Shown: piece by piece, positions 1-64,000 of the stretch
Position numbering within the stretch: the first letter of the stretch is position 1
Layout: each line of letters opens with the position of its first letter
Assembly: GCF_036010505.1 (NCBI RefSeq)
Contig: NZ_CP108569.1
Coordinates: forward strand, 7,518,001 to 7,582,000
Reading direction: 5' to 3'
DNA: 64,000 nucleotides
Source: Streptomyces sp. NBC_01197
GTDB taxonomy: Bacteria > Actinomycetota > Actinomycetes > Streptomycetales > Streptomycetaceae
The notes under the pieces: model-generated
The model's input: the letters and a program-made list of their open reading frames with translations, nothing else
Database searches by the model: none
Told to the model about the DNA's origin: nothing
Made by a program: the position numbers and the translations under genes

Positions 1-265
1 TGGTGTTGTTGATGTGGTGGGGTTGCGTGCTCATGTGGGTGGGCGGCTTCCGGAGTACATGGTGCCTGCGGCGTTCGTGGTGTTGGACGCGTTGCCGTTG
101 ACGCCGAACGGGAAGGTGGACCGGCGGGTGTTGCCGGTTCCGGAGTTCGGTGGTGGGGCGGACAGTCGTGAACCGCGCAGTGAGCGGGAGCGGTTGCTGT
201 GCGGGTTGTTCGCCGAGGTGCTGGGTGTGGAGCGGGTCGGTATCGACGACAGCTTCTTCGACCTC
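1..265 (+). repeat. A-domain/carrier repeat, copy 1 (window edge)
   Basis: Nearly identical to bases about 3163-3427. It covers the end of an A domain and the start of a carrier domain and is cut by the window edge. It shares the GTG/GGT-rich codon use of the other copies. Confidence 0.85.
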
Positions 266-3200
266 GGCGGCGACTCGATCACCTCCATCCAGCTCGTCTC
301 CCGAGCGGGCCGGGCGGGGCTCGAACTGACACCGCAGGCGGTCTTCCAGCACCGGACGGTCGCCGAGCTGGCCGAGGCAGCCCGCGACCTCGGCCCCGAG
401 GCGTCACGTCCGCAGGAGCCCGGCACCCCGCTGGTCACCCTCGACCCGGACGAGCAGACCCGCCTGGAGTCGCAGTGGGCGCCGTACGGCGTCGAGGCCG
501 TCCTGCCGCTGTCACCGCTGCAGGAGGGCATGCTCTTCCACGCCCTCTACGACGAGGACACCATCGACGTCTACAACGTGCAGGCCGTCTTCGGCCTTGA
601 GGGAGCCCTCTCGGCGCAGCACCTGCACACGGCCTGCCAGGAACTCGTGAACCGGCACGCCAGTCTGCGGGCCGGCTTCTTCAGGACGGCCGGCGGTGAC
701 GTCGCCCAGGTCCTCGCCCGCGACGTCGAGGTGCCCTGGACCGACGTGGACCTCGGCGACCTGCCGACGGCCGAGCAGCACGTCGAGCTGAACCGGATCC
801 TGGCCGAGGACAAGCCCCGCCGGTTCGATCTGGAGTGCCCGCCGCTGGTGCGCTTCACCCTCGTGCGGCTGGCCGCGGACCGGCACGTCCTGGTCCTCAC
901 CGTCCACCACATCGCCCTAGACGGCTGGTCGATGCCGTTGGTGCTGCGCGACCTGTTCGAGCTGTATGCCCGTGGCGGCGACGCCTCGCAACTGCCGGCC
1001 GTCGTCCCCTACTCCGACTACCTGCGGTGGCTGGTACGGCAGGACAGGGATGTCGCCGCACAGGCATGGCGTACGGCGCTGGAGGGTCTCGACGCCCCGA
1101 CGCTCGTGGCCCCGGGCAGCACCACCGCCGACACCGCGACGATGCCCGCCCGGCAGACCGTGGAGCTGGACGAGGACCTCACCACCGCGCTGGGCGTGGC
1201 AGCGCGCCGCCGCCAACTGACCCTGAACGCCGTCGTCCAGGGCGCTTGGGCGCTGCTGGTCGGTGAGCTGACACAGCGGTCGGACGTGGTGTTCGGCACG
1301 ACGGTCTCGGGGCGTCCGCCCCAACTGCCGGGCGTCGAGGAGATCGTCGGCCTGCTGATCAACACCGTGCCGGCCCGGATCCGGATCGACCCCGCCGAAC
1401 CCATCGGCGATCTGCTGGACAGGGTGCAGCGCGAGCAGTCGGCGCTGGGCGAGCACCACCACCTCGGGCTCACCGAGATCCAGCGGTTGGCCGGCCTGGG
1501 TGAGCTCTTTGACACCACGACCGTCTTCGAGAACTACCCGCTGGACCGGGCGGCGATACGCCAGGCCGTCCCGGGCCTGCGGATCACCGTCGAGAACGGC
1601 GACACCAGCGGCACGACCCACTACCCGCTGAGCCTGATCACCTACCCCGGTGAGCGGCTGCGGCTGGAAATCAACTATCGCGCGGACGTGTTCGACCGGG
1701 ACACGGTGCGGGACTTCGGCGAGCAGTTGCGGACGCTGCTGCGGACGGTGGTCGAGGCGCCCGCCACGCCGGTGGGACGCATCGAGCTGCTCTCCGGTGA
1801 GGAGCGCGCCCGCATCGTCGGGAAGTGGAACGACACCGCGCTTCCGGTGCCCGCGGCGACACTGCCACAGCTGTTCGAGGCCCAGGTGCGCCGCACCCCC
1901 GACGCCGTCGCGGTCATTTGCGGCGCCGAGCGGCTGACCTACCGCGAGCTGGACGAACGCGCCACCGAGCTCGCCTCGGTCCTGGCCGCGGCGGGTGCGG
2001 CACCGGGCAAGACCGTCGCCGTGTCGCTGCCGCGCTCCCTGGACCTGGTGGTGTCGCTGTACGCGGTCCACAAGAGCGGGGCCGCCTACCTCCCCGTCGA
2101 CCCCGACTACCCGGAGGACCGGGTCCGGCACATGCTGGCGGACGCGGAACCCGCCCTGCGCATCACGGCGCTGACCCTTCCCGCGCTGCTGGCCAACGCC
2201 GCCTCGGCGTCCCTGTCGGCGGTGACCCGGCGACCCCGGACGTCCGATCCCGCGTACGTCGTCTACACCTCCGGATCCACCGGCCGCCCCAAGGGCATCG
2301 TGGTCGAGCACCGGGGGATCGTGAACTACCTGTGCTGGATGCAGGACCGGTTCCCGTTGAGGCCCGGCGAACGGGTCCTGCACAAGACGTCGACCAGCTT
2401 CGACCCCTCGGTCTGGGAGCTGTTCTGGCCCCTCATGGTCGGCGCCGCGATCGTGGTGGCCGAACCGCACGGGCATGAGGACCCCGACTACCTGGCGGGA
2501 CTGATTCAGCGGGAGAGCGTGACCACCGCGCAGTTCGTCCCGTCCACTCTGGAACTGTTTGTGAGCGCTCCGGCCACGGCGGGCTGCACCTCACTGCGCC
2601 AGGTCTTCTGCGGCGGAGAGGTTCTGAGCACCGCGCTGGCGTGGCGCTTCCAGACCCTGCTGAACGCGGAACTGATCAACCTGTACGGCCCCACGGAAGT
2701 GTCGGTCTACTCCACTAGCCGCCGGTTCGGCACCGATGTCGAGGGAGCGGCCGTCCCGGTCGGTCGGCCCGCCGCGAACCTGCGGGTCTATGTCCTGGAC
2801 AGCGCCCTGCGGCCGGTTCCCGTCGGCTGGGTGGGAGAGATCTACATCGCCGGGGCAGGAGTGACGCGCGGATACGTCAGGCGCCCCGCGGAGTCCGCGC
2901 AGCGCTTCGTGCCGGACCCGTTCGGGGCCCCCGGCACCCGTATGTACCGCACCGGTGACCTCGTCCGGTGGCGTGCCGACGGCGATCTGGAATACGTCAG
3001 CCGCATCGACTCCCAGGTGAAGATCCGCGGTCACCGTATTGAGCTGGGTGAGGTGGAGGCGGTGCTGGAGGGTGCTGCTGGGGTGCGTCAGGCGGTGGTG
3101 GTGGCGCGTGAGGATCGGCCGGGGGTGCGGCGGCTGGTGGCTTATGTGGTTCCTGACGGTGGTGGTGTTGATGTGGTGGGGTTGCGTGCTCATGTGGGTG

Positions 3201-3652
3201 GGCGGCTTCCGGAGTACATGGTGCCTGCGGCGTTCGTGGTGTTGGACGCGTTGCCGTTGACGCCGAACGGGAAGGTGGACCGGCGGGTGTTGCCGGTTCC
3301 GGAGTTCGGTGGTGGGGCGGACAGTCGTGAACCGCGCAGTGAGCGGGAGCGGTTGCTGTGCGGGTTGTTCGCCGAGGTGCTGGGTGTGGAGCGGGTCGGT
3401 ATCGACGACAGCTTCTTCGACCTGGGTGGCGACTCGATCATCTCCATCCAGCTCGTCTCCCGCGCCCGTGCCGCGGGAGTGGTGATCTCACCGCGTGACG
3501 TGTTCCGCCACAAGACCGTCGCCGCACTCGCCGAACTGGCCACGGACAGCGGCCCCGAGCCGCACACGACCCCACAGCCCCAGGCCCCGCTGATCTCGCT
3601 TGAGCAGGACGAACTGGCAGAGCTTGAAGCCCAATGGGAGAATTCGAAGTGA
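2..3652 (+). CDS. NRPS, 5'-partial: (A)-T-C-A-T
   Basis: Peptide assembly-line enzyme; the gene begins left of the window and is open from base 2. It starts in the C-terminal subdomain of an adenylation domain ([14 protein letters not shown]). A carrier domain follows (GGDSI, serine near residue 92), then a condensation domain ([10 protein letters not shown] near 169, catalytic HHIALDGWS near 302), a full A domain ([11 protein letters not shown] near 754, NLYGPTE near 893) and a second carrier domain (GGDSI near 1145). Hand alignment to GrsA PheA gives a specificity code of about DPWQFGLVYK. This is nearest to Gln-type codes, but no residue can be assigned safely. No epimerase, methyltransferase or thioesterase is present. 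The acidic tail ([10 protein letters not shown]) resembles that of the next protein and is probably an inter-protein docking segment. The stop overlaps the next start as GTGA. Confidence 0.95.
1680..1820 (+). repeat. C-domain end repeat (pairs with 11341-11481)
   Basis: About 140 bases at the C-terminal end of the first complete C domain are the same as bases 11341-11481 in the third NRPS gene ([17 protein letters not shown] region). This is a second patch of sequence sharing between modules, in normal high-GC codon style. Confidence 0.8.
3034..3544 (+). repeat. A-domain/carrier repeat, copy 2 (511 bp)
   Basis: Identical or nearly identical to the 3' part of the two 811-bp copies, at offsets of 3245 and 6467 bases. 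It begins at the A8 motif region ([10 protein letters not shown]) and ends just after the carrier domain (LAELAT). Confidence 0.9.
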
Positions 3653-6600
3653 AGCAAACCTCGCTTGAGGCGGTTCTGCCGCTGTCCCCCCTGCAGGAGG
3701 GCATGCTCTTCCACGCCCTCTACGACGAGGACGGCGTCGACGTCTACAACATGCAGGCCGCCCTGGAACTGACGGGTGAACTCTCCGCCAAGAGGCTGCT
3801 GCTCGCGCTGGACGCCCTGCTCCAACGCCACCCCAACCTGAGGGCCGGCTTTCTGCGGCGCCGCTCGGGCGAACCCATCCAGGCGATCCCGCGGTCCGTC
3901 GAGACGCCCTGGATGGAGGTCGACCTCAGCCACCTGGACGGCGAGCGGCAGCGCGCCCGGCTGGGTGAACTCCTGACCGAGGACCGGCTGCGCCGGTTCA
4001 CGATGGCCACCGGGCCGCTGGTCCGCTTCACCCTGGTCCGGCTGGCCGAGGACCAGCACGTCCTGGTGTTCACCAACCACCACATCCTGCTGGACGGTTG
4101 GTCGCTCCCCATCGTCTTCCGCGAGCTGTTCCAGCTGTACGTGCGCGAGGGCGACGCCTCGACGCTGCCTGAGGTGGTGCCGTACGGCAACTACCTAGAG
4201 TGGCTGGGCCGCCAGGACCGCGCCGAGGCCGAGCACGCCTGGCGCACCGAGCTGGCCGGGCTCGACGAGCCGACACTGGTGGCACCCGCGGTCCCCGACA
4301 CGGCCGACGGGCTGCTGCGCCGCGTCGCCCTGGAACTGCCCGAGCAGCTGACGTCCGCTCTCACCCGGACCGCCCGCCGGCGCGGTCTGACCACCAACAC
4401 GGTGGTCCAGGGGGCCTGGGCGCTGCTACTCAGTCTGCTGACGGGCCGTCAGGACGTCGTCTTCGGCGCCACGGTGGCCGGGCGCTCACCGGAGCTGCCC
4501 GGTGTGGAGCGCATGGTCGGACTGCTGATCAACACCGTGCCGGTGCGCGTGCGGCTCGACCTCGCCGAACCGTTCGACGCCCTGCTGGCCCGCGTCCAGG
4601 AGGAGCAGTCGGCACTGCTGCCGTACCAGCACCTGGGACTCGCCGACATCCGGAAGCTGACCGGTGCCGGTGAGCTGTTCGACACCTCCGTCGTCTTCGA
4701 GAACTACCCCATCGACCCGGCGACGGCACGCAGGGCCATACCCGGCCTCGGGATCTCCCTGCTCGACGACGGGATCACCGAGACCCCCGAAGGGGCGCAC
4801 TACCCCCTGAGCCTCGCGGTGTTCCCGGGCGCCACGATGCGCCTCGAACTGGTCTACCGGGCCGACGCGTTCGACCATGAGACCGTCGACGGGCTCGCGA
4901 CCCGGCTGCGCAGGCTCCTGGAGACCTTCGCCGAGGTCCCGGACACCCTCGTGGGCCGTGTCGACTGGCTCGTCGCCGCTGAGCGCGCCGCGCTCGTCGG
5001 GGCCGCCCACGGCCCCGTACGCGATCTTCCGGACGCCACGCTGCCCGAACTGTTCGAGGCCCAGGTCCGCCGCACCCCCGACGCCGTCGCGCTGGTGTTC
5101 CGGGACGAGCGCCTGACCTTCGCCGAACTCAACGAGCGTGCCAACCGTGTGGCGCGCCTCCTCGTGGAGCACGGCGCCGGCCCGGAGCGGCACGTCGCTC
5201 TGGCGCTGCCTCGTACCGCCGAGAGTGTGGTCGCCGTCCTGGCGATCCTGAAGTCGGGCGCGGTCCACGTGCCGATCGACCCCGAGTACCCGGCCGACCG
5301 CGTCGCCCAGGTGTTCGCGCAGACCCGCCCGGTCCTCGCCCTGACCACCCGCGCCCTGTCCGCCTATTGGCCGGACGAAGGCCCCGCGCGGATTCTCCTC
5401 GACGAGGCCGACGCACTGCCGAAGCGCGACGGGAGCGACCTCACCGACGCCGACCGTGGGGGAGTGCTGCGCCCGGAGAACCTGGCCTATGTCATCCACA
5501 CCTCCGGCTCGACGGGCCGCCCCAAGGGGGTGGCCGTGTCGCACCGCAGCCTGGCGAACATGTTCCACAGCCATGAGGCAGCCTTCTTCGCACCGGAGGC
5601 AGCAGCGGCCGGCGGCCGCCCGCTGCGGGTCGCCCTGACCAACACCCTGGTGTTCGACGCCTCGTGGACCGAGCTGCTGGCGATGGTCGCCGGCCACGAA
5701 CTGCACCTCGTCGACGACGAGGTGCGCCGGGACGCCGACGCACTGGTGCGGTACTGCTCCGAGCGCGCGCTCGACCTCGTGGACACCACCCCGGGCTTCG
5801 CCCGGCAGCTGATGTCCGCCGGGCTGCTCGACACCGACGGCCCAGGGCTGCGGACCCTCGCCCTCGGCGGCGAGGCGGTCGGCGAGGCGATGTGGCGGGA
5901 GCTGGGCGCCGTCCCAGGGCTCTCCGTCTACAACCTCTACGGACCCGCCGAGTGCACCGTCGACGCCATGCTGGCACGCGTCAGGGACGCCGAGACCCCC
6001 GTCATCGGCCGGCCTGTGGCGAATACGTGTGTGTATGTGCTGGATGGTGGTTTGCGTCCGGTGCCGGTGGGTGTGGTGGGTGAGTTGTATGTGTCGGGTG
6101 TGGGTTTGGCTCGTGGGTATGTGGGGCGGGCTGATCTGTCGGCGGAGCGTTTTGTGGCGGATCCGTTTGGTGCGCCGGGTGGGCGTATGTATCGCACGGG
6201 TGATGTGGTGCGGTGGGGTGGGGATGGGTGTCTGGAGTTTGTGGGGCGTGTTGATCACCAGGTGAAGGTGCGGGGTTTCCGTATTGAGCTGGGTGAGGTG
6301 GAGGCGGTGCTGGAGGGTGCTGCTGGGGTGCGTCAGGCGGTGGTGGTGGCGCGTGAGGATCGGCCGGGGGTGCGGCGGCTGGTGGCTTATGTGGTTCCTG
6401 ACGGTGGTGGTGTTGATGTGGTGGGGTTGCGTGCTCATGTGGGTGGGCGGCTTCCGGAGTACATGGTGCCTGCGGCGTTCGTGGTGTTGGACGCGTTGCC
6501 GTTGACGCCGAACGGGAAGGTGGACCGGCGGGTGTTGCCGGTTCCGGAGTTCGGTGGTGGGGCGGACAGTCGTGAACCGCGCAGTGAGCGGGAGCGGTTG

Positions 6601-9600
6601 CTGTGCGGGTTGTTCGCCGAGGTGCTGGGTGTGGAGCGGGTCGGTATCGACGACAGCTTCTTCGACCTGGGTGGCGACTCGATCATCTCCATCCAGCTCG
6701 TCTCCCGCGCCCGTGCCGCGGGAGTGGTGATCTCACCGCGTGACGTGTTCCGCCACAAGACCGTCGCCGCACTCGCCGAACTGGCCACCGCGGTGGAAGC
6801 CGAGGCCGCCCCCGCCCGCAGCGCCCTTCCGCTGGTGACCCTCGACCACGCGGAGCGGACCGCCCTGGAAGCAGACCTCCCGGGCCTGGAGGACGTACTC
6901 CCGCTCTCACCGCTGCAGGAGGGCATGTTCTTCCACGCCCTCTACGCCGGGGACGGGGTGGACGTCTACACCGTGCTGACCCCACTGGAACTGACGGGCG
7001 GCCTGGACGTGCCCCGGCTGCGCCGGGCGTGCGACGCCCTGCTGACACGGCACGCGAACCTGCGGGCGGGCTTCGTGCAGAGCGCGGCCGACCGGTTGCT
7101 GCAACTGATCCACCGCGAGGTCGCCACACCCTGGCGGGAAGTGACCCTGGACGGTTCCCCCGAGGACGAGCAGCAGCACCTGCTGGCTCAGGTCCTCGAA
7201 GAGGAGCGCACCCGCCGGTTCGACATGGCCCGGCCGCCCCTGCTGCGCTTCACGCTGATCTGGCTCGCCGCCGAGCGGCACGTGCTGCTCATGGCCAACC
7301 ACCACATCGTGGTCGACGGCTGGTCCTGGCCGCTGCTGGTGCGCGACCTCTTGGAGCTGTACGCGCAGGACGGCGACCCGACGGCACTGCCCGCCGTGGT
7401 GCCGTTCCGGGACTACCTCGGATGGATCGCCGCACAGGACCGGCAGGCGGCCGAGAGCGCCTGGCGGTCGGCGCTGGCCGGCCTCGAAGGGCCGACCATG
7501 GCCGCCGGAGCCAGGAGCGACGGTCCCCACACGGTGCCGGAACTGGTGGCCGGGCAACTACCGGAGACGTTCACCGCCCAACTCGACGCGACCGCGCGCA
7601 GCCGTGGACTGACGCTGAGCACGGTCGTCGAGGGTGCGTGGGCCCTGGTGCTGCATCTGCTGACCGGGGAACGCGACCTGGTGTTCGGCGCGACGGTCTC
7701 CGGGCGCCCACCGGAGCTGCCCGGTGTGGAGGACATGGTCGGACTGCTGATGAACACGGTCCCGGTACGGGTCCGGCTCGACCTCGCTGAACCGCTCGAC
7801 GCCCTTCTGGCCCGCATCCAGGACGAGCAGACCGCGCTGGGCGAGCACCACCACCTCGGCCTTGCCGAGATCCAGCGGCTGGTCGGCCTGGGTGAACTCT
7901 TCGACACCGCCATCGGCTTCGAGAACGCCCCGCTGGACCGGGACTCCGTCCGCAGCGCGGCCCGCGGCCTGCACATCGGCGTCGACGACAGTGCCGCGCC
8001 GGGAGCCACGCACTATCCGCTCAGCCTCGTTGCCACCCCGGGCAGGCGGCTGCGACTGGAACTCAACTACCAGGCCGACGCGTTCACCCGTGCGGAGACG
8101 GAAGCCGTCCTGGGCCGGCTGCAGAAGGTGCTGGAGGCGTTCGTCGCCGCTCCCACGACTCCCGTCGGCCGCATCGACCTGCTCGCCACCCAGGAGCGCG
8201 AGCGGATCGTGGAGGAGTGGAACCAAAACGGGCACGACTTGGCGGACACGACGGTGCCCGAACTCTTCGCCGCGCAGGTGCGCCGCACGCCGGACGCCCC
8301 CGCGGTGGTCTTCGGCGACACGACGCTCACCTACGCGGAAGTCGACGCACGCGCCGAACGACTGGCGGCCGTCCTGCGGGCCCGCGGCGCGGGCCCCGAG
8401 CAGTTCGTGGCCGTGGCCCTGCCGCGCTCGGCGGAGATGGTGATCGCCATCGTCGCGGTGCTCAAGTCCGGGGCCGCCTACCTGCCCGTGGACATCGGCT
8501 ACCCGGCGGTGCGCATCGCGTTCATGCTGCGCACCGCCCGCCCCGAACTCGTCCTGACCCACGCCGACATCGCCTCCGAGCTGCCCCGGGTGGAGGGGTG
8601 CGACCACCTCCTGCTCGACGGCGAGGGCCTCCCCCTAACCGAGACACAGGCCGAGACACAGGCCGAGGCGGGGACCGAGACGCAGGCCGCCGCGGAGGCG
8701 GTCTCCGTGGTGCTCGCGCGGACCGTCCGGCCGCTGAACACCGCCTACGTGATCTTCACGTCCGGTTCGACGGGACAGCCCAAGGGCGTCCTCGTCTCGC
8801 ACAGCGGTGTGGCCAGCATGCTCGCGACACAGCGTGAGAAGCTCGCCCTCTCGTCCGGCGAGCGGGTGCTGCTCTTCGCCTCGCCGGGCTTCGACGCGGC
8901 GGTGTGGGAACTGTGCACGGCGCTGCTGAACGGCGGCTGCGCGGTCGTCGCCACACAGGACCAGCTCGCCCCGGGCCGGCCGCTGGTCGACCTCGTGGCG
9001 GAGCACGGAGTCTCGCTGCTGCTGCTGCCACCGTCCGCGCTCGCCGTGGTACCGGAGGACGGACTGCCGCCCGGGGTCACCCTGGTGGTCGGTGGTGAGG
9101 CCTGCCCACCCGAGCTGGTGGAGAGGTGGTCGGCGGGCCGCCGGATGGTCAACGCCTACGGACCCACGGAGTCGACCGTCATCGCCACCATGAGTGACCC
9201 GCTGTCCGGCCGACGCGTGCCGCCCATCGGCCGGCCTGTGGCGAATACGTGTGTGTATGTGCTGGATGGTGGTTTGCGTCCGGTGCCGGTGGGTGTGGTG
9301 GGTGAGTTGTATGTGTCGGGTGTGGGTTTGGCTCGTGGGTATGTGGGGCGGGCTGATCTGTCGGCGGAGCGTTTTGTGGCGGATCCGTTTGGTGCGCCGG
9401 GTGGGCGTATGTATCGCACGGGTGATGTGGTGCGGTGGGGTGGGGATGGGTGTCTGGAGTTTGTGGGGCGTGTTGATCACCAGGTGAAGGTGCGGGGTTT
9501 CCGTATTGAGCTGGGTGAGGTGGAGGCGGTGCTGGAGGGTGCTGCTGGGGTGCGTCAGGCGGTGGTGGTGGCGCGTGAGGATCGGCCGGGGGTGCGGCGG

Positions 9601-10125
9601 CTGGTGGCTTATGTGGTTCCTGACGGTGGTGGTGTTGATGTGGTGGGGTTGCGTGCTCATGTGGGTGGGCGGCTTCCGGAGTACATGGTGCCTGCGGCGT
9701 TCGTGGTGTTGGACGCGTTGCCGTTGACGCCGAACGGGAAGGTGGACCGGCGGGTGTTGCCGGTTCCGGAGTTCGGTGGTGGGGCGGACAGTCGTGAACC
9801 GCGCAGTGAGCGGGAGCGGTTGCTGTGCGGGTTGTTCGCCGAGGTGCTGGGTGTGGAGCGGGTCGGTATCGACGACAGCTTCTTCGACCTGGGTGGCGAC
9901 TCGATCATCTCCATCCAGCTCGTCTCCCGCGCCCGTGCCGCGGGAGTGGTGATCTCACCGCGTGACGTGTTCCGCCACAAGACCGTCGCCGCACTCGCCG
10001 AACTGGCCACCGCGGTGGAAGCCGAGGCCGCCCCCTGGCTCGGGGACGCGCCGGACGAGGAACTGGTCCACGTGGATCAGGACGAACTGAACGAATTCGA
10101 GAGGCAATGGGGGACCAGCAAGTGA
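3649..10125 (+). CDS. NRPS, two modules: C-A-T-C-A-T
   Basis: Dimodular elongating NRPS of about 2158 residues. The GTG at 3649 is preferred over the ATG at 3634: it overlaps the upstream stop as GTGA and has GGGAG 8 bases upstream. Domains are C1 ([10 protein letters not shown] near 10, HHILLDGWS near 144), A1 ([11 protein letters not shown] near 617, NLYGPAE near 762), T1 (GGDSI near 1011), C2 (near 1084, HHIVVDGWS near 1219), A2 ([11 protein letters not shown] near 1703, NAYGPTE near 1835) and T2 (near 2085). Approximate codes are DATDAGLVDK for A1 (a polar, Glu/Gln-like pocket) and DAWLVGAVIK for A2 (a hydrophobic pocket); neither is a firm call. The last third of both A domains plus both carrier domains is an 811-bp direct repeat. 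A2 also carries an ETQA-rich insertion just before its A3 motif. Confidence 0.96.
6003..6813 (+). repeat. A-domain/carrier repeat, copy 3 (811 bp)
   Basis: Direct repeat of 9225-10035 at an offset of 3222 bases, apparently exact. It runs from [14 protein letters not shown] through the whole A-domain C-terminal subdomain and the carrier domain to VEAEAAP. Its first two thirds use GTG, GGT, TTG and CGT codons, unlike the GTC/GGC/CTC-rich flanks. Confidence 0.95.
8641..8687 (+). repeat. GAGACACAGGCC-type tandem repeat inside an A domain
   Basis: Imperfect 12-base units encode [17 protein letters not shown] just ahead of the A3 motif of the second A domain in the NRPS at 3649. The other A domains lack it. 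Confidence 0.8.
9225..10035 (+). repeat. A-domain/carrier repeat, copy 4 (811 bp)
   Basis: Second 811-bp copy; see 6003-6813. The sequences diverge sharply on both sides: a different A-domain core upstream and a different linker downstream. Confidence 0.95.
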
Positions 10126-13100
10126 AGGAATCGCCGATCGAAGCCGTTCTGCCGCTGTCACCGCTGCAGGAGGGCATGCTCTTCCACGCCGTCTACGACC
10201 ACCAGGGCGTCGACGTCTACAACGTCCAGACCGCGTTCGGACTGACGGGAGAACTCTCCGCCGACCGGCTGCGCACCGCCTTCCAGGCCCTGCTGGACCG
10301 CTACGCCGTGCTTCGGGTCGGCTTCCAGCAGCGCCGCGCGTCCGGCGAGTCGGTGCAACTGGTCCACCGCGGCGTCGAACTGCCGTGGACCGAGACCGAC
10401 CTCAGCCCGCTGGAGCCCGCGCAGCGGCGCGCCGAACTGAACCGTTTGCTGGCCGAGGACCGCGCCGACCGCTTCGACATGATCAGGCCCCCGCTGCTGC
10501 GCGTCACCCTGGTCAAGCAGGAGACCGACCAGCACGTCCTGGTGCTGACGTACCATCACATCCTGTTGGACGGATGGTCGTTGCCCCTCGTGCTGCGCGA
10601 CCTGTTCCAGCTGTATGCCAACGACGGCGACGGATCGGCGCTTCCCGTCGTAGTGCCCTACCGCGGCTACCTCGCCTGGCTCGCCCGGCAGGACCGCGAA
10701 CAGGCCGAGCTGGCCTGGAGCACCGCGCTCGCCGGCCTCGGCGAGCCCACCCTCGTCGCACCGGGAGCCGACTCCGCCGGCACCGCCGCGATGCCGGCGC
10801 TGGTGACCCTGGAGCTGACCGAGGAACTCACCGCGGCCCTGCACACGGCGGCCCGCAGCCGGGGACTGACCCTCAACACGGTCGTGCAGGGCGCCTGGGC
10901 GCTGCTGCTGAACGTGATCACTCGCCGTGACGATGTGGTGTTCGGTACGACGGTCTCCGGACGTCCGCCCCAGCTGCCCGGCATCGAGGGCATGGTCGGG
11001 CTGCTGATGAACGCCGTCCCCGTGCGCATCCGGCTCGACCCCGCGGAATCGCTGGAGACGCTGCTGGCCCGCATCCAGGACGAGCAGTCGGCGCTGGGTG
11101 ACCACCACTACCTTGGGCTCGCCGAGATCCAGCGGCTGGCCGGCCTGGGTGAACTCTTCGACACCTCCACCGGCTTCGAGAACGCCCCGCTCGACCGCGG
11201 GTCCGTGCAGCGGCCGGTGCCCGGCCTGCAGATCACCGTCCTCGACGAGAGCGGCGGCGGCGACACCACCGGATCGACCCACTACCCGCTGAGCCTGGTC
11301 GCCGTCCCGGGTGAGCGGCTGCGGCTGGAGCTCAACTACCGCGCGGACGTGTTCGACCGGGACACGGTGCGGGACTTCGGCGAGCAGTTGCGGACGCTGC
11401 TGCGGACGGTGGTCGAGGCGCCCGCCACGCCGGTGGGACGCATCGAGCTGCTCTCCGGTGAGGAGCGCGCCCGCATCGTCGAGAAGTGGAACGACACCGC
11501 GCTTGAGGTGTCCGCCGCCACCCTGCCCGAGCTGTTCGAGGCCCAGGTGCGCCGCACCCCCGACGCCGTCGCGGTCGAGTGGGACGCCCGGGAACTCGGC
11601 TACGCCGAACTCAACGAACAGGCGAACAGGCTGGCCCGCCATCTGCGCCGCAGCGGTGCCGGGCCCGAGCGGACGGTGGCCGTAGTGCTGCCGCGTTCGG
11701 CCGACCTGCTGGTGGCCCTGCTCGCCGTGGTGAAGACCGGGGCCTCCTACGTGCCCGTCGATCCGACCTATCCCGCAGACCGGATCGCCTTCATGGTCGA
11801 GGACAGCGCCCCCGTGGCGGTGGTGAGCCGTTCGGACGTCGCCCCGCCGCCCGGAGCCGTCGTGCTGGACGACCCGGAGGTCCGTGCCACCCTATCCGAG
11901 CTTCCCGGTCACGACCTGGACGACACGGAACGTACGGCACCCCTGAGCCCGTCCCACCCGGCCTATGTCATCTACACCTCCGGCTCCACCGGGCGGCCGA
12001 AGGGCGTCATGGTGGAGCACCGCTCGGTCCTCGCCTACCTGGCCTTCGCGCACGAGGCCTACCCGAGCCTCGGCGGGCGGGCGCTGCTGCACTCGCCGGC
12101 CTCCTTCGACCTGACCGTCACCGCTCTGTTCGGGCCGCTCACCCGGGGAGGCCGGCTGCGCCTGGCCGACCTCGACGGCTCCCCGGCGCCGGACGGTCTG
12201 CTGAGCACCGGACGGCCCACCTTCGTCAAGGCCACGCCGAGTCATCTGTCCGTGCTCACCAGCGTCGCCGACTGGTACTCGCCCACCGGTGAACTCGTCG
12301 TCGGCGGTGAGCAGTTGACGGCGGAGATGCTCACCGAGTGGCGTGCCCGCCATCCCGGGACCACCGTGGTCAACGAGTACGGCCCGACCGAGGCCACCGT
12401 GGGATGCGTGGAGTTCCGGGTGCGCCCCGGTGACGTCCTCGCACCGGGGGCGGTGCCCATCGGCCGTCCGGTGCCCAACGCGCGCGCCTACGTGCTGGAC
12501 GCCTGGCTGCGCCCCGTGCCCTGCGGGGTCCCCGGCGAGCTGTACCTGGCCGGACCGCAACTGGCGCGCGGCTATCTGAGCCGCCCGGGACTGTCGGCGC
12601 AGCGTTTCGTGGCCGACCCGTTCGGCGCGCCCGGCACCCGTATGTACCGCACCGGTGACATCGCCTGGTGGACGCTGAGCGGTGACCTGGTCTACGGGGG
12701 GCGGACCGACGACCAGGCGAAGGTCCGCGGCCACCGCATCGAGCCGGGCGAGATCGAGGCCGTCCTCGGCGCCCATCCCTCGGTCGCGCACGCCGCCGTG
12801 GTGGTTCGCGAGGACGTCCCCGGGGCCCGGCGGCTCGTCGCCTACGTGCTGCCCGTCGCCGCGGGCAGCGTCGACGTGGCGGAACTGCGGGCCCGCGCCG
12901 CCACGGAACTGCCCGCGTACATGGTCCCCTCGGACTTCGTCGTCCTGTCGGAACTGCCGCTGACGCCCCACGGCAAGCTGGACCGCCGAGCCCTGCCGGC
13001 ACCGGGGACGGCCGTCGCCAGGTCCGCCGTGCGCGGACCCCGCGACGAACGGGAACGCGTTCTGCACGCACTGTTCGCCGAGGTCCTCGGTGCCGAGGAC

Positions 13101-16100
13101 CTCGGCGTCGACGACGGCTTCTTCGACCTCGGCGGCGACTCCATCATGTCCATCCAGCTGGTGGCCCGGGCGCGCAAGGCGGGGCTCGTGCTCACGCCCA
13201 AGGACGTGTTCCGGCACAAGACCGTCTCCGCGCTGGCCCGGGTGGCCGGTGCCGAGCAGCTGGCGGCACCTGCGCCGGCCGAGGACTCCGGAGCCGACGA
13301 GGTGCTCCCCACACCGATCACCCACTGGCTGCGGGAACTCGGCGGCCCCGTCGACCGGTTCAACCAGGCGGTGCTGCTGCGGGTGCCCGCCGGACTCGGC
13401 CTCGACCGGTTGAAGGGGGCCGTCCAGGCGCTGCTGGACCGGCACAGCGCACTGCGCACGCGCCTGCTGGTCGACGACTCGGGCCGCTGGCGGCAGGAGG
13501 TCGGACCGACGGCGACGACCTCGGCGGACGACTTCGTCTACCGCGTCGACGTCTCCTCGCTCGACGACACCCGGATGCGCGAGGGCCTCAGCCAGCACTC
13601 GGCCGACGCGCGCGACGCCCTCAACCCCCGAACCGGCGACATGATGCGCGTGGTCTGGTTCGACGCCGGACCCGAACGCCAGGGCCGTCTGCTGCTCGTC
13701 ATCCACCATCTCGCCGTGGACGGGGTGTCCTGGCGAATACTCCTGCCGGACCTGGAGGCCGCCTGGGCGGCCCTCGCACGCGGCGAGAAGCCCGCCCTCG
13801 ACCAGGTGCCCACCCCGCTGCGCACCTGGGGCGCACGACTGGCCGAGGAATCCGCCCGACCGGAGCGCACGGCGGAACTGCCGCTGTGGCGGCAGGTACT
13901 CGGCGGCGAGGACCCGCTGCTGACGCGGCGCCCGCTGGATCCGTCACACGACCAGCACGGCACCAGCCGCAGCCTCACCCTGTTCCTGCCGCCCGAGTGC
14001 ACCGAGCAGCTGCTGACGAGCGTGCCGGCGGCCTACCGAGCCGACATCAACGAGGTGCTGCTGACCGCGCTGGCCCTCGCCGTCTCCTCCTGGCGCCGGG
14101 ACCGGGGCGTGTCCGCGGCCTCCGGAGTCCTGGTGGACCTGGAGGGGCACGGCCGCGAGGAGATCGGCCCCGGCCCGGACCTGTCCCGCACCGTCGGCTG
14201 GCTGACCACGCTGTTCCCGGCGTACCTCGACCCGGGAACCGACGACTGGACCGCGGCCGCCGATCCGGCACCGCTGCTCGCCCGGGCGCTGCGCCGCGTC
14301 AAGGAACACCTGCGTGCCATCCCGGACCACGGCATCGGGTACGGCATGCTCCGCCACCTCAACGAGCGGACCGCCGCCGAGCTGGCCGGCTTCCGCGGGC
14401 CGCAGATCGGCTTCAACTACCTGGGCCGTTTCGCCGCCTCCGGCGACGACGACTGGGCCGTGGTGATGGATCCCGACGCGTCGGTGCCCGCCGCCGAGGA
14501 GAGCATGCCGCTCGCGCACACCGTGGAGGTCAACGCGGCGACCGAGGACCGCCCCGGTGGTCCCTGCCTGGTCGCCACCTGGACATGGGCGGCCAAACTG
14601 CTCACGCCCCAGGAGGTCGACGCGCTCGCGCAGGCCTGGTTCGCCACACTGCGCGCGCTCGTGGAGCACTCCACCCACCCGGTGGCGGGCGCGCTCGCCC
14701 CGTCCGACGTGGCGCTGGTCGACCTCGACCAGGCCGAGCTGGACCGTCTCCACGCACGCCAAGGCGACCAGGGACTGGCCGACGTGCTGCCGCTAACCCC
14801 GCTGCAGGAAGGGCTGCTCTTCCACGCCTGCTACGACACCCAGGGCGTCGACGTGTACAACGTCCAACTGGTCTTCGAGCTGGAGGGCGAGGTCAAGCTC
14901 GACCTGCTGCGCACCGTCTGCCAGCAACTCGTCGAGCGCCACCCGGTGCTGCGCGCCGCGTTCGTGCAGCGGGACGGCGGGGAGCCGGTCCAGCTGATCG
15001 CCCGCTCGGTCACCGTCCCCTTCACCGAGGTGGACCTGCGGGGACCGAACCCGGCGGAGAGCCAGGCCGGACTGGACCGGCTGCTGGCCGAGGACCGGGC
15101 CCGGCGCTTCGACCTGGCGACCGCGCCCCTGCTGCGCTTCACCCTGGTCAGGCTCCAGGACACCCACTACCGGCTGGTCTTCACCAGCCACCACATCCTC
15201 ACCGACGGCTGGTCGACCCCTCTGATCATGCGTGACCTCTTCACGCTCTACGCCCACCACGGCGACCTCGGCCGACTAGCCCCCGTCCCCGAGGTGCACG
15301 GCTACCTGCGGTGGCTCGCGGAACAGGACCGCGACGCGACCGAGGCCGCCTGGCGTGGGGCGCTCGCGGACCTGAAGGAGCCCACACTCGTCGTGCCCGG
15401 CACGGAGGCGGCGGCCGTGCCCGACCTGCCGCACCGCGTGGTCACGGAGCTGCCGGAAGAGCTGACCGGGCTCCTCACGGCCACCGCCGGCGCCCACGGT
15501 GTCACCCTCAACACCCTGGTCCAGGGCGCCTGGGCACTGCTGCTGAGCACCCTGACCGGCCGGGACGACGTGGTCTTCGGCGCCACCGTCTCCGTACGGC
15601 CGCCCGAACTACCCGACATCGAGGACATGGTCGGGCTGCTCATCAACACCGTCCCCGTCCGGGTCCGGCTGGACCCGCGTGAGCCGGTGGGCGCGCTGCT
15701 GGCCAGGATCCAGCAGGAGCAGACGGAACTGAGCGGTCACCACCACCTGGGACTCGCCGACATCCACCGGCTGGTCGGCGTGGACGCCCTGTTCGACACG
15801 TCCCTGGTCTTCGAGAACTACCCGGCCGATGCCGTGCTCCCCACGGTACCGGGTGCCCGACTGCGTCTGACGGGCTTCACCGGAAGGGACGCCTACCACT
15901 ACCCGCTGAAGCTGATGGCGGTTCCGGGGGACCGGCTGTACCTGGAGATCAGCCACCGTCCGGAAGCAGTGGACGTGGCCACCGCCGAGTGGATCGCGGG
16001 GCGGCTCAGCGCCCTGCTGAAGGAGCTGGCTGCCGATCGGACGGCCCTGACCGGGCGCTTCCTCGAACCGCGGCTCCCTGCCGTCGAGCGGCTCTGCTCG

Positions 16101-16325
16101 ATCGCGGCCCAGGTCCTCGGCCTGGAGCACCTCGAAGCCGACGACGACCTCTTCGCGGCCGGCGCCGACTCGCTCACCGCGCTGCGTCTCGCGGGCCGTA
16201 TCCGCGCGGAGTTCGGAGTCGAGGTCGCCGTACGGGCGATCTTCCAGCACCGCGCCATAAGCCGGCTCGCCCGGCACCTGACGGCCCTCACCGGGCCGCG
16301 GTCCGCCGGACCCGACGCCCGCTGA
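10122..16325 (+). CDS. NRPS, terminal: C-A-T-E-C-T
   Basis: Last NRPS of the visible line, about 2067 residues. The GTG at 10122 overlaps the previous stop as GTGA. Domains are C (HHILLDGWS near 146), A ([11 protein letters not shown] near 617, NEYGPTE near 751), T (GGDSI near 1007), E (LPTPITHWL near 1063, HHLAVDGVS near 1194), C (LPLTPLQEG near 1556, HHILTDGWS near 1690) and a final carrier domain of different type ([10 protein letters not shown] near 2016). Hand alignment to PheA gives DLTKVGEVGK, which matches the classical asparagine code. The E domain then predicts D-Asn, possibly hydroxylated by the oxygenase encoded at 16707. The terminal C-T pair has no A domain and no thioesterase, so the last acceptor must be loaded in trans or the chain leaves by another enzyme. 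Confidence 0.96.
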
Positions 16326-16425
16326 GCGGACCGGCGCCGTACCGGACGCCGCGGTGACCCCACCCCCCTCACGACCACCTTTCCCTTGCACACGAACCGG
16401 TTCCCACCGACAGGAGAGCACAGCC

Positions 16426-16662
16426 ATGGAAAACCCCTTCGAGCGCGCAGACGGCACCTACCTGGTCCTGGCCAACGACGAGGGCCAGCACTCGCTGTGG
16501 CCCGCCTTCGTGGAGGTGCCCGCCGGCTGGGAGGTCGTGCACCCCGAGGCCGACCGGCAGGCCTGCCTCGACTACGTCAACGATCACTGGACCGACATGA
16601 GGCCCAAGAGCCTGGTGCGGGCCATGGAACAGGAGCAGGCGGACGCGGTCGCGTCCCGCTGA
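16426..16662 (+). CDS. MbtH-like NRPS accessory protein
   Basis: 78-residue protein that binds and activates or stabilises A domains of the assembly line. The family signature is visible: [10 protein letters not shown], then [20 protein letters not shown] and NDHWTDMRP. The ATG at 16426 follows CAGGAGAG, and the open frame upstream of it carries no similarity. It lies 100 bases after the last NRPS gene and 44 before the oxygenase gene, in the same direction, so it is probably part of the same operon. It is the only MbtH gene seen in the window. Confidence 0.95.
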
Positions 16663-16706
16663 ACGGGCCGCCGTATCCCCTCCGATCGCTATGAGGTGTG
16701 TGAAAG

Positions 16707-17729
16707 ATGCCCAGACTCGACATACCCGTCGAGTACTCGCTCGACGGTGACGACGTCGCCGCGCTGATGGAATGCGTCGAGCGGCTGAGGGATTCCGGTG
16801 GAGACCCAGCCAGCCCGGAGTTCTACGACCGGTTCTGGGACTCCGGCCACCGACTGCCGCCGGGCATGCGCTCGTTCCTGGACGGCTTCCGGCGTTCCGA
16901 GCGCTCGGCGTGCGCCCTGGTGCACGGCTTCCCGATCGACGAGACCGCCATCGGGCCCACGCCGTCGCACTGGGAGGCCGCCATCGGCGCCAAGTCGACA
17001 CGGGACCAGGAGATCTTCGTGGCGCTGTGCGGCATGGCGCTGGGCGAGCCGTTCGCCTGGGCGACCCTACAGTCGGGGCGGATCGTCCAGAACCTCCTGC
17101 CCATCCAGGGCGACGAGGAGTGCCAGAGCGGGTACGGCAGCGAGGCGCTGCTGGAGTTCCACACCGAGGACGGGTTCCACCCCGACCGGTGCGACTACCT
17201 GCTCCTGTTCGGGCTGCGCAACGACGACCGGGTGCCCACGATCATGGCGTCGGTGCGTGATCTGGAGCTGAGCGACGAGGACCGGCGGATCCTGGCCGAG
17301 CCGCGGTTCTACATCCTGCCCGACAACGAACACCTGAGGCAGCTGGAGGCACGCGACCCGAACCACCGGGCGCTGGCGAAGATGCGCCGGATGCAGCAGC
17401 AACCGGAGGCCACCGCCGTGCTGTTCGGCGACCGGCTCAACCCCTACCTGCGCATCGACCGGCCGTTCATGCGCATCGCCGGGGAGGACCGCGCGGCCGA
17501 GCACGCCCTGGACCGGCTCATGGCCGCACTGGAGAGCGTGCAGCAGGACGTGGTGGTCGGCCCCGGCACGCTGCTGGTGCTCGACAACTACCGGGCGGTG
17601 CACGGCCGCAGGGCCTTCCGCGCGCGGTACGACGGTACGGACCGCTGGCTGAAGCGCCTCACGGTCACCCGCAATCTGCGCCGGGGGCTCGTCAGCCGTG
17701 AGAGCGACAGCCACCGCGTCCTGCTCTGA
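16707..17729 (+). CDS. Fe(II)/2-oxoglutarate amino-acid beta-hydroxylase (AsnO/VioC type)
   Basis: 340-residue clavaminate-synthase-like dioxygenase of the group that hydroxylates free Asn, Arg or enduracididine at C3. The metal-binding HTED motif lies near residue 153, followed by the characteristic GFHPDRCDYLLLFGLRN. The distal histidine and the 2-oxoglutarate arginine lie in NYRAVHGRRAFRARYDGTD with RWLKRLTV. The overall pattern resembles VioC, AsnO and MppO. The preceding NRPS ends with an apparent Asn-specific A domain, so L-Asn to 3-hydroxy-Asn is the simplest guess. Arg-type substrates cannot be excluded, because residue-level substrate determinants were not checked. The spacing to the next gene is 15 bases. 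Confidence 0.88.
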   Translation: MPRLDIPVEYSLDGDDVAALMECVERLRDSGGDPASPEFYDRFWDSGHRLPPGMRSFLDGFRRSERSACALVHGFPIDETAIGPTPSHWEAAIGAKSTRDQEIFVALCGMALGEPFAWATLQSGRIVQNLLPIQGDEECQSGYGSEALLEFHTEDGFHPDRCDYLLLFGLRNDDRVPTIMASVRDLELSDEDRRILAEPRFYILPDNEHLRQLEARDPNHRALAKMRRMQQQPEATAVLFGDRLNPYLRIDRPFMRIAGEDRAAEHALDRLMAALESVQQDVVVGPGTLLVLDNYRAVHGRRAFRARYDGTDRWLKRLTVTRNLRRGLVSRESDSHRVLL

Positions 17730-17744
17730 GGGGGAGTTCCCGAC

Positions 17745-18485
17745 ATGCGAACAATCGTTGTCTCCGGTGCGTCCAGCGGCATCGGGAAAGCGACGGCCGA
17801 GCGGTTCCTCGGCTCCGGCGACTACGTCGTGAACCTGGACGCGGTCCCGCCGGAGGAGGCCGGCGGCCTGGACCGGCGGTGGATCGAGACCGACGTGGCC
17901 GACTGGGGCGCGGTGCGTGACGCCCTGGCGCGGGTGCACGACGAGCGTGGACGGCTGGACGTCGTCGTGGCCAACGCCGGCATCAGCAAGCGGCGCGGGG
18001 TGCTGGACCTCGCCGAGGAGGACGTGCGGCGGATCGTCGACGTGAACCTCCTCGGGGTGCTCGCCCTGTGGCGCCACGCCGCCGAGTACATGGTCCGCCA
18101 GGGCCACGGGGTCCTGCTGGCCACGGCGTCGGTCAACGGCTCGCGGGGATACCCGCTGTACGCCGACTACAACGCGACCAAGGCGGGTGTCGTGTCGCTG
18201 TGCCAGACGTTCGCCATGGAACTGAGCCCGCGGGTGCGCACCGCGTGCGTGACGCCGGGAGCGGTGCTCACGCCCATGCAACGGGCCGAGTACACCGACG
18301 AGATGCTGGCGGAGGTGAACGCGCGGATCCCGGCCCGCCGCCATGCCGCTCCCGAGGAGATCGCCGAGGCCTTCTTCTTCCTGGCCTCGGACGCGGCGGC
18401 GTTCGTGACCGGCCAGGAGTTCGTGATCGACGGGGGCGAGACGGCCGGTGCGACCACGGCCTTCTTCCCCGACACCAGGAGCTGA
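17745..18485 (+). CDS. Short-chain dehydrogenase/reductase
   Basis: 246-residue classical SDR. It has the N-terminal cofactor motif GASSGIG, NAGIS after the fourth strand, a serine in TASVNGS and the catalytic YNATK (Tyr about 142, Lys about 146). The GGGGAG site lies 8 bases before the ATG. The stop is 2 bases before the P450 ATG. It probably oxidises or reduces a hydroxyl or keto group on the peptide or a building block, for example the product of the neighbouring hydroxylase or P450. The substrate cannot be read from the sequence. Confidence 0.9.
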   Translation: MRTIVVSGASSGIGKATAERFLGSGDYVVNLDAVPPEEAGGLDRRWIETDVADWGAVRDALARVHDERGRLDVVVANAGISKRRGVLDLAEEDVRRIVDVNLLGVLALWRHAAEYMVRQGHGVLLATASVNGSRGYPLYADYNATKAGVVSLCQTFAMELSPRVRTACVTPGAVLTPMQRAEYTDEMLAEVNARIPARRHAAPEEIAEAFFFLASDAAAFVTGQEFVIDGGETAGATTAFFPDTRS

Positions 18486-18487
18486 AC

Positions 18488-19732
18488 ATGATCAACCGTC
18501 CGCTGCTCGACCCCGGCGCCCTGGAGGGCGTCGATCTCGCCGATCCGCGACTGCACGCCGAATACGACCTCACCGAGGTGTGGCGGCACCTGCGCGACAC
18601 CGCGCCCGTCCACCGCCACCCCGCGACCCGGCGCGGCGACGGCTTCTGGGTGATCACCCGCTACGACGACGTGGCGACCGTCTACAAGGACGGCCGGCTG
18701 TTCTCGTCCGAGCGGGGCAACGTCCTCGACACCCTGCTGGCGGGCGGTGACTCCGCCGGCGGCCGGATGCTGGCCGTCACCGACGGAGCCCATCACACGG
18801 CGCTGCGCTCCGTACTCAACAAGCACTTCACCCCCCGTGCGCTGGAGGTCATCGTCGACAGCCTTCGCACGGCCACCTGGAAGCTCATTGAGGACGCCGT
18901 CGCCAAGGGCGAGGGCGACTTCGCCGCCGACGTCGCCGCCAACATCCCGCTGGCGGCCATCTGCGACCTGCTGGGCGTGCCGCAGTCCGACCGCGCCCAC
19001 ATCCTGTCGCTCACTCCGTCCGCCCTCGCCTCCTCCGACGGCGCCCCCACGGAGGAAGGCACCTGGAGCGCGAAGAACGAACTGCTGCTCTACTTCTCCG
19101 AACTGGCCGCATCACGCCGCGCCAAGCCCTACGACGACGTGGTGAGCCTGCTGGTCACCAGTGAGGTTGGCGAGCGCCCACTGAGCCACGAGGAGATCAT
19201 CTTCAACTGCTACAGCATCATCATGGGGGGCAACGAGACGACCAGGTTCGCCATGATCGGCGGTCTGCTCGAACTCATGCGCAACCCCGAGCAGTGGCAG
19301 GCGCTCAAGAGCGGGCAGGTCAGCCTGGAGACCGCCATCGAGGAGATACTGCGCTACACCACGCCCAGCCTGCACTCGGGCCGCACCTCGACCGAGGACT
19401 GCTTCCTGGGCGGCGAGTTCATCGAGGCCGGCGACATCGTCACCGTCTGGAACGCGTCGGCCAACCGTGACGAGCGGCAGTTCCCCGACCCCGACCGGTT
19501 CGACCTGGCGAGGACGCCGAACAAGCATCTGACGTTCGCCTACGGCCCTCACTTCTGCATCGGTGCCTACCTGGCCCGGGCGGAACTGAACGCCGTGTTC
19601 GGCGGGTTGCGCGCCATGGCCGCCGACATGTGGCTGACCGGCGAGCCGCGACGGATCTACGCCAACTTCCTCAGCGGATTCGCCACCCTTCCGGTGTCCT
19701 TCACCCCGGACCCCTCCTTCACCGGTGCCTGA
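18488..19732 (+). CDS. Cytochrome P450
   Basis: 414-residue soluble bacterial P450. Visible motifs are the I-helix GGNETTR, the K-helix EEILR (ExxR), and the heme loop FAYGPHFCIGAYLARAEL with the cysteine ligand. The ATG at 18488 follows the SDR stop by 2 bases; an upstream extension of the frame overlaps the SDR gene and is not credible. Its 3' end overlaps the next gene by 8 bases, so the SDR, P450 and phosphopantetheinyl transferase genes are translationally linked. It is likely a tailoring hydroxylase acting on a carrier-bound amino acid or on the peptide. No redox partner is encoded nearby. Confidence 0.94.
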   Translation: MINRPLLDPGALEGVDLADPRLHAEYDLTEVWRHLRDTAPVHRHPATRRGDGFWVITRYDDVATVYKDGRLFSSERGNVLDTLLAGGDSAGGRMLAVTDGAHHTALRSVLNKHFTPRALEVIVDSLRTATWKLIEDAVAKGEGDFAADVAANIPLAAICDLLGVPQSDRAHILSLTPSALASSDGAPTEEGTWSAKNELLLYFSELAASRRAKPYDDVVSLLVTSEVGERPLSHEEIIFNCYSIIMGGNETTRFAMIGGLLELMRNPEQWQALKSGQVSLETAIEEILRYTTPSLHSGRTSTEDCFLGGEFIEAGDIVTVWNASANRDERQFPDPDRFDLARTPNKHLTFAYGPHFCIGAYLARAELNAVFGGLRAMAADMWLTGEPRRIYANFLSGFATLPVSFTPDPSFTGA

Positions 19733-20417
19733 CACCGGGGCGCCCGCGGGCCGGGCCGGGGGACTGCGCGGCCTGGTGCCCGCCCGGGTGGCGGTCCAGG
19801 AGACGTACGAGGACCTCGACGACGGCACCGGGCTCTTTCCCGAGGAGAGGGAAGCGGTGGCCGGAGTGGTGGACGAACGCCGCCGCGAGTTCAGCACCGT
19901 ACGCGTCTGCGCCCGCCGCGCGCTGGCAGAGCTCGGTGTTCCCGCCGTCCCGCTGCTGCCCGGACCCGGGGGAGCACCGCGCTGGCCGACCGGGGTGACC
20001 GGCAGCATGACGCACTGCGCCGGTTACCGGGCCGGCGTGGTGGCCCGGCTGCGGGACGCCTCGGCGCTGGGCATCGACGCCGAGCCGCACGAGGCGCTGC
20101 CGCCGCTCGTCGCGGACCGGATCACCTCGCCGACGGAGCGGAACCGGGCGCGGCTGCTGCGGGACCAGTCACCCCACGTGCACTGGGACCGGCTGATGTT
20201 CTGTGCCAAGGAGAGCGTCTTCAAGGCACTCCACGTGCTGACCGGGCACTCGGTCGGGTTCACCGACAGCGACATCACGCTGCGCACGGACGGCACCTTC
20301 ACCGCAGGCCTCGGCGATCCCCTTCCCGTGCGGGGCGGCGACCCGATCGCCCGCTGCGACGGCCGCTGGACGGTACAGGGGAGCTACCTGCTGGCGGCCG
20401 TCGTCGTACCCGGGTGA
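19725..20417 (+). CDS. Sfp/EntD-type 4'-phosphopantetheinyl transferase
   Basis: 230-residue enzyme that converts apo carrier domains to holo form using coenzyme A. EntD/Sfp motifs are present: GVTGSMTHCAGYRAGVVA, the Mg-binding LGIDAEPHE, and WDRLMFCAKESVFKAL. The GTG at 19725 overlaps the P450 gene by 8 bases. It is a dedicated activator for the carrier domains and the free-standing ACP of this cluster. Confidence 0.92.
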   Translation: MPDTGAPAGRAGGLRGLVPARVAVQETYEDLDDGTGLFPEEREAVAGVVDERRREFSTVRVCARRALAELGVPAVPLLPGPGGAPRWPTGVTGSMTHCAGYRAGVVARLRDASALGIDAEPHEALPPLVADRITSPTERNRARLLRDQSPHVHWDRLMFCAKESVFKALHVLTGHSVGFTDSDITLRTDGTFTAGLGDPLPVRGGDPIARCDGRWTVQGSYLLAAVVVPG

Positions 20418-20648
20418 GCGGTGCCGGGCGCGGGCCGTCTCCGGCACTTCCTGCGGACCGGTGCGAGTTGCCGGGCACTTGCCTGGAGTGCGGCAACCGG
20501 CCCCAGGCATGATGCGACCGCGCCGCCACCGAGGTCCGCCCCACCGGGCCGCAGTCGGCACCGGCCGGACATCAGCCGCCATGCGTCGATCCGACGAACG
20601 CCGGCCTTCTTCCCCGCTCGGGCCACCTGACGCGAAAGGGACACGTTC

Positions 20649-21908
20649 ATGCCCACGCCCTCCGAGAGTGTCGCCATCACCGGTCTGGGTGCCATCAGCC
20701 CACTCGGCGGGGATGTGGGCACCACCTGGTCCGGTCTGCTGGACGGACGTAGCGCCGTACGGGCGCTGGACGACGACTGGGCCGCCGCACTGCCGGTGCG
20801 CATCGCGGCCAGGGCCGCGGTGGAGCCGGCCGGGATGTTCAGCCGGGTCGACGCCAGGCGGCTCGACCGCTCCAGCCAGTTCGCGCTCATCGCCCTGCGC
20901 GAGGCATGGGCGGACGCCGGGTTCACCGGCCCCGCCGGCACCCACGGGGCACCTCCCGGTGACCGGGTCGGCGTCGTCGTGGGCAGCGGGCTGGGCGGGT
21001 TGTCCACCCTGCTGCACAACTACGACGTCCTCAACAGCCGTGGCGCGCGCGGCGTCTCGCCGTTCGCCCTGCCCATGCTGATGGCCAACAGCCCGGCGGC
21101 GCAGGTCAGTATGGAGATCGGGGCGCAGGCCGCCGTGCACGCGCCGACCAGCGCGTGTGCCGCCGGCGCGGAGGCGGTGGCGGCCGGTCTGGACCTGATC
21201 CGCCTCGGACGGGCCGACGTGGTCGTCGTCGGAGGAGCCGAGGCGATCATCAACCCGCTGACCATCGCGGGCTTCGCCAGCATGACCGCCCTGTCGTGCC
21301 ACAACGAGGAGCCGCACCGCGCCTCCAGGCCGTTCGACAAGAAGCGCGACGGCTTCGTGATCGCCGAGGGCGCGGCCATGCTGGTCCTGGAGTCGATGCC
21401 GCACGCGCGAGCACGCGGCGCCCGTGTCTACGGTGAGCTGGCCGGAGCGGGCGTGAGCGCCGACGCCCATCACATCGCCCGCCAGGAGCCCAGCGGGCGG
21501 TCGATGGCCCGCGCCCTGCGCAGCGCGCTCGACGACGCCGGCCTGGGCACGCCGGACGTGGCGCACGTGAACGCGCACGCCACCTCCACGCCGGGCGGGG
21601 ACCTGGTGGAGAGCCGGGCCATCTCGTCGGTGTTCGGCCCGCGGGCCACCCCGGTGTCCGCGATCAAGTCCATGACCGGCCACCTGATCGGAGCCTCCGG
21701 CGCGCTGGCCGCGGTCTCCAGCGTCCTGACAGTGCACCACCGCCTCGCCCCTCCGACGATCAACGTGGAGGATCCGGACGACGCCGTGGAACTGGACGTC
21801 GTCCGGGACGTGCCCCGCGCACTGCCCGCCGGACAGGTCGCCGCCGTGAGCAACTCCTCGGGATTCGGCGGGCACAACGTCGTCCTGGCCTTCCGCACCG
21901 CCTCATGA
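20649..21908 (+). CDS. Stand-alone beta-ketoacyl synthase (KAS II/FabF-like)
   Basis: 419-residue condensing enzyme with a complete Cys-His-His triad: cysteine near 170 in [11 protein letters not shown], histidine in [11 protein letters not shown], and [13 protein letters not shown]. The start is an ATG preceded by GCGAAAGGG. It is not fused to any PKS domain, and no acyltransferase, ketoreductase or FabH lies nearby. It could make a lipid starter, or it could condense a carrier-bound chain with the hydroxymalonyl-ACP predicted from the cassette at 25316-28694. The sequence does not decide between these. The 231 bases upstream may hold a separate promoter. Confidence 0.9.
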
Positions 21909-21981
21909 TCCCGGTCCCCAGCCTTTCCTGTTCCCCTTCCCCCTTGCAAGAGTTCCGACCTACCGAAAAACGAGGAAGACG

Positions 21982-22353
21982 ATGCGCCGGACCATGATGA
22001 AGTCCAAGATCCACCGGGCCACGGTCACCCAGGCCGACCTCAACTACGTGGGCTCGCTCACGCTGGACCCGGTTCTCATGGAGGAGGCGGACCTCCTCGT
22101 CGGCGAACTGGTCCACATCGTGGACGTCAACAACGGCGCACGGCTGGAGACCTACGTCATCGAGGGCGAGCGCGGCTCGGGCGTCGTCTGCATCAACGGG
22201 GCCGCCGCCCGGCTGATCCAGCCCGGGGACATCGTCATCATCATCGCCTACGCGTCCGTCGAGGACGAGGAAGCGGCCAAGCTGGAGCCGCGCGTGGTGT
22301 TCGTCAACGGCGAGAACGGGATCGTCAGCGTGGGGAGCGACCCCTCCGTCTGA
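21982..22353 (+). CDS. panD: Aspartate 1-decarboxylase (PanD)
   Basis: 123-residue pyruvoyl enzyme making beta-alanine from L-aspartate. The self-cleavage site is Gly24-Ser25 in NYVGSLTLD, and the flanks ([39 protein letters not shown]) are typical. The second start-like ATG at 21994 is less likely, because the family begins at this Met. PanD normally serves pantothenate synthesis next to panBC. Here it sits alone in an NRPS cluster, so it probably supplies beta-alanine or a related beta-amino acid to the product, or boosts CoA supply. It converges with the kinase gene with only 9 bases between. Confidence 0.93.
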
Positions 22354-22362
22354 TCCCGTCCG

Positions 22363-23601
22363 TCACACGGGCAGTTCCAGCAGGACCCGGAACCCCTCCC
22401 CGGTGGGACCGGCGTCGAGCGTGCCGCCGAGGATCTCGGCCCGCTCGCGCATGCCCCGGAGGCCGTAACCGGGGCCGCTCACCGCGGCCTCGGCCGGCGG
22501 CGTCGAGATGCCGGACCCGGCGTCGCGGGCCCGGTCGTCTCCGGGCGCGCGGTCCACGACCTCCAGCCGAACGGTGTCCCGCTCGTACTCCAGGCGGATC
22601 GTCACGCCGTGTCCCCGGGCGTACTTGCGGATGTTGGTGAGCGCCTCCTGGGCCACCCGCCGTACGGCGTGCGACGCCTCCCCGCCGAGCGGACGGGGTT
22701 CGCCCTCCACACAGACCTCGGCCCCGAGTTCGCCGCCCATATCGGCCAGCGTCGAGGCGATCGGCAGCTGTTCGCCGCGCAGGGCGGACAGCGCCTGCCG
22801 GGATTCGACCAGCCCCTCCTGCGCCATCCGGCGCGCGTTCACCACGAGCTCCGTCACCTCGCCGGCGTCGGCCCCGCGCTCCAGCAGCAGCCGAGCCGTC
22901 TCCAGATGCATCAACTGAGCGGACAGGCTGTGCGCCAGCACGTCGTGGATCTCGCGGGCGATCCGCGCGCGTTCGTTCAGCGCCGCGGACTCCGCCTGCG
23001 CGTCGCGCGCGATCTGCTCGGCCGCCCGCGCCGCCCGCTCCTGGGCGAGCAGACGCCACACGGCAGCCCGCGCCTCTCGGTCCTGTCGGCTCAGGCAACC
23101 GACGAGCAGACACGCCCCGGCGAGCAGCGAGAAGACATGCCAGCCCCGGCCTGCCTCGGCGAGCACCAGCGCGGCATCGGCGGCACCCGTGTAGGCGACG
23201 GCCAGCCATACGGGCGCCAGGTGCGTCATGGACACGATGGGCACACACAGCAGCCCCACCGCCAGCAACTCCGAACCCAGCAGCTGGGCTACGGCCACGC
23301 ACGCCGCCAGTACGGCCAGCGCGCTCGCGACCGGCAACAGCCGCCGTTTCAGGGCCATTTGGCGGGCGGCCACGGACGTGGCCAGTATCAGCACGATCAG
23401 CCCGGACAACGCCACCCGGCGCAGGGGGGCAGCGGACCCACCAGGGACCTTGACGATGGCCACCACCAGGACGAGCGCCAGCAGCACCGCCCGCACCCAG
23501 CCCCCGACCCGCCGGACATGGGCGCTGGCGGACCGGTGGACCGCGTCGGCCGCGGGCCAGTCCGTCCATACATGTCGTCGCGTCGCGGGCATGTCCGGCA
23601 T
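22363..23601 (-). CDS. NarL-group sensor histidine kinase (orphan)
   Basis: 412-residue membrane sensor. The N-terminal about 170 residues hold several hydrophobic segments. The HisKA_3 box (ARIAREIHDVLAHSL, phospho-His near 220) and the ATPase lobe (AQEALTNIRKYA, GYGLRGMRERAE) follow. Such kinases normally pair with a LuxR-type response regulator in the same operon, but none is adjacent. The gene is 72 bases downstream of the exporter gene on the same strand, so it may sense the exported product or envelope stress. Confidence 0.9.
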   Translation of the reverse strand: MPDMPATRRHVWTDWPAADAVHRSASAHVRRVGGWVRAVLLALVLVVAIVKVPGGSAAPLRRVALSGLIVLILATSVAARQMALKRRLLPVASALAVLAACVAVAQLLGSELLAVGLLCVPIVSMTHLAPVWLAVAYTGAADAALVLAEAGRGWHVFSLLAGACLLVGCLSRQDREARAAVWRLLAQERAARAAEQIARDAQAESAALNERARIAREIHDVLAHSLSAQLMHLETARLLLERGADAGEVTELVVNARRMAQEGLVESRQALSALRGEQLPIASTLADMGGELGAEVCVEGEPRPLGGEASHAVRRVAQEALTNIRKYARGHGVTIRLEYERDTVRLEVVDRAPGDDRARDAGSGISTPPAEAAVSGPGYGLRGMRERAEILGGTLDAGPTGEGFRVLLELPV

Positions 23602-23673
23602 CTCTCCGTCGTCCTTCCCTCTGGCAGCCGACGACAGACGCCGTCATGCCGTCCTTCTCGAGGGGCAGGATGC

Positions 23674-24993
23674 CTACCCGTGCGTCCCGCTGGACGCGGT
23701 CCCGGCGCCGCGGGCCTCGCCATCGGCAGGCCCTGTGAGTTCCACGACGTCCTCGAGCGGAATGTCCAGCACGCCGAGCGACCGGCTCCTGTGAAGGACC
23801 ACCGCCAAGGCTAGCATCGCAATCATCAGCGTCAGGACGGCGCCGGGCACGCCGAACAGGTCGGCGCACAAGCCGGCGACCAGCGGACCCGTCCACTGCA
23901 GGCATTGCATCCCGAAGCGGGTCACGGCCGCCACCCGCCCGCTGAACTCGTCCGGTACCAGCCGGGCTTCGTAGGACTCCAGCACGACGTTGAGGGGGAC
24001 GGTCGCCACCATGGCGATCAGCAGGACGGCGCCGATCTGCCAGGGGCGGGGTACCGCGGCGACGGCGGCGAAGGACTCGACGAAGAGCCACATGGCGATG
24101 ACGACGACGGTCTTCGCCCGCAGCCTCCTCATGATCCGCGGTGTGACGACCGCGCCGACGACGCCGCCCACGAGTGCCGCCGCGTTCACCGACCCCACTG
24201 CGGTCGGACCGCCGCCGCGGTACTTGACCAGAGCGATGAGCAGCAGCAGAAAGCCCTGCGTGACCGCGTTGAGGAAGGCGCCCCACACGACGGTGAAGCG
24301 CAGGTAGGGGTGGTGCCACACCATCCGTCCGCCTGCGGCCAGACCGCCGAACAGGCCCTGGCGGCCGGTTTCGGAGGGGTCCGGACCCAGCGGCCTGCGG
24401 ATGAGGGCGACGCCCACCGCGGCGCACACGTACGACACCGCGTCCGCGAGGAACGGCAGCCAGCGGGCCGTGGCGAACAGCAGCCCGCCCAGCGGCGACC
24501 CGATGAGCTGGGCGACCAAGTCCCGTCCCATGCCCTGCGCGGTGGCCGCTCCCACCTGCTCCCTGGGGACGATACGGCGCAGGGCCGGAGTCGCCGCTCC
24601 CATGGTCAGGCCGGAGGCCAGGCCGCTGAACAGGGCGCAGGCCACCAACGAGAGCAGCGGGGCGCCGCCGCGGTGCACCAGCCACGCCGCCACCGCCAGC
24701 GCGACCGCCTGGACCAGTGGCCCGCAGATCATGATGGCCCGGCGCGACATCCGGTCGGTGAGCGCGCCCCCGACCAGCGTCATCGTGACGGAGCCGAGCA
24801 GGTTGGCGGCACTGATGCTTCCCGCCTGGGCCGCGGAGCCGGTGGCGTAGAGGGCGTAGAGCGGAAAGGCGATGGAGGAGACGCTGCTGCCGAGCGTCGA
24901 CAGTCCGGTTCCGGCCCACCAGACCATGTAGTCGCGGTTCTGCCACAGCGACGGGGGGCTGTCCGAGGACGGTCGGTGCTCCAGCTGTGCCAT
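23674..24993 (-). CDS. MFS efflux transporter (EntS-like)
   Basis: 439-residue major facilitator protein with about 12 hydrophobic segments. It has the loop 2-3 motif GGALTDRMSRRAIM, and its overall pattern is like the enterobactin-exporter/MFS_3 group. It probably exports the peptide and may give self-resistance. It is transcribed away from the hydroxymalonyl cassette, sharing a 322-base divergent intergenic region, with the sensor kinase gene downstream. Confidence 0.88.
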   Translation of the reverse strand: MAQLEHRPSSDSPPSLWQNRDYMVWWAGTGLSTLGSSVSSIAFPLYALYATGSAAQAGSISAANLLGSVTMTLVGGALTDRMSRRAIMICGPLVQAVALAVAAWLVHRGGAPLLSLVACALFSGLASGLTMGAATPALRRIVPREQVGAATAQGMGRDLVAQLIGSPLGGLLFATARWLPFLADAVSYVCAAVGVALIRRPLGPDPSETGRQGLFGGLAAGGRMVWHHPYLRFTVVWGAFLNAVTQGFLLLLIALVKYRGGGPTAVGSVNAAALVGGVVGAVVTPRIMRRLRAKTVVVIAMWLFVESFAAVAAVPRPWQIGAVLLIAMVATVPLNVVLESYEARLVPDEFSGRVAAVTRFGMQCLQWTGPLVAGLCADLFGVPGAVLTLMIAMLALAVVLHRSRSLGVLDIPLEDVVELTGPADGEARGAGTASSGTHG

Positions 24994-25315
24994 GCCGGCG
25001 ATGCTGCCCGGCCCGGATCATGCGGGCCAGGCAACGAACCGGCATCACCGACGGGATCGGGCGCCGGTCCAGTTGCCGCATTGTTGCCTGGAGCGACACG
25101 GGGCCCGCTGACAGGATTCCGGCGTGAGAGTGCCTCGGGGCCCTGCGGCCGACAGCGAGGCACTGGCGCGGGAGCGTGGGGCCCCGATTGTCCGGGGCCC
25201 CACACCGGCCCACCGACCGGTGGTCCGGATCGCCCCGCGTATGACGCCCGAAGCCGGGTCGGCCCTCCCCACCTCCCTCTCCGGGGGCCGGGATCCACGA
25301 GGAGTGTGAAGAGAC
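24994..25315. promoter_or_regulatory. Divergent intergenic region with inverted repeat
   Basis: 322 bases between the exporter gene (-) and the 3-hydroxyacyl-CoA dehydrogenase gene (+), expected to hold both promoters. A perfect 11-base inverted repeat with a 6-base loop (GTGGGGCCCCG / CGGGGCCCCAC) lies at 25176-25203. It could be an operator or an attenuator-like hairpin. No clear -10/-35 could be assigned. Confidence 0.55.
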
Positions 25316-26173
<858 letters not shown>

Positions 26174-26203
26174 CGACCGAGATCGACTTAAGGACGGACG
26201 ATT

Positions 26204-26464
26204 GTGACTACCGAGCAGCCGGACGGCATCCGTGAAGAGGTCCGACAGTACCTGGCCGGACACCTCGGCCGGCAGGTGCCCGACGACGAGAACATCTTCG
26301 CCGTGGGGCTGGTCAACTCGCTGTTCGCGGTGCAGCTGGTGACCTATGTGGAGCGGCAGTTCGGCGTCGTGGTCGAGACGGACGAGCTCGACCTCCGCAA
26401 CTTCTGCTCCGTCGACGCCGTCACCGGCTACGTCGCCGGCAAGACCGCCTCCGCGGTCGGATGA
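26204..26464 (+). CDS. Acyl carrier protein for hydroxymalonyl unit (FkbJ-like)
   Basis: 86-residue free-standing ACP with a GTG start after AAGGACG. The phosphopantetheine serine lies in GLVNSLFAVQLV, a motif typical of methoxymalonyl/hydroxymalonyl ACPs rather than the DSL of PKS or fatty-acid ACPs. It should carry the glyceryl group loaded by the FkbH protein and the oxidised products. It would be activated by the phosphopantetheinyl transferase at 19725. Confidence 0.92.
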   Translation: MTTEQPDGIREEVRQYLAGHLGRQVPDDENIFAVGLVNSLFAVQLVTYVERQFGVVVETDELDLRNFCSVDAVTGYVAGKTASAVG

Positions 26465-26471
26465 GGCAGCA

Positions 26472-27623
26472 GTGCGACTGACATTCACCACGGAACAGCG
26501 CGCGCTGCGTGCGGAGTTCCACGCGTTCGCGAAGTCGGAGGTCGCACCGGAGGCCGCCCGGCACGACTGCGAGGAGCGGGTGGGGCGCGCCCTGATCGAC
26601 CGCCTCGCGGAAGTTGGTTTCCTGGCCTCGCTGATCTCCCCGGCCCACGGCGGGCGCGGCCTGGACCACCTCGGTTACGGGTTGCTGCACGAGGAGATGG
26701 GCCGGGCGTGCTCCAGCACCCGCAGCCTGCTGACGGTGCATGACATGGTGGCGCACACCGTGGAGCGGTGGGGCGACGACACCCAGCGTCGCACCTGGCT
26801 GCCCCGGCTGACCGCGGGCACGGCGATCGGCGCGTTCGCCCTGAGCGAGCCCGACGCCGGCAGCGACGTGGCCGCGCTCGCCACGCGCGCCACCGCCGAC
26901 GGCGACGCATACCGGCTCGACGGCACCAAGTGCTGGATCAGCTTCGGTGCCATCGCCGATGTCTTCCTCGTGTTCGCCCGCGCCGACGAGGGACTCACCG
27001 CTTTCCTCGTCGAACGGGACACCCCGGGCCTGGAGGTCGTACCACTGGCGGGCATGCTCGGCACCCGCGGCGCGATGCTCGCCGAGCTGCGCCTCACGGG
27101 ATGCCGCGTGCCGAGGGCGAACCTGCTCGCCGGACCCGGACGCGCCCATCCGTTCATCGTCACGGAGGCACTGACCCTGGGACGCTACAGCGTGGCCAGC
27201 GGCAGCATCGGCATCGCGGGCGGCTGCCTGGCCGAAAGCCGGGACCACGTCGCCGAACGCGGACTCATGGAGCACCAGCTCGTCCAGCGCCTGCTCACGC
27301 GCATGACCGTGCACTACGAGGCCGGGCGGCTGTTGACGTTCCAGGCCGGCGAGCTGATCTGGGAGCGCCACGCGGACGCGTCCATGGCGGCGATCAAGGC
27401 CAAGTACCTCGCGGCGACGAACGCCGCGGAGGCGGCACACGACGCGGTGCAGGTGCACGGGGCCGCCGGATGCACGCCCAACCACCCGGTGAACCGGTAT
27501 TACCGGGATGCCAAGGTCATGGAAATCATCGAAGGCAGCACCGAGGTGTGCGAAGGCCTCATCGGCCGTTTCGGACACGCGGATGTCGAGTCGTACGGCG
27601 CGGCCTCGCCGAAGACGTACTGA
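26472..27623 (+). CDS. Acyl-CoA dehydrogenase family protein (FkbI-like)
   Basis: 383-residue FAD flavoprotein. The GTG at 26472 has GAGGCAG just upstream, within the end of the ACP gene; the open frame extends further 5' but only through the ACP gene. Family motifs are present: FALSEPDAGSD, GTKCWISFG, QVHGAAG and the C-terminal RYYRDAKVMEIIEGSTEV. In the cassette it carries out the second oxidation on the ACP-bound unit toward hydroxymalonyl-ACP. Confidence 0.92.
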   Translation: MRLTFTTEQRALRAEFHAFAKSEVAPEAARHDCEERVGRALIDRLAEVGFLASLISPAHGGRGLDHLGYGLLHEEMGRACSSTRSLLTVHDMVAHTVERWGDDTQRRTWLPRLTAGTAIGAFALSEPDAGSDVAALATRATADGDAYRLDGTKCWISFGAIADVFLVFARADEGLTAFLVERDTPGLEVVPLAGMLGTRGAMLAELRLTGCRVPRANLLAGPGRAHPFIVTEALTLGRYSVASGSIGIAGGCLAESRDHVAERGLMEHQLVQRLLTRMTVHYEAGRLLTFQAGELIWERHADASMAAIKAKYLAATNAAEAAHDAVQVHGAAGCTPNHPVNRYYRDAKVMEIIEGSTEVCEGLIGRFGHADVESYGAASPKTY

Positions 27624-27638
27624 GGAAAGGGCGGAGCA

Positions 27639-28694
27639 ATGCGGAACGCCGATGAGGACGTGGCAGAGCGCCCCATGGTCAAGTGCGTGGTCTGGGACCT
27701 GGACAACACACTGTGGAAGGGGGTGCTCCTGGAGGACCCCCAGGTCGTGCTGCGCGAGGACGTGGCGGAGGTGATCAGAGTGCTCGACTCCCGCGGCATC
27801 CTCCAGTCGATCGCCAGCCGCAACGACGAGACGGTGGCCATGGGCCGCCTGAAGGAGGCCGGCCTCGACGAGTACTTCCTCGCGCCGCAGATCGGCTGGA
27901 ACGCCAAGTCGGCGTCGGTCTCCCGGATCGCCGAGGAACTCAACATCGGCCTGGACACGTTCCTGTTCGTCGACGACGACGCGTTCGAACGCGCGGAGGT
28001 CGGTGATGTGCTGCCCCAGGTGCGCACCGTCGACGCGGTGGAGGCCGCGGCGCTCGCGGAGCGGGCCGACCTGACGCCGCGGGACCTGACCCCGGAGGCC
28101 GGGCGCCGGCGCTCGATGTATCAGGCTCAGTTGCGGCGGGCCCAGGCGGAGGAGTCGTTCGCCGGCCCCGCCGAGAGCTTCCTCGCCACGCTCGACCTGC
28201 GCCTGGTGCTGCGTCACGCGGGGCCGGGCGACCTGCGCCGGGCCGAGGAGCTGACCGTGCGCACCAACCAGCTCAATGCGACGGGTTACACCTACGACGC
28301 CTCCGAGCTGGAGGCGTTTCGCACCTCGCCCGATCACGACCTGCTGGTGGCCGAGCTGTCCGACCGCTTCGGTGACTACGGCACCATCGGCGTGATGCTG
28401 GTCGAGCGGGCCGCACAGGTGTGGACCCTGAAGCTGCTGCTGATCTCCTGCCGCGTGATGTCCCGCGGAGTCGGCGCGGTGCTCCTGGGCCGGCTGGCCG
28501 CCCGCGCCAAGGACAAGGGCGTGACACTGCGGGGGGAGTTCGTCCCGAGCGGCCGCAACCGGGCCATGCTGATCACCTACCGGTTCGCGGGCTTCGACGT
28601 CGTCTCCGAGTCCGCGGACCGTACCGTCTTCGAGTACCGCTCCGACACGGTTCCCCAGGTGCCCGACTACCTGCACCTCGCCTCGGACATCTAG
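27639..28694 (+). CDS. FkbH-like glyceryl-ACP synthase (HAD superfamily)
   Basis: 351-residue protein that transfers the D-glyceryl group of 1,3-bisphosphoglycerate to the ACP and removes phosphate. The HAD nucleophile motif DLDNTLWKG is at about residue 16, and FLFVDDDAFER is the second acidic motif. The GNAT-like C-terminal part has FGDYGTIGVM and SCRVMSRGVG, both typical of FkbH. It completes a four-gene route to hydroxymalonyl-ACP. The usual O-methyltransferase (FkbG type) is absent, so the unit would stay hydroxylated unless the FkbM protein downstream acts on it. Confidence 0.93.
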   Translation: MRNADEDVAERPMVKCVVWDLDNTLWKGVLLEDPQVVLREDVAEVIRVLDSRGILQSIASRNDETVAMGRLKEAGLDEYFLAPQIGWNAKSASVSRIAEELNIGLDTFLFVDDDAFERAEVGDVLPQVRTVDAVEAAALAERADLTPRDLTPEAGRRRSMYQAQLRRAQAEESFAGPAESFLATLDLRLVLRHAGPGDLRRAEELTVRTNQLNATGYTYDASELEAFRTSPDHDLLVAELSDRFGDYGTIGVMLVERAAQVWTLKLLLISCRVMSRGVGAVLLGRLAARAKDKGVTLRGEFVPSGRNRAMLITYRFAGFDVVSESADRTVFEYRSDTVPQVPDYLHLASDI

Positions 28695-28850
28695 CCGGAT
28701 CCGGTCCGTGCCAGGGCCGGTCCGAAGACCTCGGCGCGGTGGTGCCGGTGGCCTCCGCCGTCCGCACCACCGCGCCTTGGCGTATCCCGGTGCGCGACCG
28801 GGGGTGTTCTGACGCGAGCTCCCGTGTGCCGAGCCGGCCGCGCACATGCC

Positions 28851-28890
28851 GACGGCCGGCCGGCCAGGTCGCCCCGTCCGGCCGGCCGTC
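28851..28890. terminator. Bidirectional terminator hairpin
   Basis: Perfect 13-base stem GACGGCCGGCCGG / CCGGCCGGCCGTC with a 14-base loop. It lies between the convergent FkbH-like and FkbM-like genes, where a terminator for both strands is expected. There is no U-tract, as is common in Streptomyces. Confidence 0.7.
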
Positions 28891-28909
28891 GCCGCTCTCT
28901 CCCGCGGTC

Positions 28910-30004
28910 CTACAGCGGCAGGCTGTCGACCATCACGAGCGCGTCCGGCAGCGGGTGCCCGGGCAGCCGCCCGCGCAGCCAGTCGAGCAGCTCCGCCTCC
29001 TGGTGCGCGGTGCCCCCGTTGCGCAGGTGATCGGCGACCACCGGACGCGGATCGTCGGCGTACTCGGGCCGGATCGCCGTCAGGGTGTGCCGGTCCGTTC
29101 CAGTGAGGAGTTCGTCCTGCACCGCCCAGGTCGTGAACCCGTGCTTCTCCAGGAGCGAGACCACTTCCGTCAGACGCCCCTCGGTCTCCGAGCCCGTGCT
29201 GTCGTGGACCTCCATGGCGATCTGCCGCACGAGCGGCCAGTGCTGCTCGTCCAGGCCGTGCAGGACGTCCAGCTCGGCCCGCTGGACGTCGACCTTCAGC
29301 AGGTCGATCCGCTCGACGCCCTGCTCGTCGATGACCTCGGACAGCCGCCTGAGCCGGGCCGGCTCCTCGGTGGTCCGGAAGAGGGCGGGGGCGTACTCGT
29401 CGAAGTGGTCGATGAGTTCGTCCCGGGCCTTGGCGAGTCCCTGGTTGCGCTCGTTGAGCAGGTACGTCTTCATGACGTCCGCCTCGGCCTGCGGGTCGGA
29501 GTAGTCCTGCAGGCCCGACATCCAGGAGTTGCCGGGATAGAACGCGAAGCTGACCTCGGCCTCCCGGTCGGCCAGACCGTGCCGGAAGACGTGGACGCGG
29601 TCGCCCGCCAGCGCGGCGTTGCGCTCCAGCAGGCGGTGCACCGGGGCCAGCGGCTCGAAGGCGTAGAGCGTGGCGCTCGGGCAGTTCTCGCGCACGAAAA
29701 GTGAGAACATGCCGATGTTGGCACCGACGTCGAACACGACGGCGTCCTCGCGCAATGTCACCCCGCCCCGCATGTAGGAGCGTTGGACGAAGATCTCGTC
29801 GTACAGGTACTGGGTTTCGTGCTGGTTGACGCCCTGGACCTGGTCCAGGGCGAAGGAGCGGGGTCCGGACTCGCTGGGCACCACGTAGCAGACGGTGCGG
29901 GGCCGGGGGCCCGTGTCGTCGACGCGGACCGCAGCCCCCCTCACCGCAGGGTGTTCGAGCACGGCGGCACGGACGTCGTCCTGTGGGCTCATCGTGTGTT
30001 CCAT
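28910..30004 (-). CDS. FkbM methyltransferase flanked by NRPS A-domain remnants
   Basis: About 364 residues from the ATG at 30004; a Met 4 codons later, or a start 30 codons upstream, is also possible. The middle is an SAM-dependent FkbM methyltransferase: VVFDVGANIGMFSLFV (motif I), AFEPLAPVHRLLERN, and DLLKVDVQRAELDVLHGL. The first about 40 residues (VRAAVLEHPAVRGAAVRV, CYVVP) match the A8-A9 part of an NRPS A domain. The last about 30 (ELLDWLRGRLP, VMVDSLPL) match the LPxYMVP-FVVLDxLPL stretch. NRPS methyltransferase domains are inserted exactly between these two pieces, so this looks like a domain released from an A domain. Target unknown. Confidence 0.85.
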   Translation of the reverse strand: MEHTMSPQDDVRAAVLEHPAVRGAAVRVDDTGPRPRTVCYVVPSESGPRSFALDQVQGVNQHETQYLYDEIFVQRSYMRGGVTLREDAVVFDVGANIGMFSLFVRENCPSATLYAFEPLAPVHRLLERNAALAGDRVHVFRHGLADREAEVSFAFYPGNSWMSGLQDYSDPQAEADVMKTYLLNERNQGLAKARDELIDHFDEYAPALFRTTEEPARLRRLSEVIDEQGVERIDLLKVDVQRAELDVLHGLDEQHWPLVRQIAMEVHDSTGSETEGRLTEVVSLLEKHGFTTWAVQDELLTGTDRHTLTAIRPEYADDPRPVVADHLRNGGTAHQEAELLDWLRGRLPGHPLPDALVMVDSLPL

Positions 30005-30126
30005 TCGGCGGTCCAGTAGGAGTGGAACCTCATGCTCGGGCCGCCGAGGGCCCTCTCTCCAGGCAGCGGAGCGGCAACTGAACGGCAGGTTCATGTGCCG
30101 CAGGTCCGTGGGACGGCGCGCTGTGC

Positions 30127-31341
30127 TCAGACCGGTACCGCGACGGGCCTGGCGGCGAGATCGCTGACGTACTCGTTGACATACTCACGGATCAACGTGG
30201 GTACGCGATAGACGTACTCGTGGCCGCGGCGCACCTGGACGACGGAGTTGTCGACGAGTTCGGCCAGCACCTTGATGTTGTCGGCCGGGCTGTCGTCGGC
30301 GCCGGAGTCGAAACCCGTCACGTCCTCGATGGTGAACGGGTTCTGGATGGCGGCCAGATGGTGCAGCAGGGTGCGTTGGGAGAGGTTCAGCAGGTCGTAG
30401 CTCCACTTGGCGGCGCTCGACAGGGGGCGATGACGGGAGAGGCTGCCCAGGCTGATCTGGTCGAGGATCGGCAGGAGGGGAGCCTCTTGGAGCAGCGTGT
30501 TCAGCGACACCGACCTCAAGCGGTGCGCGGCCACCTCTATGGCCAGCGGCATCGCGTCCAGCCGCGTACACAACGTTGTCACGGCGGGGAGGCGGTCGGT
30601 GATGTCGAGGGTGGGGACGCTGGTGTGCGCCCGGATCAGGAAGAGTTCCACCGCGGGCGAGTGCCCTGTGCCGGACGGGCTGTCCACGGGGAGCGGTGCC
30701 ACCTCCCAGGAGGTCGCGGACATCAATGCGAGCGGCCGGCGGGAGGTCACGATGATGTCCAGGCCCGGATGCTCATGCAGCAGTCGCTGTGACACCTCGG
30801 TCACGGCCTTGAGGACATGCTCGGCATTGTCGATGACGAGGAGCATGCGAAACTCCGTCGTCTGCCAGGCCGGCGAGCACGACATACGGGTCTTCACCGC
30901 CTCGGTCACCGCCGTCAACGCCTCGCGCTCCCGGTCCCGTTCCGGCAGCAGCGAGCCCAGTTCGACCACGGCGACGCCGTCGCGGTACATCCGCTGTAAC
31001 TGGGCTGCCGAGGCAAGGGCCAGGCGGGTCTTGCCCACACCGCCGGACCCGGTCAGCACGAGCAGGCGACTGCTCTTCACCGCGGCGCACATGTGCCGCA
31101 GATCGTCCTGCCGGCCCACCAGGACGTCAGTTTGCGGGCGGATACCCAGCCACGGAACGGTACTGGAGGGGCTGTCTAACTCTCCGGCAGGGACGTCGGC
31201 GCCGTTGAGGACGGTATGGTGCGCCGCCATGGCGGCCTCGGAAGGGAGAGGGAGAGGCAGTGACGACAGCGGCCGGGGGGCTGTCTGCAGGGCCTTGAGA
31301 ATCAGTTCGACGGTGGCTCTTCGCGGGTTTCTGTTGGTAGC
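30127..31341 (-). pseudogene. XRE/STAND-ATPase regulator, 3' part, split by IS630
   Basis: Encodes a P-loop STAND ATPase (COG3903 type): Walker A LTGSGGVGKTRLA, Walker B LLVIDNAEH, a sensor-like VTSRRPLAL, and a winged-helix/linker tail. An ATG at 31230 could still give 367 residues, but the frame stays open upstream to the IS end at 31343. Across the IS it continues in frame into an XRE helix-turn-helix (32511-32628). The ancestral protein would be about 444 residues. Such regulators often control nearby secondary-metabolite genes. The remaining fragment lacks its DNA-binding domain, so normal function is unlikely. Confidence 0.85.
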
Positions 31342-31375
31342 TACTGAGGTTGAACTCGGGATGTCGTGCTGATGG

Positions 31376-32047
31376 TCAGGCGGGGCGGATGGTCAGGCCG
31401 GTCTCGGTGAGACAGCCGTCGATGAGGTGGCTGCGGTACTGGATGTGCCGCAGGCCGCGCCGGACGGTCTGGACGAGGTGTTCGGGGGTGCTGAAGGCGA
31501 CGTTCGAGAGCCATCCGCGCCGTAGGAGTGACCAGATGCCCTCGACGGGGTTGAGGTCGGGTGCGTAGGGCGGCAGGTAGTAGATGGTCAGCCAGTCGCG
31601 GGTTTCGGCGAACTCTCTCAGGCCGGCTGCTTTGTGGACGTTGAGGTTGTCCCAGATGAGCACGATGGGGCCGTCGAGCTGCTGGTGGGCGGAGATCAGC
31701 AGGTCGCGGTAGTCGCGCCAGGAGAAGCTCTTGCGCCCGTCACGGTTGCCGTCGTCGCGGCGGGGCCGGTAGACCAGCCTCGACCGGTGGCCGGGTTTGT
31801 AGCAGGTCAGCGCTGCGATGGATATGCGCCTGCGGGAACGGCCGCGGACGCGGACCACCGGGGTGCGGCCGCGTGGCGACCATGTCTTTGCGTGCGGCGG
31901 CGTCATGGAGAAGCCGGCTTCGTCTTCGAAGACGAGCCAGGCTCCATGGGCCGCCGCGAGCCTTCCGCGCAGGGCCACACCTCCTTGACCCACCCCGCGA
32001 CCGCGTCGTCGTCCCGCTCCATCGCTCTGCGGGCCGGTACCTGGCAA
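31376..32047 (-). CDS. IS630 transposase, DDE catalytic frame
   Basis: Carries the complete DDE triad: FEDEAGF, LIWDNLNVH, and LNPVEGIW, with the family-typical YYLPPYAPDLNP. The meaningful part starts about residue 28 (LAAAHGAWLVFEDE); sequence before that is read in the wrong frame. It is downstream of, and overlaps, the N-terminal frame. Confidence 0.88.
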   Translation of the reverse strand: MPGTGPQSDGAGRRRGRGVGQGGVALRGRLAAAHGAWLVFEDEAGFSMTPPHAKTWSPRGRTPVVRVRGRSRRRISIAALTCYKPGHRSRLVYRPRRDDGNRDGRKSFSWRDYRDLLISAHQQLDGPIVLIWDNLNVHKAAGLREFAETRDWLTIYYLPPYAPDLNPVEGIWSLLRRGWLSNVAFSTPEHLVQTVRRGLRHIQYRSHLIDGCLTETGLTIRPA

Positions 32048-32442
32048 GACCAGCCGTTGCGCACCAGCAGCTTGCGCACGCCCTGGATCGTGTATGTCAG
32101 GTGAAAGCGTCGGCCGATCACCGTCGTGACCCGGGCAAGCGTCCAGCGCTGGTCCTGCCAGCCATGCGCGGCCGGGCCTTTGGCCAGCTCCGCTTCAAGC
32201 TGCGTGAACTGCTGATCGCTCAGTTTCGGCAGCGACGCTGGCCCCTGCGACCGCAAGGATCGCGGGCCGCCCTCGGCCCACGCGTGACGCCATCGCTGGA
32301 CCGAGCGGACACTGACCCGCAGATCTCTGGCGATCGCTGTACTACCCTCGCCCAGGGCGAACCGCTCGGCCGCCTTGAGCCGTAACTCTTCGCGAAACTG
32401 CTGTCGTTCGGCGGTCAGCCCGCCCCCTTGTGGATACCGCAT
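31903..32442 (-). CDS. IS630 transposase, N-terminal frame
   Basis: 179 residues with the tandem helix-turn-helix region (AIARDLRVSVRSVQRWRHAW) and the linker WTLARVTTVIGRRFHLTYT. The frame runs out after VKEVWPCAEG. The protein continues in the overlapping frame at LAAAHGAWLVFEDE, so a one-base frame change near 31975 joins the halves. Whether this is programmed frameshifting, as in some IS630 elements, or an inactivating mutation cannot be told here. Confidence 0.85.
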   Translation of the reverse strand: MRYPQGGGLTAERQQFREELRLKAAERFALGEGSTAIARDLRVSVRSVQRWRHAWAEGGPRSLRSQGPASLPKLSDQQFTQLEAELAKGPAAHGWQDQRWTLARVTTVIGRRFHLTYTIQGVRKLLVRNGWSCQVPARRAMERDDDAVAGWVKEVWPCAEGSRRPMEPGSSSKTKPASP

Positions 32443-32510
32443 GACTCCGGTGATACCGCAGCCACCGACCAGTCGTCACCCCTTACGACACCACGAGTTC
32501 AGCCTCAGTA

Positions 32511-32628
32511 ACTCCAGGTTGCGAATGGTTCTGACACTGACTCCGGAGCGCTCCGCCAGTGCCTCTTGACTCCAGCCTGCGGCTCTGCGGGCTGTCGCGA
32601 TGACAACATGGAGTCTATTTATTTCCAT
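32511..32628 (-). pseudogene. XRE/STAND regulator, 5' part (HTH)
   Basis: Begins at the ATG at 32628 and encodes MEINRLHVVIATARRAAGWS followed by QEALAERSGVSVRTIRNLE, a textbook XRE helix-turn-helix. The frame then meets the IS630 end. Joined to 31341 through a single TA it reads on as LATNRNPRRATVELILKAL, the usual next helix of this domain. Confidence 0.88.
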
Positions 32629-33603
32629 CTGCTATTCCCCGTTTCGTGGTCTAGCCGGAATTTGCGGTTTCCCGGTTCAACACAACGTTTCTTTCTGGAG
32701 GAGCAGGCGACGCCACCAATGTGTCCCGTACGGCGGAAATTCATCCCCCGACGGCAAACTGACGGGGTGATTTCGGCGGCTTGGGGTGTAGATGTCCGTT
32801 ACACGGTATGGGCCATGGATTCAGTGAACCGCCGAGGACTGGGCGGTTCCGATTTCCGGCCCTGTCGCCTATGTCTGCGTGAAGGACCGACGATCAGAAG
32901 AGCAGCAAGTGCTCGGTAGTGCGGCCAGGCCGTCCGCAAAAGGTCGCAAAAAAACCGGTCGCGCGCATTGTTTCCCCCAGTTAGTCATTGGCGGCGCGGG
33001 GATCGCCCGACGCCGGAACCGGACCAGGGCCCACGCTAAGGCTCACTTTGATCGCAAAGCAAGGAGATTAGTGTAGTCGTTCGATTACGTGGGGTGACAG
33101 GAAAGAGCCTTCTCCAGGTCAGGTCCACTTTTGTCGCGGCCTGCACCTAGCCAGTCGACCGCCTTGGCTTTGCGTGACATTGCCACAGGCTTGTCGACAG
33201 ATTTACCTTCCGGCAGTGCTGTCTGAGGTTGCCGGCCCGTAGCCGGGCCGCCCGACGGGGGGCGGGCGACCCGGTTCCGAGGGCAGGAAGCGGCCGACGC
33301 ACTCATTCGTCCTCTGATGGTGCGCTACTTTTCGGACGCTCCTTTTCGGCCCCTCACCACGTGAACCGCGGCCCTTCGAGGTTAGGGGAGGGCGGCATGG
33401 GCGCGCCTCCACCCCGGGGTGGAGAAGATCTTCTCCACCCCGGGGTGGAGAAGATCTGGAACCAGGGTTGGAAAAAACGCTGTGTGGCAAGGAAGGGCAG
33501 GCGAGATCGCTGCCTTATTGGATAACCTGCTCCTCACCGTCGCGGCTTTGCGCACAGCGGGTCCGCGGCCGGACGCGAAGAAAAAACCTAGGAGGTTCCG
33601 CGC
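32629..33603. other. Non-coding region upstream of the broken regulator
   Basis: 975 bases with no convincing gene on either strand and visibly lower GC than the surroundings between about 32600 and 33100. It should contain the promoter of the disrupted regulator and, at the right, the 44-bp palindrome (33407-33450) and the ribosome-binding site AGGAGG of the membrane-protein gene. Confidence 0.6.
33407..33450. repeat. 44-bp perfect palindrome
   Basis: Two copies of the 18-base palindrome CTCCACCCCGGGGTGGAG joined by the 8-base palindrome AAGATCTT. The whole 44 bases equal their own reverse complement. A partial third linker (AAGATCT) follows. It lies 150 bases before a small membrane-protein gene. 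Candidate tandem operator, hairpin terminator or recombination site. Confidence 0.9.
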
Positions 33604-34080
33604 GTGAACAACACCACCAGCGCTCTGATCGGTCTCGTCATCCTGGCGCTGCTCATAACCCGACAACTGCGCGCGCGTCCGATGGGCAGGTCCGTGCCGC
33701 TTGTCCTCCTCGGAGTGCTCGTGGTGCTCGGCGTGGCCGCCATGGTGTTCGGAGTGAAGTCGGTGACGACCCATCACCCGCTGTCCGCCGGCACCCTGAC
33801 CATCGTCTGCCTGAGCTTCGTGGTCGCCGCCGCCTTCGGAGCCGTGCGGGCGCTGACCATGCAGGTGTGGCGTGGCCCGGCCGGGGAGGCCTTCTGCAAG
33901 GGCACGATGATCACCGTGGTTCTGTGGCTGGTCTCGATGGCCGTGCACTTCGGCATGGACGCGTGGATCGACCACTCGGCCAAGGCCGGTGTGCTCGGAT
34001 TCTCCACGATCTATCTCTACCTGGCCGTCACCCTCGGCATCCAGGCCGTGGTCGTGCGCCGCCGCGCGGCCGCCCTCTGA
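33604..34080 (+). CDS. Small integral membrane protein (DUF1453-like)
   Basis: 158 residues with four strongly hydrophobic segments (roughly 5-20, 30-50, 62-85, 98-115) and a fifth near 130-150; the C-terminus is RRRAAAL. GTG start with a perfect AGGAGG 8 bases upstream. Spacing and hydrophobicity resemble the DUF1453 (CcdC-like) family of Streptomyces. Function unknown. No operon partner. Confidence 0.75.
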   Translation: MNNTTSALIGLVILALLITRQLRARPMGRSVPLVLLGVLVVLGVAAMVFGVKSVTTHHPLSAGTLTIVCLSFVVAAAFGAVRALTMQVWRGPAGEAFCKGTMITVVLWLVSMAVHFGMDAWIDHSAKAGVLGFSTIYLYLAVTLGIQAVVVRRRAAAL

Positions 34081-34255
34081 ACCCGGCCGCTCCGAGTGCA
34101 ACGCCGTCCCCAGACCGCCAACAGCACCAGCCGGGATCGGCGGTCACTGGTGCAGTCGAAGCGCGCTTTCTGATCCTCTTCGGCTCGTCCAGAGTGATGC
34201 CCCGCATGCCGAAATCATCGAAGCGTGCCAACGGCGCATCTTCGAGGCGCGGCGG

Positions 34256-34852
34256 GTGTACGAGAAGACGAAGGGCCCCGCGCGGGAGATCTATTTCAGG
34301 TGGGCCGGACCCGCCGTTCAGCTCATGCACCAAAGCAAGGCGTTCAAGGACATCGAGGATCCCGACGCACCGGGCCAGACCTATCGGTCCTTCCGGAAGT
34401 GGTGTGCGGATCAGGGGGTCTCGCGGTCGCACGCCTACCGGATGCTGGACGAGAAGCCCGTGGCGCTCGCGCTCCGCAAGGCATACCGGGGCCATCTTGA
34501 CTCATCTCAGATTGAGATCCTGGCTCCCCTGCTCCGACAGCACGGTGCGAAGGCGACTGAGGATGTGTGGTCAAGCGCTACCGAGCTCGCGGGCGATACC
34601 CCCGATGCCAGGGCGCTTGCTGCCGTCCGTGACAAGCTCGGATTCGGCACAGTCCCCGAGGACGACGAGCCACCGGGCCCCGAGAAGGCGATCAAGGTCT
34701 CGCGGCCGAAGCCGCCCACCCAGCGACTGTCTGCCGACCGGTTCAACGCCGACGAGGTACGCGCCTTCGCACGTGAGCGCCCTGACTTGATGCGCCTCAT
34801 CATCGCTGCGGGACAGCAAGCCATAGATGAGATAGAAGGTTCCGCGAAGTAG
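34256..34852 (+). CDS. Hypothetical protein with helix-turn-helix, possibly 5'-truncated
   Basis: About 198 residues from the GTG at 34256. The frame is open further upstream (about 34160: HAEIIEACQRRIFEARR) and looks coding there, but it has no credible start, so the 5' end may have been lost. YRSFRKWCADQGVSRSHAYRM resembles a DNA-binding HTH. The C-terminal half is charged, ending RFNADEVRAFARERPDLMRL. Plasmid-type proteins of this look precede regulatory or partition genes, but no family could be named. Confidence 0.55.
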   Translation: MYEKTKGPAREIYFRWAGPAVQLMHQSKAFKDIEDPDAPGQTYRSFRKWCADQGVSRSHAYRMLDEKPVALALRKAYRGHLDSSQIEILAPLLRQHGAKATEDVWSSATELAGDTPDARALAAVRDKLGFGTVPEDDEPPGPEKAIKVSRPKPPTQRLSADRFNADEVRAFARERPDLMRLIIAAGQQAIDEIEGSAK

Positions 34853-34940
34853 GAGCCCCGTCCGCAAAAGTGTCCCTTGAAGGGACACTTCCGGGGCTAC
34901 GGTGGTGGGGCGGGCCGCCCGCGTCCAGGAGGAGGATGTC

Positions 34941-35237
34941 GTGACCGCACAGCCTGACCACCACGACCATCGCGCCGCGTCGCGCCCGGCCATGGGCACG
35001 TTGGCTGAGCTGCGGACCGCGTTGGCGACGTGGGAATTCCCTGGCGATCTGGCGGAGTTCGAGCGTGAGCTGGACGCGACAGACCTCGATGACCTGTCCC
35101 GGGTGCGGGAGGTTGTCCAGGCCTACCGGCACCGTGTGCTCCTGCGGTTCGACATCGAGGGCGCGGCGGCGCTCACGCGGTCCACGGCGGATGTCACGGC
35201 GGAGCTCCGCCGCAAGATGGCTTCGGCTGAGCGGTGA
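34941..35237 (+). CDS. Small DUF6247-like protein, antitoxin candidate
   Basis: 98 residues, GTG start with GGAGGAGG upstream. ELRTALATWEFPGDLAEFER and LSRVREVVQAYRHRV recall the DUF6247 family common in Streptomyces. The stop overlaps the GTG of the next gene as GTGA, so the two are translationally coupled, as in toxin-antitoxin pairs. Assignment as antitoxin rests on that arrangement. Confidence 0.6.
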   Translation: MTAQPDHHDHRAASRPAMGTLAELRTALATWEFPGDLAEFERELDATDLDDLSRVREVVQAYRHRVLLRFDIEGAAALTRSTADVTAELRRKMASAER

Positions 35238-35507
35238 GCGCCGCGTTCTACAGCGATGCCGTAGAGAAAATCCGTGGTGAGCTGGCCCGGGGTGAGCGGG
35301 CCGCAGTGGAGTCTGTGCGCCGTGCTCTGGAGCGGGTCCCGGATCCCGATCACGCGCGCGGCCTGCCGGACGCCGACCCGCACTCGGAGTCGTACGTCAT
35401 CGAGGTGTTGCCGGAGGTGACCGGCGGCCGGGGGGGTCTCGGTGGTCTACCGGTACGTCCAGGACCTGGACGCGGTGCTGATCCTGTGGCTGATCGCGGG
35501 TCCGTGA
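35234..35507 (+). pseudogene. Toxin-like partner, frameshifted in a G7 run
   Basis: Begins MSAAFYSDAVEKIRGELARG. After EVLPEVTGGRG a run of seven G shifts the frame. With six G it would read VSVVYRYVQDLDAVLILWLI and stop at 35507, giving 90 residues with a RelE/ParE-like strand-rich end. As it stands the frame runs on into unrelated sequence to 35536. It could be a real inactivation or a sequencing error in the homopolymer. Confidence 0.6.
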
Positions 35508-35666
35508 ACGAGGTGCCGGTCTCATGCCTGCGTTGAGGGTTGGACGCGGACGGCCAGCGGCCCGTCCCGGGGAAACCCGGGGCGGGCCGCTTTGCATATC
35601 ACCCCCGGTCTTGCGGGGGTACCGTCCTAGCAACACCACATTGCGGGAACGGAGTTGACGTCCATC

Positions 35667-36968
35667 ATGCCAGCGTGGAGTGAATACAGCACGGGCCAGC
35701 GAATCAAGATCCTGCGCGGCCGGGCCATGACCCAGAACGATCTCGCCGAGGCGTGCCGGCTGTCTGCCGAGACGATCAGCGCCGCAGAACGCGACATCGC
35801 GCTGACGCTGCCCACCCTCCTGTCCATCAGTGCCGCGCTGCATGCCGATGTTGCGGTGATTGTCGGGCAGGCCGCGCCCCGCAGGTCGGCCACCCACGGC
35901 GACCGTGTGATGATGCGCGCCTTGTCGGCGGCCGTGCACGACACCGCAGCCGGAATCCTGCCGACCGCGATGGAGGGGTCGCCCGCTCTTGACGAGCTGC
36001 GCCGGGTGACCGATCGGGCGTGGGATCTGTATTGGCAGGGCCAGTACGACCAGGTCGGCACGATCGCCGCGCCGTTCCTGCGGGATGCGGCCGCCCGCCT
36101 TCACGTCCAGGCGGACGGCGAGCGGGCGGAGGCGTGGTCGGTGCTGTCCGACGCTTACCGGGTGTCCGCCTACGTCGCCAACCTGCTCGGTGCGCGGGAT
36201 CTGGCGTACGCGGCGATCGGACATGCTCGCCACGCCGCCGAGAAAGCCGTTGACCCGCTGCGTGCGGCGCTGGTGGACTCCGGCCGCGCCTGGGTCTACC
36301 TGCGTGACTCGCGCCTTGCCGATGCTCTCGCGCTCGCGGAGAAGGCCGCTGTGGACATCGAGCCCCGGTTCTCGACCGCGACCCCCGCGGAACTCACCGT
36401 CTACGGCTCTCACATCAACTTCGCCGCAGTGGTGGCGAGCCGGATGGGCAACAGTGACCGGGCCGGCGACTACCTCTCCCAGTCCCATGCGACCGGCGCC
36501 CGGATGGGCCGCGAGCGCGGGGCATACGGCACCCTGCACGGCCCCGTCACCGCGAGCGCTCAGGCGGTCGGCATCAAGGTGTCGTTGGGGGAGACCGGCC
36601 AGGCCCTCGCGCTCATCGACTCGATGCGCGACTACCGCGACCTGCTGATCTCCGCCCACCAGCAGCTCGACGGCCCCATCGTGCTCATCTGGGACAACCT
36701 CAACGTCCACAAAGCAGCCGGCCTGAGAGAGTTCGCCGAAACCCGCGACTGGCTGACCATCTACTACCTGCCGCCCTACGCACCCGACCTCAACCCCGTC
36801 GAGGGCATCTGGTCACTCCTACGGCGCGGATGGCTCTCGAACGTCGCCTTCAGCACCCCCGAACACCTCGTCCAGACCGTCCGGCGCGGCCTGCGGCACA
36901 TCCAGTACCGCAGCCACCTCATCGACGGCTGTCTCACCGAGACCGGCCTGACCATCCGCCCCGCCTGA
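35667..36968 (+). CDS. XRE regulator fused in frame to IS630 transposase tail
   Basis: Residues 1-75 form an XRE helix-turn-helix (GQRIKILRGRAMTQNDLAEA, SAETISAAERDIA). Residues about 100-320 are helical repeats of the TPR-like sensor type seen in Streptomyces pleiotropic regulators. At about 36627 (IDSMRDYRDLL) the frame passes without a break into the last about 113 residues of the IS630 transposase (LIWDNLNVH, LNPVEGIW) and ends at the transposase stop. The regulator has lost its own C-terminus. An upstream TTG at 35655 is an alternative start. Confidence 0.85.
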   Translation: MPAWSEYSTGQRIKILRGRAMTQNDLAEACRLSAETISAAERDIALTLPTLLSISAALHADVAVIVGQAAPRRSATHGDRVMMRALSAAVHDTAAGILPTAMEGSPALDELRRVTDRAWDLYWQGQYDQVGTIAAPFLRDAAARLHVQADGERAEAWSVLSDAYRVSAYVANLLGARDLAYAAIGHARHAAEKAVDPLRAALVDSGRAWVYLRDSRLADALALAEKAAVDIEPRFSTATPAELTVYGSHINFAAVVASRMGNSDRAGDYLSQSHATGARMGRERGAYGTLHGPVTASAQAVGIKVSLGETGQALALIDSMRDYRDLLISAHQQLDGPIVLIWDNLNVHKAAGLREFAETRDWLTIYYLPPYAPDLNPVEGIWSLLRRGWLSNVAFSTPEHLVQTVRRGLRHIQYRSHLIDGCLTETGLTIRPA

Positions 36969-37000
36969 CCATCAGCACGACATCCCGAGTTCAACCTCAG
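36627..37000 (+). mobile_element. Partial IS630 copy (374 bp), inverted relative to 31344-32508
   Basis: Matches, apparently exactly, the end of the IS at 31344-31717 in opposite orientation. It ends in the same inverted repeat (CCCGAGTTCAACCTCAG) followed by TA at 37001-37002. The other half of the IS is missing. Confidence 0.92.
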
Positions 37001-37049
37001 TAACAAAGGCGTTGGACGTGGCGGTGTGTGATGAGGCAGGTGGCGAGGC

Positions 37050-37112
37050 TAAGAGGTCATCTCATTTGGCACGGTCGGTAGGCTGTCGTCATGGTGGGGA
37101 TCGTTGAGCGGC
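37050..37112 (+). pseudogene. Possible IS5-family 5' remnant
   Basis: A short stretch with GAGGTCATCTCATTTGG and, at 37091, ATG GTG GGG ATC GTT GAG (MVGIVERLMP) resembles the left end and first codons of Streptomyces IS5-family transposases. It breaks off within about 10 codons. Confidence 0.35.
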
Positions 37113-37180
37113 TGATGCCGGCCAGGCGCGCAAGGCCATCGCGACGCTGACCCCTGACGCGGGCGCTCGATGAGGCAGGC

Positions 37181-37738
37181 TCAGCCGATCGAGCATTCGG
37201 CGAACTCGACGTCGCTGAAAGCGATGTGCAGCCCGTGGGCCCGGCGGCCCCACTCGCGAAAGTAGGAGTGTCCCAGCGCCCGGGCCAGGATCACCGTCTG
37301 CTGCTGCTCACCCGCGCCGGCATCCCGAGCAGCGAACAACTCCCGGGCTACCTCTCCCGGCAGATCCTGGGTGATCCACCGCACCCGCGGATCGTCCGAT
37401 GAGCCTGCAGGAGCCGCGAATCCGAATCGCGCACGGGTATGGGAGACGAGCCCCTCCGCCTTTGCCTGGGCACGCCGACGGGCCCGTACTCGGGGCTGCC
37501 ACCGAGCCAGGACCGCTTCCTCGATCGCCCGCACCTGCGTCGACCCCGGGGGACGACGCGCTCCTGGCTTCTTCGTCACCCACCGCTGCACGGTGCGCTG
37601 CGACACCCCCAGCACGGCGGCTACCCTCCGAGTGGAACCACGGTGCACTGCCAGCAAAAACCGCAGGCGGGCCTCGGTGCTTGAGGGAACGGGCCGGGTG
37701 CGCAACGCGCGCTCCAAACCCTGCTCGATCCGTCCCAC
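37181..37738 (-). CDS. tpg: Telomere terminal protein, Tpg family
   Basis: 185 residues from the GTG at 37738, with GAGAGG just upstream; longer reading gives 198. Tpg caps the 5' ends of linear Streptomyces replicons and primes end patching. The family pattern is clear: ARLRFLLAVHRGSTRRVAAV, then LGVSQRTVQRWV (helix-turn-helix), ARWQPRVRARRRAQA, RARFGFAAPAGSSDD and ELFAARDAGAGEQQ, ending with FREWGRRAHGLHIAFSDVEF. Normally tap, encoding the telomere-associated partner, lies directly upstream; here that space holds only fragments. This is strong evidence for a chromosome arm or linear plasmid. Confidence 0.9.
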   Translation of the reverse strand: MGRIEQGLERALRTRPVPSSTEARLRFLLAVHRGSTRRVAAVLGVSQRTVQRWVTKKPGARRPPGSTQVRAIEEAVLARWQPRVRARRRAQAKAEGLVSHTRARFGFAAPAGSSDDPRVRWITQDLPGEVARELFAARDAGAGEQQQTVILARALGHSYFREWGRRAHGLHIAFSDVEFAECSIG

Positions 37739-38208
37739 GTCCGCCTCTCGAAGCCGCCAGCCGGCAAGGCCGGGCACCTGCAGTCCGTCGTGTCAGTTCT
37801 CCCAGGTCGTCTGCCCCTGCCTGCCAGTTTCTGCATTCTCGGGACAGCGCTGGCTGACACAAGCTACGAGCCCTTGGGTGAGCACCGGTGACAAGCTGGC
37901 GGCTCAGGTCACGACGGATGTCGCCGACATTCCGGTGTTGTCCTTCCGGTATCGAGCCCCCAAGAGGGGCGAGGCAGGAGCTCCACCGGATGGAGAACTG
38001 GAGTGATCCTTCGACTGCGCTTCGTCCGCAACGTCGTCCGGCAGGAAGCCGCCATGAGGGCCACCCTCGTCGTCGTGGCCGGCCTGCCAGAACGCGTCGA
38101 TGCATCCGGCGGCCGTGTCGGCGAGCTGCCACGAGGTGGGGCCCAGGTTGCGGACTGCGCCGACCCGCGGCAAGAGCGCGCTCAAGGAGTGCCCGGCGGC
38201 CACCCCGG
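37739..38208. other. Region upstream of tpg without a recognisable gene
   Basis: 470 bases. No tap-like frame is present. Short open frames exist on both strands, but none has family-like composition or a ribosome-binding site. It is likely remnants. Confidence 0.5.
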
Positions 38209-38445
38209 CAGGCTGGCCTGTCCGCCGCAGGCCAGCGCCGGGCGAAAGGGCTGCGTCGCGAAGAGGTCGCGATGCTCGCCGGAGTCAGCGCCGAGTACTA
38301 CGCCCGCATGGAACGGGGCAACCTCGCAGGTGCCTCCGAGGCCGTCCTGGACTCCCTCGCCCCGATGCAGCTCGACGAATCCGAACGCGCCCACCTGATG
38401 GAGCACGAGGAACTGAGGCTCCCGGTCGCCGTGCTCAAGGTCGGC
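38209..38445 (+). pseudogene. Fragment of an XRE/MmyB-like regulator
   Basis: Encodes GQRRAKGLRREEVAMLAGVS followed by AEYYARMERGNLAGASEAVL and DESERAHL, the N-terminal HTH of the MmyB-like family. The downstream ligand-binding part is missing and the upstream frame is nonsense. Confidence 0.7.
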
Positions 38446-38584
38446 GGCCGGGGTCGCGGGCAGGTGCTCGTGCATGCCCGCCGCTCCGGTCCAGCGCCGG
38501 GCGGGGCGGGGGGCGGCTGACCAGGAGGTCAAACGCCACTGCTCAGGCTTGCTTTGCGGAGGAGCCCTGGGAGATGCTGCCCTG

Positions 38585-39466
38585 GTGATCAAGCCGACTG
38601 TAATTATTGCAAGTACTCAAGAACGGTCCGAAAGCGCCGAATCTGAGAATCTATTGCTTTTGGCTGCGCTGACCGAACGGGGCGTGAAAGCACGTGTCGA
38701 AGCATGGGATGCCCCGGAGCAGGTAGCCGGCTGGAGCACAGCGGATCTTGTGACGGTCCGGACCACCTGGGATTACACCTGGCGACGTGACGAGTTCCTG
38801 GCCTGGGCGAAACATGTGGACACTGTGACCGTGCTGCAGAACCCTCTCGCGGTGATGGAGTGGAATTCGCACAAGCGCTACCTGGTCGAGCTTGCCCGTG
38901 CCGGAGTACCGGTTGTGCCCACTACGCTCATTCCCGCCGGTGGCCCGCACGATCCGCTGGGTCCGGACCCCGTGGTGATGAAACCGGCAGTCGCGGCAGG
39001 CGGACGGGGGGCATACCTCGGCCCGGGACACGACCTTGACGGAACCCTGACGGACCTCCTTTCCCAGGGGGATGTGCTCATTCAACCGGTTGTGGAAAGC
39101 ATCGCCGCCGAGGGAGAGATATCACTCGTGAAAATCGGCGACACGTGGTCGCACGCGGTGCGGAAAATACCGGCGGCCGATGGCTTCCTCGTACAGGAAA
39201 GTCACGGAGGCCGGCTGGAAGGATACGAGGCCACCCCACGTGAGCTGGAAGTGGCCCAGAGTGCGTTGGCCTGCTCACCGGCACCCGTGCACGCGGCCCG
39301 CGTCGACCTGGTTCGCATTGCCGGTGAGCCTGTGGTGATGGAGCTCGAACTCATCGAACCGGACCTGTTTCTCCGGCGCTCTCCACGGGAGGCTGACCGC
39401 CTCGCGGACGCGCTGCTGCCGAATCTCCAGGAAATTGGACAGCGGCTGCCCCACCGGCCCCGCTGA
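38585..39466 (+). CDS. ATP-grasp superfamily ligase
   Basis: 293 residues from a GTG at 38585 (GGGAG upstream). ATP-grasp features: RTTWDYTWRRDEF, VVMKPAVAAGGRGAYLGPG (ATP-binding lysine and loop), LIQPVVESIAAEGEISLV and the Mg-binding VVMELELIEPDLFL. The pattern is like DcsG/RimK-type carboxylate-amine ligases, including the hydroxyurea/cycloserine-pathway type. The substrate is unknown and no pathway partners lie next to it. Its 3' end abuts a foreign MDR fragment, so it may itself have been transposed here. Confidence 0.8.
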   Translation: MIKPTVIIASTQERSESAESENLLLLAALTERGVKARVEAWDAPEQVAGWSTADLVTVRTTWDYTWRRDEFLAWAKHVDTVTVLQNPLAVMEWNSHKRYLVELARAGVPVVPTTLIPAGGPHDPLGPDPVVMKPAVAAGGRGAYLGPGHDLDGTLTDLLSQGDVLIQPVVESIAAEGEISLVKIGDTWSHAVRKIPAADGFLVQESHGGRLEGYEATPRELEVAQSALACSPAPVHAARVDLVRIAGEPVVMELELIEPDLFLRRSPREADRLADALLPNLQEIGQRLPHRPR

Positions 39467-39785
39467 CGTGGCCGGTACGACGACCTGTTCCGCGTAGGCG
39501 CCCCCGTGCGGACCGGTGAACAGCACGAGCACTACCACCCGTTGGCCCACTTCGAGTCGACCGTCGGCCCCGGGCCCGAGTTGGTCGATCACTCCGGCGG
39601 CGTCCATGCCCGGTACGAACGGAGGCCGTCGGCCGGGCATTCGCACCGCGTGCCCGCCCGTACGCAGCATGATGTCCGTGGGGCTCACCGCGGCCGCGTG
39701 CACCCGGACACGGACCTCACCAGGGCCTGCCTGAGGTTCGGGCAGATCCAGCATCCGCAGGACCTCCGGGCCCCCAAACTTGTGG
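39467..39785 (-). pseudogene. MDR/zinc-type alcohol dehydrogenase fragment
   Basis: Encodes the N-terminal GroES-like domain of a quinone-oxidoreductase-type MDR protein: KFGGPEVLRMLDLPEPQ, GEVRVRVHAAAVSPTDIMLR, FVPGMDAAGVI, VGQRVVVLVLF. The start codon side ends in unrelated sequence near 39785, and the 3' side runs into the ATP-grasp gene, so both ends are lost. Confidence 0.75.
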
Positions 39786-41162
39786 CGGCGGGCGCGGCGA
39801 TGGCCGGCATGTGCGCCGGCACCGGTGGCCTTGGGTGCATGCTCGCGGGCGGAGCGATCTGGGGCTCCGCGGGAATCATGGACTACTCAGTCTCGCACCG
39901 GTGCGATCTCTCGGTTTGGTGACAGTGGAGTGAGAGACAGCGGGCTTGAGGGTGTTGATGCTGGTCATGGGCTGTGTCAGGGCTGAGAGGTATCTGTCCT
40001 GGAGGTGAGAGATCCACGGGGCATCGCTGTCGTGGAGCGCTATCGCGTGCGGGGTGACGCTGCCTCAGTTTCGTGAGTTCTGATCCGTGCAGCGAGAGCA
40101 GGACCCGGCCCTGAAAGGAGCGGGTGGTGGTGCGAGTGGGGCTGTGCCGTCGCCCGGACGTCCGACAGGCTCGGGGTACCAGGTCCCGCGCGAGAGCCGC
40201 TCCCGCGCACGGCCCCGCTCTCGGACGCCGATCCCACCGTCACCGCGACCGCCGTGGTGGACATGCTCGGTGTAACCCGCAGCACCGCCCAGTACGCGCT
40301 GACCTGGCTCCGCGCGGAAGCTCCGGAGCTTTGCCGGTCCTGCGCGGACGTGGGCGGGTGCCAGGGGCCGGTGTCTCTGCCGGTCAAGGGGCCGTATTCA
40401 CCGTTCTGCTCCTGCACGGGGTGCGAGGCCGCCTCACCGGGCAGGCGGTTGCCCCTGTTCGGAACCGACTAAAGAGTCCGGGTCGCCGACATTCATGAGC
40501 CGGTCCAGCAGAGCCAGATCGGCCGGGGCCGGAACCACCGGACCGGTCCCCATCGAGGTCATTACGTTTCGAAATCTGTTAGTCACCGTGAGTGGCCACC
40601 GGTGGTTGTTTACCCAGATCATGGAGAACTTGATGGTTTCGCGTGCACACGCGAAAGGGCCTCGCGGCGGAAGCTCGCGCGCCATGCGTGTCGGAGCGCC
40701 GTCGACGTATGAGAAGGCGGCCGTCCGCTTCGTGTCCGCAATGCCCGCTGGTCGTTGCTGTGGATGGAAGTGTCCATCGCAGAGAGTAGTCAGCAGCTTT
40801 GCTGCCTGAGAGGTACGGAGGGAGGTGCGTGACCATGTTGCTTCCGGTGATGACCGGCTGGTGGAAGTGGTAGCACAGCACGCATGTGGTGGCTGTCCGT
40901 CGCCGTGGCCGCGGACAGTCACCAACACAACCTGGAGGGCTGAAGTGCTGGCGCGGGCCGGTTCGGTGGCCCGGAGAACGCCTCGGAACAGTGAGTTCAG
41001 GCGGCCCAAGCGGCTCTGGCAAGGTGTTCGCTGTGTGCGTGAAGTAGTCCTGACACTTCCTTCTGCTGCTGCCGACCGACAGGTTCGTCATCGGGGCCCG
41101 GGGACACGCCTCGGACTGGCACAGCCTGTCCGAGGCGTGTCGCGTACGGGTCTGACGGTGGT
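39786..41162. other. Remnant region without a complete gene
   Basis: About 1.4 kb. On the + strand, 39780-39922 encodes an Ala/Gly-rich stretch (AAMAGMCAGTGGLGCMLAGG) like linkers of polymorphic-toxin or Rhs proteins. At 40225-40475 a short HTH-like piece (VVDMLGVTRSTAQYALTWLR) followed by a Cys-rich tail is seen. Neither is a complete gene. Nothing is recognised in 40480-41162. Confidence 0.45.
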
Positions 41163-41410
41163 TCACTGCGACTCGAGCCACCGTTTGAAGTACGAGGCGC
41201 TGCTGAAGAGGGAAGGCTTGTCGCACCCGGGACCGCCGCCGGAGGTGATGCCGACGACGACGCCGCCCAGGACTGCGGGGCCGCCCGCGTCGCCGTTACA
41301 GACAGCCTTCTCGCCGTTGGCCGGGCCTGCGCAGAACCTGCCCGTGGTGTCGAAGGGAGCGCCGGGCTCGCTGTAGACGCCGGCGCAGGAGTCCCGGCTC
41401 AGAACTGGCA
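41163..41410 (-). pseudogene. 3' fragment of a trypsin-like serine protease
   Basis: Encodes DSCAGVYSEPGAPFDTTGRF, CAGPANGEKAVCNGDAGGPA and GITSGGGPGCDKPSLFSSAS, the C-terminal barrel of an S1 protease. The catalytic GDSGGP motif reads GDAGGP, so the nucleophile serine is alanine. The histidine and aspartate halves are missing, replaced by transposase sequence. Confidence 0.75.
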
Positions 41411-41803
41411 GTTGCGCAGGCCTGAAGCTGCTGGGGCACGTAGGCGGCGAGCTTGCGGATGGACCAGTGGGTGAAGGGCTGCCCGAGCGTGGTCGGGCGG
41501 GTGGTGGCCGTCTGAACGACGAAGTCCTCGTCGTCAGGACTGAGTAGGCGGGGACGGCCTCCCGCCCACCGAGGGTCCAGAGCGGCCAGGCCGATCTCGT
41601 TGAACCGGTGGATGACATCGCGCACCGTGCCCTCATCGGCCTGGACCCTGGGCGATCACCGGGACCCGGTTTCCACCGGCCGAGGCCGGTAGCATCATCG
41701 CCCGCCGGTAGCGGACGGTGTTCGTACTGCCCCGCCGCACGATCCGCTGTAACTGCTGGCCCTCCTGGTCTGTGAGCCTACGGACCCTGACCGGCTCTGC
41801 CAT
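41411..41803 (-). pseudogene. 5' fragment of an IS630 transposase
   Basis: Starts MAEPVRVRRLTDQEGQQLQR at 41803. It shifts frame near 41650, where about two bases are missing, and continues ADEGTVRDVIHRFNEIGL to THWSIRKLAAYV before joining the protease fragment. No catalytic domain is left. Confidence 0.8.
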
Positions 41804-41893
41804 CGCACCCCTCCGAGCTTTACGTCTCAGGACATCCAACCGGCCAAGGGCTCGCCAGCGCCAACCGGGTGGACCTATGCGGTCAGAGCGCTA

Positions 41894-43046
41894 GTGTCCT
41901 GCGCCTGAGATCCGTCGTTAGTTTGTGTATGAGTGCCTCTGGGGCTGTGCCGGTGCCACGTCGTGGCCCGAAGTTGGAACCGTTGTTGTTGTCCGCCGAT
42001 GAGCGTGTGGTGTTGGAGCGTTGGGCCCGGCGGGCGTCGTCTGCCCAGGCGGTGGCCCTGCGGGCCCGCATCGTGCTGGCATGTGTCGGCGCCGATGTTC
42101 CGCCGATTGTCGTGGTGGCACGGGAGTTACGGATCGCGGCGGACACGGTCCGCAAGTGGCGTCGCCGGTTTCTGGCCGGCCGGCTGGACGGGTTGGTGGA
42201 CGAGCCGCGGCCGGGCCGGCCGCCGAGCATCAGTGTCGATCAGGTAGAGGCAGTCGTGGTCAGCACGTTGGAGGAGATCCCGAAGAATGCCACTCACTGG
42301 TCGCGTGCCTCGATGGCCGACTGCAGTGGGCTGTCGAAGTCGACCGTGGGCCGGATCTGGCGGAAGTTCCAGCTCAAGCCGCACCTGAGCGACACTTTCA
42401 AGCTCTCGACGGATCCGTTGTTCGTGGAGAAGGTCTACGACGTGGTGGGGCTGTACTTCAACCCGCCCGAGGGCGCGGTGGTGCTTTCGGTGGACGAGAA
42501 GTCCCAGATTCAGGCCCTGGACCGCTCTCAGCCGGTGCTGCCGATGATGCCGGGCATGCCCGAGCGCCGCACCCATGACTATGTTCGCAACGGCCTGACC
42601 ACCTTGTTCGCGGCTTTCGACGTCGCCACCGGTGAAGTCATCACCAGCCTTCATCGTCGGCACCGGGCAGCGGAGTTCAAGAAGTTCCTCGTCAAGATCG
42701 AGAAAGAGGTCCCCGGGCACCTCCAGGTCCACCTCATCGTGGACAACTACGGCACCCACAAGACACCGGCGATCAGGGCATGGCTGGCCAAACACCCCCG
42801 GTTCCACCTGCACTTCACGCCCACCGGCTCCTCCTGGATCAACCAGGTGGAGCGGTGGTTCGGCTTCCTCGCAGACCAGAAGATCCGTCGTGGCGCCCAC
42901 AAAAGCGTGCGCTCGCTGGAGGCGGACATCCGTGCATGGGTCAAGCAGTGGAACGAAAGCCCGACCCCGTTCACCTGGACCAAAACAGCCGAAGAGATCC
43001 TCGACTCGCTCGCCCGCTTCTGCCAACGGATCTCTGGCGCAGGACA
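41894..43046 (+). mobile_element. IS630-family insertion sequence (about 1.15 kb)
   Basis: Ends are TGTCCTGCGCC (left) and its complement GGCGCAGGACA (right), each next to TA. The left end has one more G (GTGTCC...). The matching C is missing at the right end, so the usual ...GGACAC-TAG stop is lost. Confidence 0.88.
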
Positions 43047-43275
43047 TAGTGCGGTTGCGGTGCGGTGTTCCTCATCGGCGAGACGGGCGGCCATCGGCCG
43101 GTGCCACGCGCTGATGGCTGTACGACCCCTGCGGTGCGGGGGGGGGCGATGTCACGGGTCGGCCCAAGGGGCTGGCCCGGCTCAGGCTTGGCCGGTCTCG
43201 AAGCGGCTGATCTTGCCGCCGGTGACGGTGAAGGTCCATCGCGTGCGCATGCTGCCCCAGGTGGAGTTGGTGTAG
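41929..43275 (+). CDS. IS630 transposase, read through past the IS end
   Basis: 448 residues from the ATG at 41929. HTH: VARELRIAADTVRKWRRRFL. DDE triad: VLSVDEKSQIQ, LIVDNYGTHK, SSWINQVERWFGF. The natural end is ARFCQRISGAGH. Because one base is missing at the right IS end, translation continues for about 76 foreign residues to 43275, overlapping the convergent NTF2-like gene by 94 bases. The catalytic part looks intact, so the element may still be active. Confidence 0.9.
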   Translation: MSASGAVPVPRRGPKLEPLLLSADERVVLERWARRASSAQAVALRARIVLACVGADVPPIVVVARELRIAADTVRKWRRRFLAGRLDGLVDEPRPGRPPSISVDQVEAVVVSTLEEIPKNATHWSRASMADCSGLSKSTVGRIWRKFQLKPHLSDTFKLSTDPLFVEKVYDVVGLYFNPPEGAVVLSVDEKSQIQALDRSQPVLPMMPGMPERRTHDYVRNGLTTLFAAFDVATGEVITSLHRRHRAAEFKKFLVKIEKEVPGHLQVHLIVDNYGTHKTPAIRAWLAKHPRFHLHFTPTGSSWINQVERWFGFLADQKIRRGAHKSVRSLEADIRAWVKQWNESPTPFTWTKTAEEILDSLARFCQRISGAGHSAVAVRCSSSARRAAIGRCHALMAVRPLRCGGGRCHGSAQGAGPAQAWPVSKRLILPPVTVKVHRVRMLPQVELV

Positions 43276-43496
43276 ACGGCGGTGAGGGTGCGTCCGTCGG
43301 AGGAGGCGCTCTCGACGTCCATGCGGCCGTTCGAGGTGAAGATCTCCTTCTCCGTCCACAAGGACAGTTCGCGGTCGGTGCCGTCGTCGGACATGGTGGC
43401 GTCCGGGGTGAGGGCGGCGAAGAAGGCGTCGCGGTCGCCGGTGTTGAGGGCGTCGACGAACGCGGCCACGGCGGGATCGGTGAGCTGGGCGGTCAT
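43182..43496 (-). CDS. SnoaL/NTF2-like protein
   Basis: 104 residues from the ATG at 43496 (GGAGGGACC upstream). The pattern DPAVAAFVDALNTGDRDAFF, LTPDATMSDDG, then WTFTVTGGKISRFETGQA fits the small alpha+beta barrel NTF2-like superfamily (SnoaL, DUF4440). It could be a small isomerase/hydratase or a binding protein; no catalytic residues can be named. It lies 85 bases downstream of an SDR gene on the same strand, probably as an operon. Confidence 0.78.
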   Translation of the reverse strand: MTAQLTDPAVAAFVDALNTGDRDAFFAALTPDATMSDDGTDRELSLWTEKEIFTSNGRMDVESASSDGRTLTAVYTNSTWGSMRTRWTFTVTGGKISRFETGQA

Positions 43497-43581
43497 GGGT
43501 CCCTCCGGGGGTCGGTGCGGGAGAAGGACGACCGGCCCGGCAGGCGGCGGATGATCGCGTCGCCCGTCGGGCCGGCGTCGG

Positions 43582-44346
43582 TCAGCGGGTGGTGTAGCCG
43601 CCGTTGAGGAAGAGGGTCTGGCCATTGGCCCACCAGCCGTCGGTTAGCAGGTGCCGGATCCACGGCACGATGTTCTCGATCTTGGTGAGGTCGCCGTTCA
43701 TCGCGGACGACTTGTGGTAAGCGACGGAGTCGTCATCCTCCGCCGGGTAGAAGAAGGGGGTGTCCATCGGTCCCGGGGCGATGGTGTTGACCGAGATGTT
43801 CCGGCCGAACAGCTCCTTCGACAGGGCCCGGGTGAAGTGCTCGACCGGGGCCTTGCTGCCCGCGTACGACGAGTACAGGCCTGTGTAGGCGGCCAGCAGT
43901 GAGGTGACGATCGTGATGATTTTCCCGCCGTCCTCGATCCGGCGGGCGGCCTCTCGCATCACGAAGAACGCGGCCTTGGAGTTGACCGCGAACATGCGGT
44001 CGTACTCCTCCTCCGTGATCTCGGTGAGCGGCTTCTTCAGGACCATGCCGGCGGTGTTGATGCTGTAGTCGAGCCGGCCGAACCGGTTCACGACCTCATC
44101 GAAGACCCGCTCGACCTCGGAGACCTGGGTCAGGTCGGCCTGGACTGCGAACGCCTCGCCCGGCCCCTTGTTGATCTGCGCGACGACATCCTCGGCTTTG
44201 GCCCGAGAGGAGTCGCTGTTGTAGTGCACCGCGACCAGAGCGCCCTCCGCGCCCAGCGTGGTGCTGATCAGCCCGCCGAGGTTGCGGGATGCGCCGCCGA
44301 CGAAGGCGACCTTGCCGTTGAGCGTCTTGTCCGGGGTGTTGACCAT
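43582..44346 (-). CDS. SDR oxidoreductase
   Basis: 254 residues from the ATG at 44346. It shows GGASRNLGGL in place of the usual TGxxxGIG, NTAGMV, the catalytic YAGSK and IAPGPMDTPFF. The atypical cofactor loop is seen in a subgroup of FabG-like/enoyl-reductase-like SDRs. The neighbours (NTF2-like downstream, AraC regulator transcribed in the same direction upstream) suggest a small inducible detoxification or catabolic unit. Substrate unknown. Confidence 0.85.
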   Translation of the reverse strand: MVNTPDKTLNGKVAFVGGASRNLGGLISTTLGAEGALVAVHYNSDSSRAKAEDVVAQINKGPGEAFAVQADLTQVSEVERVFDEVVNRFGRLDYSINTAGMVLKKPLTEITEEEYDRMFAVNSKAAFFVMREAARRIEDGGKIITIVTSLLAAYTGLYSSYAGSKAPVEHFTRALSKELFGRNISVNTIAPGPMDTPFFYPAEDDDSVAYHKSSAMNGDLTKIENIVPWIRHLLTDGWWANGQTLFLNGGYTTR

Positions 44347-44503
44347 GACGGCCCTCCTGCGGCGTTCCGAATGGGGACGGGGCACGCCCTGGCGGACACC
44401 GAAGGCATGCCATGTCCCACAGACTCACACCGGAAGGGGTGGCGCATCTTGAACGATCCGATCACCGGTGGAACAAACCGCCCCTTGACCTCCCGCGGGA
44501 TCG

Positions 44504-45379
44504 TCAGAGCCCGTCGTTGCCGTCCCGCAGCACCTGCGGGGTGGTGCCCTCATGGCGCCGCATCATCCGCGTCAGGTGGCTCTGATCGGCGAATCCCGCC
44601 TCCGCCGCGATTTCTGCGATCGGCCTGCTGGACCGTGTCAGCTCACGCCGCGCGTGCTCCAGGCGTCGCTGCATCACGTACTGGTGGGGGGACTGTCCGG
44701 TCGACACCTTGAAGACCCGCGCGAAGTGGGACTCGCTCACACCCGCCACGGCTGCCAGTTCCGCCAATGTGACCTTCTGGGAGAGGTTGGCGTGGATGAA
44801 GTCCACGACCTCGGCCAGACGGCGCGGTGACAGCCCACCCGCACGGACCGGCGCTGTACCGCCTTCACCTGCGACGCGCAGCACCACTGCCGCGGCGGCC
44901 TGGACCAGCGACTGTGCATACAGCGCGTCCACCGGGCCGGGGCCTGCATACTCCGCCACCAGCCGCTCCACCAGCATCTTCAGCAGCGGATCGGTGAAAT
45001 GGAACCGCGGGACGAGCTCGACCGGACCTCTGGCCCCGCCTTCGGCTGCCAGCTTCTCCAGCCACACCGGATCGATCCCTAGCAGCAGCAGCTCAACCTC
45101 GTCCTGCCATCGAGGCCGCGACGCCCACCCAGCCGGATTGACCAGCGCCTCTCCGGTATGGAACCGCTCCCGGCGAGCCGCCCCGTCTGCCGACCAGCGC
45201 AGATTAGCCGACCGGCCGGTATAGACCACGAGTACGTGCACCGGCGGGCCCACCGGCAACGGTGCGACGTCCGAGACCCCTGCAGCGGGCTCTATCGCCC
45301 GCTCCGCCACCGCGTGGCCGAGATCGGCGCCACTGGTGGACAGACATCGCAGATGGGGCTTGATATGCGAAACGCTCAC
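44504..45379 (-). CDS. AraC-family regulator
   Basis: About 291 residues from a GTG at 45379 (or 45382); the longer frame upstream is low-complexity. The N-terminal half is an AraC_binding-like cupin region (VLVVYTGRSANLRWSADGAA). The C-terminal double HTH is complete: VTLAELAAVAGVSESHFARV and IAEIAAEAGFADQSHLTRMM. It probably regulates the SDR/NTF2-like genes 157 bases downstream. Confidence 0.88.
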   Translation of the reverse strand: MSVSHIKPHLRCLSTSGADLGHAVAERAIEPAAGVSDVAPLPVGPPVHVLVVYTGRSANLRWSADGAARRERFHTGEALVNPAGWASRPRWQDEVELLLLGIDPVWLEKLAAEGGARGPVELVPRFHFTDPLLKMLVERLVAEYAGPGPVDALYAQSLVQAAAAVVLRVAGEGGTAPVRAGGLSPRRLAEVVDFIHANLSQKVTLAELAAVAGVSESHFARVFKVSTGQSPHQYVMQRRLEHARRELTRSSRPIAEIAAEAGFADQSHLTRMMRRHEGTTPQVLRDGNDGL

Positions 45380-45620
45380 CACACCAGTATGAGGCTTCAG
45401 GTTGCGACGGCCTGATACGAGGGGGGAGACGGCGGGGCCGGAGGTACTGAGAACCGGGGGCACATCAGGGAGTTCAATCCCAAGTTTCAACGAGTGTTGG
45501 CGGCGTTGCTTTCTCCGACGGGGACTGACCGCCAGGCGGAAGCCGCTTTTCCCGTGGGCCGGCCGCGTCTTGATCATATTTCGGCCCCTTTGGCTGAAAA
45601 GCGCTGGTCGCCGGGCGGGT

Positions 45621-46358
45621 TCAGATCATGGTGAGGTCGCGTTCGATCGCCGCCATGGCTACCGACAGGGCGCCGATCCAGGTGGGCAACTGCTCACGGT
45701 CGAACCTCGCGGTCGGCAGAGCGAGGGAAAGTGCTGCCGGGGTGCCCGACGGATCGCGAACGACCACTCCGAGCGCGGTGAGTCCGGTCTCGGTGAGCTG
45801 GTCGTTGATCGCGAATCCGCGCTTGCGGACCAAGCCGAGCTCGCGGCGAAGCTTGGGCAGGTCAACGCCGTCGACACTGTCATACAACGCAGTCAGCTCA
45901 TCGGCGGGAAACGTCGCCAGGATCGCCTTGCCGCCCGATGCGAGGTGAGCAGGCAGGGAGCGGCCGGCCCGGTCCCCGACTCTCAGGATTTGTTCGCATT
46001 CGACCGTGGCGATGAAACGGACCTCGGGTCCGGCCATCACCATCAGGTTTGTCGACTCCTGCACCCGATCCACCAGTTGGTGCATATGGGGCAGGGCCGT
46101 CTGCCGCAGGAGGGCGACTGGAGCCTCCGACACCGCGCTGGGGTGCAGCGCCTTTCCCGCTCGGTAGAGCCGGTCCGGTCCCTGCTCCGCGAAGTCCCGG
46201 TAGACCAGCATCGCCAGCAGGCGGTGCGCTGTGGACGCCGAGACCCCCAGGCGTTCGGCCGCGTCCGTCACTCGCAGCGGCCCCTCCTGCTGGAGCAGGG
46301 ACGCCAGATGCAGAGCGTGGTCGACCGACTCGATGGCGTAGGCGGGTTTGTTCTTCAT
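45621..46358 (-). CDS. IclR-family regulator
   Basis: 245 residues from the ATG at 46358. N-terminal winged HTH (LRVTDAAERLGVSASTAHRL) and C-terminal effector domain (LPAHLASGGKAILATF, ALGVVVRDPSGTPAALSLAL). IclR proteins usually control an adjacent catabolic operon; here none is next to it, since the upstream side holds a helicase-domain fragment. It may be a stray regulator left by rearrangement. Confidence 0.88.
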   Translation of the reverse strand: MKNKPAYAIESVDHALHLASLLQQEGPLRVTDAAERLGVSASTAHRLLAMLVYRDFAEQGPDRLYRAGKALHPSAVSEAPVALLRQTALPHMHQLVDRVQESTNLMVMAGPEVRFIATVECEQILRVGDRAGRSLPAHLASGGKAILATFPADELTALYDSVDGVDLPKLRRELGLVRKRGFAINDQLTETGLTALGVVVRDPSGTPAALSLALPTARFDREQLPTWIGALSVAMAAIERDLTMI

Positions 46359-46430
46359 AGCAGAAAAACCTATCCCACTATGAGGAAATGTCGGCAGTCT
46401 CCCTGCCATGACGCAGACCACATACCCGGC

Positions 46431-46937
46431 GGCACGCGGGACCGCGTCCCTCGTGACCGCTCTGTGCTGGGTGACACCTGGCTGGACCACCAGATCACCT
46501 GCCAACCTGAGCTGCACCCCCAGCAGGTCAGCCTCCTGGCCCAGCTCACCGCCCAACACCCCCACGCTCACCCGCACGCGATGCTGCTCCATCCTCCTTC
46601 CGGCCCCCGTATGTACGCCTTCCACCGAGGCCTACGAGCCGCCCGGCAATTCCACCAGCGCGAAGGGGAGCTCCACGTCCCCCTCGCTCACCGCGAGGAC
46701 CTCCAGGGAGACGAAGTGCTCCTGGGCCGCTGGATCAAGAAATGCCGCACACAGACAGCCAGGTTGACCGCATCGCAGATCGCCGCCGTGACCGCCCTCG
46801 GTATCCAGCCGGACCCGCTCTTCCAGCCTCCCCCGCCCACCTCGACCGACCAGCCCACGGACGACACCTGGTGGGCATCACCGGAAGACCGCATGGCTAC
46901 ACCAGGCGTCGTGGGATGGCCGCAGCCCCGCTCCTGA
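46431..46937 (+). pseudogene. Helicase-associated (HA) domain fragment
   Basis: The frame encodes YAFHRGLRAARQFHQREGEL, LAHREDLQGDEVLLGRWIKK and LTASQIAAVTALGIQPDPL. This is the last HA repeat of large helicase-like proteins common on Streptomyces linear replicons. There is no start and no helicase core, so it is a 3' remnant. It overlaps the convergent gene at 46897 by 41 bases. Confidence 0.65.
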
Positions 46938-47952
46938 CCTCAGCCCTGATCCAGCACAGTTCATCCGCGTCAAGGTCCCACCACCACGCTGCGATCACGG
47001 ACGCGTCCACCAGACGACGGAGCGCAGCCTCCATGGCGACGGGATCGAGCCCGCACCCGCGGTGAAGCTGCCCAGAATCGATTCGTCCGGCGCGCCCTGC
47101 GGGGGAGCGGTGAGCCGCCAGAGCCAGAGCAACCAGTCGTTCTGAGACCGGCAAAGTGCGCACCGCGGGTACCGTCGCGACCCGTAGCGCCCAGTCGCAG
47201 GCCCGCAGCCGCTCGGACCGCGCCGGCTCCGGGAACAGCAGGGTGACGTCCAGCAGTTGTGCGGTGATCGCGGCACCCCGCCAGGGCCCCTCGAGCTCCA
47301 GCCAGCCCACCTCCCGCAGCTCCTCCGCCAGGGCGGGCGGGCGGCTCATCCGCATGCTGCGAAGAAGACCGCCGGGGAGACGGACGAGTCCGGTACGGCC
47401 GGATCTCAGCGCGCCCTGCACAGCGAGCAGGCGCGCTTGTGGCGTGACGGTCTCAGGGAGAGCGGCGGCCAGGTAGGACAGCATGTTTCCCACCAGCGCC
47501 CACGCCTGCTCATGGGGCCCTGGCTGGCCGCCCGGGCCGGCGGGCCTGGCCGGTGCGGGCGGCTCGGCCTTCGGGCCCGGGTCGGTCTCGGGGACGATGG
47601 CGGCGTGCTGGGTGGCGGCGGCACAGGCGGTGCAGGTGTCTGCCAGGCGCCAAGTGCGGCCGCTGTGTTCGCGGGCGAGGACCAGAATGACGGGGCCGGA
47701 GCAGCCGCGGTGGCGGGGGTGCCAGCGGCAGCCCCGCTCGTGGCACTGACAGGTCCGCAGATACGGCGCGAGCGCATCACGCCGCGCGTGACGGGCGAGG
47801 TGCGCCAGGACTGCGGCGCGCGCCGAGGGCAGGGTGAACGATCCACCGTCCGGTGTGCACTGGGGGCAGACGAGTACGCAGTCGCCCTGGTGCGGACGCA
47901 GTTCCACGGTCCAGGTGCGGCACCGCAGGGGTTCGGGGGTGCGGGGCCTCAT
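46897..47952 (-). CDS. Hypothetical linear-replicon protein with Cys/His motifs
   Basis: 351 residues, unrecognised. The N-terminal third has zinc-ligand-like clusters (VCPQCTPDGG, CQCHERGCRWHPRHRGC, CTACAAATQH). The C-terminal half is helical, with winged-helix-like spacing (LPVSERLVALALAAHRSPAG, AALRRLVDASVIAAWWWD). It may be a DNA-binding plasmid protein. It diverges from the XRE gene at 48136 across a region with three operator-like repeats. Confidence 0.75.
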   Translation of the reverse strand: MRPRTPEPLRCRTWTVELRPHQGDCVLVCPQCTPDGGSFTLPSARAAVLAHLARHARRDALAPYLRTCQCHERGCRWHPRHRGCSGPVILVLAREHSGRTWRLADTCTACAAATQHAAIVPETDPGPKAEPPAPARPAGPGGQPGPHEQAWALVGNMLSYLAAALPETVTPQARLLAVQGALRSGRTGLVRLPGGLLRSMRMSRPPALAEELREVGWLELEGPWRGAAITAQLLDVTLLFPEPARSERLRACDWALRVATVPAVRTLPVSERLVALALAAHRSPAGRAGRIDSGQLHRGCGLDPVAMEAALRRLVDASVIAAWWWDLDADELCWIRAEVRSGAAAIPRRLV

Positions 47953-48039
47953 CGGGCGGGACCTTTCTCTGTGTTCCGCATCGCTGCGCGTGTGCTCCCG
48001 CCGTGCGGCGCGGGAGTGGGGGACGGGCCCGCACCTTAG

Positions 48040-48120
48040 TGCAGACCTCTGCCCTGCGCACCTCGGCCCTCACCTGCACAAATAGGGCAGAGGTCTGCAC
48101 TGACAGGGCAGGTGTCTGCA
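48040..48120. promoter_or_regulatory. Three-copy operator-like repeat
   Basis: TGCAGACCTCTGCCCT at 48040-48055 is the perfect inverse of AGGGCAGAGGTCTGCA at 48084-48099. A near copy, AGGGCAGGTGTCTGCA, lies at 48105-48120, exactly 21 bases (two helical turns) further. It sits between divergent genes, one of which encodes an XRE repressor-like protein, so an autoregulatory operator is likely. Confidence 0.75.
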
Positions 48121-48135
48121 CCGTCGGATGGTGGA

Positions 48136-48399
48136 GTGACGATCTTCCCGCCCGACCCCAACCTCGCCGCCCTGCGCCTGCAGCTGGCCCGGCTCCGGGG
48201 CGCGCGCGGATGGACCTACGACGAACTGGCCCGCCGCAGCGGCCTCTCCCGGCGTACCCTCATCGAAATCGAGCAGGGCCGCACCACCGGATCCCTCCCC
48301 TCCTGGCACGCCCTGGCCCACGCCCTCGGCGTTCCTGTCGATCAGCTACTCGGCGCCCTCTGCGAGGACCACGAGCCTCCCGCCGAGCCCACCGACTGA
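48136..48399 (+). CDS. Small XRE-family DNA-binding protein
   Basis: 87 residues from the GTG at 48136 (GGTGGA upstream). The longer start at 48112 would place the coding region over an operator repeat. The HTH is clear: LRGARGWTYDELARRSGLSR then RTLIEIEQGRTTGSLPSW. It is likely the repressor acting on the repeats at 48040-48120, controlling itself and the divergent gene. Confidence 0.85.
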   Translation: MTIFPPDPNLAALRLQLARLRGARGWTYDELARRSGLSRRTLIEIEQGRTTGSLPSWHALAHALGVPVDQLLGALCEDHEPPAEPTD

Positions 48400-48554
48400 C
48401 ACCGCCCAGCCCCGAGCGGAATCACCCGATCCATTCACCAGGCCGAACATCAGGCCGGACAACCGCACGCCCGTTCCCATGGATTGGGCCAAACGCGGGA
48501 CATCCACCGCCCGGACACCTCCCGCACGGCGCGGCGCCTGCCACCTTCACCGCC

Positions 48555-49412
48555 ATGCACCCCACCACCGCGTCCGGTCACCACTGGGACGGCAGCTCCC
48601 TCCGCCCCCACCGCCCACGGGTCCTGCGCGTCGCCGAGACCAGCCCCACCCGCCTGCTGCGCACCGCCCAGCCCGGCACCTGCCGCCACTGCGGCAACCG
48701 CATCCACTGGTACCCGCGCACGGGCCACCACCTCATCGCCCTGCACCCCCACGAACTACCCACCCGTACCGGCCCCGCAACCAGCCGCTGGCACGTCTAC
48801 GCCGGCACCGCTCACCCCCACGCCGACGGCACACCCTGGTGCTCCATCCCGCACACCGACCTCTGCCCTGCCGAAGACCCGCCCGCCCAGCTCACCCCCC
48901 AGCTCACCGAGCTACGCCGCGGCCTCGCCCTGCGCACCCGCCGTCTTCTCGACCATGGCTTCCTCTCCCCACCGCCCGAACAACCCACGCCGTCTCCAGG
49001 GGCCCCGTGCCAGCCGGCACGGCCCGTCGTGCAGCTCCTCCAAAGCCGCTACCTTGCCCGCCACCCCATCGAGGACATCCGGTGCGTGGCCCAGACCCGC
49101 CGACGCCACCGCTGCCCCCGCCCCGTCCTCGACCCCCAAGGCCCGGCCGGCGTTTGGACCCTGATGCCAGCACCCGTCGGCCATGGACAACTGGCTCTGC
49201 CCGAAACGCTGATGGCCGTCTACGACCTCACTTCGCTCCCGTACCCAGAGCACCTGCGCTGGCGCACCCAGCGTTGCCCCAGCCACGCCACGGCCCCCGG
49301 CGCGGCCGACCTCGCCCTCGCGGACTGGGAGATTTTCGACCCGCTCCTGCACCATCAGCACATGCACCCTCGCCTGCCCACCACCTCCCGTCGGCCCAGG
49401 AACGGTTCATGA
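48555..49412 (+). CDS. DUF6083-like protein
   Basis: 285 residues from the ATG at 48555. CRHCGNRIHWYPRTGHHLIA, the following LHPHELPTR, WHVYAGTAHPHADGTPWC and IPHTDLCP form the pattern of DUF6083 proteins found on Streptomyces linear plasmids and chromosome arms. Cysteine pairs suggest zinc binding. Function unknown. It is followed by a helicase gene in the same direction. Confidence 0.75.
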   Translation: MHPTTASGHHWDGSSLRPHRPRVLRVAETSPTRLLRTAQPGTCRHCGNRIHWYPRTGHHLIALHPHELPTRTGPATSRWHVYAGTAHPHADGTPWCSIPHTDLCPAEDPPAQLTPQLTELRRGLALRTRRLLDHGFLSPPPEQPTPSPGAPCQPARPVVQLLQSRYLARHPIEDIRCVAQTRRRHRCPRPVLDPQGPAGVWTLMPAPVGHGQLALPETLMAVYDLTSLPYPEHLRWRTQRCPSHATAPGAADLALADWEIFDPLLHHQHMHPRLPTTSRRPRNGS

Positions 49413-49572
49413 CCCGCACCACCCCACGAGCTTCCGCTCGCCCCGACCAGGACATGTCCCCGCACAGGATCGGTTCTGCTTCGCCGGGCCCGAGCGAGCC
49501 GGGCCGTCAGCCACGGCCGATTCCGGCGGCCGCGGTTCGCGTCCTTGAACCGATCCGTTTCATGGAGTGCCC

Positions 49573-51042
49573 GTGCTGAAGCCCACCGACGAACAGGTCG
49601 CAGCCGCTGACGCCTTCCGTGCCGGCCAGCACCTTGCCCTTCAGGCAGGCGCCGGTACCGGAAAGACCTCCACCCTGGCCCTGCTCGCTGCCGCCACCCC
49701 TCGCCGCGGCCGCTACCTCGCCTTCAGCAAGGACATCGCCACCGCCGCAACCTCCCGATTCCCGCGTACCGTCACGTGTAAGACCACCCACGCGCTGGCC
49801 TTCGCCGCCACCGGCCACCGCTACCTGCCCCGCCTCAACGGCCCCCGCCAAAGCGGCTGGAGAGCCGGCCGGGCCCTGGGCATCACCCAGCCCCTGCGCA
49901 TCGGGGACCACGACATCACCCCCGCAGCCCTGTCCTACGCCGCCCTGCACGCCGTGACCCGCTTCTGCCACTCAGCCGACCCCGTCATCACCCGCCGCCA
50001 CATCCCCCAACTCCGCGGCCTCGAAGGACAGGGCTATACCCAACTGGCGGACGCTGTCCTGCCCTTCGCACACAAGGCATGGGCCGATCTCCAGCACCCT
50101 GAACACGGCGCCGTGAGCTTCGGACACGACCACTACCTCAAGATCTGGGCCCTCACCGAACCCAAGATCGACGCGGACTACCTCCTCCTCGACGAAGCCC
50201 AGGACACCAACCCCGTTGTCGAGCAGGCCTTCAACGCCCAGCGTGCCCACGCCCAGCTCGTCATGGTCGGCGACTCCGCCCAGGCCATCTACGGCTGGCG
50301 CGGCGCCAAGGACGTCATGACCGGCTTCAACGGCACCCCCCTGACTCTCTCCCGGTCCTTCCGCTTCGGCCCCCGCCTGGCAGCCGAAGCCAACCGGTGG
50401 CTCACCATCGCCGACGCCCCCATCCGACTTCAGGGCTCCGACACCGTCCCCACCGAACTCACCGACGTGCCCCAGCCTGACGCCATCTTGTGCCGGACCA
50501 ACGTGGGCACCATCACCCACGTCATGAACCTCCTCGACACCGGCCACCGCGTCGCCCTCGCCGGCGGCGGAAAATCCCTGCAAGCCCTCGCCCACGCCGC
50601 CCGCGCCCTCAAAGATGGCCGCCCTACCCGCCACCCCGAACTCATCCTCTTCCGCTCCTGGGGAGAGCTCCAGGACTACGCCGACCGCGACCCCACCGGC
50701 GGCGACCTGAAACCCCTGGTCGATCTCATCGACCAGCACGGGGCAGACGCGATCCTCACCGCCATCGGCCACCTCGTCGACGAACACCATGCCCAGGTCA
50801 CCGTGACCACCGCCCACAAAGCCAAAGGGCGCGAATGGCCGAACGTACGCATCGCCGACGACTTCCACCCGCCCAAAGACAGCGAGGAAAAGGACGACCA
50901 GGGCAGGCCGCTGCCAGGGCCCATCGACGACACCGAAGCCCGCCTCGCCTACGTAGCAGTCACCCGCGCCCGCCACCGCCTCGAACGAGGCAGCCTGTCC
51001 TGGATCGACCACCACCCGGCGGGAAACACGGACACGGACTAG
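49573..51042 (+). CDS. UvrD/Rep-like superfamily 1 helicase
   Basis: 489 residues from the GTG at 49573 (GGAG 5 bases upstream; GTG 49567 is alternative). SF1 motifs: I QAGAGTGKTST, II LLLDEAQDTNP, III VGDSAQAIYGWRGA, IV LSRSFRFG, V VTTAHKAKGREWPNV, VI YVAVTRARHRL. It is shorter than UvrD (about 720), resembling stand-alone UvrD-like helicases of plasmids. It could act in repair or replication of the linear replicon. Confidence 0.88.
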   Translation: MLKPTDEQVAAADAFRAGQHLALQAGAGTGKTSTLALLAAATPRRGRYLAFSKDIATAATSRFPRTVTCKTTHALAFAATGHRYLPRLNGPRQSGWRAGRALGITQPLRIGDHDITPAALSYAALHAVTRFCHSADPVITRRHIPQLRGLEGQGYTQLADAVLPFAHKAWADLQHPEHGAVSFGHDHYLKIWALTEPKIDADYLLLDEAQDTNPVVEQAFNAQRAHAQLVMVGDSAQAIYGWRGAKDVMTGFNGTPLTLSRSFRFGPRLAAEANRWLTIADAPIRLQGSDTVPTELTDVPQPDAILCRTNVGTITHVMNLLDTGHRVALAGGGKSLQALAHAARALKDGRPTRHPELILFRSWGELQDYADRDPTGGDLKPLVDLIDQHGADAILTAIGHLVDEHHAQVTVTTAHKAKGREWPNVRIADDFHPPKDSEEKDDQGRPLPGPIDDTEARLAYVAVTRARHRLERGSLSWIDHHPAGNTDTD

Positions 51043-51201
51043 ATGTATTGATCACGGACGTTGTTGACACGGGGGTCTTGATCGAAGGCGAAGACCTCCG
51101 GTGTGGTGTAGTGTTTAGTGCCGCGTCAGGCAACGTTCGCCTCGTTGTGACGTGTCGTCTGGTTGCTGCGCCGAGCGGTATCGGTTGGCCAAAATGGTCG
51201 T

Positions 51202-51504
51202 GTGGCTGAACGTGTGCGGGTCCGTGAGAGCGATGATGACGAGGGGCGGCGTCTGCTGCGGATCATCCGCAGGGGCACTGGGTCGGTGGTGACCTGGCGG
51301 CGGGCTCAGATGGTGCTGCTGTCCGCGCAGGGCATGCCAGTGGCGAGGATCGCTGAGGTGTCGTTCACCAGCGACGACCGGGTCCGCGATGTGATCCACA
51401 ACTTCAACACCGACGGCTTCCACTCGCTCTACCCGAAGTACAAGGGCGGACGGCCGAAGATCTTCACGCTGCCCGAGCGCTGCGAGATCAAGAAGATTGC
51501 CAAG
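51202..51504 (+). pseudogene. IS630 transposase, 5' part (before IS21)
   Basis: Begins MAERVRVRESDDDEGRRLLR with a GTG at 51202 and reaches LPERCEIKKIAK, where the IS21 element starts. Joined to 54374 through one CCAAG it continues in frame as SKPTEHDLPFSTWSLTKL. Confidence 0.88.
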
Positions 51505-51576
51505 TGTCCCCGTACTGTTCTGAGTGCTCCACCAAGTACGGAGAAATGTGCACCAGTCTCAGAGGGACGGTCGTGC

Positions 51577-51963
51577 TCAGACCAGGGTGGAGATGCAGAA
51601 CGGGTGGCCTGCGGGATCCAGCAGGACCCGCCACCGGTCGGGGTCCGGCTGGAATTCGGGCTTGACGGCTCCCAGAGCGAGCAGGCGAGCCTGAGCGGCG
51701 TCCAAGTCGTCGACGCCTAGTTCTATATGGGCCTGCTTCTCCTGGGAGGGATCCGGCCAAGTGGGGCGGCGGTAGTCGGTGAGCCGGTTGAATCCCAGTC
51801 CTGCAGCTCCCTCTCGGCCGAGCAGGATGAAATCCTCGGTGGAGAGGACCACAGGCAGGCCGAGGGCCTTTCCGTAGAAGTGGGCCAGCTCAGCGGGGTC
51901 AGGGCAGTCGAAGGTGACAGCCGAGTAGCGGAACGTGGATGCTGACGTGTCTTCATGGCTCAT
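51577..51963 (-). CDS. VOC-superfamily protein (glyoxalase/antibiotic-resistance type), IS21 passenger
   Basis: 128 residues. Vicinal-oxygen-chelate fold pattern: YSAVTFDCPDPAELAHFYGK, LGRE, then AHIELGVDDLDAAQARLLAL and VLLDPAGHPFCIS. The family includes glyoxalase I, dioxygenases and bleomycin/fosfomycin resistance proteins; which activity applies cannot be told. It lies within the IS21 ends, 95 bases downstream of istB, so it moves with the element and may be co-transcribed with istAB. Confidence 0.85.
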   Translation of the reverse strand: MSHEDTSASTFRYSAVTFDCPDPAELAHFYGKALGLPVVLSTEDFILLGREGAAGLGFNRLTDYRRPTWPDPSQEKQAHIELGVDDLDAAQARLLALGAVKPEFQPDPDRWRVLLDPAGHPFCISTLV

Positions 51964-52058
51964 GGGCGGGACGGTATTAGGGATCTAGGACAAGCTGGGT
52001 CCTATTTGTGATGTGGTCGGCACGTTCGCTCACCTTCTGCGATTGGCCTCCTGGTCGC

Positions 52059-52829
52059 TCAGGCCACGTCTGTGTCCCGCTCGATGGCCTGGAGCCGGTT
52101 CTTGAGCCGGTAGCTGTTGCCGTTGATAGAGACGACTTCGCAGTGGTGGAGGAGGCGGTCGAGGATGGCGGTGGCGAGGACCTCGTCGCCGAAGACCTGA
52201 CCCCACTCGCTGAAGGTCTTGTTCGAGGTCAGGATGACCGAGCCCTTCTCGTAGCGCTTGGAGATCACCTGGAAGACCAGGTTCGCTTCCGCGCGTTCGA
52301 GGGGTTGGTAGCCGACTTCGTCGACCACGAGGACGCTGGGCCGCAGGTAGGTGCCGAGCTTATTGACCAGCCGTCCGGCGGCCTCGGCGGTCTTGAGGTG
52401 ACGGACCATGTCGTCGAGGGTCGTGAAGTAGATCGAGTAGCCGGCCCGGCAGGCCGCGACGGCCAGGGCGACGGCGATGTGCGTCTTGCCGACTCCCGGC
52501 GGGCCCAGCAGGGCCGCGTTGGCCTTGGCCTCGACGAACGAGAGGGTGGCGAGGTCTTTGACCTTGCGGGGGTCGAGGTCGGGCTGGAAGGAGAAGTCGT
52601 ACTCATCGAGCGTCTTGTGGTGCGGCAGCTTCGAGGTCCGCAGCCCTTGGCGGAAGCGACGGTCGTCGCGGACCGCGAGTTCCTCGGAGAGGACCAGGTC
52701 GAGGAAGTCGAGGTAACCCATCTTCGCCTCGTCGGCCCGGCGGGTGAACTCGTTGATTGTCTCCGCGAGATGGGGCAGGCCGAGCTTGCCGGCCGTGGTG
52801 CGGATGCGGTTGCCGGTCAGCTGGCTCAA
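52059..52829 (-). CDS. istB: IS21 helper ATPase IstB
   Basis: 256 residues; AAA+ (DnaC-like) target-selection ATPase. Walker A GPPGVGKTHIAVALAVAA, Walker B VLVVDEVGYQPL, then SVILTSNKTFSEWGQVFGDE. The start is a TTG overlapping the istA stop as TTGA, so the two genes are translationally coupled. Confidence 0.94.
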   Translation of the reverse strand: MSQLTGNRIRTTAGKLGLPHLAETINEFTRRADEAKMGYLDFLDLVLSEELAVRDDRRFRQGLRTSKLPHHKTLDEYDFSFQPDLDPRKVKDLATLSFVEAKANAALLGPPGVGKTHIAVALAVAACRAGYSIYFTTLDDMVRHLKTAEAAGRLVNKLGTYLRPSVLVVDEVGYQPLERAEANLVFQVISKRYEKGSVILTSNKTFSEWGQVFGDEVLATAILDRLLHHCEVVSINGNSYRLKNRLQAIERDTDVA

Positions 52830-54244
52830 GAGCGTTCCTTCGTCGCGCGGTGGGTGGAGAAGGGGCGGGTGCCGGTCAGTTCGTCATAGACGGACAGCGG
52901 GCGGCGGCCAACTTCGACGCTGGCGGCTGCGGCCCGGTTCAACAGGGCTTGCAGCGGGCCGGCTTCGAGGCCCAGTGGCTGGTCATGGCGAGGCCGGGGG
53001 ACCACGTCGCCGGTGGTGACGCGCCGGTTGTCGCCCTTGGGCAGGCCGTCCCAGTGCTTCTCGTCGACGACACGCGCGCCGCGGCCGACTGCCCGCGGAT
53101 GGACAGCCAAGAGGGTCCCGCCGCTGGCGTCGGGGACGGTGGAGTGCAGGCTGATCTGCGACTTCGTGGCCCGGACCTCGACCAGTTGACGGGGGCGGAC
53201 CTTGCGGGCTGGCACCGAGTAGAGGTTCGCGTCGAAGGCGACCAGGCAGTCCTTGCCGACGTGCCGCAGATGCCGCTGGGCGACCACATACGGAGTCGGC
53301 GGCGGCGGCCGCAGGGCCACATGATCGCGCACGGCCCGGTGCCCGATGACCTCGCCGTGGGTGCCGTGCACCTTCGCCCTCCGCAGCGGCACCCAGGCGG
53401 CGAAGGCGGCATTCATCTCCTGGATCGAGGAGAAGGCCCGTCCGGACAGCACGTGGTCTCGGACGATCAGCACTTGCCGTTCGACCCGGCCCTTCCCTGT
53501 CGGCCGATAGGCGGCCAGGACATCGATATCGAAGTCGTAGTGCCCGGCGAACGCGACCGCTTCCGGGTGCAGCGGGACCGCCTCGCCCGGTGCGACGTGC
53601 CGGCGCACGACGGTCTTGGTGCGGTCGTAGACGATCGTCATCGGCACCCCGCCGAAGTGCGCGAACGCCTGCCGATGGCAATCGAAGAAGCTCGCCAGAT
53701 CCTGGCTGGTGGTGAAGCAGCAGAACGGATCACGCGAGTACGACAGAGTCATATGGAACGAGTAGACCTTCGGGATCCCCACGTGGGCGAGGATCTTGCC
53801 CTCATCGCCCCAGTCGCACTGGGCCTGGGCGCCCGGGACTACCTCGAACCGGCGATGCAGACCCGCCAGTTCACCCGGACTAATACCGAGATCCTCGGCA
53901 ATCCGGGGCCGGGCCTCCTGAAGATAGATCTTGACCCGCTGGTAATTGATGGTGACCCCGTACTCCGACGCCAGACGCTCGTGGATCACCGATGCCTTCA
54001 AAAGGATCTCTGACCTGAGCATCGCGTCGATCAGCGGCGCCACCTCGTCGACCGCCCGTCGCTGCTGTCGGCCCTCGGCCGTGCGCTTCGGCGGCGCGAC
54101 GGGAGCCTCGCCCGACAAGTATTTCGTGACCGTGCGACGGTTCAGCCCGGTCTCCTTCGCGATCTCCCGCAGGCTCATCGCACCGGACTCGTACAGACCG
54201 CGAAACCGCCTCAACTCCAGCCAGCGATGCGGGTCCAAGACCAC
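52826..54244 (-). CDS. istA: IS21 transposase IstA
   Basis: 472 residues from the GTG at 54244 (GGGAGG upstream). N-terminal HTH (MSLREIAKETGLNRRTVTKY), DDE core with QAQCDWGDEG, MTIVYDRTKTVV and the glutamate in GKGRVERQV, and a C-terminal beta-barrel (SVPARKVRPRQLVEVRAT). No frameshift is seen, so the element may be functional. Confidence 0.93.
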   Translation of the reverse strand: MVLDPHRWLELRRFRGLYESGAMSLREIAKETGLNRRTVTKYLSGEAPVAPPKRTAEGRQQRRAVDEVAPLIDAMLRSEILLKASVIHERLASEYGVTINYQRVKIYLQEARPRIAEDLGISPGELAGLHRRFEVVPGAQAQCDWGDEGKILAHVGIPKVYSFHMTLSYSRDPFCCFTTSQDLASFFDCHRQAFAHFGGVPMTIVYDRTKTVVRRHVAPGEAVPLHPEAVAFAGHYDFDIDVLAAYRPTGKGRVERQVLIVRDHVLSGRAFSSIQEMNAAFAAWVPLRRAKVHGTHGEVIGHRAVRDHVALRPPPPTPYVVAQRHLRHVGKDCLVAFDANLYSVPARKVRPRQLVEVRATKSQISLHSTVPDASGGTLLAVHPRAVGRGARVVDEKHWDGLPKGDNRRVTTGDVVPRPRHDQPLGLEAGPLQALLNRAAAASVEVGRRPLSVYDELTGTRPFSTHRATKERS

Positions 54245-54373
54245 CTCAGCCTCCCCTCTACCACCCCGTGACCGATGACAGAACACTCGCGGGACCCACC
54301 CGCCACCGCATCAACTTTGGTGCACTCTCATCCGTACGAGATGGTGCACGATCACCTGTACGCCGACACCAAG

Positions 54374-55202
54374 TCCAAGCCGACTGAGCACGACCTGCCG
54401 TTCTCGACCTGGAGTCTGACCAAGCTGGCGGACTTCCTGGTTGCCGAGGGGGTGGTCGACGACATCAGCCACGAGGGCCTGCGCATCCTGCTCCGCGAGG
54501 AAGGCGTCTCCTTTCAACGCCTGAAGACCTGGAAGACCTCCCGCGACCCCGACTACGCGGCCAAGAAGGCACGCGTCGAGCACCTCTACGCCGTCGCCGA
54601 CAAGGAGGTCATACCAGAGGACGGCGAGCCCGAAGCCTTCTTCTGCATAGACGAGTTCGGGCCCCTCAATCTGATGCCGCATCCGGGTCGGCAGTGGGCC
54701 GAACGCGGTGGCAAGCATAAGGACCCCGACCGTGAACCGCGCCGCAGGCGGCGGGCGACCTACAACTGCTACGGCGGGGTGTGCCACCTGTTCGCGGCCC
54801 TGGACCTGGGCAAGGACAAGCTCTATGGCCACATCAAGCCGATCAAGAGGCGGACGCAGTTCCTGGAGTTCTGCCGCTACCTGCGCAGCCTCTACCCGCC
54901 CGAGGTGCGGCTCGCGATCATTAGACAACTTCTCCCCGCACCTGACCACGAAGAAGTGCCAGCGGGTCGGCACCTGGGCTGCGGCGAACAACGTCGAGAT
55001 GGCCTACACCCCGACCAACAGCTCCTGGCTCAACCGCATCGAGGCCCAGTTCACGGCCCTGCGCTACTTCACCCTCGACGGCACGGAGCACGTCGACCAC
55101 AAGGAACAGGGCAGCATGATCCGCCGCTACATCATCTGGCGAAACCGCCACGCCGACGACCAGCGTCTACGCGCCGTCGTCGACAGGGCAAACGTTGCCT
55201 GA
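54374..55202 (+). pseudogene. IS630 transposase, 3' part (after IS21), frameshifted
   Basis: Encodes DLPFSTWSLTKLADFLVAEG, the first DDE aspartate in FFCIDEFGPL and YNCYGGVCHLFAALDLGK. Near 54921 about two bases are missing; the second aspartate (DNFSPHLTTKKC) and the glutamate region (SSWLNRIEAQFTALRYF) are in another frame, ending at 55202. It would stay dead even without the IS21 insert. Confidence 0.85.
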
Positions 55203-55339
55203 TCCGGCACTAGACTCTCCACCGCCAGGGAGTTGACCAGCAGAAACACAGAAGTACGGCTGTATGTCAAGCTGTCGGCGAGGGGCCTGCTCAGCAAATC
55301 CGTTTCCAACGGCCCCCGGCGCGCGCGAGATCCGCCGTG

Positions 55340-57748
55340 CTACGTCGCGGTGGCGAGCGGCAAGAGCTGCTCCGCCCAGATGGTCTTGCCGGATTGGTCG
55401 TAGCGGCTGCCCCAACGCGAGGTGAGTTGGGCGATGAGGAACAGGCCACGGCCACTCTCGTCGGCCCAGCGGGCCCGGCGCAGGCGGGGCTGGGTATTGC
55501 TGGGGTCAGTGACCTCGCAGATGAGCGTGGTGACGTCGTGGATCAGGCGCAGGCCGATGGGGCCGCCGGCGTAACGGATGGCGTTGGTGACCAGTTCACT
55601 GACCACCAGTTCGGTGGTGAAGGCCAGGTCGTCCATCCCCCAGGCGGCGAGCTGCTGGAGGGTGGCCTCGCGGGCATCGGTGACGACGGCGGGGTCGGCC
55701 TGGAACTCCCAGGCGGCGGTGGCCTGCGGCGGCAGGACGCGGGTGCGGGCCAGGAGCAGGGCGATGTCGTCGCGTGACGGACTGTCGGCGGCTTCGGCGA
55801 GCAGAGCGCGGCCGGTCTCCTGCAGGGGGCCGTCTGGGCGGTAGTGCGCTGCCAGGCGTTCGGTCAGGTACCGCTGACCGGCGTCCACGTCGTGATCGGC
55901 TCGTGCGATCAGCCCGTCTGTGTACAGGGCGAGGATGCTGCCGGGGGCCAAGTCGATCGTGGTGGTTTCGAAGGGCATGCCACCAACTCCCAGCGGTGGC
56001 CCCGGGGAGAGCTCCTCAAGGACGCGGGCGGTGCCGTCCGGCCGGAGAAGAATGGGCGGCGGGTGACCGGCGGAGGCCAGGGTGCAGCAGCCGGTGACGG
56101 GGTCGTATAGGGCATACAGACACGTAGCCCCGATCGTGTCCTGCTGTTCGGGGCCGGCCTCGGTGGCAAGTCGGCTGACAAGGTCGTCCAGGTGGGTGAG
56201 TAGTTCGGTGGGATCGAGCTCCAGATCGGCCAGGGTCTGAATAGCGGCACGCAGCCGGCCCATGGTGGCAGTGGAGGGCAGGCCGTGGCCGATAACGTCG
56301 CCGACGACGAAGGCGCATCTCAATGAGGGCAGCGAGATCACGTCGAACCAGTCGCCGCCGATCTCGGCGCCGCCCCCGGCGGGCAGGTACACCCCCGCGG
56401 TGTCCGCCGCCAGGGAGTCGGTGGTGGCCTGCGGGAGCAGGCGCTGCTGGAGGGCGACGGCCGCTCGGTGTTCGCGGGTGTAGCGGCGGGCGTTGTCCAC
56501 GCTCAGCGCCGCCCGGGAGGCGATCTCGGCCAGCAGCTCCGCGTCCTGCTGGTCGAAGGGTTCGCGCTGCTCGGTGCGCCAGACGTCGATGGAGCCGAGC
56601 AGCAGGCCGCGCGTGAACAGAGCGGCGCAAACAACCGAGTGCCCACCCTCGGGGACGAACCTGCCGAGAATTTCCGGGGTACCGAATGCATCGACATAGC
56701 TCGCCCGGTCAAGGATGACGGCCTCGCCGCGCTGGTAGCCGCGCACCACAGGGTGGTCCGGCCATGGGGGAAATACCTCACCGGGCTGAATGAGCGCGGC
56801 CGGCCAGGGACCGGAGGCCGAAGCCACCGAGGCCATGCGCAGGTGCAATTCTCCTCCGCCACGGATCTTGGGGGGCTCCTCGCCTTCGAGCACGGCCTCT
56901 GCCAGAGCCGCATAGGCCAAGTCCCCGAAGGCCGGAACGAGGACATCCACTAGGTCCTGGGCCGTGTGCTTGACGTCGAGGGAAGCGCCGATCTGGACCG
57001 AGGCCTGATATCGCAGCTCCAGCTCGCGGCGGGGCCGCTGCTGCCCGGTGACATCTGTGCAGAGCGCGGCCACCCCACTAGCGCGTCCCTGGGCATCATC
57101 CAGCCGGAATGCGGACAGCGCGGACCACCGCCCCCCGGGAATCTGCGGCGAGCCCATCCACTGCTCGTGCCTGACCAGCGGCACACCCGTATCGAGTACC
57201 CGGCGCAGTGCCGCCTCGGCGCCCTCGGCGTCCTGCGGGGACATCACGTCCGCCAGACGGCCGCCGATGGACAGACCGATGCCGCCGAACATGTCGGGTG
57301 TGATGTTGGTCCGCACGACGGTCAGGTCCGAGTCATGGATGCCGATCCCGATTTGGTCCTGAGCGAATAGCGCACGCAGCAAGGCTGCACCCTGCTCCCA
57401 GTCGATCACGCGGCGGGCGGGGGCGGCCAGGACGAGAAGCGAGGAGGCCGGCAGCGGCGATACCTGGAAGGCGACCTCGACTACGTCACCGGAGCGGTGC
57501 CGCAGCAGTGCCCGCCCCGCGTGCGGAATCCCGGTCTCCTCGGCCTCATCCCGGCAACACCACTCGGAGGTGTCGGCGAGCAGGTCCTCGGCCGGCTTCC
57601 CGCAGACTTCCGCCGCCGTCCGTTCCAGCAGTTCCTCGGCCGCGCGGGACCAGCACAGCACAGTGCCTTGAGCGTCGATCACGACCGTCGCGATCTCGCC
57701 GAACACGGACGGCCAGGCGTCTCCGCGCCAGGGTGAGGACCGCATCAT
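55340..57748 (-). CDS. PAS-PAS-GAF-SpoIIE phosphatase-HATPase regulator
   Basis: About 802 residues from the ATG at 57748 (GGAGG upstream). Order: PAS (about 10-110; IDAQGTVLCWSRAAEELL), second PAS (120-240; QIGIGIHDSDLTVVRTN), GAF (about 260-420), PP2C/SpoIIE (LQQRLLP, IGGDWFDVISL, VVGDVIGHGLPS, LYTDGLI, DDIALLLAR), and a C-terminal anti-sigma-type ATPase (ELVVSELVTNAIRYA, DESGRGLFLIAQLT). Streptomyces has many such proteins; they dephosphorylate anti-anti-sigma factors and bind sigma factors. No partner gene is adjacent. Confidence 0.92.
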   Translation of the reverse strand: MMRSSPWRGDAWPSVFGEIATVVIDAQGTVLCWSRAAEELLERTAAEVCGKPAEDLLADTSEWCCRDEAEETGIPHAGRALLRHRSGDVVEVAFQVSPLPASSLLVLAAPARRVIDWEQGAALLRALFAQDQIGIGIHDSDLTVVRTNITPDMFGGIGLSIGGRLADVMSPQDAEGAEAALRRVLDTGVPLVRHEQWMGSPQIPGGRWSALSAFRLDDAQGRASGVAALCTDVTGQQRPRRELELRYQASVQIGASLDVKHTAQDLVDVLVPAFGDLAYAALAEAVLEGEEPPKIRGGGELHLRMASVASASGPWPAALIQPGEVFPPWPDHPVVRGYQRGEAVILDRASYVDAFGTPEILGRFVPEGGHSVVCAALFTRGLLLGSIDVWRTEQREPFDQQDAELLAEIASRAALSVDNARRYTREHRAAVALQQRLLPQATTDSLAADTAGVYLPAGGGAEIGGDWFDVISLPSLRCAFVVGDVIGHGLPSTATMGRLRAAIQTLADLELDPTELLTHLDDLVSRLATEAGPEQQDTIGATCLYALYDPVTGCCTLASAGHPPPILLRPDGTARVLEELSPGPPLGVGGMPFETTTIDLAPGSILALYTDGLIARADHDVDAGQRYLTERLAAHYRPDGPLQETGRALLAEAADSPSRDDIALLLARTRVLPPQATAAWEFQADPAVVTDAREATLQQLAAWGMDDLAFTTELVVSELVTNAIRYAGGPIGLRLIHDVTTLICEVTDPSNTQPRLRRARWADESGRGLFLIAQLTSRWGSRYDQSGKTIWAEQLLPLATAT

Positions 57749-57936
57749 GCGCACCTCCAGCCAATGACCATTACGTTCAGTATGCATGGTTGAGCCGGTA
57801 TGTGAGGTTTCCGATGCGATGAGGCCGCAGGGTCGAACCATCGCCGCTCTTGGTCGAGCGCATCTTCTGCACCCTAACGAGGTCGTGCATGGTTGGCGGT
57901 GGCACGTCGAGGGCCGAGGTTTGGCCGTCGTGTTCA

Positions 57937-58155
57937 CATGCGCACGCTGCTGGCGATGGTGGCGGTCTGCTGGTGGGAGAGCAGTCCGGCGACGGCTTGG
58001 ATGATGTCACTCATGTGCTTGCGGCGGCCGTGGTGGCGGGCGAGGGCCCGCCAGTTCTTGAGGTGCCCAATGCCGTGCTCGACGCGAATGCGGCGTGAGG
58101 AGTGGGCCTTGCGCTGGCGTTCGGGGCTACGAAGAAGGTGATTGTGATAGTTCAA
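57937..58155 (-). pseudogene. C-terminal fragment of an IS5-like transposase
   Basis: Encodes RIRVEHGIGHLKNWRALARH and SDIIQAVAGLLSHQQT, the last 70 or so residues of a DDE_Tnp_4/IS5-type transposase with its catalytic glutamate (VEH). The N-terminal two thirds are absent, and upstream sequence is the 3' end of the oxidoreductase gene. Confidence 0.75.
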
Positions 58156-58189
58156 CTGCGGCCCTGTTGTGGGGCCGTGGCCCGTGTGC

Positions 58190-58924
58190 TCAACGGTGGA
58201 CGGAGCGGTTCAGCTCGAGGAGCTGCTCCCGCGTGGGCGTGGAGGTGAACTCGAGGACGCGCTCCAGCATGCGGTCCCGGACGTGCGGGGCCGCGTCCCG
58301 GTCGGCCGCGTTGAGGGCCTTCTCCAGGTCCTTCAAGTCCAGTTCGGTGCAGTAGACGGGCATCATCGGCTGCTGGCGCCAGGAGTCGGCCAGAGTACCG
58401 GCGTCGAAGGGGTCGAATCCGGATTCGTCCACCAGGCGCATGCCCACACGCCGCGCCTCTTCGGAGTCTGCCGCGACCGGCAGTGCGATGCGGTCCGGGG
58501 TGCCCGCGGGAGCGTCCATGACCTCGAGCGTTTGTGACAGTACGGCGTTCCACGCCTTGACCACGGGCCGCCCCAGCTGCTCGGTGACCCACAGGCTTTC
58601 CACTTGGCCGTTGTCCACCGCCTCGATGGCGCCATCCCGGTGGGGAAAGTAGTTGGAGGTGTCGATGACTACGGTCTGGTCGGGTACGGAGGCGAACAGC
58701 GGAGCCACCGCCGGGATTCGCCCGAACGGGATGGACAGAACGATGACGTCCTTGCCCTGAGCGGCGTTGGCCGCGGTCACCGCATGCGCCCCGAATTCCA
58801 GTGTCTCGGCATCGATCGTCTCGGGTCCCCGAGAGTTGGCGACCGCGACGTCGTGTCCGCCGGCGCTGAACCTGCGCGCCAGTGTCGTCCCGATCGGCCC
58901 AGTTCCAATAACCCCAATTTTCAC
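58190..58924 (-). CDS. F420H2:NADP-oxidoreductase-like (NADP-binding) protein
   Basis: 244 residues. Rossmann motif IGVIGTGPIGTTLARRF at the N-terminus, NSRGPETI in the phosphate-binding loop, IPFGRIPAV, VIDTSNYFPHRDG. Fits COG2085 (NADP oxidoreductase, coenzyme F420-dependent) and is slightly longer than the archaeal enzyme. It could be an F420-linked or a simple NADP-dependent reductase. Alone on its strand, 700 bases from the flavin-monooxygenase module. Confidence 0.85.
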   Translation of the reverse strand: MKIGVIGTGPIGTTLARRFSAGGHDVAVANSRGPETIDAETLEFGAHAVTAANAAQGKDVIVLSIPFGRIPAVAPLFASVPDQTVVIDTSNYFPHRDGAIEAVDNGQVESLWVTEQLGRPVVKAWNAVLSQTLEVMDAPAGTPDRIALPVAADSEEARRVGMRLVDESGFDPFDAGTLADSWRQQPMMPVYCTELDLKDLEKALNAADRDAAPHVRDRMLERVLEFTSTPTREQLLELNRSVHR

Positions 58925-59628
58925 GAATTATCCCTTTCAAGGTTGCGCCAGCCCCTGGGGAGGTGGGCGATTCGTTATGGACGGCTGCGCGGAGAGAATT
59001 CCCGGCACCCCCGCGGGCGCCTAACGATGTCTGTGAATAGGGCGGCCGGTGGCCTACCCCTCGTTGTCCTGTTCGCGGCGTCCGCTCTCAGTGAGTGCAC
59101 GCAGGCGGCCGAGCGGTTCCTCGGAGGCGTCCCCGAGCCGCGCGATGTCCGCCCGGGGGGGTGCCCCTATGGGGGCGGACGCCGGCCTCCTTGGCCACCG
59201 CTGCTACGGAGGTGTCGAGCCCTTCCCTCGGGAAGTGGCGCTGCGCCGCTTTCAGGGGACTGCATGGTTGCGCTGGACGGCTGCACGAGCTTGCGCCTCT
59301 GTCGTCCCTCGGCGCTCATGCACCCTCCCGTTGCTTGTGTTTCCGCGGCCACAGCAAAACGGAGCCTGTCTCCGCATGGAGTCGAGCCTAAAACGGATGC
59401 AGCCTCCGGTCAAACTCGTCGCGCCGCCCTGAACCTCCGGTCTACCGGATGAGATGACGGGGCAAGCCGTGACGGCCCATTGATCGTCTCCAGCATGCGC
59501 TTGGTCGGCGCTGCGGGTAGACGATGGAGGGTTGGTCGTGGTGGGCTGCGAGACCACACCATGGTGTTGTACGGCGGTAACGGTCTTCACAGGAGGAGCA
59601 ACCTCATCGCGTGCTTGGCGTCGATCGC
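58925..59628. other. Intergenic region without a recognisable gene
   Basis: 704 bases between the oxidoreductase and flavin reductase genes. Open frames on both strands are low-complexity shadows. Nothing recognisable. Confidence 0.5.
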
Positions 59629-60135
59629 CTACGCGTCGATGAGTTCCCGGAACTTCGCGCCATGCCAAACGAGCGGCTCGTTCTGGCCGACGCCGAGCTG
59701 TTTCACCTCGAGCAGGGCCATCCAGTGGTCACCTGCCTCGGAAACCTCATGGATCGAGCACTCGAGCCACAGCGCTGCGTCTTCGATGAAGATGGCGCCT
59801 TCGTCGCCGACTTCGACCGCAACCTGCTCGAAGCGGGCAGCGCGGTCCTTGCCTGCGAGCTTGCGCAGCAGATCGCCCTGGCCTTTGCCGAATATGGATA
59901 CGCCGAGCGAGTCGGCAGCCTTGATCAGGCCCCATGTCTCAGAAGACTTCTGCACCGCGACCGCGACGAGGCACGGTTCGAGCGACGCGCCCACCATGAA
60001 AGACGACGCGACGAGCGCGTGCTTCTCGCCGCCGATGTCGACCGCGAGCACCGCCACGCCGGACGGGAACTGCGCGAACGCGTTTCGGACGATCATCGGG
60101 TCGTCGCTGGACGTGCGCACTTTGGACCGGGTCAT
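59629..60135 (-). CDS. Flavin reductase (NADH:FMN, HpaC-like)
   Basis: 168 residues from the ATG at 60135 (AGGAGGAC upstream). Pattern FAQFPSGVAVLAVDIGGEKH, ALVASSFMVGASLEPCLVAV and WHGAKFRELI fits the flavin-reductase-like domain that supplies reduced FMN to two-component monooxygenases. The obvious partner is the luciferase-family monooxygenase at 61477. Confidence 0.88.
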   Translation of the reverse strand: MTRSKVRTSSDDPMIVRNAFAQFPSGVAVLAVDIGGEKHALVASSFMVGASLEPCLVAVAVQKSSETWGLIKAADSLGVSIFGKGQGDLLRKLAGKDRAARFEQVAVEVGDEGAIFIEDAALWLECSIHEVSEAGDHWMALLEVKQLGVGQNEPLVWHGAKFRELIDA

Positions 60136-60405
60136 AAGTCCTCCTCCTTTCGCGGGGCACATGCACGGACCCCACTGTCCGCCCCGTCGCTTGCCTGATC
60201 ACGTCAAGGTGACCGCGATGGGAACACTGCAACGCTCTGGGTGAGCCAGAGCTGAAAAAACTTCCGTTGTGATTACGGGTATTGCCGACCCGTCGGTACC
60301 GCGCCGCGGGACGCCGGCGTCGTGGCGTGGCCGCGGCCCATGCCTGGTCCTGCTCCGGTGCCGACGGGAACTCGTCTGTCGAAGTCGAGTGGGCCGAAGG
60401 CGTCG

Positions 60406-60627
60406 TCAGCTCGGCTTCGTCACGCCGACCCCGCGATGCGGAGACGTCGGCGCGGAGAGCCGTGAATCTGCCGCGAAGAGGCAAGCGGACGTCATGCTTC
60501 GGCTGAGTCCGACGCGTCGTGCGAGCAGGCCGACGTCGATCCGTGCGCGCCCTGCGCGACGCTGTGCCTCAACGGCGTCCACAACGCGCAGAATCGCCCA
60601 CCGAGGCGGCGGCCGACGCGCGGTCAT
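60406..60627 (-). CDS. Small HTH-like hypothetical protein
   Basis: 73 residues; its ATG overlaps the riboflavin kinase stop as ATGA. RIDVGLLARRVGLSRSMTS looks like a helix-turn-helix, but the rest (SAPTSPHRGVGVTKPS) is unlike a domain, so it may be a frameshifted regulator remnant. The family is not recognised. Confidence 0.45.
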   Translation of the reverse strand: MTARRPPPRWAILRVVDAVEAQRRAGRARIDVGLLARRVGLSRSMTSACLFAADSRLSAPTSPHRGVGVTKPS

Positions 60628-61103
60628 CGCGCGCCCGCTTCGGGTGAAGTTGATGTCGCCCACTTGCGGACGTCCTCAACATCTTTCGCCAGCTGCTCCA
60701 CAAGGTCCTCGACGTCACGAAACCGTCGCTGGGGGCGGAGGCGGGTCACGAGATGAACCGATATTTGCCGGTCGTACAGATCGATCTCCACGTCGAGAAG
60801 ATGGGCTTCGAGGAGTCGTTGGCCGTGGCGGCCGTAGAAGGTGGTCCTCCGGCCGACGGAGACCGCAGCGGGCCAGTGTCGGCCGTCATCCTGCGTGACG
60901 ACTGCGGCGGACCAGACACCGTCCAGGTGAGCGCTGGTCTCCATGGTCAGGTTGGCGGTGGGAAAACCCAGCAATCGGCCGCGGGCATCGCCGTGTTGGA
61001 CGACGCCGGTGACAACCTGGTCTCGGGACTGAACGCTTTCGATTGCGAACGGCCGGCTCGCGGCCAGGTACTGGGCACGGCTCTGCCGAGTCATCTGCCG
61101 CAC
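60624..61103 (-). CDS. Stand-alone riboflavin kinase
   Basis: 159 residues from the GTG at 61103, which has a perfect AGGAGG 6 bases upstream; longer readings lack a ribosome site. The flavokinase signature is present: VVTGVVQHGDARGRLLGFPT followed by ANL, VSVGRRTTFYG and VEIDLYDRQISVHLVTRLRP. It matches the C-terminal kinase half of bifunctional RibF without the FAD-synthetase half, so it makes FMN only. It sits between a flavin reductase and an FMN-type monooxygenase gene, so it probably boosts FMN for them. Confidence 0.85.
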   Translation of the reverse strand: MRQMTRQSRAQYLAASRPFAIESVQSRDQVVTGVVQHGDARGRLLGFPTANLTMETSAHLDGVWSAAVVTQDDGRHWPAAVSVGRRTTFYGRHGQRLLEAHLLDVEIDLYDRQISVHLVTRLRPQRRFRDVEDLVEQLAKDVEDVRKWATSTSPEAGAR

Positions 61104-61476
61104 TAGGATCCTCCTCGCTGCGGTCGGGGGCCACATCAGTTCACGAGCCGTGTCGTCAGTAGTGCTCTGCGACGAGGGCGTTGTTGTCGTAGTCACGCTG
61201 GGCCTGCCGGTGACACCACCCGGCCTTTGTGCATTGATCGGCGCCCCAAGACCGGTGTCGGCACGGCAGTGGATCGGGGTGTCTGCAGCGCGCGCCGGGC
61301 ACTTCGCGTGATGGACGACCTCGGGCGGGGTGAGCCACCCCGCATCCGAAACAGCCTGCCCCCAAGCCGACATCCCGCCGGTATCGCCGGATTCGGTTGG
61401 TCCCGTGACGGCGAGCCTGAGCTGTTGAGGGTCAGGGAAGGCCATCTGCCTTCATTCCTTCATGAATGGTCGGACG
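61104..61476. other. Intergenic region, monooxygenase to riboflavin kinase
   Basis: 373 bases with no convincing gene. It may hold a second promoter for the kinase. Confidence 0.5.
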
Positions 61477-62661
61477 TCAGGCGCGCAGACCCGCGTCGCG
61501 CATGAGCGGGAAGATCTGCTCGTTCATCCGGTCGAGACCCTCGTCGTAATCGACGAGTCCGGTGCAGATGCCCGTGATGCCCGAGTCGTGCAGCTTCTGG
61601 AGCCCGTCGACGATCATCTCGGGTGTGCCGACGAGCGGAACGAGACCGGCCCGGAAGAACGTCCTGATGGTCTCGTCCTGCTTCGGGTCTTCGGACTTCT
61701 TGTAGTGATCCCAGCTCCACCCGCGGGCATCGCCGTTCTGGATGATGTGCTTGTAGCGGAGGGCGCTCTCGTAATCGCCCTTCTCCTCGATGTACTCGAG
61801 GTACTCCTTGGCTTCCTTCTCCGTGTCCTTGCAGATGATGTGCACACCGGACCACAGGCCGAGGTCCTCACGCCCGGCCGCGTCGGCGTTCTCGCGCAGC
61901 TTGGGTGTCACCGACTGGCTGTGCTCGACGCTGCCGATCGCCGCGAACAAGATGTTGGCGTGCTTGAACGCGAACTGCTGGCCGGCAGGGCTGGATCCCG
62001 CGCTCATCACCATCGGCCCGGGCGTCTGAACGGGCTTGGGCCACGACTGGGCACCCTGGAGGTGGAAGAAGTCCCCGTCGAAGTCGAACTGGTAGTCGTC
62101 CTCGACCGCCCAGAGTCGCTCGACGATGGTCATCCACTCGTCGGCCAGCTCATAGCGCTTGTCGTGCTCGGGCACCTCGACGCCGAACATATGGTACTCG
62201 GGCTTGAAGTAGCCAGCTGTGGCGTTCAGGCCCATGCGGCCGCCGCTGATGTGGTCGACGGTGGCCATCATCTTCGCCGCCATCACCGGGTGGATGAAAG
62301 GAACGAGGCAAGTGGCGAAGATCTGCATGTTCTGCGTCGCTGCTGCCAGGCCTGCTGCCCAGGTGAACGTCTCGTACTGTCGGCCCCACGGGCGGTCGGG
62401 GCCCGAGAGCCCCTGCCAGCGGGCGATGGGGATGAACCCGTCGACACCGTAGCGATCGGCCTTCTGGGCGAGCCCCTGGATCTCGTCCCAGTTGCCGAGC
62501 TTGATCGTGTTCTCGGCGAGGTTGAGACCGCCCTGGCCGGTCGTTACGTTCGCGCCGAAAACTGCGACCTTGAACTTGTTCGGGCCGCCAATCATGGGGC
62601 GCTGAGAACGTGCGACGGTGTGATCGGCTACGAAGTCGCGTGGTGCGATATTTTGCGTCAT
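61477..62661 (-). CDS. Luciferase-like flavin-dependent monooxygenase (LLM class)
   Basis: 394 residues. TIM-barrel LLM features: FKVAVFGANVTTGQGGLNLA, TFTWAAGLAAATQNMQIF, HPVMAAKMMATVDHISGGRM, GLNATAGYFKPEYHMFG, and MVMSAGSSPAGQQFAFKHAN. Such enzymes use FMNH2 and O2 to oxidise small substrates (sulfonates, sulfones, pyrimidines, chelators). The substrate is not readable. It shares a divergent promoter region with the AraC regulator. Codon use is less GC-biased than in the NRPS genes. Confidence 0.9.
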   Translation of the reverse strand: MTQNIAPRDFVADHTVARSQRPMIGGPNKFKVAVFGANVTTGQGGLNLAENTIKLGNWDEIQGLAQKADRYGVDGFIPIARWQGLSGPDRPWGRQYETFTWAAGLAAATQNMQIFATCLVPFIHPVMAAKMMATVDHISGGRMGLNATAGYFKPEYHMFGVEVPEHDKRYELADEWMTIVERLWAVEDDYQFDFDGDFFHLQGAQSWPKPVQTPGPMVMSAGSSPAGQQFAFKHANILFAAIGSVEHSQSVTPKLRENADAAGREDLGLWSGVHIICKDTEKEAKEYLEYIEEKGDYESALRYKHIIQNGDARGWSWDHYKKSEDPKQDETIRTFFRAGLVPLVGTPEMIVDGLQKLHDSGITGICTGLVDYDEGLDRMNEQIFPLMRDAGLRA

Positions 62662-63055
62662 GGGTTTTCTCCGTACTGTTGCGACTCTGGATACCGAAGG
62701 GCGTCCGGCCCATATCGGTTCCTGCGAAGAGGAAGGCGACTGCTGCGATCACGAGCGGCGATGTCGACCCTGTCGCTAGGGGTGACTTCGAACGGTGGGA
62801 GTACTCACCGATCTGTTGTGGTGTCGCTGTGTCGGCTTCTCTGTCCCGCTGATGAATGACGCTAGGAGCGCCGGCACCGGACCACCATGGCAAGGGACGC
62901 CATCAACGCAGGAAAACGCGCCAAGGTGTCACCACTTGCCGGTTGGTGGCGTGAGATGTAAGGCTTCTGGCGTTACTTCCGACGCCAGGCGGTTCTCCTG
63001 TCGCCGCGGCGCTTCCGGAGCGGCACCCCGTCGCCTCAACGAAGAGGAGAGAGAG
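62662..63055. promoter_or_regulatory. Divergent promoter region of monooxygenase and AraC genes
   Basis: 394 bases between the monooxygenase ATG (-) and the leader ORF (+). No further gene is seen. The AraC operator should lie here, but no repeat could be singled out. Confidence 0.5.
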
Positions 63056-63184
63056 ATGGATTCTCCGACCGTTCCCCCCGGCATTCCAGCGAACATGCCA
63101 TGCAGTGGAGCGACACCCGTGTCGGCTTCGTCGGCCCCCCTTGGCCGGCCGGTTCCCCAGCGCGGCGAAAGTGCCAAGCGATGA
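63056..63184 (+). CDS. 42-residue leader ORF coupled to araC-type gene
   Basis: ATG at 63056 after GAAGAGGAGAGAGAG. It encodes MDSPTVPPGIPANMPCSGAT and ends GESAKR. Its stop overlaps the next ATG as ATGA. No known family; rich in Pro/Ser, with no membrane segment. It is likely a leader peptide that couples translation, or simply a way to set regulator levels. Confidence 0.5.
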   Translation: MDSPTVPPGIPANMPCSGATPVSASSAPLGRPVPQRGESAKR

Positions 63185-64000
63185 AGCTGAACTCGTACCA
63201 GAACTTGCGCGTGCCGAATTTTAGTGTGCACACGTTGTGTCAGCTGCTCGAGGAAGCGGATCTCGACTGGCGAACCGCGCTCGCGAATGCAGAGATCGAC
63301 CCCGGCGCGCTGAATCGACCGGGAAGTACCATTCCTGCAAAGAAGGAGCTGGCATTCCAGCTTCAGTTCGTTGCTCTCACAAGAGATCGCGTGGATCTTT
63401 GGGTGCGGGCAATGCGCGCCTACACGACAAGCACCTACGGCGTTCGCGGAATGGCCCTGGCGACCGCCCCGACCGTTGAGGCGTGGGTGGAAGTTGCCAG
63501 CGCAACCGACAATGCCCCTGGGCTCCTCGAAATCATGCCTCTCCGAGCACCGGATGGGACAGTGGTGGGAATTGAATACGCCTACCCTGACGCCCCGGAC
63601 GAGTTGATCCCGTTCAGCGTGTACCGTGATCTATTTGCCAGCACCCGATCACTCGCGTGGCTGTACGGGGACACCTTCCCTTTCACTCGGGTCGAGGTGC
63701 CTATCGCGGAAATATCGCCCGAGGCTTTGGCGTACGTTTCCTGCGGAATCGAATGCGGCGCAGAGGCGTTGCGGCTGCGGTGGAGCCCTGCGACATCGAA
63801 GATGGAACTGCCCTTCGGTAACGCCTTCCAGCACGAGGCGTGGGTCAGAGCGGATACCCAGATCATCGACTCGTTCAGGGCGACTGGTGACTGGCCCCAC
63901 ACCGTCGCGAAAGCCATAAGGGCCGCGCCCAATCTCTACCGCACATTGGCAAATGCGGCCGCGGCGCTGCAAGTCTCCCCACGTACCCTGCAACGCAAGC
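63181..64000 (+). CDS. AraC-family regulator (OruR/ArgR type), 3'-partial
   Basis: The first 273 residues are in the window. The N-terminal Arabinose_bd-like effector domain (VHTLCQLLEEADLDWRTALA, ELAFQLQFVALTRDRVDLWV, RDLFASTRSLAWLYGDTFPF) is followed by the first HTH helices (AAALQVSPRTLQRK) at the window edge. Divergent from the luciferase-like monooxygenase gene, so it is the likely activator of that module. Codons such as TTT, AGT, ATA and ACA are frequent for Streptomyces, hinting at transfer. Confidence 0.88.
   Translation, partial: MKLNSYQNLRVPNFSVHTLCQLLEEADLDWRTALANAEIDPGALNRPGSTIPAKKELAFQLQFVALTRDRVDLWVRAMRAYTTSTYGVRGMALATAPTVEAWVEVASATDNAPGLLEIMPLRAPDGTVVGIEYAYPDAPDELIPFSVYRDLFASTRSLAWLYGDTFPFTRVEVPIAEISPEALAYVSCGIECGAEALRLRWSPATSKMELPFGNAFQHEAWVRADTQIIDSFRATGDWPHTVAKAIRAAPNLYRTLANAAAALQVSPRTLQRK

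What the first reader, a model, noticed from the sequence alone, without database searches (positions are those of the whole stretch)
30127..32628. IS630 has inactivated a cluster-adjacent XRE/STAND-ATPase regulator; excision restores the frame
Removing 31344-32508 plus one TA joins an XRE helix-turn-helix starting at 32628 to the ATPase frame with no stop: 40 + 37 + 367 codons. The flanking TA duplication is intact, so the insertion is probably recent. If this regulator controls the NRPS cluster, the IS could explain a silent or deregulated cluster.
Basis: seen in the sequence. Interest (0 to 1): 0.72.

Follow-up and report, generated by a model that had tools for sequence, protein, structure and literature searches.

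The report
Jumping gene broke a cluster regulator
A mobile DNA element has recently split a switch-like regulator gene at the edge of a peptide-making gene cluster in a Streptomyces, while relatives still carry the gene whole, so this strain is a natural knockout in which control of the cluster can be studied.

Summary
An IS630-family element (31344-32508, 1165 bp, TA on both sides) splits a minus-strand gene into 40 codons and 37+367 codons. Two natural unoccupied sites prove the insertion: a linear plasmid of Streptomyces sp. NBC_01766 carries both flanks (0 of 655 and 4 of 641 bases differ) joined by a single TA, in frame; an unnamed relative (G146) has a 444-codon orthologue at the same place in the same cluster. 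The five complete IS copies in this genome differ by 0-2 bases, so the insertion is recent. The gene belongs to a clade of short XRE + NB-ARC/STAND proteins without a C-terminal sensor. Leaving out the two focal genomes, 15 of 23 assessable members have NRPS-like DNA within about 10 kb, against 1 of 20 longer relatives. Loss of DNA binding is near certain, because the cut falls inside the helix-turn-helix. Control of the NRPS cluster is likely but not shown, nor its sign; a polar effect on the co-directional fkbM gene is a real alternative. An IS in a regulator gene is a known kind of event; the little-studied regulator clade and the clean natural null allele are what is useful.

The parts
32509..32628 (-). 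5' fragment of the regulator: 40 codons of an XRE helix-turn-helix (start ATG at 32628)
   Evidence: HTH_3 34.2 bits, cut-off 23; identical in plasmid L042; aligned with G146
31231..31341 (-). 37 codons between the IS and the ATPase start (rest of the HTH, linker)
30127..31230 (-). 367-aa ATPase ORF, NB-ARC/STAND core plus winged helix
31344..32508 (-). IS630-family element, 1165 bp
   Evidence: 5 complete copies in the genome differing by 0-2 bases
31342..31343 (.). TA target duplication, one side
32509..32510 (.). TA target duplication, other side
31903..32442 (-). IS ORF with HTH domains (HTH_33, HTH_23, HTH_29)
31376..32047 (-). IS ORF with DDE_3 transposase domain, in another frame
28910..30094 (-). 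FkbM-family methyltransferase gene, same strand, 32 bases after the regulator's stop codon: possible operon partner
32629..33603 (.). Region upstream of the regulator, shared with the plasmid and G146; intact in the window
14..28694 (.). Rest of the NRPS cluster in the window (NRPS genes, MbtH, VioC/AsnO-type hydroxylase, SDR, P450, PPTase, KAS II, PanD, histidine kinase, MFS, FkbH set)

Best explanation
An IS630-family element recently transposed into a TA at codons 40-41 of a cluster-situated XRE-NB-ARC regulator, making a null allele. Shown: the insertion, the open frame of the unoccupied site, an intact orthologue in a syntenic cluster, and the recency. Inferred: the intact protein binds DNA through its N-terminal XRE domain, gated by ADP/ATP exchange in the NB-ARC module (an XRE counterpart of the SARP + NB-ARC regulators), and sets transcription of the NRPS cluster. 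The cut severs the third from the fourth helix of the DNA-binding domain. What remains is a 50-residue stub and at most an ATPase without a DNA-binding domain, so the cluster loses the only DNA-binding regulator recognised in it. If that was an activator, the cluster is lowered or silent; if a repressor, it is released.
For: Unoccupied sites; 8 of 391 other genomes of the genus searched have a close orthologue and all 8 are uninterrupted; IS copies 0-2 differences; no difference to the plasmid copy in the coding bases compared (120 + 655, the TA counted twice); dN/dS 0.30, within the 0.09-0.38 of 11 cluster genes; HTH helices by model 3-17, 21-28, 32-40, 48-63, insertion after residue 40 (register); NRPS match of at least 1 kb near 15 of 23 clade members against 1 of 20 longer relatives; no other DNA-binding domain among the cluster proteins scanned.
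Against: No expression or binding data. 8 of the 23 clade members lack NRPS nearby, among them L058 and L059, which with L057 are the nearest group to the G000/G146 pair in the tree. In G000 and G146 themselves the NRPS genes lie about 14 kb from the regulator. Five of the 15 linked loci have only 1.0-1.6 kb of NRPS match, which may be a single enzyme or a cut contig. The window's lineage shows more unique residues than G146 (26 against 7, P0025 22), so some decay before the insertion is possible; the test is unrooted.
Confidence: 0.7

Rival explanations
1. The main consequence is polar: the IS separates fkbM, and the ATPase piece, from the promoter in front of the regulator. The phenotype would be loss or change of one methylation step with little change in cluster transcription.
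For: fkbM starts 32 bases after the regulator's stop on the same strand, and the arrangement is kept in G146.
Against: The transposase ORFs read toward fkbM and no terminator-like site was found at 28700-33700, so transcription may pass; fkbM may have its own promoter.
Confidence: 0.15
2. The 367-aa ATPase piece is still made and acts, for example by sequestering a partner, so the allele is not simply null.
For: The frame is open with an ATG and the Walker A motif is intact; transcription could enter from the transposase.
Against: No ribosome-binding site is evident by eye before 31230; every one of the eight close orthologues found is longer than the ATPase alone.
Confidence: 0.07
3. The regulator has no role in this cluster: it is a neighbour at its edge, and the insertion is a neutral event in a changeable chromosome arm.
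For: Edge position; an inverted-repeat boundary about 4 kb outboard; a plasmid that keeps this gene's remnant without the cluster; 8 of 23 clade members without NRPS nearby.
Against: Same neighbours in G146; homologues lie inside related clusters of G160, G218, G076, G057, G360 and L062; purifying selection until lately.
Confidence: 0.08

Closest known systems
Medium-sized SARP regulators (SARP + NB-ARC, about 600 aa; CpkO and FdmR1 named in the passage read of PMC10972967)
   Same: DNA-binding head plus NB-ARC switch, no TPR sensor, gene in a biosynthetic cluster
   Different: XRE head instead of SARP; 444 aa; no function shown
AfsR of S. coelicolor (passages of PMC10936776)
   Same: A STAND module gates a DNA-binding head; ATP binding relieves the inhibition
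   Different: AfsR has SARP and TPR domains; in AfsR the isolated head is more active than the whole protein, whereas here the head itself is cut
CED-4 (PDB 2a5y_C and others)
   Different: Eukaryotic apoptosis protein; its N-terminal CARD (recalled) is not XRE; shared fold shows no shared function
IS630 family
   Same: TA duplication, short inverted repeats, HTH + DDE_3 transposase; related copies at about 85-95% identity in other Streptomyces
   Different: Nothing unusual seen; the transposase is split over two frames in the complete copies

Membership tests
IS630 family | TA target duplication | tested here: met
   5 of 5 complete copies lie between TA and TA, and unoccupied sites have one TA (L042)
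IS630 family | Terminal inverted repeats | tested here: met
   CTGAGGTTGAACTCG / CTGAGGCTGAACTCG, 14 of 15
IS630 family | HTH + DDE_3-type transposase | tested here: met
   DDE_3 92.2 bits, HTH_33 75.2 bits; catalytic residues were not checked by a tool
NB-ARC / STAND ATPases | Curated Pfam match | tested here: inconclusive
   nSTAND1, AAA_22 and AAA_16 all below their cut-offs for the window piece and for G146
NB-ARC / STAND ATPases | Walker A motif and NBD-helical-winged-helix fold | tested here: met
XRE (HTH_3) DNA-binding proteins | HTH_3 domain | tested here: met
   34.2 bits for the 40-residue window piece, 40.8 for G146, cut-off 23
SARP regulators | OmpR-type DNA-binding domain plus BTAD | tested here: not met
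   Neither is among the Pfam matches of the G146 orthologue at E <= 0.001
Pathway-specific (cluster-situated) regulator | Gene lies within the cluster, kept in relatives | tested here: met
   Syntenic in G146; inside related clusters in six further genomes or loci
Pathway-specific (cluster-situated) regulator | Controls transcription of the cluster | not testable with these tools
   Needs expression and binding data

The most novel reading that the evidence does not exclude
The broken gene belongs to an uncharacterised actinobacterial clade of sensorless, CED-4-like XRE-NB-ARC switches recruited mainly to NRPS clusters. They would be triggered by a partner protein or pathway molecule acting directly on the nucleotide-binding core, and would assemble as ATP-bound oligomers on cluster promoters. 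This strain would be a natural null mutant of such a switch.
Probability: 0.3. Interest if true: 0.6.

Novelty: new member of a known kind. Interest (0 to 1): 0.4.

Why it matters
Many Streptomyces clusters are silent for unknown reasons. Here one datable event removes the only DNA-binding regulator recognised in a cluster, and a matched intact cluster exists in a relative, so cause and effect can be compared. It also points to a clade of short XRE-NB-ARC proteins often near NRPS genes; in the listings of my nine paper searches (open-licence papers only) I saw no functional study of such a protein. If the link to NRPS genes holds, the clade could serve as a marker of peptide clusters and a handle on them.

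Tried and rejected
Frame break at the joint: not found; two natural unoccupied sites read through. ATPase-only form at this locus in relatives: none among the eight close orthologues. P0052, the window's own 367-aa form, stands for 7 member sequences on 3 contigs, the longest 7,662,149 bases, longer than this chromosome; so the interrupted form may occur in other assemblies, whose origin is not shown.

Sequence search of solved structures with the G146 orthologue gave nothing at E <= 0.001. The sigma-70 and terminator scan of 28700-33700 found 0 and 0, so no promoter is claimed. A search for a shared operator motif was considered and not made.

Linkage count: the Fisher values counted G000 and G146 (or, other sets) as linked and are discarded, because in those two genomes the NRPS genes lie about 14 kb away; one search gives the count without them (15 of 23 against 1 of 20, p 7.6e-5; 14 of 22 without L062, nearly the same as G057). 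At a stricter 3 kb of NRPS match the figures are 10 of 23 and 0 of 20 (read off). The 20 controls were picked by hand from the ranked list, open frames over 700 aa; not every ranked hit was examined. Rows are not independent and the NRPS probe was the window's own NRPS. The unrooted relative-rate result (26, 7, 22) is kept as inconclusive.

The NCBIfam name 'guanitoxin GntD' for 16707-17729 (391 bits, cut-off 345) is taken as over-reach within the VioC/AsnO-type hydroxylases (recalled grouping). The product of the cluster was not identified.

Full report
Observation. The element at 31344-32508 has inverted repeats CTGAGGTTGAACTCG / CTGAGGCTGAACTCG, TA on both sides, and two transposase ORFs (HTH part and DDE_3 part) on the minus strand. 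Five complete copies exist in the genome, each between TA and TA; three are identical, one differs from these at 1 base and one at 2 of 1165. That marks recent activity.

Proof of insertion. Two natural unoccupied sites were found. First, linear plasmid NZ_CP109119.1 of Streptomyces sp. NBC_01766 carries window 30689-31343 (655 of 655 bases) and 32509-33149 (637 of 641, the four differences upstream of the gene), overlapping by one TA, and the ORF runs through the site. Of window 15400-31343 nothing but this stretch was matched on that plasmid, and its copy is cut at the 3' end beside an IS3 transposase gene, so it is a remnant. A further intact orthologue of 443 aa is in the protein database (P0025; 226 of 262 residues identical to the plasmid form). 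Of 391 other genomes of the genus searched (drawn from a larger group), 8 have a close orthologue at E <= 1e-75, and all 8 are uninterrupted.

Why it probably belongs to the cluster. From about C1:7505684 to the regulator there are an aminotransferase, an AurF-like protein, a TauD protein, a condensation protein, an acyl-CoA dehydrogenase and an AMP-binding protein, then in the window NRPS genes, MbtH, a VioC/AsnO-type hydroxylase, SDR, P450, PPTase, KAS II, PanD, a histidine kinase, MFS, an FkbH set and FkbM. No other DNA-binding regulator was seen among the proteins scanned. Leaving out G000 and G146, 15 of 23 assessable clade members have at least 1 kb of NRPS match within the fetched flanks of about 10 kb, against 1 of 20 longer relatives (Fisher p 7.6e-5, rows not independent). 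Five of the 15 have only 1.0-1.6 kb of match; at 3 kb it is 10 of 23 against 0 of 20. In G160, G218, G076, G057, G360 and L062 the homologue sits between homologues of the hydroxylase and SDR genes on one side and of the PPTase and MFS genes on the other. Against the link: eight members have no NRPS nearby, among them L058 and L059, of the group nearest to the G000/G146 pair.

How it works. Shown: the structure of the locus and the event. Inferred, by analogy with AfsR and the medium SARPs (passages of PMC10936776 and PMC10972967): an ATP-dependent switch that gates a DNA-binding head. In AfsR the isolated head is more active than the whole protein; here the cut is inside the head, so a freed active head is not expected and loss of function is. 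Whether the cluster is thereby silenced or released cannot be told from sequence. The transposase ORFs read toward the ATPase piece and fkbM and no terminator-like site was found, so polarity on fkbM, 32 bases after the regulator's stop, may be absent, partial or full.

Age and selection. Against the never-occupied plasmid site no coding base compared differs (120 + 655, the TA counted twice). dN/dS against G146 is 0.30 for the ATPase piece and 0.09-0.38 for 11 cluster genes, so the gene was under purifying selection for most of that time. Unique residues among the window, G146 and P0025 are 26, 7 and 22; without a root this does not settle whether the window's lineage was already decaying.

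Setting. From 36626 on the window is identical to the reversed left chromosome arm for the 13,205 bases compared, and other IS remnants mirror too, so a terminal inverted repeat of about 73.2 kb is likely. Its inner edge lies inside a truncated copy of the same IS630. The broken regulator is about 4 kb inboard of that edge.

Verdict. A well-founded observation of an ordinary kind of event, with an unusually clean natural control and a little-studied regulator type. Interest 0.4.

Noticed in passing
window 35655-37000: A second XRE-type gene is fused in frame to the tail of a truncated copy of the same IS630 (36626-37000), giving a 437-aa chimeric ORF exactly where the likely terminal inverted repeat begins.
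   Followed up: partly
window 36626-49830: Identical over 13,205 bases to the reversed left chromosome arm (C1:60000-73204); mirrored coordinates suggest an inverted repeat of about 73.2 kb whose inner edge lies inside an IS630 copy.
   Followed up: partly
window 33404-33453: Two copies of the palindrome CTCCACCCCGGGGTGGAG upstream of the 33604 gene, found nowhere else in this genome at up to 2 mismatches, and present in the plasmid and in G146: operator-like, function unknown.
   Followed up: partly
L042 13295-13456 (between window 33148 and 33149): The plasmid has about 162 extra bases with inverted ends and TA on both sides, like a small non-autonomous element.
   Followed up: no
L061:8828-9241: Beside another clade member, a small exported-looking protein with repeats of DANPGGNLNWDG-type units: possible peptide precursor.
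   Followed up: no
window 31376-32442: The IS transposase is split over two overlapping frames; the only differences among the five complete copies are at two positions, so a programmed frameshift is possible.
   Followed up: no
window 22363-23601: A histidine kinase gene in the cluster with no response regulator among the proteins scanned.
   Followed up: no
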